From positions 1-21,436 of IMG/VR virus record IMGVR_UViG_3300025417_000106: a stretch of DNA of 21,436 bases; one strand, 5' to 3'. The position numbers and the translations under genes were made by a program. The notes under the pieces were generated by a model. That model was not told where the DNA came from. It did no database searches and saw only the letters and a program-made list of their open reading frames with translations. Source of the stretch: a virus. Positions within the stretch are counted from its first letter, which is position 1, and each line of letters starts with the position of its first letter. Shown one piece after another: positions 1 through 21,436 of this stretch.

Positions 1-99
1 AGCTATGTGCCCATGCTTGCACGGCTGTCCAGTGAAATAGTACTTAGCCCCGGTTCGCTTTGCTTCTTCTCGGGTCTTGGGTAGGTTTGTAGTATCCAT
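1..99 (-). CDS. HNH-type endonuclease-like protein, N-terminal part (truncated by window edge)
   Basis: The 33 visible codons start at 99 and run off the left edge. The start is preceded by a good ribosome binding site (AGGAG about 7 bases upstream on the minus strand). The visible protein ends in FTGQPCKHGHIA. This CxHGH zinc-binding segment with the preceding YYFTG is typical of the N-terminus of small phage HNH or endonuclease VII-like proteins. The catalytic part is outside the window, so nuclease activity is inference. The gene lies just beyond the terminator that ends the capsid operon and reads in the same direction. It may be a free-standing homing-type gene inserted between head and later structural genes. 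Confidence 0.6.
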   Translation of the reverse strand, partial: MDTTNLPKTREEAKRTGAKYYFTGQPCKHGHIA

Positions 100-150
100 A
101 TTTACTCCTGTGACTTAGTTACAGGTAATAATTGTACTGGTTTTTAGGCA

Positions 151-174
151 AAGAAAAAGGCCCCGAAGGGCCTT
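151..174 (-). terminator. Rho-independent terminator after the major capsid gene
   Basis: On the minus strand a 7-bp stem AAGGCCC/GGGCCTT (157-163 with 168-174) closes a TTCG loop and is followed by a T-rich tract (complement of 151-156). It lies 26 bases past the capsid stop codon and would end the leftward head operon or attenuate it before the HNH-like gene. Confidence 0.8.
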
Positions 175-199
175 CAAACATGGGGGTAAACCCTTGTTT

Positions 200-1102
200 T
201 TAGTAGGACGAGAACACGCCCAGAGGATCAGACCAGCCAAAGCTGTAACGTTCACGGCTCTTGTAACGTACATTGCCCGTATCAAAATCACCATCCATTG
301 AATTCTGCAACGGAATCCGTTCGAAGTGCTTCAGGCCGTTAGGCACATCAGTGGTCAAGAACCAAGTGTTGGTCGAGGTCAAGAAGTGGTTAACGGTGTA
401 ACCTTCAGGAATCGAACCGTTGTTCTTGATGGCGTTGATGTCGTTGTTGTTAGTACCAACGCGGAGTTCGGTTTCCAACAAACGAGTAGCAACGAACATC
501 AAGCTTGGGGGAACCACCAATTTGCGGGGCTTAGCAGCGATCAACAGACCACGTTCATCCGTCCAAGCAGCGATTTGAATGACGGCTGCTTCCAAAGCAG
601 TTTCGTTCAAGTCGGAAGGAGTGGAGAAGGTGTTGCTGTTAGTGCCGCCGTTAACCAAGGGGTGAGCGGTAGAGAACAAAGCCACGCCGTCACCGCCGGT
701 GTACTGAGCGTTATAGCCGTTGTTCAAAACTGCAGCAGCCTTGACTTGCTTGGTGTAAGCCATAGCACGAGCCAAGCCTTTGGTGTAGCGAGCAGACAAG
801 CTGTCGTACAAGTTATCTTCGATCGCTTCTTCAGTGATCGAGAAACCCAAGGCAATGGTTTCGTGGTTGTAGCGAGCAGTCCAAGCTTCTTGAGCATTGT
901 CATAAGAAATTGCGCTGCCTTCATTCTTCACAGGAGCTGCGGAGAAGCCAGACAGTTTTGTTTCTTCTTCAAAGCTACGTTCCGAAGTTTCGGTTTCGTA
1001 GATTTCTTTATGCTCTTCGCCGTAACGGGCGTACTCCAAACCGAACAAAGCGTTCAAGCCGGGGAGCAGTTCTTTAAGTAGTTGTGCGCGTGAAATAGCC
1101 AT
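200..1102 (-). CDS. Major capsid protein
   Basis: This 300-residue protein is the last gene before a strong terminator, the usual place for a highly expressed coat protein. The acidic N-terminal segment (about residues 25-50, rich in E and T), the central VKAAAVLNNGYNA and ALFSTAHPLVNGGTNSN segments, and the C-terminal RYSFGWSDPLGVF resemble the Mu gpT-like / HK97-fold major head proteins of uncultured phages. The start is supported by AAGGAG upstream. It is encoded downstream of portal, scaffold and decoration genes in one leftward block. The HK97 fold is inferred from resemblance and context. I see no N-terminal delta domain or protease gene nearby. Confidence 0.85.
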   Translation of the reverse strand: MAISRAQLLKELLPGLNALFGLEYARYGEEHKEIYETETSERSFEEETKLSGFSAAPVKNEGSAISYDNAQEAWTARYNHETIALGFSITEEAIEDNLYDSLSARYTKGLARAMAYTKQVKAAAVLNNGYNAQYTGGDGVALFSTAHPLVNGGTNSNTFSTPSDLNETALEAAVIQIAAWTDERGLLIAAKPRKLVVPPSLMFVATRLLETELRVGTNNNDINAIKNNGSIPEGYTVNHFLTSTNTWFLTTDVPNGLKHFERIPLQNSMDGDFDTGNVRYKSRERYSFGWSDPLGVFSSY

Positions 1103-1115
1103 TTTAAATTACTCC

Positions 1116-2027
1116 TTAAGCACCGGTAGCGTTCAAGTAGTTGTGGTAACCGAAGTTCCACTGTACTTGCACTTCTGGGTAGCCAACAAAAGACAAAGAT
1201 GTACCAGCAGGAACTGACACGGTGGTAGACAGGGTCAAAGTTGTACCGTTGACGTTGGTCACGGTCAAGAATTGGCCTGCATACGCGCCAGAAACGCTAG
1301 GAGCGATCAGTTGCATACCGGGTTGAATGGCGCTGTTGGCAGCAGTGATGGTCAAAGTAGCGCTGCTAGAAGTAGCATTGCCGCTGATAGCGGTAACAAC
1401 AACAGCAGTGTCAGGAACCACGGACACAACACGGAAAGGAGCGCTCGAAGTAACACGGGTGTTACCTTGAGTACCAGAGGTGATAACGCCACCGGTCAAG
1501 CCCATAGCAGAATCACCAGTGTTGGTGTTGCCAGAAGCGGAACCGCCGTTAGAACCTTGGGTAACCAAGTACATGTTGGAGCCGATGAACGAGGGGTTCA
1601 CGTAGCCAACAGTAGCACCGGGAGTGTTAGACACAGAAGAAGTGCCTTGGGTCAAAACAGCTGCTTGGAACACTGCGAACGGATCGTCCACAACGTAACC
1701 TTGTTGGCTGTTAGGGCCATAAGCGCCGCCGTTAGTAGCAGTGTTAGCTGCATAGAATTGTGCACGAACGGTTTGGCTCATGCTGTTGACGTATTGAGCG
1801 CCAACAAACACGCCGATAGCACCAGCGCCAGAAGAAACCGACGAAGCTGCACCAAGTGCGGTAACGGCCAAAGTACCACCGCTAATGCCGACGACGTCGC
1901 CATTGAAGAGGTTATAGCCATAGTTGTAGGAGATAGGGATCAAACGGGTAGAACCCGCAAATACCCGACCCCCAGACAGGCTTACGGGCTTCAAGCCGTA
2001 AGCTGCGGGAACGATAGGATAAGCCAT
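1116..2027 (-). CDS. Probable head decoration/stabilisation protein
   Basis: This 303-residue protein is rich in G, S, T, V and A with almost no charge, as expected for a beta-rich virion surface protein. The N-terminal half (PAAYGLKPVSLSGGRV, then NLFNGDVVGISGG and AIGVFVGAQYV, then VVDDPFAVFQ) follows a pattern I associate with structural proteins encoded next to the capsid gene in aquatic phages. Residues about 205-285 look like an added beta-sandwich domain (repeated V, T, S strands). It begins after AGGAG and sits 13 bases from the capsid gene. A decoration role is inference; a minor capsid protein is the alternative. Confidence 0.55.
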   Translation of the reverse strand: MAYPIVPAAYGLKPVSLSGGRVFAGSTRLIPISYNYGYNLFNGDVVGISGGTLAVTALGAASSVSSGAGAIGVFVGAQYVNSMSQTVRAQFYAANTATNGGAYGPNSQQGYVVDDPFAVFQAAVLTQGTSSVSNTPGATVGYVNPSFIGSNMYLVTQGSNGGSASGNTNTGDSAMGLTGGVITSGTQGNTRVTSSAPFRVVSVVPDTAVVVTAISGNATSSSATLTITAANSAIQPGMQLIAPSVSGAYAGQFLTVTNVNGTTLTLSTTVSVPAGTSLSFVGYPEVQVQWNFGYHNYLNATGA

Positions 2028-2044
2028 TTGTAAACTCCTAAAAA

Positions 2045-2500
2045 TTAAGAACCTTTACCGAACGATATCGTTGACTTGCGTTCTGCAAACAACGGCATGC
2101 GCGGGTCACTATTTTTCATGAAGTTATTGTCCACAGATTCCATTTGAGCTCGGTTTTGTTGAGCGTAGTAGTCATCACGCTGCTTGATGAACTCTTCAGG
2201 AATACGGCACAACAACAAGCCACCAACTTCAATGTTGCCTTTAAAGCGACCTTCGGTTGAGGCGTGCATCATCAGTTCAGGATAATCTTCTGCTTTGCAG
2301 GGTTCATACCCTTCACGAAACTTGGATGAAATATTGCTTGGGTCTGAACCTCCCAAAACACTGGTGCGAATATACCGATGTTTCCAGCCCGGACGTTCGT
2401 CAGGCATTGGCAACACTTCTGGCGGACGCCAATGGGTAATACGCGATTCAGTTGTACGAGAGTCCGCTGTACGACTAGCGCGGTTTTGAGTTTCAGCCAT
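2045..2500 (-). CDS. Conserved phage structural-module protein, function unknown
   Basis: This 151-residue soluble protein has a basic, disordered-looking first 20 residues. A compact region follows with HWRPPEVLPMPDERPGW, then SSKFREGYEPCKAEDYPEL, then GNIEVGGLLLCRIPEE. The tail includes a helical QRDDYYAQQNRAQMESVDNN stretch and NDPRMPLF. I recall similar small proteins between scaffold and capsid genes of uncultured aquatic phages, but with no assigned role. A ribosome binding site (AAGGA) precedes the start. It lies one base from the scaffold gene, so it is surely co-translated with head proteins. A head-assembly or minor virion role is only inferred. Confidence 0.6.
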   Translation of the reverse strand: MAETQNRASRTADSRTTESRITHWRPPEVLPMPDERPGWKHRYIRTSVLGGSDPSNISSKFREGYEPCKAEDYPELMMHASTEGRFKGNIEVGGLLLCRIPEEFIKQRDDYYAQQNRAQMESVDNNFMKNSDPRMPLFAERKSTISFGKGS

Positions 2501-2501
2501 A

Positions 2502-3428
2502 TTAAATATTCCTTCCGTTTAATTCCGCAACCTTCTTAGCATAGGTTTCCAAAGGAACCCCAAGCTTTTTGGCGATTTCCACCTGCGTCTTAGTAAGTAC
2601 GATTTTCTTGGTAGCAGTACTTCTAGTGGCAGGTGCAACTACATTAACCCTCGACCGCTGAGTGGGCGCATCAGCCGACGAGTCCTGACCAAACTGGTCA
2701 GGGAATCTTTCCCTCATCTCCGTGTCAATGCGACGGTAGTAGTCATCACTGGTGGGAGATATACGTTCATTATTAACCAAATCTTCGTGCAGTGCCATAG
2801 CATATGCAGTCATTTTGCGATTTTGTCCAAACCAAGGGTTTTGTTCCTGCCAATTTTCAGCCCGAGGGTCTACTTTTTGGGCAGGTTGTGGGGGTTGGAA
2901 CTGATAATCAGTCTGCTGAATAGGGGGCGGCGTGTAACTATGTACCTTGTCCGCTTTGATTTTGACTGCCGTCATTGCTTCTTGCGCGGCAATTAATGCT
3001 TCAGAATCCCCTGCTTCGTAGGCAGCTTTGTAATTGCGCTTTGCTTCTTCCAATTCACTTTGGACAACGCGTTTAGCTTGGTCCAGTAAAGCAACTTGGC
3101 CTTCAGACAAAGAACCTTTTAGGCGCTTGTTCTCTTCAGCAATAGCTTGCGCTATCCGAATAGCTTCTTCTTGGGCGCGTTGGGCGGCTTCCTTAGCGCG
3201 GCGTTCTTCATGGTAGCCCTTAGTAAAGTGCTGAATACGCTTACGCACGCTGTCATCGTACTTATTAAGTTCGTCATCAGTCAGCTCCTTAGGGGGCTCA
3301 TCCATTGGCTTACGCCCTTGATCTTTAGGCGGGGTGTCATCCACCGTCTCAATTTCAAACTCGGGCTCTGCCTCAACAGCTTTGGCTTTGGTATCTTCGA
3401 CTTCGTCGGGGAATTTGAATGGCTCCAT
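2502..3428 (-). CDS. Probable capsid scaffolding protein
   Basis: The 308-residue protein is highly charged. It has an acidic N-terminus with VEAEPEFEIETVDDTPP, a long predicted coiled coil from about residue 70 to 155 (EERRAKEAAQRAQEEAIRIA and onward), a proline/glutamine-rich linker near 165-185, and a basic C-terminal helix (KKIVLTKTQVEIAKKLGV). This layout and a position between portal and capsid genes are typical of scaffolding proteins, which line the procapsid and are lost or cleaved on maturation. The start has a strong AAGGAGG. No protease signature is visible in it. It could carry the capsid-binding basic tail seen in other scaffolds. Confidence 0.7.
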   Translation of the reverse strand: MEPFKFPDEVEDTKAKAVEAEPEFEIETVDDTPPKDQGRKPMDEPPKELTDDELNKYDDSVRKRIQHFTKGYHEERRAKEAAQRAQEEAIRIAQAIAEENKRLKGSLSEGQVALLDQAKRVVQSELEEAKRNYKAAYEAGDSEALIAAQEAMTAVKIKADKVHSYTPPPIQQTDYQFQPPQPAQKVDPRAENWQEQNPWFGQNRKMTAYAMALHEDLVNNERISPTSDDYYRRIDTEMRERFPDQFGQDSSADAPTQRSRVNVVAPATRSTATKKIVLTKTQVEIAKKLGVPLETYAKKVAELNGRNI

Positions 3429-3437
3429 ATATCCTCC

Positions 3438-3848
3438 TTAAGAAGCACGGGTGATACCGCGTGGGTCTTCAACCACCGCTTCAACCGAGTCATCATTGAT
3501 GATACGGAATTCACGGCCATGAATTTTCAGGCGTGTACCAGAGTTGGGACGAACAATTACAAAGTCACCTACCTTACAAGATGGCCCATTGGGAAAACGG
3601 GTTGCATCTTTATAAGCATCGGGACCCATCTTCACCACGAACAGCACTGGGGTCAGTACTTCTTCATAGTGCATGGATTGGGATGATTTAACAATCCCAA
3701 TTTCACTGTCTGCAAACTCTTCCATTGCTTCGGGAACGACGCACAGCAGGTGGAATCGCGCAGGTTCAGGTAGTTGCTTTGCCTTTTGCTCAGCGTCTTT
3801 ATTCAAGATACTGGATAGGTCAATAGCACTTAAATCAAACTCAGTCAT
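3438..3848 (-). CDS. GroES-like co-chaperonin (Cpn10 fold)
   Basis: Residues 92-127 (KVGDFVIVRPNSGTRLKIHG, then REFRIINDDSVEAVVE) align by eye with the C-terminal half of GroES, where a KVGDKV..KYAGTE.K.DGEEYLI..EDDILA pattern is diagnostic. Upstream, EIGIVKSSQS (49-58) sits where the GroEL-binding mobile loop (GGIVL) would be, and VLFVVKMGPDAY (68-79) matches the strand after the loop. At 136 residues it is longer than GroES (about 97), with an N-terminal extension. Phage co-chaperonins such as T4 gp31 help host GroEL fold the capsid protein. The placement between portal and scaffold genes fits that role. The start overlaps the preceding gene by 11 bases. Fold assignment is good; function is inferred. 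Confidence 0.75.
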   Translation of the reverse strand: MTEFDLSAIDLSSILNKDAEQKAKQLPEPARFHLLCVVPEAMEEFADSEIGIVKSSQSMHYEEVLTPVLFVVKMGPDAYKDATRFPNGPSCKVGDFVIVRPNSGTRLKIHGREFRIINDDSVEAVVEDPRGITRAS

Positions 3849-4038
3849 CTTCAGCTTCCTTCAATCTTCGCACGAGGTCGGCTATCTCACGTTGAGCAAG
3901 GGCAAGACCCCGGATTACCCCGCTCATATTTTGGTACTCACCAAAATCCTTTGCAGTCCCGTCGCCAAGGGGACCGATGTAAGTTTGTTTCAGCTCTTCC
4001 AGCTTTTTGGCCAAGTGTTCAAGAATTTGGTCGTTCAT
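3841..4038 (-). CDS. Small helical head-module protein, function unknown
   Basis: This 65-residue protein looks like two amphipathic helices (residues 2-20 and 38-63) joined by a glycine-containing turn (YIGPLGDGTAKDF). Its ATG overlaps the portal stop codon, and its own end overlaps the co-chaperonin start, so the three genes are translationally coupled. A strong GGAGG lies upstream of the start inside the portal gene. Similar tiny proteins follow portal genes in other uncultured phages. I do not know a function. A portal-associated or assembly role is inferred from position alone. Confidence 0.6.
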   Translation of the reverse strand: MNDQILEHLAKKLEELKQTYIGPLGDGTAKDFGEYQNMSGVIRGLALAQREIADLVRRLKEAEDD

Positions 4039-6683
4039 TCTTCACCTCCAGCTGGGTTTTGCGTGTTTTGGATTTGCGCGTCCTTCATATCCAAGTTCTT
4101 TTGATGCAGTTGTTGCTGGTTAACTAAATTAACCACATGCTTCTGATGCCCTTGTTGGGTCTGAACTTGGTGGTTGTGCACGTTGTGCAGCGCATTAATT
4201 ACTTGGTTAGAAGATTTCTGGTGCACGTCTTGCTGGTGCTTCTCTTCCTTGTGGCGCAAGTCTTGGAGTTGGCCCAGTGCTGCCATCGTTGGGTTAGGGG
4301 CAGCGGCTGTAGTTGCTTGTGCTTGTGCATGGGCTTGGTGCGCTTGAGCTTGGGCCTGTTGAGCCTGAGCCTGCGCACTTGCCATCGCAGCTTGTGACTG
4401 CGCTCCAGCCTGTTGAGCCTTAATTTGCAGCTCTTGTTGTTTGATCTGCAGGTCGCCTTGGACTTTTTGTGCTTTAGTCTGGGCTTCTTGTTGCTTGATC
4501 TGCAATTCTTGCTGCTGCATTTGGACCAAGGGGTCTTGTTGCTGCTGCTGAGCTTGCTGTTGTGCGGCTTGACCCTTGCTTTGTTGGAGCAACTGCTGTG
4601 CGGCCTGAGCCACCAGACGGGACATCTTGACTTCAACCTCGGGAGTGAGCTCAGCATCAGGCTGCGGAAGCGTTGCGCCCAGCTGTTTCTCAATTTCTGT
4701 ACGGTATTTGAACGCCAAATGCTCTGTAATATGCGCCATTATTGCGGCTTGGATAGCCTGTGCATTGGGATTTTGACCGATTTGCTGGGCTAAAAGCGGG
4801 TCCTGCATCATTGACTGGTGAACTGCAATATGCGCGTCTTGGTCCTGATACATGAACGCTTTTACTGGTTTTCCGGTCATTAAAGCCATGTTTTCGCTGA
4901 TTGGGTCCTTCGGTTTCATGTCGTCAGGCAGCGGAACCAGCTTTTCACCGTTCTTAACACCCAAAACATGGATCATTTGACGGTGTAATTGGGGCAAATC
5001 GTAGATTTGTGGGGCTTGTTGGGCCAGCTGCATGACCGCTTGGTACTGCATAATCCGCTGAGCCATGGTCGAGCTGTTGGGATCGCTGACCGGAATTACC
5101 GCAACCATGTCGTAATCCGACTGTTTGGCCTTGGCGTCGCCACCTTCTGGGTCGTAGGGGTAGCTTTTTGGCGTATCTTCGCGGATGATTTCCTTCAAAA
5201 GCTTGAATTCTTGCTTCATCGCGTAGTGAATACGGGCCTGAACCGCGCTCATGGTCTTGAGTTGGCGTTCCAACATAGCCATTGTGGTCCCCACGGGGGA
5301 GCCAGCACTCATATCAGCCACGTTCAAGTCAGCGGTAGCCCCCAAACGACGGGCTTCGTCCGTAATTTTGTCCAACAACATAGACAAAACTTGGCTTGGC
5401 TCCTTGTATGGGAGTGGCATAATGTTGTCACGGATCGAACCAGAAGGCACATCCACGTCCCGGAATTCGCCGGGGGCGATCGGCGTATCGTCACCCTTAA
5501 CACGCAAGCCGCGTGCTTTCAAACCACCGGGCAAATTGGACAACGTACCAGCGTCAATCAGCTGGCGAATAAGGCTTGTACCCGCACGGGCGTAGCCACC
5601 GATCAAGTGGATGTAACCGAACCCATATGCACCGAAGCCGGGGATATAGTCGTACTGTACGAAGTGTTCGCGCTTAAGGCACTTGTTGTCGTCAGCGTCC
5701 CAGTTGCGGCGGATAGCCAAAACTTTTTGTGAACCCTTGTCAATCGTAATCACATAGGGCAGTGCAACGTCATCTTCCTCGTCATAGCCGGGCAGGTTGT
5801 ATTCAATGTGCACTTCATAAATTTGATAGCGGTCGTCGTCACTAAGGGAATACCCTTGCTCGTCCGCTTTGCGCTTCTCAACATCAGTGTGCGTCAAGAT
5901 AGGCTCGCCTAGCTCGATATCACGGTACATACCAGCAGCTTGAAGTTTCTTGACCTCGTTCTTGGTCTTACGCATTATATGCGTAACGCGCTCAGCCGTG
6001 CGCACACTTGACGAGCCATAAGGAATAATCAACTCTTCAGCTGGGATGAACAGCGCAACGGGGCGCTCCAGTGACGGGTCAAAGTACACCTTCTTAAAGG
6101 CCGAGCCTGCCAAACCCAAATTAAATAACAAGCGCTCGTGCTCTGGTCGGTACTCAACCATCGTCTCCGTCAGCATGAAGTTCATGTCTGCTGCTACACG
6201 TTCTGCAGCGTCAGTCTTGTCTGGGGTTTCTTCCCCGATGATTTCGGTCTTGACCGGGCCAGTTGACGGGAACGTCTCAATAATTGTTTCGCTTTGAAAC
6301 TTGACAGCAGATTCCGTAAGCAGTGTGCTAAAGACTCCGGATGCCCCGTTCCAAGGTTCGGTACGTTCCTCATATCTGACCCCCAGTACGTCAAGCCCTT
6401 TGACCAGCATCTCCACCCAGTCCTTGCGGCTATTGATGTCGCTGTCAACCTGCTCAATAATATCTTGCGCTAACGTGGAGAGCTCGCCCTCACTCATTTC
6501 TTCTGCAAGGTTTTCGCTGAAGTCAGGGTCTTCCTCGTTACCCGATGGCTCAAGGTCAATAGTTACGTCACCAGTATGCAGATGGACTGCATCAGGGTTT
6601 TCAATCTCAATTTCGAGCGCAGGCTCGTCGCCTCCTGCCATGCTAGCTAATCCTTGAGGGGCGGCGTACAAACTCTTTTCCAT
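4035..6683 (-). CDS. Portal protein
   Basis: This 882-residue protein lies directly downstream of the large terminase. The core (about 55-640) carries the acidic N-terminal region, the RNWDADDNKCLKREHFVQYD and GAYGFGYIHLIGGYARAGTS segments, and SAGSPVGTTMAMLERQLKTM, a motif I associate with P22-like or podovirus-type portals. Portals form the dodecameric head vertex through which DNA is packaged. The C-terminal 190 residues are strongly Q- and A-rich low-complexity coiled coil (about 690-800) and a Q/H-rich tail, making it larger than many portals (500-750). The start has AAGGA. It lies 8 bases from the terminase stop. Confidence 0.85.
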   Translation of the reverse strand: MEKSLYAAPQGLASMAGGDEPALEIEIENPDAVHLHTGDVTIDLEPSGNEEDPDFSENLAEEMSEGELSTLAQDIIEQVDSDINSRKDWVEMLVKGLDVLGVRYEERTEPWNGASGVFSTLLTESAVKFQSETIIETFPSTGPVKTEIIGEETPDKTDAAERVAADMNFMLTETMVEYRPEHERLLFNLGLAGSAFKKVYFDPSLERPVALFIPAEELIIPYGSSSVRTAERVTHIMRKTKNEVKKLQAAGMYRDIELGEPILTHTDVEKRKADEQGYSLSDDDRYQIYEVHIEYNLPGYDEEDDVALPYVITIDKGSQKVLAIRRNWDADDNKCLKREHFVQYDYIPGFGAYGFGYIHLIGGYARAGTSLIRQLIDAGTLSNLPGGLKARGLRVKGDDTPIAPGEFRDVDVPSGSIRDNIMPLPYKEPSQVLSMLLDKITDEARRLGATADLNVADMSAGSPVGTTMAMLERQLKTMSAVQARIHYAMKQEFKLLKEIIREDTPKSYPYDPEGGDAKAKQSDYDMVAVIPVSDPNSSTMAQRIMQYQAVMQLAQQAPQIYDLPQLHRQMIHVLGVKNGEKLVPLPDDMKPKDPISENMALMTGKPVKAFMYQDQDAHIAVHQSMMQDPLLAQQIGQNPNAQAIQAAIMAHITEHLAFKYRTEIEKQLGATLPQPDAELTPEVEVKMSRLVAQAAQQLLQQSKGQAAQQQAQQQQQDPLVQMQQQELQIKQQEAQTKAQKVQGDLQIKQQELQIKAQQAGAQSQAAMASAQAQAQQAQAQAHQAHAQAQATTAAAPNPTMAALGQLQDLRHKEEKHQQDVHQKSSNQVINALHNVHNHQVQTQQGHQKHVVNLVNQQQLHQKNLDMKDAQIQNTQNPAGGEE
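4310..4600 (-). repeat. Low-complexity Q/A-codon repeat tract within the portal gene
   Basis: The region encodes alternating QAQAQQAQAQAHQAHAQ-type and QQQELQIKQQ / LQIKQQELQIKAQQ repeats near the portal C-terminus (about residues 695-792). Repeated CTG/TTG/GCT/GCC-type triplets on the plus strand make it prone to slippage and length variation. In other podovirus-like portals a helical barrel extends the C-terminus into the capsid; this tract could be a loose analogue, which is inference. Confidence 0.7.
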
Positions 6684-6691
6684 ATTAATCC

Positions 6692-8212
6692 TTAATAGTA
6701 GGCGGGCCTGCGGGCAGGTCGGTAGACCTCATTATCCTCGTGGTCGGTGCGTAAGCGCAACAGGCCACCTTTACGAATCCTCATTAACGCCAGCGTCATC
6801 GCGTCAACCTCGTCATCATGCTCGCCAGCAGGAAACGCCAAAATTTCCTCAACTGTAGCCGACGCCCACGCCGTTTCTGGGAACCAAACATGCCCAGAAC
6901 TAAACATATCTGTGACTGCATTAAGCCGTGCAATCTTATCCTGACCTTTACCGGGGCTGAAGTCCTGCACAAAAATACCGGACCGGCGCATCTCATCTAT
7001 TAGGGGTTGACCTGACGCCTTGGCTTCCACAATAACACTGTCCGGCTCCCACATCTCATACTGCTCGTGGGCCATCTGCTTCAACTCGGGGTACTCATAT
7101 TTACCCTTAACTTTATTTAGCAGGATCACGTTCATCGTGTTGTCTTTGTGATGCGTGAATGTCCCCCATGTGTGGCACACGGAAAAGTCTGAGCGCTCTT
7201 TAGTAGTTAGCGCCGTATCAAACGCTTGCACAATAAACTCAATCTGCGGCGGCTGGTCGTCCGTCCACCACTTAATCCAGTCCCGTTTAATGATCGCAGC
7301 TTCGCTGGCCGTCGGATTCTGCTGGTACTGTGCGTACCACTGCCACATGATGTGGTGCATTGACGCTCGGGTTTGCTGTAGGGCTTCTAGTGTCCATTGC
7401 TCCGGCCATATGGACTTTTCTTCTGGCGTGCCTTCATAAAGAATAGCAGGGAACTCAAACGTCTCATACTTATCCCCACCCTCATTCATGGCAGAGTCTT
7501 TAATCAAACGCCCAATCAAATCCCGCTGATGCCAGCGTGTATGCAATACACAGATTTTCCCGTCAGGCATTAACCGCGTCCGAAGACCAGCACTGAACCA
7601 TTCGTAGGTTGAATCTAATGAAGACGTGTTGCCCGCTTTAATGTCCTGCTCAGACAACGGATCGTCCGCAATAATCAGGTGTGCACCCCGACCAGCAAGA
7701 GCGCCGCCAACACCAATCGCGAAGTACTCACCACCCTTTGTGGTGTTCCATTGAGCCGCTGCCTTAGCATCTGCAGCAATACTGGTCTCTGGAAAAATGG
7801 CGCGATACTCAGGTGTGTTAATTAAGTTGCGGACTTTACGGGCCATGACAACTGCAAGGTCTGCAGTGTGGGACGCCACAATAACCTTGTGGTCGGGGTG
7901 CTTACCTAAATACCAAGCTGGGTAGTATATAGAAATCATTTGTGACTTCCCCATACGGGGAGCCATGCTAACTGCAATCCGGTTCTTTATATTTTGCTCA
8001 ACGTCCATAAGCAACGCGCCTAGACGTTTCAAATGCAAACCAAATTTATAGTTAGGATCAATCGCGGCAATAAACGCCAAAAAATCATTTTGAGCTAGCT
8101 CAACCCGCTTGCGCTCTTCCAAGACATCAAACATAGCAAGCAGCTCCGCTGCCTCGTCTGCAGGCAGGGTTTTAACAATCTTCTCGATGAGGTGCTTATC
8201 GAGGTTCTGCAT
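6692..8212 (-). CDS. terL: Terminase large subunit (packaging ATPase/nuclease)
   Basis: This 506-residue protein has the complete terminase layout. The Walker A-like APRMGKSQ is at residues 84-91. Walker B HLIIADD is at about 178-184. The coupling region HTRWHQRDLIGRL is near 224-236. The C-terminal RNase H-like nuclease has acidic residues in FDTALTTKERSD (D332), VIVEAKASGQ and HDDEVDAM (466-470). It is the motor that translocates DNA into the prohead and cuts concatemers. The length is normal for the family. The start overlaps the end of the probable small terminase by 17 bases, showing coupled expression. The ribosome binding site is weak, so translation may depend on the upstream gene. 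Confidence 0.93.
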   Translation of the reverse strand: MQNLDKHLIEKIVKTLPADEAAELLAMFDVLEERKRVELAQNDFLAFIAAIDPNYKFGLHLKRLGALLMDVEQNIKNRIAVSMAPRMGKSQMISIYYPAWYLGKHPDHKVIVASHTADLAVVMARKVRNLINTPEYRAIFPETSIAADAKAAAQWNTTKGGEYFAIGVGGALAGRGAHLIIADDPLSEQDIKAGNTSSLDSTYEWFSAGLRTRLMPDGKICVLHTRWHQRDLIGRLIKDSAMNEGGDKYETFEFPAILYEGTPEEKSIWPEQWTLEALQQTRASMHHIMWQWYAQYQQNPTASEAAIIKRDWIKWWTDDQPPQIEFIVQAFDTALTTKERSDFSVCHTWGTFTHHKDNTMNVILLNKVKGKYEYPELKQMAHEQYEMWEPDSVIVEAKASGQPLIDEMRRSGIFVQDFSPGKGQDKIARLNAVTDMFSSGHVWFPETAWASATVEEILAFPAGEHDDEVDAMTLALMRIRKGGLLRLRTDHEDNEVYRPARRPAYY

Positions 8213-8750
8213 CTGTGATTTCGTTCAAGTCCAGCTGGATTGGCTGCACTACACGGGGGGTATCTACGGCTTCCGCCTCAATCACTTTGGTCAGGCGTTC
8301 ACGCAACAATTGTTCCAGCTCGGCAGTTGGCCGGTGGCGCATCGTAATTTCAGTCTTGTCTGTAAACAACCCAACGTCGCTGATCTTGCCCAGCATTTCC
8401 AAAGACTTCAACCTGATCCGTGGGTCAGCATTGTCTGACTCTAATATAAGGCGGTTTGTAATGTACGTCCGCAGTTGGGCAGCAGATTTAATAACGATCT
8501 TGTCGTACTCACTCAGTAACGCAGCAAGGTGACTAACCACTCCGGGGCGCGCCAAATCTTCTTCAGTGGGCTTGTGGTTTTTGCCAAATATTTTGCGGGA
8601 CACTTCAGCATCTTCATCAGATACTGCATCAGGCAGGGAATTGGTTTCCGCTAAAGAATTAACTGCAGCAAATATACGATTGTCCAGCGACTCAAAGGTC
8701 GGGGCAAAGTCCGCAATCAGGATGTCGTTGTCTATAGCAGGTTGGTACAT
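8196..8750 (-). CDS. Probable terminase small subunit
   Basis: This is a 184-residue mostly helical protein directly upstream of and overlapping the large terminase. That position and size fit a small terminase subunit, which recognises phage DNA and regulates the motor. It contains SRKIFGKNHKPTEEDLA, a helical middle (AALLSEYDKIVIKSAAQLRT) and RIRLKSLEMLGKISDVGLFT, which resembles oligomerisation helices of small terminases. A basic DNA-binding HTH is not obvious. It is the first gene of the leftward module. No clear Shine-Dalgarno precedes the ATG at 8750, and a possible -10 lies only about 30 bases upstream. Assignment is mainly contextual. Confidence 0.6.
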   Translation of the reverse strand: MYQPAIDNDILIADFAPTFESLDNRIFAAVNSLAETNSLPDAVSDEDAEVSRKIFGKNHKPTEEDLARPGVVSHLAALLSEYDKIVIKSAAQLRTYITNRLILESDNADPRIRLKSLEMLGKISDVGLFTDKTEITMRHRPTAELEQLLRERLTKVIEAEAVDTPRVVQPIQLDLNEITDAEPR

Positions 8751-8777
8751 GGCGAGTTAAGCAGCCGAGTTGGGGCG

Positions 8778-8783
8778 AGTATA
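8778..8783 (-). promoter_or_regulatory. Possible -10 element for the leftward head operon
   Basis: The minus-strand hexamer TATACT lies 28 bases upstream of the first leftward start codon (8750). No convincing -35 is seen at the right distance, so this would be a weak or activator-dependent promoter, as is common for late phage operons. Low confidence. Confidence 0.25.
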
Positions 8784-8940
8784 TAGTAATTTTTTGGCAT
8801 GTGTGTTTTATTTTTGATGGGGGGTGTTTTTTAGGGAAGGGGGGTAGTGTATAAGATTGGTATAATAACTTGGTGGGGTAGAGGTGGTTGCGGATACGGA
8901 ACTCAGCGCAAGCTCAGGAGTGGGACTCCAAGCACCCAAA

Positions 8941-8964
8941 GGGGGTGATGGGGGCAGGGTGGGG
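8941..8964 (+). other. Predicted G-quadruplex motif
   Basis: Four G runs (5, 5, 3 and 4 bases) with loops of 4, 2 and 1 bases satisfy the classic G3+N1-7 pattern on the plus strand. It lies 43 bases upstream of the early promoter -35 and 17 bases upstream of a palindrome copy. Whether it folds in vivo is unknown. Confidence 0.6.
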
Positions 8965-8980
8965 TCGGCGGGTGGCGGGA

Positions 8981-8994
8981 TTCTAAGGTTAGAA
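8981..8994. repeat. Dispersed palindrome, copy 1 (variant centre)
   Basis: TTCTAAGGTTAGAA differs from the consensus TTCTAACGTTAGAA only at the central CG (C to G). It lies 13 bases upstream of the -35 of the 9091 gene promoter. It is probably not transcribed from that promoter, which argues that the element acts as DNA rather than RNA. Confidence 0.8.
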
Positions 8995-9006
8995 CTAACC
9001 AAAGGA

Positions 9007-9035
9007 TTGACAAGCCGTTGATTTTCAGGCACAAT
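9007..9035 (+). promoter_or_regulatory. Sigma-70-type promoter for the 9091 gene
   Basis: A perfect -35 TTGACA (9007-9012) is followed after 17 bases by CACAAT (9030-9035), a 4/6 match to the -10 consensus. The predicted leader of about 50 bases contains a hairpin (9042-9061) and a GGA-type ribosome binding site at 9081. A palindrome copy sits just upstream. Confidence 0.65.
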
Positions 9036-9090
9036 TCAATCACTCAGTAATTTTGCTGAGTTTAATCAACGTTAATCAAAGGAAAGTATC

Positions 9091-9606
9091 ATGTCAGTTA
9101 TCAATCAAACCCTTATCTCCAATGTCATCAAGTCATTTGCCAAAGGTGCAAAGCAAGCCCAAGATATCCGTGAAGCCCAAGATAAAAGTATCCAAGCCGT
9201 TGTGGATGCCTTCACTATTGCTTGCGACAAGCCCAAGGCTGAATTCATAAAAGGTAACGCAAAGACTAACCCAGCAAGGGCACAAGTCAAAGCCATGTTT
9301 GATGCTTTAGTTGAGGCGACATTCATTCAAACATCAGCGGGTAGGAATTATGCTACATCCTTTTGGATAGCATTTGAGGAGGGTATCCCTTTTCAGCGTG
9401 ACTTATACAATGGCCGCAAACCCGCCAGCGAAGCCAAGGAGCCCAAAGCCAAGGCGGGCAAAGTAGAATCGACTGACCGCAAAGCATTAGATGCTACATT
9501 GTCCAAGGCAATCAAGCAAGCCCGATTGTTAGGGTTAACTGAATTTGCGGCCGATATCGTTGACCTTTGCCTTGAATCATTAGATGATTTCAAAGAAGCC
9601 GAGTGA
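9091..9606 (+). CDS. Early phage protein of unknown function
   Basis: This 171-residue soluble protein is the first gene of the rightward side. It is the only gene here framed by its own promoter (9007-9035) and a strong terminator (9634-9658), so it is probably a separately expressed immediate-early product. The N-terminal 110 residues are helical and mixed (AKQAQDIREAQDKSIQAVVD, then SFWIAFEEGIPF). A Lys/Ala/Pro/Glu-rich linker spans about 110-128. A helical C-terminal domain (DATLSKAIKQARLLGLTEFA) ends acidic. No catalytic motif or HTH is evident. I recognise no family. A host-takeover or DNA-binding role is possible but unsupported. Confidence 0.75.
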   Translation: MSVINQTLISNVIKSFAKGAKQAQDIREAQDKSIQAVVDAFTIACDKPKAEFIKGNAKTNPARAQVKAMFDALVEATFIQTSAGRNYATSFWIAFEEGIPFQRDLYNGRKPASEAKEPKAKAGKVESTDRKALDATLSKAIKQARLLGLTEFAADIVDLCLESLDDFKEAE

Positions 9607-9610
9607 CATC

Positions 9611-9628
9611 CAAGGGCTTCGGCCCTTG
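9611..9628 (+). terminator. TTCG-loop hairpin after the 9091 gene
   Basis: The 7-bp stem CAAGGGC/GCCCTTG closes TTCG, 5 bases after the stop codon. It lacks a T tract and probably works together with the next hairpin. Confidence 0.5.
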
Positions 9629-9633
9629 CCACC

Positions 9634-9658
9634 AAGCCGCCTTCGGGCGGCTTTTTTT
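9634..9658 (+). terminator. Strong Rho-independent terminator
   Basis: The 8-bp stem AAGCCGCC/GGCGGCTT (9634-9641 with 9646-9653) closes a TTCG loop and runs into a seven-T tract. It ends the 9091 transcript and insulates the downstream region. Confidence 0.9.
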
Positions 9659-9660
9659 GT

Positions 9661-9680
9661 GCCCGCTTCGGCGGGCTTTA
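9661..9680 (+). terminator. Third TTCG-loop hairpin, backup terminator
   Basis: The 6-bp stem GCCCGC/GCGGGC closes TTCG, followed by TTTA. It is the third hairpin of the same loop type in 70 bases and probably a backup to the preceding terminator. Confidence 0.55.
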
Positions 9681-9823
9681 TGACAGTTGTTGATGCGCGG
9701 GAGAGGGGACGCAAGCGAGCGCACACGAGAGCATGAGCACGCGAGCAGGCAGGTGGGCGCGCGGGCGCAGGCGGGCAGGCGAGAGTCGCAGTATGCGTTG
9801 GCGTGGCAGGTCGCAGGTCAAAG

Positions 9824-9837
9824 TTCTAACGTTAGAA
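9824..9837. repeat. Dispersed palindrome, copy 2 (exact)
   Basis: Exact TTCTAACGTTAGAA, extended to 16 bp by flanking G and C. Intergenic, at the left border of the TGTTACA cluster. Confidence 0.9.
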
Positions 9838-9849
9838 CTCTGGTACAGC

Positions 9850-10220
9850 TGTTACAGAAAATAAGCTTATGTTACTTAAAAAATTGTAACAACACATATA
9901 ATAGTTTTCTAGAAAAAAGCTAATGAAATCAACGGCAGGTACAGCAGAGAGAGAGATTTATATATATATTTAGTTAGGTGTTACAGGTGTTACAGGGTTT
10001 TTTGAGCGGTTCCTTGGGAAGTTCTTCTAACGTTAGAAGTTTCAAAAAACATTTTTTGGAGAGTTTGAAAAAGTTTGGGCTTTCTAGGTCTGGTGGCCTT
10101 TTTTGGGCGTAACACGCGTACCAGACCCCCCTTTACTATAATATATCTCCCCCCAAGCCGCGCCCACCAACGAGCCTCCGTTCGGCCCTTTTTTGTAACA
10201 CCCCCTCCAAATTTGTAACA
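9850..10220. repeat. Cluster of TGTTACA / TGTAACA heptamers, candidate iterons
   Basis: Exact heptamers in either orientation occur at 9850, 9885, 9979, 9988, 10194 and 10214, with near matches at 9870 and 10109. The two at 9979 and 9988 form a direct repeat with 9-bp period. Random expectation in 370 bp is well below one. With neighbouring AT-rich tracts this resembles an iteron or initiator-binding array, or an operator cluster. A further copy overlaps the -10 of the promoter at 10710-10738. Confidence 0.5.
10025..10038. repeat. Dispersed palindrome, copy 3 (exact)
   Basis: Exact TTCTAACGTTAGAA in the non-coding region between the TGTTACA pairs, 201 bp after copy 2. Confidence 0.9.
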
Positions 10221-10239
10221 GCGTACCATGATAATTTAG

Positions 10240-10245
10240 TATAAT
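10240..10245 (+). promoter_or_regulatory. Possible -10 box for the 10276 gene
   Basis: TATAAT lies 30 bases upstream of the start codon of the RHH/HTH gene. No good -35 is seen at 16-18 bp. The leader would be short and lacks a clear Shine-Dalgarno. Confidence 0.35.
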
Positions 10246-10275
10246 TTCCGCTTTCAACCCACTTTTATTACACCA

Positions 10276-10713
10276 ATGCATATTCTAACGTTAGAACTTC
10301 CCGAGGACTTCGCTGATCGCCTCTCCACCCTGCATCCCAATGGCCTAGACCCCGCTGTGCGTGAAGCCATCAAAACCTACGTGAACCTTGGGGCGAGTAC
10401 TGTCACAAAACTCCGCGCAGACGCAACCGCTGCAAACGTGAGCATAGCTTCCATCATCAAACAAGCCCTTGCCAAACCCGAGCCATTCACCAGCTACCAC
10501 CGAAAAGACCGAGACCGTGAGATCATTGCTGATGTGCTTGCAGGCAAGCGTAGGGCGACTGTTGCAGCCAAACATAACCTAAGTCTCATCAGGGTGCACC
10601 AGATAATGGCGAAGTACAAGGCCGAAGAAGCCCTCAAAAACGGCACAGAATACCCCAGAACACACGATGTAAACCCCGAAAACAGGGGTGCAAACCCCAT
10701 CGAAAAGGCTTGA
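10276..10713 (+). CDS. Small DNA-binding protein, ribbon-helix-helix-like plus HTH-like; candidate regulator
   Basis: This is a 145-residue protein. Residues 3-37 (ILTLELPEDFADRLSTLH, then LDPAVREAIKTYV) read like a CopG/Arc-type ribbon-helix-helix: a short beta strand, then two helices. Residues 42-66 look like a second helix pair of similar type. Residues 78-115 (DREIIADVLAGKRRATVAAK, then HNLSLIRVHQIM) look like a helix-turn-helix. A palindrome copy covers codons 3-8, that is, the predicted DNA-contacting strand. Its stop codon lies inside the -35 of the next promoter. These points suggest an autoregulated repressor or activator of the plus-strand module. There is no clear ribosome binding site. 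Fold calls are by eye. Confidence 0.6.
   Translation: MHILTLELPEDFADRLSTLHPNGLDPAVREAIKTYVNLGASTVTKLRADATAANVSIASIIKQALAKPEPFTSYHRKDRDREIIADVLAGKRRATVAAKHNLSLIRVHQIMAKYKAEEALKNGTEYPRTHDVNPENRGANPIEKA
10283..10296. repeat. Dispersed palindrome, copy 4 (exact, coding)
   Basis: Exact copy starting 7 bases after the A of the start codon of the putative regulator, read as L-T-L-E. Binding here would block early transcription or translation of that gene, suggesting autoregulation. Confidence 0.9.
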
Positions 10714-10738
10714 CATATTATACTAATTGTGTTACAAT
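10710..10738 (+). promoter_or_regulatory. Strong sigma-70-type promoter of the main rightward operon
   Basis: Perfect TTGACA (10710-10715), 17-base spacer, and TACAAT (10733-10738), a 5/6 match. The -35 overlaps the TGA stop codon of the preceding gene. The -10 overlaps a TGTTACA heptamer. The first downstream gene is about 700 bases away, so this promoter drives a long leader. Confidence 0.85.
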
Positions 10739-10745
10739 AGTGTCT

Positions 10746-10769
10746 TGAGTGGGATATCGTGCCCACTCA
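10746..10769 (+). promoter_or_regulatory. Hairpin at the 5' end of the leader transcript
   Basis: 8-bp stem TGAGTGGG/CCCACTCA with an 8-base loop, beginning at the expected transcription start. Together with the downstream boxA-like element it resembles the hairpin/box architecture of antitermination sites, or it may stabilise the 5' end. Confidence 0.6.
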
Positions 10770-10797
10770 GCGGGTAGCCTTGCACATATATGCGCCC

Positions 10798-10812
10798 AGC
10801 TCTTTAAAAATT
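10798..10812 (+). promoter_or_regulatory. boxA-like antitermination element
   Basis: AGCTCTTTAAAAATT closely resembles the boxA of bacterial rRNA leaders (TGCTCTTTAACAA in E. coli; the form GCTCTTTAAAAATT is what I recall from beta-proteobacteria). BoxA RNA binds NusB/NusE and assembles an antitermination complex. It is about 55 bases into the leader transcript, the expected position. Such a site would help polymerase cross the hairpin-rich leader and the long operon. Confidence 0.6.
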
Positions 10813-10846
10813 CATGCATACAAGTATGGTTAATCCTAATGGTAAC

Positions 10847-10860
10847 TTCTAACGTTAGAA
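10847..10860. repeat. Dispersed palindrome, copy 5 (exact, 18-bp form)
   Basis: Exact core flanked by AC and GT, giving an 18-bp perfect palindrome, about 100 bases downstream of the main promoter in the leader. A bound protein here could act as a roadblock. Confidence 0.9.
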
Positions 10861-11195
10861 GTCTGTTGGGTACGCTGTACGAATTTAGCCGTCGCTGCCA
10901 AGTGGTAGAAGTGCAATAGATGACAACAAGCTAAGAAAAAGAAGGCCCATTGTAAGTAGCATTGATCGGTTTGTAGTTCATAGCAAACAGGTAGGCAATG
11001 TCAATAAGACCATAAGTCCATTAGTCCCTATGTGTGCGTAATCCTTTTTTAAGTCGCCAACTCCATGCCAACATCCCGATAATGTGAAAACAATGTAACC
11101 CCTCGCGTAGATGTAAAGAATCTCCCTGCATGAATAGACGTTGCGTAGTCAGCCGCAGTAGTTTGTGGTGTAGTAAGTAGTGAGCCATGTAAAAC

Positions 11196-11209
11196 TTCTA
11201 AGGTTAGAA
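11196..11209. repeat. Dispersed palindrome, copy 6 (variant centre)
   Basis: TTCTAAGGTTAGAA, the same central variant as copy 1, with the AC/GT outer flanks kept. It lies inside the structured leader. Confidence 0.8.
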
Positions 11210-11294
11210 GTATCCGGTTCCGAAAGCGATAGCAAACTGCAAAGTGTTCGCATAGTACCTAAATGGGTGGGCTGCTCTGGCTTAATAGTTTGTG

Positions 11295-11419
11295 CTGAGG
11301 TACGCCTCAGTTATCAGCCCTAAGGATGTGGGACTGCGTAAGCAGAATAAATCACACCGATAAACCCTATCGTACCGAAGTCGGAGAAGCCGACTGATAG
11401 CCTAGCGTGCTGGGCTATC
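11295..11419 (+). other. Five consecutive RNA hairpins before the 11444 gene
   Basis: Stems: CTGAGG/CCTCAG with TACG loop (11295-11310); CTGC/GCAG with GTAA loop (11334-11345); CGATA/TATCG (11358-11372); AGTCGG/CCGACT (11379-11395); and GATAGCC/GGCTATC with an inner AGC/GCT pair (11396-11419). The last two abut directly and could stack coaxially. No T tract follows, so they are not a simple terminator. They end 12 bases before the GGAGG of the next gene and could control its translation. Confidence 0.6.
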
Positions 11420-11443
11420 GGGAGTTTTCTTGGAGGTAAATAT

Positions 11444-11680
11444 ATGAGATGGATTAAAGAAAGAAAGAATCTTAGTTGGAACCTTGAGTATTCGGGCGTG
11501 ACTGCAATAGTTGCGTTCATTGCTAGGGCTAACCAGTCATATTCCCTATACATATGGGATAAAGAGCTAACAGCGTTTGAACCCCCAATCAAACTTCTAA
11601 CGTTAGAAGATGCTAAGAACATGGGCGTTATGTTGGTCAAACTTAGATATAGCGAGGTGTTAAATGGAATGGCGAGTTAG
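11444..11680 (+). CDS. Small phage protein, paralogue of the next gene
   Basis: This 78-residue protein is the first gene after the long leader, with a strong GGAGG before the ATG. The pattern LSWNLEYSG, YSLYIWDKELTAFE and LEDAKNMGVMLVKLRYSE parallels the following gene (LWGLEDA, FEVEVWDYG, LHEAQGLAKIMVQLRRSE). The two therefore look like diverged tandem duplicates with a beta-rich body and a C-terminal helix. Function is unknown. A palindrome copy at 11595-11608 is read as LTLE between body and helix. The end overlaps the next gene by 17 bases. Confidence 0.75.
   Translation: MRWIKERKNLSWNLEYSGVTAIVAFIARANQSYSLYIWDKELTAFEPPIKLLTLEDAKNMGVMLVKLRYSEVLNGMAS
11595..11608. repeat. Dispersed palindrome, copy 7 (exact, coding)
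   Basis: Exact copy read as L-T-L-E near the end of the 11444 gene and 56 bases before the next start codon. With its left flank (from 11586) it is identical over 23 bp to 14022-14044. Confidence 0.9.
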
Positions 11681-11891
11681 AAACCCAAATTATTTATGGG
11701 GTCTTGAAGATGCAACGATGATATATGCGTTTGTATGTTCATTGTCGAGCGGTGGGTTTGAAGTAGAAGTATGGGACTACGGCAGACACCGTATGGATTT
11801 TGTTGGGAGTACGGATACCCTGCATGAAGCGCAGGGGTTAGCAAAAATAATGGTTCAACTACGAAGGAGTGAGTACGATGCTGTTCAATGA
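11664..11891 (+). CDS. Small phage protein, paralogue of the preceding gene
   Basis: This 75-residue protein has the same layout as its upstream neighbour: W-L-E near residue 11-16, a WDYG turn, then a C-terminal helix with AKIMVQLRRSE. It starts inside the end of the preceding gene with GAGG upstream, and overlaps the next gene by 14 bases. Tandem duplication followed by divergence is likely. The palindrome carried by the first copy is missing here. Function unknown. Confidence 0.75.
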   Translation: MEWRVRNPNYLWGLEDATMIYAFVCSLSSGGFEVEVWDYGRHRMDFVGSTDTLHEAQGLAKIMVQLRRSEYDAVQ

Positions 11892-12108
11892 ATGGAGTGA
11901 GTGTGCACAATGCGGCGACGAATACCCGTCTGCCCGCAAAGAGTTAGGTTACAAGCTGTGCCTGTGGTGCGGCGAAGATCAGGCCAAAGCCGAGCGAGCG
12001 TCATGGTGCGTCGTGCAGGAATACGGCAAAGGCAACTACCAGTTTGTCACGGCATCATCTGCTGTGCGTACGTTAAAACAAACCAACCAAAAGGAGTTAC
12101 GAGGATGA
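11878..12108 (+). CDS. Small zinc-ribbon-like protein
   Basis: I chose the ATG at 11878 rather than the GTG at 11869, because AAGGAG (11864-11869) is ideally spaced for it. The 76-residue product begins with CAQCGDEYPSARKELGYKLC and then LWCG, giving two CxxC pairs about 17 residues apart that could bind one zinc ion. The rest is short and mixed. Such mini zinc ribbons are common in phages and may bind nucleic acid or partner proteins. No family is recognised. It overlaps the previous gene by 14 bases and the next by 4 (ATGA). Confidence 0.75.
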   Translation: MLFNEWSECAQCGDEYPSARKELGYKLCLWCGEDQAKAERASWCVVQEYGKGNYQFVTASSAVRTLKQTNQKELRG

Positions 12109-12485
12109 AAACAAGTGAACTAACCGGCGCTGCCCTTGACTGGGCTGTGGCGAAAACCGAAGGGGCAACAGATTTTTGGTTTGATACGGTGGCTACGTAC
12201 TGGGTCAAGCTAGACGGAAAAGACCGAGCACTGCGCTATGGGTGGGCGCAGTCTTACTTACCCTCAAAAGACTGGTGTCAGGGTGGGTCAATCATTGAGC
12301 GTGAAGGCATTGGTATTTGGATGTATCAGTGGAACGAGCAAGGCGAGCCCGAGGTGGGTTGGTATGCCGAGGACAAAGACGGCGACCACGTAAGGACTGC
12401 ACCGATACCATTGATTGCCGCCATGCGCTGCTATGTAGCAAGCAAGCTGGGAGATGAAATCGAACTGCCGGAGGAACTGAAATGA
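12105..12485 (+). CDS. NinX/DUF2591-type phage protein
   Basis: This 126-residue protein begins with TSELTGAALDWAVAKTEGA, contains YLPSKDWCQGGSIIEREGIG, and ends with IAAMRCYVASKLGDEIELPE. These are the hallmarks of the widespread phage family I know as DUF2591 (P22 NinX-type). Its role is not established. The GAGG ribosome binding site and ATG at 12105 overlap the preceding stop as ATGA. Length is normal and complete. Family assignment is from memory of the motifs. Confidence 0.8.
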   Translation: MKTSELTGAALDWAVAKTEGATDFWFDTVATYWVKLDGKDRALRYGWAQSYLPSKDWCQGGSIIEREGIGIWMYQWNEQGEPEVGWYAEDKDGDHVRTAPIPLIAAMRCYVASKLGDEIELPEELK

Positions 12486-12577
12486 ACCACTTCACATGGT
12501 TTCAAAAGATATTGTTTGTGCTCTACGTTATTGCGGTAATAGTTCTAACGTTAGATATTTTTATATGGGAGAAGTAA
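12482..12577 (+). CDS. 31-residue single-pass membrane peptide
   Basis: The ATG overlaps the upstream stop codon (ATGA), and the TAA is directly followed by the ATG of the next gene. This small frame is therefore positioned exactly as a real operon member. The peptide starts polar (MNHFTWFQK), has a hydrophobic stretch of about 18-20 residues (ILFVLYVIAVIVLTLDIFI) and ends WEK, typical of a single transmembrane segment. A near-exact palindrome encodes VLTLD inside the membrane segment. Function is unknown; a small membrane effector or spacer peptide is possible. Confidence 0.55.
   Translation: MNHFTWFQKILFVLYVIAVIVLTLDIFIWEK
12543..12556. repeat. Dispersed palindrome, copy 8 (one end mismatch, coding)
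   Basis: TTCTAACGTTAGAT differs only in the last base. It lies in the mini membrane gene, 21 bases before the 12578 start codon. The change keeps an Asp codon (GAT) in place of Glu. Confidence 0.75.
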
Positions 12578-13192
12578 ATGGAATACACAGAGTTAAGTGA
12601 CAAGGCCAAGCGCAAAGCACTTGATTGGTGGGCATCGGAAGATTGCTGGGATTATGAGTGCACGCTTGAGGATGCCAAAGCAAATGCCCCCGAAGGGTTC
12701 CACATAGAGGACATTATGTTCAGCGGGTTCTGGTCGCAGGGTGATGGCTGTGCATGGCGAGGCATATGCAACATGGCCGATTGGTTAGATGCCCGCACCC
12801 CGACAGACCCTCATTTACAGCATACATTTTTTGTGGTGCGTGAACTCATGCGGGATGGATGGATAGACGACCGTATCCGTATTGATTACCAGAGTCGGGG
12901 AGGTTGGCGTATGTCTGCTACGGATTTTGGTGGCATACACGCCCCCAATGAAGATTCAGTTATCAAGACAGGTGTGCTGAAAGGTGCATCAGTAATGGCG
13001 TTCATGGAGGACGGGGCTGAAGCGTTAGCAAACGAGCTAATAGAAGTCATCGTTGCGGATGCACAAGACTATGCCGACAAGATATACGACAACCTTGAGT
13101 CTGATTACAACCACCACACAAGCGAGGAGAACCTAATCGAAATGGCCGACTTCAACAACTGGGAATTCACCGAAGACGGTGAACTTGTATAA
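12578..13192 (+). CDS. Conserved phage/plasmid hypothetical protein
   Basis: This 204-residue acidic soluble protein starts with TELSDKAKRKALDWWASEDC and contains IEDIMFSGFWSQGDGCAWRG. I associate that motif with a family found on phages and plasmids whose role is unknown. The C-terminal third is acidic and helical (DAQDYADKIYDNLESDYNHH). The start has GGAGAAG and directly abuts the previous stop. A palindrome copy lies just upstream inside the preceding gene, another just after its end. No enzyme motif is visible. Confidence 0.8.
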   Translation: MEYTELSDKAKRKALDWWASEDCWDYECTLEDAKANAPEGFHIEDIMFSGFWSQGDGCAWRGICNMADWLDARTPTDPHLQHTFFVVRELMRDGWIDDRIRIDYQSRGGWRMSATDFGGIHAPNEDSVIKTGVLKGASVMAFMEDGAEALANELIEVIVADAQDYADKIYDNLESDYNHHTSEENLIEMADFNNWEFTEDGELV

Positions 13193-13193
13193 C

Positions 13194-13207
13194 TTCTAAC
13201 CTTAGAA
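13194..13207. repeat. Dispersed palindrome, copy 9 (variant centre)
   Basis: TTCTAACCTTAGAA, changed at the central dinucleotide only. It fills the gap between the 12578 and 13221 genes, just before a GAGAGAG ribosome binding site. Confidence 0.8.
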
Positions 13208-13220
13208 AGAGAGAGCAATC

Positions 13221-13997
13221 ATGAATACATACGAACGAATCAAAGCACACATTGCAAACCATGCATACAAGAAAGGCCAACACAAAGGCGACGCCCCTGC
13301 GGGTGATCGACGCATGACCCACTTACGATTAGTTGACCGAGGCGACCATGTGGTTGTGCATATGTGGCGTACCGATATTGTGCGGGCATACCCTGACGGC
13401 AAGCTGGTGATTGACTGCGATGGATGGTTAGGCCATTCGACAACTAAGCTGCGTTTGGGCGAAGCCCTGCATAAGTTTGCGCACATGAATTACGACCGAG
13501 GCATCCCCCATACGCGTAGCGTGTTCAGTTACAACCAATCAGTTATGCGTGTAGGGGGCAAGCTGATTCGATACTACGATGGTGTCACGCTTCAAGAGCA
13601 AGGGGTGGGAGAGTTTACTGTCACGAGCGAATTGCGCCCGTTCGAGGCCAAGCGTATCAACAAAGCAGAATCAAAAGAACTTAGCGACGGCATCAAAGCA
13701 TCGGGGTTCAAGGATATGTTTAAGATTCTTCATGCCACATCACCCAAGCCAGAAGGGAACCATTTGAATAGCTATTCGTATCGAGACATAAACCTCATTG
13801 TTACCAATGCAGAGTATGCGGGTCGTTGGGCTGACATGGTTCAAGACCTAAGCTGGGAACGTATGTACAGACCCACCGCAAGCGGGTACGAATTAGTGTG
13901 GCACAAGTCACCTGCGGAGGAAGTACGGAAATTCATCATGAACAAACTAAAAGGGAGTATGTATGAAGTCGTAAAGACAACCGTATATGAAAAGTAA
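13221..13997 (+). CDS. Conserved phage hypothetical protein
   Basis: This 258-residue protein is preceded by a purine-rich ribosome binding site and a palindrome copy. Residues about 42-75 (DHVVVHMWRTDIVRAYPDGK, then GWLGHSTTKLRLGEAL) match a pattern I have seen in phage proteins with a small beta domain carrying 'TD...YPDG...GW...T...R'. The central part and C-terminus (SPAEEVRKFIMNKLKGSMYE) are unremarkable. No catalytic motif is seen. It precedes the ATPase gene by 83 bases, the largest gap in this operon, which holds another palindrome. Function unknown. Confidence 0.8.
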   Translation: MNTYERIKAHIANHAYKKGQHKGDAPAGDRRMTHLRLVDRGDHVVVHMWRTDIVRAYPDGKLVIDCDGWLGHSTTKLRLGEALHKFAHMNYDRGIPHTRSVFSYNQSVMRVGGKLIRYYDGVTLQEQGVGEFTVTSELRPFEAKRINKAESKELSDGIKASGFKDMFKILHATSPKPEGNHLNSYSYRDINLIVTNAEYAGRWADMVQDLSWERMYRPTASGYELVWHKSPAEEVRKFIMNKLKGSMYEVVKTTVYEK

Positions 13998-14030
13998 GCA
14001 ACCAGTAAGTAATCTAAATCACAATCAAAC

Positions 14031-14044
14031 TTCTAACGTTAGAA
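14031..14044. repeat. Dispersed palindrome, copy 10 (exact, intergenic)
   Basis: Exact copy 36 bases before the ATPase start. Together with its flanks it matches 17267-17289 over 23 bp (14027-14049). The bases that follow (GAACTAATC) recur just before the ATPase ATG. Confidence 0.9.
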
Positions 14045-14080
14045 CTAATCACGAAAGCAGTTATCTGCAAGGAACTAATC

Positions 14081-15145
14081 ATGAACACAATCACTTTAGC
14101 CCAAGCTTCTACACTCGTCCGTACCATCGGTTCTTCAAATACCATCCTCATGCGGGGTCAGCCGGGGATTGGCAAATCATCCATCCTCAACACCTTGGCT
14201 CGTGAACTGCCCGACTATGCGATGTGCTACATCGACGTAGCCAACCTTGACCTTGGTGACTTGGGTATGCCTGTGATCGACCGAGATACCATGACGACTG
14301 CATATGCACCGAACACTCGATTCGGTGTGGGGCGTAATCAAAACAAGCCTGTCGTGCTGATGCTCGACGAGCTGGGCAAGGCGTCGCGCCCTGTGCTGAA
14401 TATGTTGTTGCCTGTTATCTTAGAACATCGCATCGGTGACGTACCCCTGCCAACAGGTAGCATTGTGTTCGGTACTACTAACTTAGATACCGATGGTGTG
14501 GGCGACAACATCCCAGCCCATGCATACAACCGCATGACCGTGGTGAACATTGCAAACCCAACAGTAGACGAGTGGCTGAACTGGGCGTCGAACAACGACA
14601 TTGCACCTGAGGTTATGGCGTTTGCTAAACAGTATCCACAAGTCTTCGACTGCTATGCAGACAGCGACAAGGACACCAAGAACCCCTATATCTTTAACCC
14701 AATGAACGGCAACGTTCGTGCGTTCTGTTCTCCACGTTCACTCGCTAAGGCATCTAACATCGTGAAGCAACGTGACATCTTGGGCAGCGCAACGCTGACT
14801 GCATTGATCGGTACGGTGGGCGAGGCGGCGGCACGAGACATGGAGGCATTGATTCACTTGGCCGACCAGTTGCCCCTGTTCGAGAACATTGTGCGTGACC
14901 CTGCGAATACCAAACTGCCGGACGGTGCGGGTGCTATGTTTATCTTGGCGTTCATGTTGGCAGGTCGTGTGAACAAGGACTCAATCGACAGCGTGATGGA
15001 ATACATGGAACGTGTGGCTAGGGTTTCGTTCGAGGCTCATGCATTGTTCATGACGACTGTGTGCAGTAACCCCAGCAAGGTAAGCATGGCGTGTATGAAT
15101 AAGAAGTTCACAACACAAGCGGCCAAGCTGGGCAAATACTTCTAA
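14081..15145 (+). CDS. MoxR-like AAA+ ATPase (CobS-like)
   Basis: This 354-residue protein has a Walker A GQPGIGKSS at 26-34, Walker B VVLMLDELGKA at 91-101, a sensor-1 GTTNLDTD near 131-138, and a downstream SPRSLAKAS resembling sensor 2. The 'LDELGKAS.PVLNMLLPVI' helix and the insert order fit the MoxR/RavA/CobS group, which act as unfoldase or metal-insertion chaperones together with VWA proteins. Such a VWA protein is encoded two genes downstream. The ribosome binding site is AAGGAA. The stop codon TAA lies inside a palindrome copy. The substrate is unknown; modification of a host or phage protein complex is inferred. Confidence 0.88.
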   Translation: MNTITLAQASTLVRTIGSSNTILMRGQPGIGKSSILNTLARELPDYAMCYIDVANLDLGDLGMPVIDRDTMTTAYAPNTRFGVGRNQNKPVVLMLDELGKASRPVLNMLLPVILEHRIGDVPLPTGSIVFGTTNLDTDGVGDNIPAHAYNRMTVVNIANPTVDEWLNWASNNDIAPEVMAFAKQYPQVFDCYADSDKDTKNPYIFNPMNGNVRAFCSPRSLAKASNIVKQRDILGSATLTALIGTVGEAAARDMEALIHLADQLPLFENIVRDPANTKLPDGAGAMFILAFMLAGRVNKDSIDSVMEYMERVARVSFEAHALFMTTVCSNPSKVSMACMNKKFTTQAAKLGKYF

Positions 15146-15153
15146 CGTTAGAA
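15140..15153. repeat. Dispersed palindrome, copy 11 (exact, 18-bp form, contains a stop codon)
   Basis: Exact core with AC/GT flanks. It supplies the last Phe codon and TAA stop of the ATPase gene (TTC TAA) and ends 3 bases before the next ATG. Confidence 0.9.
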
Positions 15154-15156
15154 GTT

Positions 15157-15390
15157 ATGGATAAATGGAAGCCCATAGATGGGTGGGATATAGAGCAGAT
15201 GCCATTCGATAACTACATGGTTATCAAGCTACTAGCCGACCCAGTAACAAAACGTATAGCGTTTATCGCTGTGCCTACATCGTACAGCGCACACACTCTT
15301 GAAGGTATGGAAATCCTAGCGACTGACCTAACTAAAGAAGAAGCTGTGGGCATGGCGAAACTATTTAACACAAGTAACCGGAGTGAGTAA
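15157..15390 (+). CDS. Small protein between ATPase and VWA genes
   Basis: This 77-residue soluble protein has a WKPIDGWDIEQMPFDNYMVI N-terminus, a beta-rich middle, and a helical end with TKEEAVGMAKLFNTS. The end weakly resembles the C-terminal helix of the 11444/11664 pair. The usual ribosome binding site position is occupied by the palindrome, giving only a weak AGAAG, so initiation may depend on coupling to the ATPase gene or be modulated by whatever binds the site. The stop and next start overlap (TAATG). Function unknown. Confidence 0.7.
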   Translation: MDKWKPIDGWDIEQMPFDNYMVIKLLADPVTKRIAFIAVPTSYSAHTLEGMEILATDLTKEEAVGMAKLFNTSNRSE

Positions 15391-16562
15391 TGAATACAGA
15401 AGATCGAATCAAGAAGGCGCACATTGCGATCATGCAACACAAGGAGTTCTGTGCGTTCTCAGGCATCCTAGCCTGTGGCAAAGTGAAGGTAACCGAGGAC
15501 ATACCGACTGCGTGTACCAATGGCTGGGACGTTCTATACAACCCCAAGTTCATCGAGGAACACATGAAGACCGACCCAGAGTTGCGGTTCTTAATCTTGC
15601 ACGAGGCAATGCACAAAGCCTATCGGCACATCACGGTGTGGAAATCCCTGCATGAGCAAGACCCACATCTTGCAAACGTATCGGCAGACTACTTCGTGAA
15701 CCTTGCATTAGAAGATACAGACAAGGGCAATGGCTTCGTCACGATGCCCAAGCTAGGCATACAACCAGACTCTAAGTATCGGGGCTGGTCGGTTAAACAA
15801 ATCTTCGATGACTTGCAACAGCAACAAGACGAGGACGACAACGGGCAAGGTGACGGCGAGGGCGATGGGTTTGATGAGCATGATTGGGATGGTGGTGAGC
15901 AAGTCGATGCAGCCAAGGAATCCGAACGTGCCAACGAAATCCAACGTGCCATTCGTCAAGGCGAGATCATGCGTAAGAAGTTGCAAGGTAAGGGCGCGGG
16001 TAGTAGCGATGGTGTGTTCGGTGATCTACTGCAACCCAAGGTTGATTGGCGCAAGGTACTGCGTGAGTTCATTACCGAAACTTGTGCAGGTAACGATGAA
16101 TCGACTTGGCGCAAACCTAACCGTAGGTACTTGGGCATGGACATCTATATGCCCAGCATGATTAGCAACAAGATCAACGAGCTGGTGATTGGCTTCGATA
16201 CATCAGGCTCATGCTTCGGTGGGTATGAAATGGCGCGGTTCGTTTCGGAGATTAAAACTATCATCGAGCAAGTCAAGCCAAGCAAAACTCATATTTTGTA
16301 CTGGGACTCAGAAGTCGCAGGTCATCAGACTTTCGAGGATGGGCAGTTCGCTGTTCAAGACTTGAAGCCCAAAGGTGGCGGCGGCACAGACGGTAGCGTG
16401 TTGTTTGATTACTTGCGTGAGAAAGCTATTCGTCCTAATGCGATCGTGCAGTTTAGCGATGGGTATGTAGGCGACTGGGGGCACACCGATGTGCCAACAC
16501 TCTGGGCACTAACTTCTAACGTTAGAAGTCCATTCGGAATCACTATTAACTTGGAGGACTAA
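15390..16562 (+). CDS. Metallopeptidase-like / VWA-domain protein (DUF2201-type)
   Basis: The 390-residue protein has an N-terminal zincin-like domain with HEAMHKAYRH (HExxH at 71-75). An acidic, glutamine- and glycine-rich linker follows (143-170). The C-terminal VWA domain has a full MIDAS: DTSGS (270-274), the GGGGTD loop (329-334) and FSDGY (355-359). This is the DUF2201/VWA-like architecture that pairs with MoxR-type ATPases, as in CobS-CobT or RavA-ViaA systems. The VWA domain would bind the ATPase or substrate through a metal. A palindrome copy encodes TSNVRS (375-380), near the end. The start overlaps the previous stop. Confidence 0.88.
   Translation: MNTEDRIKKAHIAIMQHKEFCAFSGILACGKVKVTEDIPTACTNGWDVLYNPKFIEEHMKTDPELRFLILHEAMHKAYRHITVWKSLHEQDPHLANVSADYFVNLALEDTDKGNGFVTMPKLGIQPDSKYRGWSVKQIFDDLQQQQDEDDNGQGDGEGDGFDEHDWDGGEQVDAAKESERANEIQRAIRQGEIMRKKLQGKGAGSSDGVFGDLLQPKVDWRKVLREFITETCAGNDESTWRKPNRRYLGMDIYMPSMISNKINELVIGFDTSGSCFGGYEMARFVSEIKTIIEQVKPSKTHILYWDSEVAGHQTFEDGQFAVQDLKPKGGGGTDGSVLFDYLREKAIRPNAIVQFSDGYVGDWGHTDVPTLWALTSNVRSPFGITINLED
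16514..16527. repeat. Dispersed palindrome, copy 12 (exact, 18-bp form, coding)
   Basis: Exact core with AC/GT flanks, read as S-N-V-R in the last 16 residues of the VWA protein, 37 bases before the 16565 start. Confidence 0.9.
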
Positions 16563-16564
16563 TC

Positions 16565-16948
16565 ATGGGATACAGAAGTCAAGTGTCATGCGTCATTTAC
16601 CCAACCGAACGCCATCGGGATGTGGGTGAGGAACGCTACGACTTAATCAAAACTCTAATGAACACGCAGTTCAAGGATGTCATGGACTATTGGAGTGACA
16701 ACTACTTTGTCTGGTATGACCACAAGAAAGTGTTGGAGTTCACGGCTAGTGATATCAAGTGGTACGACGGGTATCCTGAAATACAGCGGTTCAACGAGAT
16801 GCGGGAGTTTTTTGAGAATGAACTTAACGAGCAGATAAGCGTTGAGTTTGCCCGCATCGGTGAGGAGTACAACGACATAGACATTGAATGTTCTGCCTAC
16901 GCAGAGAACTTACTGAACATAAACCGATCAATTGAAACAGATTTTTAA
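16565..16948 (+). CDS. Conserved small phage protein (MGYRSQV type)
   Basis: This 127-residue acidic protein begins MGYRSQVSCVIYPTE, the start of a family of phage hypothetical proteins usually written MGYRS-[DQ]-V. A later VLEFTASDIKWYDGYPEIQR segment also fits that family, in which a tryptophan-tyrosine patch follows a beta strand. The ribosome binding site GGAGG precedes the ATG by 7 bases. No catalytic motif is apparent. Function unknown. Confidence 0.8.
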   Translation: MGYRSQVSCVIYPTERHRDVGEERYDLIKTLMNTQFKDVMDYWSDNYFVWYDHKKVLEFTASDIKWYDGYPEIQRFNEMREFFENELNEQISVEFARIGEEYNDIDIECSAYAENLLNINRSIETDF

Positions 16949-16957
16949 GGGGTAACC

Positions 16958-17260
16958 ATGAAACTATTTAAAACACTCAAAAACTATTTTGACCTGAAGC
17001 AGGATATTAAAAATATGCAGTCTGCCATACGAGCGCCGCTTGTTAGTAAAGGTATTTCGGACACCAGAATGGACTCACTCGACACAGACCCGCATCTCAT
17101 TGTGCAGCTTGTTTCTGCGGTAAACGGCAAACTACTGCAATACCGCAAGCGTGACGTAGTGCACGACAGGTGGTTTACCCATGTGTATATCGTGCGGCCT
17201 GATGAATCCTTGGCCGATGCAATCGCAACTATTCTTGTAATCGCTGGAGAGCAATCATGA
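16958..17260 (+). CDS. Hypothetical protein
   Basis: This 100-residue protein has a basic helical N-terminus (KLFKTLKNYFDLKQDIKNM) and a mixed C-terminal domain that closes with ESLADAIATILVIAGEQ. A strong AAGGGG precedes the ATG. Its stop overlaps the start of the next gene (ATGA), so the two are coupled. No family is recognised. The N-terminal helix could be amphipathic or coiled coil. Confidence 0.75.
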   Translation: MKLFKTLKNYFDLKQDIKNMQSAIRAPLVSKGISDTRMDSLDTDPHLIVQLVSAVNGKLLQYRKRDVVHDRWFTHVYIVRPDESLADAIATILVIAGEQS

Positions 17261-18171
17261 ATTACGAAACTTCTAACGTTAGAACTAATACAGTAGCAGG
17301 TGTGGCACGGAGTGCGATGCTGGTGGACTTGAACATCTCAGTGTATTCAGGTCGCAAGCAGGACAAATCAACTCAGGCCGAGGTGACGAGTGCCAAGGGC
17401 TCAGGCTCTAAGAAGGCGGCGTCTGTATATAAAAATTTGTTTGCTGAGTGCAAAGAGTTGGAGAACATCACCAAGTTCCAAGCAAGGGCTCGGGCTGAAC
17501 ATTACCGCATGACTCTGCCGTGGAATGACCACGGTGCACGACTGCTACCTACCATCTCGCTGATGGATTACCAAAAGACTATGGGTCGGTTCCGCTCTGA
17601 GTTTGATCTGCTGGTCGAGGCGTTCTTGGACAAGTACGACACATTGGTAGCGGCGGCGGCGTTTCAGCTTGGCACTCTGTTTGATCGGGGCGAATACCTG
17701 ACACGCAATCAAGTAGCACAACGGTTCCGCATGGACTCTAGCTTCACGCCACTGCCAACGGCAGGGGACTTTCGTTTAGATGTTGAGAGTACGGTGCAAC
17801 GTGAACTCGTAGAGCAATACGAACGCAAGCTAGAAGAACAGTTAACTCAGGCTAATCGTGATGCATGGGATAGGTTGCACACAGCGTTGACTAAGCTGAG
17901 TGACCGGCTGGTGGTTGAGGAAGATGGTAAGAAGCGTGTGTTCCACGACACGTTGGTAACTGGTGCGGTTGATCTGTGCGAGTTGTTGACTGCGATGAAC
18001 ATTACAAAAGACCCTCAGCTTGAGTCAGCTCGGCGTCAGCTTGAGGCCGTACTATCCGGTGTAACACCTAAAGAACTGCGGGAAGAAGATGGCACACGGG
18101 TACTTACAAAACAAAAGGTTGATGCGATCCTTGATGCTTTCGACTGGGGGGAGGAGGCTGATGTCGAATAA
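17257..18171 (+). CDS. Third protein of the ATPase-VWA module (DUF3150-like)
   Basis: This 304-residue, mostly helical protein has LVDLNISVYSGRKQDKSTQA near its start, then AECKELENITKFQARARAEH and later VESTVQRELVEQYERKLEEQ. The layout resembles DUF3150-type proteins, often encoded with a MoxR/CobS ATPase and a CobT-like VWA protein on phages and mobile elements. I infer it is the partner or substrate adaptor of that pair. A palindrome read as SNVR lies at residues 6-9, so the extreme N-terminus is shaped by the site. The ribosome binding site is GGAGAG. Family match is by memory and moderately sure. Confidence 0.6.
   Translation: MNYETSNVRTNTVAGVARSAMLVDLNISVYSGRKQDKSTQAEVTSAKGSGSKKAASVYKNLFAECKELENITKFQARARAEHYRMTLPWNDHGARLLPTISLMDYQKTMGRFRSEFDLLVEAFLDKYDTLVAAAAFQLGTLFDRGEYLTRNQVAQRFRMDSSFTPLPTAGDFRLDVESTVQRELVEQYERKLEEQLTQANRDAWDRLHTALTKLSDRLVVEEDGKKRVFHDTLVTGAVDLCELLTAMNITKDPQLESARRQLEAVLSGVTPKELREEDGTRVLTKQKVDAILDAFDWGEEADVE
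17271..17284. repeat. Dispersed palindrome, copy 13 (exact, coding)
   Basis: Exact copy 14 bases after the A of the start codon of the DUF3150-like gene, read as S-N-V-R. With flanks it is identical over 23 bp to 14027-14049. Confidence 0.9.
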
Positions 18172-18562
18172 ATTATTGTCAGTAGACTTGGTAGCTAAAG
18201 AAGCACTTGCATTATTAGAAAGAGGTTTGCAGTACCAGTACACAGAGGAGGGTAGATTTTTGCGATGGGACAGAGACCGAACACACATGAATACATTTAT
18301 TGATACCGAACGTAGTGACCCTGATACCGAGTATCGCTATGAAGAACGTGAGGGTCATTACAGTTTGTCGCAATGGAGTGATGCAAAGACAGCCAAGCGA
18401 CACGGTGAAATTGCGGGGCGACCTGATTGGCTCGTCAACATCATAGACATGGCAAAGATTGGCGGGTATGCCCGCCGTATCATCCAACCACCACCAGACC
18501 TAATCGTTTGGTTTACGACCGACAGCAAGGGCAACCTTGTTAAATTTATTGAAATGGAATGA
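18161..18562 (+). CDS. Hypothetical protein
   Basis: I place the start at the ATG at 18161, not at an upstream in-frame codon, because a very strong GGGGGAGGAGG (18147-18156 region) lies just before it. The 133-residue product begins with helices (SVDLVAKEALALLERGLQYQ) and carries many charged residues. It ends with RRIIQPPPDLIVWFTTDSKG, a beta-like finish. It overlaps the preceding gene by 11 bases. No recognised family. Confidence 0.75.
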   Translation: MSNKLLSVDLVAKEALALLERGLQYQYTEEGRFLRWDRDRTHMNTFIDTERSDPDTEYRYEEREGHYSLSQWSDAKTAKRHGEIAGRPDWLVNIIDMAKIGGYARRIIQPPPDLIVWFTTDSKGNLVKFIEME

Positions 18563-18563
18563 C

Positions 18564-18740
18564 ATGACTTATGACCACTTAACAGATGAAGAACTATTGC
18601 GATACGCAGATGGGCAGACAGGTTTGATTAAAGCTTTGTCCGAACGACTAGAGATGCGTATGCGTGACGTTTACGAACTTGAACATCCAGACCAATTATC
18701 ACTTTTTGAGGATTGCAAAAATGGGAACATTACAGACTGA
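18564..18740 (+). CDS. Small acidic protein
   Basis: The ATG at 18564 directly follows the previous stop. The 58-residue product (TYDHLTDEELLRYADGQTGL and onward) is helical and acidic. The LTDEELLRYADG opening is common in short phage proteins of unknown role. It overlaps the next gene by 20 bases. Initiation probably depends on reinitiation, as only a weak GGA is upstream. Confidence 0.65.
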   Translation: MTYDHLTDEELLRYADGQTGLIKALSERLEMRMRDVYELEHPDQLSLFEDCKNGNITD

Positions 18741-19239
18741 ACTTGAACGCACCCTTGCTGAATGGGATAAACAAGACGAAGTTCTAACGTTAGAAGTTAC
18801 GGAACAACCAATGAATAAATCAAAACGCGAAACCACAGGTACTACACGTGCCACATTTAAGATGGTGGTAGACAACCCCGGCATGACTAAATCGCAGATC
18901 GTTGCGAAGCTAGAAGCTGCTGGGCACAAACGACAATCAACCTCAAGCCTCATCAGCGCATACGTTGGTTCAGGGGTATTTGTGCAGAAAGAGAATGGTG
19001 CGTTATTTTCAACCACGTCTGATTATGTGCCTAGCTCAAGCGCTTTTGCTACTGAACGAGCCGCCGCACAAACCCAACGTAGAGCCGCTAAGAAAGTGGC
19101 AACTGCCCCTACACAAGATGAACAAACGGTTTTGAAACTTCCACCTACAAAGCTAACTGCCGAGTATGTGCTGGACAACATCAGCTTCGGTGAGGGCGTG
19201 AAGTTATTTGAAACATTAACCCGTGCGTTTAGGGGATGA
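18721..19239 (+). CDS. Probable winged-helix DNA-binding protein
   Basis: The ATG at 18721 has GAGG about 9 bases upstream and is preferred over an earlier GTG. The 172-residue protein has an acidic N-terminus containing a palindrome-encoded LTLE. A region at about 44-100 (FKMVVDNPGMTKSQIVAKLE, then TSSLISAYVGSGVFVQKENG) reads like a winged helix: helix, helix-turn-helix, then beta wing. An Ala/Arg linker and a C-terminal segment (LTAEYVLDNISFGEGVKLFE) follow. It is the second candidate regulator of the palindrome family. By-eye fold assignment. Confidence 0.6.
   Translation: MGTLQTELERTLAEWDKQDEVLTLEVTEQPMNKSKRETTGTTRATFKMVVDNPGMTKSQIVAKLEAAGHKRQSTSSLISAYVGSGVFVQKENGALFSTTSDYVPSSSAFATERAAAQTQRRAAKKVATAPTQDEQTVLKLPPTKLTAEYVLDNISFGEGVKLFETLTRAFRG
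18782..18795. repeat. Dispersed palindrome, copy 14 (exact, coding; last copy)
   Basis: Exact copy read as L-T-L-E, 61 bases into the winged-helix-like gene. No further copy is seen in the remaining 2.6 kb. Confidence 0.9.
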
Positions 19240-19241
19240 AC

Positions 19242-19409
19242 ATGACACAAGTACCGTACTCAAAGATCAGTTACCCACCCAAGGACTTCGTATGGAAGTC
19301 GGGCAGTGACGTGCAGGCGCTATGGCGCAAGCATGGCTGGGTTCCCCCTAGCGAAACAATGACACCGCCCCCACCCGAGAAATACATCGAGATCAAGGGG
19401 AAGAAATGA
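19242..19409 (+). CDS. Small proline-rich protein
   Basis: A 55-residue frame with AGGGGA six bases before the ATG at 19242; its stop overlaps the next start (ATGA). The product contains YSKISYPPKDFVWKSGSDVQ, an LWRKHGWVPPSE segment and a PPPPEK stretch. It is short, but the tight junctions on both sides argue for a real gene. The 'W.KHGWVPPS' pattern is typical of short phage proteins of unknown role. Confidence 0.65.
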   Translation: MTQVPYSKISYPPKDFVWKSGSDVQALWRKHGWVPPSETMTPPPPEKYIEIKGKK

Positions 19410-19606
19410 CTGACGAAAAAATTATTGAAATAGCAAAAAAATGTGGTTGGGACAATCCAGCCACAAACATGGCCCCTTTATATGAGTTTGCCAAACTGGT
19501 AGCAGAGCATGAGCGTGAAAACTTCTGCGCCTTATTGCGCCAGATGCACGACAGCATCAGCCTGCAAAGTGACCCGACTGGGCTCAAGATAAGAGGTGAA
19601 GCATGA
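19406..19606 (+). CDS. Small MTDE...FAKLVA paralogue 1
   Basis: This 66-residue protein starts MTDEKIIEIAKKCG and contains FAKLVAEHERENF. It belongs to a family of three here (also 19603 and 21093) sharing an N-terminal helix, a variable middle and the FAKLVAxHE helix. Such proteins are frequent in freshwater phages and recall Ea22-like accessory genes. The DNA for the FAKLVA helix is nearly identical between copies. It overlaps neighbours by 4 bases on both sides. Function unknown. Confidence 0.75.
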   Translation: MTDEKIIEIAKKCGWDNPATNMAPLYEFAKLVAEHERENFCALLRQMHDSISLQSDPTGLKIRGEA

Positions 19607-19809
19607 CTGACGAACAGATCATTGAGATGGCTAGACAGGTTGGCATAAAACGGCGCACTGATAAGTTTTTCTCAGAATATTGTGACGGTATTTATGATGA
19701 TGATCTTAAAGCCTTTGCCAAACTGGTAGCACAGCATGAGCGTGGTAGAATGTGCGAACAATGTCAATGGAGTAAACATGAAAAAGCAGCGTGCAATGAA
19801 ACCAATTGA
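19603..19809 (+). CDS. Small MTDE...FAKLVA paralogue 2
   Basis: This 68-residue protein starts MTDEQIIEMARQVG and contains FAKLVAQHERGRM. A short tail follows with CEQCQWSKHEKAAC, which could bind a metal (CxxC...C). It differs from paralogue 1 mainly in the middle and tail, as if the conserved N-terminal unit had been joined to different ends. Its last 32 bases overlap the HNH gene in another frame, suggesting the HNH gene was inserted at, or captured, its 3' end. Confidence 0.75.
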   Translation: MTDEQIIEMARQVGIKRRTDKFFSEYCDGIYDDDLKAFAKLVAQHERGRMCEQCQWSKHEKAACNETN

Positions 19810-20254
19810 ACAAAGATTTTGGGAAAAGGTCAACAAAGAAACCGCCAATGGATGTTGGGAATGGAGCAGTGCCGTTAGGGGGAATGGTTACGGTGCTTTT
19901 TTTACGCACTTACTTAATGAGGGGCGTAAATGTCACGGGGCACATAGGTATTCATGGATGATGGTCAATGGGCCAATTCCTGAGGGCTTATGGGTACTAC
20001 ACAAATGTGATAACAGAATTTGTGTCAATCCAGATCATTTGTTTCTCGGAGACAGAACTGACAACATGCGTGATTGCGCTAAGAAAAAACGAGTTTGCAC
20101 AATAGGTCAATCAAATAAAACCCATTGCAAACGAGGACATGAATTCACGGAAAAGAACACAAAGTTAAACAAAATTGGTCATCGTAGTTGCAAGACTTGC
20201 ATTGCGATACGAGAAAAATTAGTACGCAAAACAGCAAGAGCAAAGCATGACTGA
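19778..20254 (+). CDS. HNH endonuclease (HNH_3 type)
   Basis: The ATG at 19778 with TGGAG upstream is preferred over an earlier GTG. The 158-residue protein carries the HNH core: HRYSWMMVNGPIPEGLWVLH, then KCDNRICVNPDHLFLG and N-M-R-D, matching the HNH_3 pattern. A C-terminal zinc-like segment follows (THCKRGHEFTEKN with SCKTC). This is like free-standing phage homing endonucleases that cut intronless target sites. The CKRGH motif echoes CKHGH of the partial gene at the left edge. It overlaps both neighbours. It is probably selfish or involved in packaging/recombination. Confidence 0.85.
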   Translation: MKKQRAMKPIEQRFWEKVNKETANGCWEWSSAVRGNGYGAFFTHLLNEGRKCHGAHRYSWMMVNGPIPEGLWVLHKCDNRICVNPDHLFLGDRTDNMRDCAKKKRVCTIGQSNKTHCKRGHEFTEKNTKLNKIGHRSCKTCIAIREKLVRKTARAKHD

Positions 20255-20420
20255 CACATCAAAAGAATACACATTTACTGCGCCACCCAAACCCGTGGGA
20301 TATTGGGTTTTGTATGAAGGCGCACCTCAACTAATGATGTTTGCTATGCACCACAAACCGACTGACCAGCAGATCAAAAACACAGAAGAACTACTGGGTT
20401 GGAAATGGAGAGACGCATGA
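20247..20420 (+). CDS. Small hypothetical protein
   Basis: A 57-residue frame whose ATG overlaps the end of the HNH gene and whose stop overlaps the next start (ATGA). The product has TFTAPPKPVGYWVLYEG, a beta-like PQLMMFAMHHKPT stretch and a short C-terminal helix. No family is recognised. Support comes from position and the tight junctions; no strong ribosome binding site is seen. Confidence 0.55.
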   Translation: MTDTSKEYTFTAPPKPVGYWVLYEGAPQLMMFAMHHKPTDQQIKNTEELLGWKWRDA

Positions 20421-20578
20421 CTGAAGAACAAATACTCGCTGAGATGGAAAAGATTAGAGAGGCACAGGCACATTGGCAGAGCGCACAGGATGGCTCTTAT
20501 GAGATGGCCCTGCACTACGCAGGCTACACACGCCTGAGAAATGAACTTAAAGCATTAAGAGAGGCTAAACATGACTAA
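20417..20578 (+). CDS. Small helical protein
   Basis: A 53-residue frame beginning MTEEQILAEMEKIREAQAHW, predicted as two helices; it ends LRNELKALREAKHD. The start has the same ATGACTGA opening as the MTDE family, so it may be a diverged relative. It overlaps the previous gene by 4 bases and the next by 8. Similar short helical proteins abound in this end of phage genomes. Function unknown. Confidence 0.6.
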   Translation: MTEEQILAEMEKIREAQAHWQSAQDGSYEMALHYAGYTRLRNELKALREAKHD

Positions 20579-20753
20579 AGACGAAGCCCTACGCATGGCG
20601 TTGGAAGCGCTGGATGCGTTGTGCATCAATGACTACAGCGGGTATGAACTTGGAAAACGAGATGCACACCTTGTTGACAACGCCCTTACCGCAATCAAAG
20701 AAGCCCTAGAAGAAGCCCTAGAGCAAAAGCAACAGGAGAAACAAAATGACTAA
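20571..20753 (+). CDS. MTKDEALRMALE family protein 1
   Basis: This 60-residue protein opens with MTKDEALRMALEALDAL and closes with TAIKEALEEALEQKQQEK. The 'MTKDEAL..ALEAL...AIKEAL' pattern is widespread in phages of Gram-negative hosts, often beside Ea22-like genes. The following gene shares the same opening almost base for base, so the two are tandem duplicates. Its end overlaps that gene by 8 bases. Helical, probably coiled coil. Function unknown. Confidence 0.75.
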   Translation: MTKDEALRMALEALDALCINDYSGYELGKRDAHLVDNALTAIKEALEEALEQKQQEKQND

Positions 20754-21096
20754 AGACGAAGCCTTGCGTATGGCGCTGGAGTATTTGGAAGAAAGTAACA
20801 GCTATCTTGGGTCGCTTGACTACAGTGAACCAATTGCAGCTATCAAAGAAGCACTGGCACAACCAAAGCGTGAAATTTTAGGTAATGTTGATTACATCCC
20901 GTGTTGCACAGACCAGACTTGCCCAAAATGTAAACCTCCACAATCAGAGCCTGAATGGGTTGGTCTGACAGAAGAAGATATTGATTCTGCTGAAATTCAT
21001 CTAACCTCATGCCGCAACAATCACGAATCATGGATTGAAGGCATACATGAATTTGCTAATGCCCTAGAAGCCAAACTCAAGGAGAAGAACACATGA
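20746..21096 (+). CDS. MTKDEALRMALE family protein 2, longer form
   Basis: This 116-residue protein has the same N-terminal unit as its upstream neighbour (MTKDEALRMALEYLEE ... AAIKEALAQ). A cysteine cluster (CCTDQTCPKCK) follows, then WVGLTEEDIDSAEIHL and a helical end. The GLTEED segment is also common in modular phage accessory proteins. The composition suggests a shuffled fusion of two small modules. Start has AGGAG. It overlaps the next gene by 4 bases. Confidence 0.75.
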   Translation: MTKDEALRMALEYLEESNSYLGSLDYSEPIAAIKEALAQPKREILGNVDYIPCCTDQTCPKCKPPQSEPEWVGLTEEDIDSAEIHLTSCRNNHESWIEGIHEFANALEAKLKEKNT

Positions 21097-21436
21097 CTGA
21101 CGAACAAATCATTGAAATGGCTAAAAAATTGGGTTTTGAGCGTATGCGTATAGACCATGATTACTATCTTTGCTTTTCAAATGAAATCGTGGAATTTGCC
21201 AAACTGGTAGCACAGCATGAGCAGGGTGAGCCACTAAAAGACATGAGCGAAATGAACCGAACAATTGCTTACTGTGCCGCATCAAAGCTACGTGAAATTG
21301 GCTATGAGTGGGATGGTAAAAACTGGGTTCAGAAAGCGCAGGAGCCTGTGGGGTGGATAAGCAACAAAGACTTTGAACCCATCAGAATCAGGATTATGCA
21401 AGAGGCTTATGAACTTGCAGACAGCAATAATCCTGA
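21093..21436 (+). CDS. MTDE...FAKLVA paralogue 3, 3' end cut by window
   Basis: The frame stays open for 114 codons to the right edge, starting at the ATG at 21093 after AAGGAGAAGAAC. It opens MTDEQIIEMAKKLGFERMRI and contains FAKLVAQHEQGEP, the signature of paralogues 1 and 2. It then continues into a different region with YEWDGKNWVQKAQEPVGWIS, a pattern found in Ea22-like phage proteins. The longer tail shows that the conserved unit is joined to different C-terminal modules. Incomplete in this window. Confidence 0.75.
   Translation, partial: MTDEQIIEMAKKLGFERMRIDHDYYLCFSNEIVEFAKLVAQHEQGEPLKDMSEMNRTIAYCAASKLREIGYEWDGKNWVQKAQEPVGWISNKDFEPIRIRIMQEAYELADSNNP

Follow-up and report, generated by a model that had tools for sequence, protein, structure and literature searches.

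Why would a phage encode a MoxR-like ATPase next to a protein that joins a metallopeptidase to a VWA domain, and next to a DUF3150-like protein, and how might these genes be controlled? We analyzed 21,436 nucleotides of viral DNA (IMG/VR record IMGVR_UViG_3300025417_000106, positions 1 to 21,436), which we will call the window. An earlier note, made from the sequence alone, described six genes as a single module, and all six open reading frames are present where it placed them (Table 1).

Table 1. Genes and palindrome sites discussed in the text
Feature	Position	Strand	Size	Basis or comment
Orphan protein, best candidate palindrome reader (residues 1-110)	9091..9606	+	171 aa	first early-block gene; partial correlation with site type
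HTH protein, second candidate reader	10276..10713	+		weak Mor/C and sigma-70 region 4 similarity
Conserved upstream neighbour	13221..13997	+	258 aa	family in 68/76 ATPase-bearing loci
MoxR-like AAA+ ATPase	14081..15145	+	354 aa	PHROG 1297, motifs
Small ORF	15157..15390	+	77 aa	tblastn, 88 loci: no match
DUF2201_N metallopeptidase and VWA-like protein	15390..16562	+	390 aa	Pfam PF13203, PF09967
Small conserved gene	16565..16948	+	127 aa	family in 34/41 analysed loci
Small gene, rare in relatives	16958..17260	+	100 aa	family in 11/41 loci
DUF3150-like protein	17257..18171	+	304 aa	sub-threshold Pfam, MinM2 homology, AlphaFold2
Conserved downstream neighbour	18161..18562	+	133 aa	comparison of relatives
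Window phage's own palindrome site sequence				TTCTAACGTTAGAA
Palindrome site 1	8982..8993	.		TCTAAGGTTAGA; just upstream of promoter-like sequence before gene 9091
Palindrome site 2	9825..9836	.		
Palindrome site 3	10026..10037	.		
Palindrome site 4	10284..10295	.		codons 3-7 of gene 10276
Palindrome site 5	10848..10859	.		
Palindrome site 6	11197..11208	.		TCTAAGGTTAGA
Palindrome site 7	11596..11607	.		
Palindrome site 8	12544..12555	.		before gene 12578
Palindrome site 9	13195..13206	.		TCTAACCTTAGA; after stop 13192, before start 13221
Palindrome site 10	14032..14043	.		before ATPase start
Palindrome site 11	15141..15152	.		on ATPase stop codon
Palindrome site 12	16515..16526	.		last VWA-gene codons, before gene 16565
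Palindrome site 13	17272..17283	.		codons 6-9 of DUF3150-like gene
Palindrome site 14	18783..18794	.		array's last

Three intact genes that occur together

The ATPase is similar to PHROG 1297 ("ATPase", E = 2e-54), and it scores barely above the cut-off for Pfam's AAA family (22.8 vs. 21.2 bits). Its motifs are intact: Walker A (GQPGIGKS), Walker B (LMLDE), sensor-1 (N134), and the arginine R151. Walker A, D96, N134, and R151 do not vary across 71 homologues, and the same residues are kept in homologues from plasmids, N4-like phages, and cyanophages. Homology to the ATPase extends to 616 phage records.

The VWA protein has two Pfam domains, both far above their cut-offs: a DUF2201_N metallopeptidase (PF13203, 111 bits) and a DUF2201 VWA-like domain (PF09967, 56 bits). 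Its HExxH motif (HEAMH, residues 71-75) and its complete MIDAS (DTSGS, T333, and D357) are unvarying across 79 homologues, and these active-site residues are also invariant in homologues from N4-like phages, cyanophages, and plasmids. By tblastn, the protein matches G7C gp25 (3e-29) and PA5oct (7e-30); it has no detectable sequence match among solved structures.

For the third protein, the score against Pfam's DUF3150 (PF11348) is 22.4 bits, which is below the curated cut-off of 24.9, so the earlier label of "DUF3150-like" is apt. The likeness is supported by its homologues. PF11348 matches 8 of 18 aligned homologues (E ≤ 1e-3), and the window's protein is homologous to a protein of Synechococcus phage MinM2 (E = 4e-20) and to Cupriavidus plasmid proteins, all of them annotated as DUF3150. 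An AlphaFold2 model (pLDDT 82.6, pTM 0.75) predicts a beta element, long helices, and, at the C-terminus, a helical bundle. A fold search found common helical bundles only, with no confident match, and our search of the literature found nothing on DUF3150.

For searching genome contigs, we used a profile of the VWA protein. Of 88 related viral loci, 73 have all three genes. Among the other 15 loci, 14 are at contig ends; one relative (L071) lacks DUF3150. In other words, the three large genes are intact and co-occur, and the active sites in ATPase and VWA homologues are invariant rather than degenerate, so neither of the two outcomes that the earlier note had named as counting against it came about.

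The ATPase-VWA pair was already known from jumbo phage group 2.2 (Iyer 2021, PMC7824862) and as gp24/gp25 of N4-like phages (PMC4193335). In N4-like phages, it belongs to the core genome. Both groups encode the same two proteins, with the same order and motifs as here, and G7C gp24/gp25 are direct homologues. However, a search found no DUF3150 in N4-like or jumbo phage records, while here the DUF3150-like gene is fixed to the pair as a third gene. DUF3150 is the lesser-known part of the trio. The same three families are adjacent in Burkholderiales plasmids (such as pBMC401) and in the Planktothrix phage Pag-Yong1, with about 25-30% identity and with the order ATPase-DUF3150-VWA instead of ATPase-VWA-DUF3150. 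Across the plasmids, DUF3150 adjoins the VWA gene in all 40 readable cases (41 in total). In pBMC401, the trio lies beside conjugation genes, with no virion genes nearby.

The small genes fared less evenly. The three that had been assigned to the module include one that is found in most relatives (16565), one that is found in few (16958), and one that is found in none (15157). Two better-conserved neighbours lie just outside the range that had been described, one upstream (13221) and one downstream (18161). We rejected the label of "HNH endonuclease" from PHROG 1314, as Pfam gives no HNH domain. Rfam has no match anywhere in the window, and PADLOC gave generic P-loop matches only.

An array of palindromes across the early genes

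The earlier note also reported a palindrome at the start, at the end, or within each of the three large genes. Those palindromes are where it put them (sites 11-13 in Table 1), but the implied link to these particular genes is ruled out by an array that extends across the block. The window has 14 sites, as compared to 0.45 expected, and no shuffle reaches 14. The sites lie solely in the early rightward block. Site 1 is followed by a promoter-like sequence, TTGACA-17-CACAAT.

The window's exact palindrome has 0 copies in relatives, and the general pattern emerged only by searching each locus for its own palindrome. Relatives have 8-17 copies each of their own version, altered in concert, and often placed after a stop codon and ahead of the next Shine-Dalgarno sequence. 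Across 30 loci, the early side has 352 sites, while the late genes have 0 in 52 kb. A site is present at the start of the ATPase gene in 27 of the 30 loci and at the start of the VWA gene in 25; at the start of the downstream neighbour (18161), it is 0 of 30. Sites often precede a start codon by no more than 40 nt (36% vs. 6%). We searched the literature and found nothing on such palindromes.

The closest analogies that we know of are in mycobacteriophages. Cluster A phages have 20-30 phage-specific stoperators, many of them away from promoters (PMC6550527, PMC9283540). There, as here, many phage-specific sites lie near gene boundaries and diverge together with a cognate protein (here, a candidate protein). 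However, stoperators are asymmetric, 13 bp long, and spread along the genome, while the sites described here are palindromes of about 20 bp that are confined to the early block. Also, Cluster A phages are temperate and have an immunity repressor, while ten relatives of 56-68 kb have no detectable tyrosine or serine integrase domain; because no integrase or serine recombinase was detected in these ten, lytic timing is likelier than lysogeny. In Cluster K, SAS and ESAS elements are repeated just before start codons, as here, and about half have an inverted repeat upstream (PMC3203893). ESAS have 17-bp arms, spacers of 4-13 bp, and a separate SAS, while here there is one compact palindrome with a centre of 0-4 bases.

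Palindromes at gene junctions near Shine-Dalgarno sequences could form short hairpins, and, instead of being operators, might act in RNA (in processing, stability, or translation) or mark recombination boundaries. We consider this unlikely. Hairpins are disfavoured because G-U pairs are not in excess among arm mismatches on the transcribed strand, where there are 104, against 182 mirror-type mismatches, and operators predict that all of the sites should change together with one part of a protein.

A candidate for the protein that reads the palindromes

If the palindromes are operators, then one phage protein would bind all of them and tune early expression, and this is most likely the product of gene 9091. 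It has no match in Pfam, PHROG, PDB, or phage records. Sequence comparisons give moderate evidence that its N-terminus is the part that best tracks the site, which makes it a candidate for a new DNA-binding protein. Specifically, residues 1-110 of this family vary with site type (partial r = 0.52, p = 0.001), while no such tracking is seen for residues 111-171 (-0.11) or for the adjacent TerS (-0.23). The association weakens to r = 0.18 (p = 0.087) within AACTT-type sites alone, and 0.13 (p = 0.17, N = 17) after controlling for TerS, TerL, and VWA. Predicting the sites of held-out contigs from the nearest neighbour did not discriminate between the proteins (25/27 for 9091, 24/27 for TerS, 23/27 for TerL). 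In 19 of 21 held-out contigs, the base that precedes TAA is correctly given by a single residue of the 9091 protein, the one that follows "RDL". We do not count this single-residue rule as evidence for 9091, as nearest-neighbour prediction from TerS or TerL is about as good as from 9091.

Our first favourite was the HTH protein (10276), which was later outperformed by gene 9091. It has a recognizable HTH, most members have weak similarity to Mor/C, its own start carries a palindrome, and its recognition helix correlates with the site (partial r = 0.31, p = 0.003). However, loci L018 and L026 have near-identical copies of it and different sites, while L012 and L018, and also L015 and L024, share sites without sharing this protein. 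Once the N-terminus of 9091 is controlled for, its signal falls to 0.00, while the reverse is 0.49. It is improbable that the HTH protein, rather than 9091, reads the palindromes.

The 9091 product would probably be an autoregulated repressor or a road-block, because many sites are too near to start codons for an activator. We tentatively propose that this new family of phage DNA-binding proteins reads a palindromic operator at most early gene junctions, and that from one close relative to the next, all 8-17 sites acquire a new specificity jointly with the N-terminal part of the protein. Each phage would thereby have its own private early regulon, which includes the trio that is shared with conjugative plasmids. 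The array offers a natural experiment on how the specificity of a regulator shifts in step with that of ten or more sites. The numerous matched pairs of protein and site could allow the recognition code of an unknown family of DNA-binding proteins to be read.

What the trio might do

The early block has the trio at its far end. Quite possibly, it forms an early-expressed remodelling complex under the control of the early-gene operators, with the 9091 product as the probable binder. The ATPase would be the ring motor of this machine; the metallopeptidase-VWA protein would be its adaptor, and might also cleave the substrate; and the DUF3150-like protein, as a third subunit dedicated to this machine, would select the substrate or bring it in. 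The earlier analogy to bacterial MoxR-VWA pairs holds, given the co-occurrence and the intact active sites. RavA-ViaA, CbbQ-CbbO, CobS-CobT, NorQ-NorD, and ATV p618-p892 also combine a MoxR-type AAA+ motor with a VWA-MIDAS partner and may work similarly, but here, the partner has a DUF2201_N metallopeptidase as its N-terminal half.

The earlier note listed host takeover, anti-defence, and virion protein maturation as candidate roles. We lean towards a role directed at the host or at another element, and away from virion maturation, because the trio is in the early block, shares the early operators, and is also present on conjugative plasmids. The likeliest target would be a protein assembly of the host or of a competing element, which both phages and conjugative plasmids would need to alter.

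The main rival is virion maturation, in which the pair would act on a capsid or tail protein by folding, assembling, or trimming it, as was proposed for group 2.2 jumbo phages (Iyer 2021, PMC7824862). In Acidianus two-tailed virus (ATV), p618 is itself a virion protein and interacts with both p892 (VWA) and virion proteins, which supports this idea in outline. In PA5oct, the ATPase or its neighbour was flagged by ESI-MS/MS, a hint that members of the same family associate with virions. Still, virion maturation seems somewhat unlikely here: the trio is in the early block, on the opposite strand from the structural genes; its operators are absent from late genes; N4 gp24/25 are middle genes; and the trio is found on plasmids, which have no virions. 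The link to DUF3150 in both phages and plasmids also argues against a virion-specific job.

A chelatase-like machine that inserts a cofactor into a metalloenzyme (as with CobS/CobT or NorQ/NorD) would share the AAA+ and VWA-MIDAS logic but is very improbable, as the partner's N-terminal domain is a metallopeptidase (to our knowledge, CobT and NorD have no such domain) and Pfam and PHROGs show no match to a CobN-like large subunit or enzyme partner in the module. The DUF3150 fold search lists no CobN-like protein either, although such a search could miss one. With DUF3150 fixed to the pair in both phages and conjugative plasmids, the trio would make a small complex that can be tested.

The palindrome array is the more unusual part of the locus

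Allowing up to 2 mismatches, TCTAACGTTAGA occurs 14 times in the window, versus 0.45 copies expected, with no sites in the window's late genes. This sequence was not found in the relatives, which have palindromes of their own (AACTTCTAAGCTTAGAAGTT, AAAGTTATAAGGTTATAACTTT, CATCTAATATTAGATG, CTTTTAA-NN-TTAAAAG, and others): in 64 of 93 scanned loci, a multi-copy palindrome outscored the best of 279 Markov-shuffled controls. In Planktothrix phage Pag-Yong1, the palindrome is GGTTCAG-N-CTGAACC (11 copies). Whole records of 61-65 kb carry their sites in a single block of about 10-11 kb. Across 30 loci, the early side has 352 sites, and the 52,043 bases of late strand have none.

Features of the 21,436-base viral fragment
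Feature	Position	Strand
Head and packaging genes (major head protein, GroES-like, portal, terminase large subunit)	200-8750	leftward
GroES-like co-chaperonin, beside portal, amid head genes	3438-3848	
Palindrome array	8982-18794	
First gene of the rightward order and early block (171 aa)	9091-9606	+
HTH protein	10276-10713	+
Consensus-like sigma-70 promoter, TTGACA	10710-10715	
Same promoter, TACAAT (17-base spacer)	10733-10738	
Promoter and following stretch	10710-11443	
NinX-like protein (Pfam P22 NinX, 62 bits), early block	11901-12485	
Upstream neighbor	13221-13997	
MoxR-like ATPase (354 aa)	14081-15145	+
Small gene	15157-15390	
Metallopeptidase-VWA protein (390 aa)	15390-16562	+
Palindrome within VWA gene	16515-16526	
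Small gene	16565-16948	
Small gene	16958-17260	
DUF3150-like protein (304 aa)	17257-18171	+
Downstream neighbor	18161-18562	
Recurring short paralogous genes (MTDEQIIEMA..., MTKDEALRMALE...), past array end	19406-21436	
ORF with HNH-endonuclease-like motif, by eye	19778-20254	

Overall, 36% of sites fall within the 0-40 nt that precede a start codon, versus 6% of random positions, and stop codon, palindrome, Shine-Dalgarno, ATG is a frequent arrangement at gene junctions. Among the 30 loci, a site is present at the start of the ATPase gene in 27, the VWA gene in 25, gene 13221 in 24, and the DUF3150 gene in 14. No locus has one at the start of gene 18161, so the array ends at the module.

If the palindromes acted as RNA hairpins, arm mismatches of the G-U type should be in excess on the transcribed strand. 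They are not (104, versus 182 of the mirror type), so a site in duplex DNA fits better. For many sites, the start codon is about 16-17 nt away, a distance more in keeping with a repressor or road-block than with an activator, and from this spacing we infer that the putative operators would repress or block early genes. Ten relatives of 56-68 kb contain no tyrosine or serine recombinase that we could find, which makes control of lytic timing likelier than a lysogeny repressor.

In how it works, the array resembles Cluster A mycobacteriophage stoperators (PMC6550527), but it lacks the asymmetry that defines stoperators and, unlike them, is restricted to the early block. The SAS/ESAS elements of Cluster K (PMC3203893) are another partial parallel.

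The palindrome within the VWA gene alters the protein locally (SNVRS, versus SD-type residues in relatives), which suggests that the DNA site is retained at a cost to the protein sequence. Separately, the consensus-like sigma-70 promoter is followed by about 700 bases with two palindromes and no clear gene. This stretch might encode a non-coding RNA; it has no match in Rfam.

A candidate family for reading the palindromes

The palindromes point to a candidate DNA-binding family. For 22 protein families, we compared protein similarity between phages to site similarity, while controlling for the similarity of the ATPase and the VWA protein. The family of gene 9091 scored best (partial r = 0.57, p = 0.001, N = 28; the runner-up had 0.32), but these p-values are exploratory, given that we tried more than one family and more than one cut. 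When we repeated the analysis with alignment distances, the association was 0.31 for the whole 9091 protein, 0.52 for residues 1-110, and -0.11 for residues 111-171. The adjacent terminase small subunit (TerS) gave -0.23. Since neither the C-terminal part nor TerS carries the signal, plain linkage is not an adequate explanation. As for the HTH protein, L012 and L018 (two related loci) have common sites and nearly identical 9091 proteins with dissimilar HTH proteins, while L018 and L026 have near-identical HTH proteins and differ in both site and 9091 protein.

Within AACTT-type sites, the association for 9091 was r = 0.18 (p = 0.087), and with TerS, the terminase large subunit, and VWA all controlled, it was 0.13 (p = 0.17, N = 17). 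In held-out prediction on 27 new contigs, 9091 was right for 25 and TerS for 24, which is hardly any advantage. Searches of Pfam, PHROGs, PDB, and the phage records gave no match to the 9091 protein. On these sequence comparisons, its family is a candidate reader of the palindromes.

The module: a known phage pair in a conserved, variant form

The module lies exactly where the earlier note placed it. The ATPase matches PHROG 1297 ("ATPase", 2e-54); the metallopeptidase-VWA protein matches Pfam DUF2201_N (metallopeptidase, 111 bits) and DUF2201 (VWA-like, 56 bits); and the DUF3150-like protein, at 22.4 bits, is slightly below the curated cut-off of 24.9. The VWA protein also matches PHROG 1314, whose members are metallopeptidase-VWA proteins; its label, "HNH endonuclease", has propagated into many phage records, such as those of Vibrio phages and PA5oct.

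We fetched 88 related viral loci with DUF3150 and VWA queries. All three genes are present in 73, but the counts are somewhat biased because the loci were retrieved via two of the three genes, with patterns covering the HExxH region (the count for the ATPase is the least biased). For 14 of the other 15 loci, the absent gene would fall past the contig end; the sole exception, L071, lacks DUF3150 despite 3.6 kb of downstream sequence. The active sites are intact rather than degenerate: P28, G29, G31, K32, D96, N134, and R151 of the ATPase are invariant or nearly so across homologs, as are H71, E72, H75, N96, D100, and the MIDAS residues D270, S272, S274, T333, and D357 of the VWA protein. These residues are also kept in N4-like phage G7C, Pag-Yong1, and two plasmids, whose homologs were retrieved independently of the HExxH-containing patterns. 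Thus neither outcome that the earlier note named as refuting it, genes that fail to co-occur in relatives or active sites degenerate in most homologs, came true.

The small genes that the earlier note included in the module fared unevenly: 16565-16948 is found in most relatives, 16958-17260 in few, and 15157-15390 in none of the 88 loci. Both flanking neighbors, which are beyond that note's range, are better conserved. In L071, the ATPase and VWA genes are separated by a gene for 56 aa (2407-2577) that resembles sigma-70 region 4 by eye (ISRERVRQIQESAIGKMRRRL). Another small protein, with four cysteines and DksA/TraR-zinc-finger-like by eye (L088:1049-1549), is conserved in the early blocks of 57 loci; no member was found in the window.

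Among 50,697 phage records, 577 have relatives of the VWA protein and 616 have relatives of the ATPase, and the two genes are neighbors in G7C (gp24, gp25) and in one Vibrio phage. Genes 24 and 25 of N4 are core genes (PMC4193335). The pair belongs to the MoxR / metallopeptidase-vWA kind that Iyer et al. (2021) described in jumbo phages, with a proposed role in virion assembly (PMC7824862). The fixed DUF3150 partner sets the window's pair apart as a variant, and this third gene ties the module to plasmids. DUF3150 matches just 3 phage records; among cultured phages, only the group of Pag-Yong1 has all three genes. It also matches 41 plasmids, mainly from Burkholderiales. In 40 of 40 plasmids among the VWA matches listed, the VWA gene is within a few kb of DUF3150; the remaining plasmid (Rhodovastum) lies outside the matches listed. 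Plasmid pBMC401, with conjugation genes alongside, and a Parvularcula contig have the order ATPase-DUF3150-VWA.

Possible function of the module

MoxR-type AAA+ motors and their VWA partners form remodelling machines in RavA-ViaA and CbbQ-CbbO. By analogy with these and with p618-p892 of ATV, the ATPase and its HExxH-bearing VWA partner would form a remodelling machine; most simply, the DUF3150 protein would be its third subunit.

The module might act on a virion protein: p618 of ATV is a virion protein, and in PA5oct an ATPase gene, four genes upstream of the VWA homolog, carries a flag for mass-spectrometric detection. However, the module's position is early, it shares putative early operators that the late strand lacks, and conjugative plasmids carry the same three genes. 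We therefore argue that the substrate is more likely a non-virion protein.
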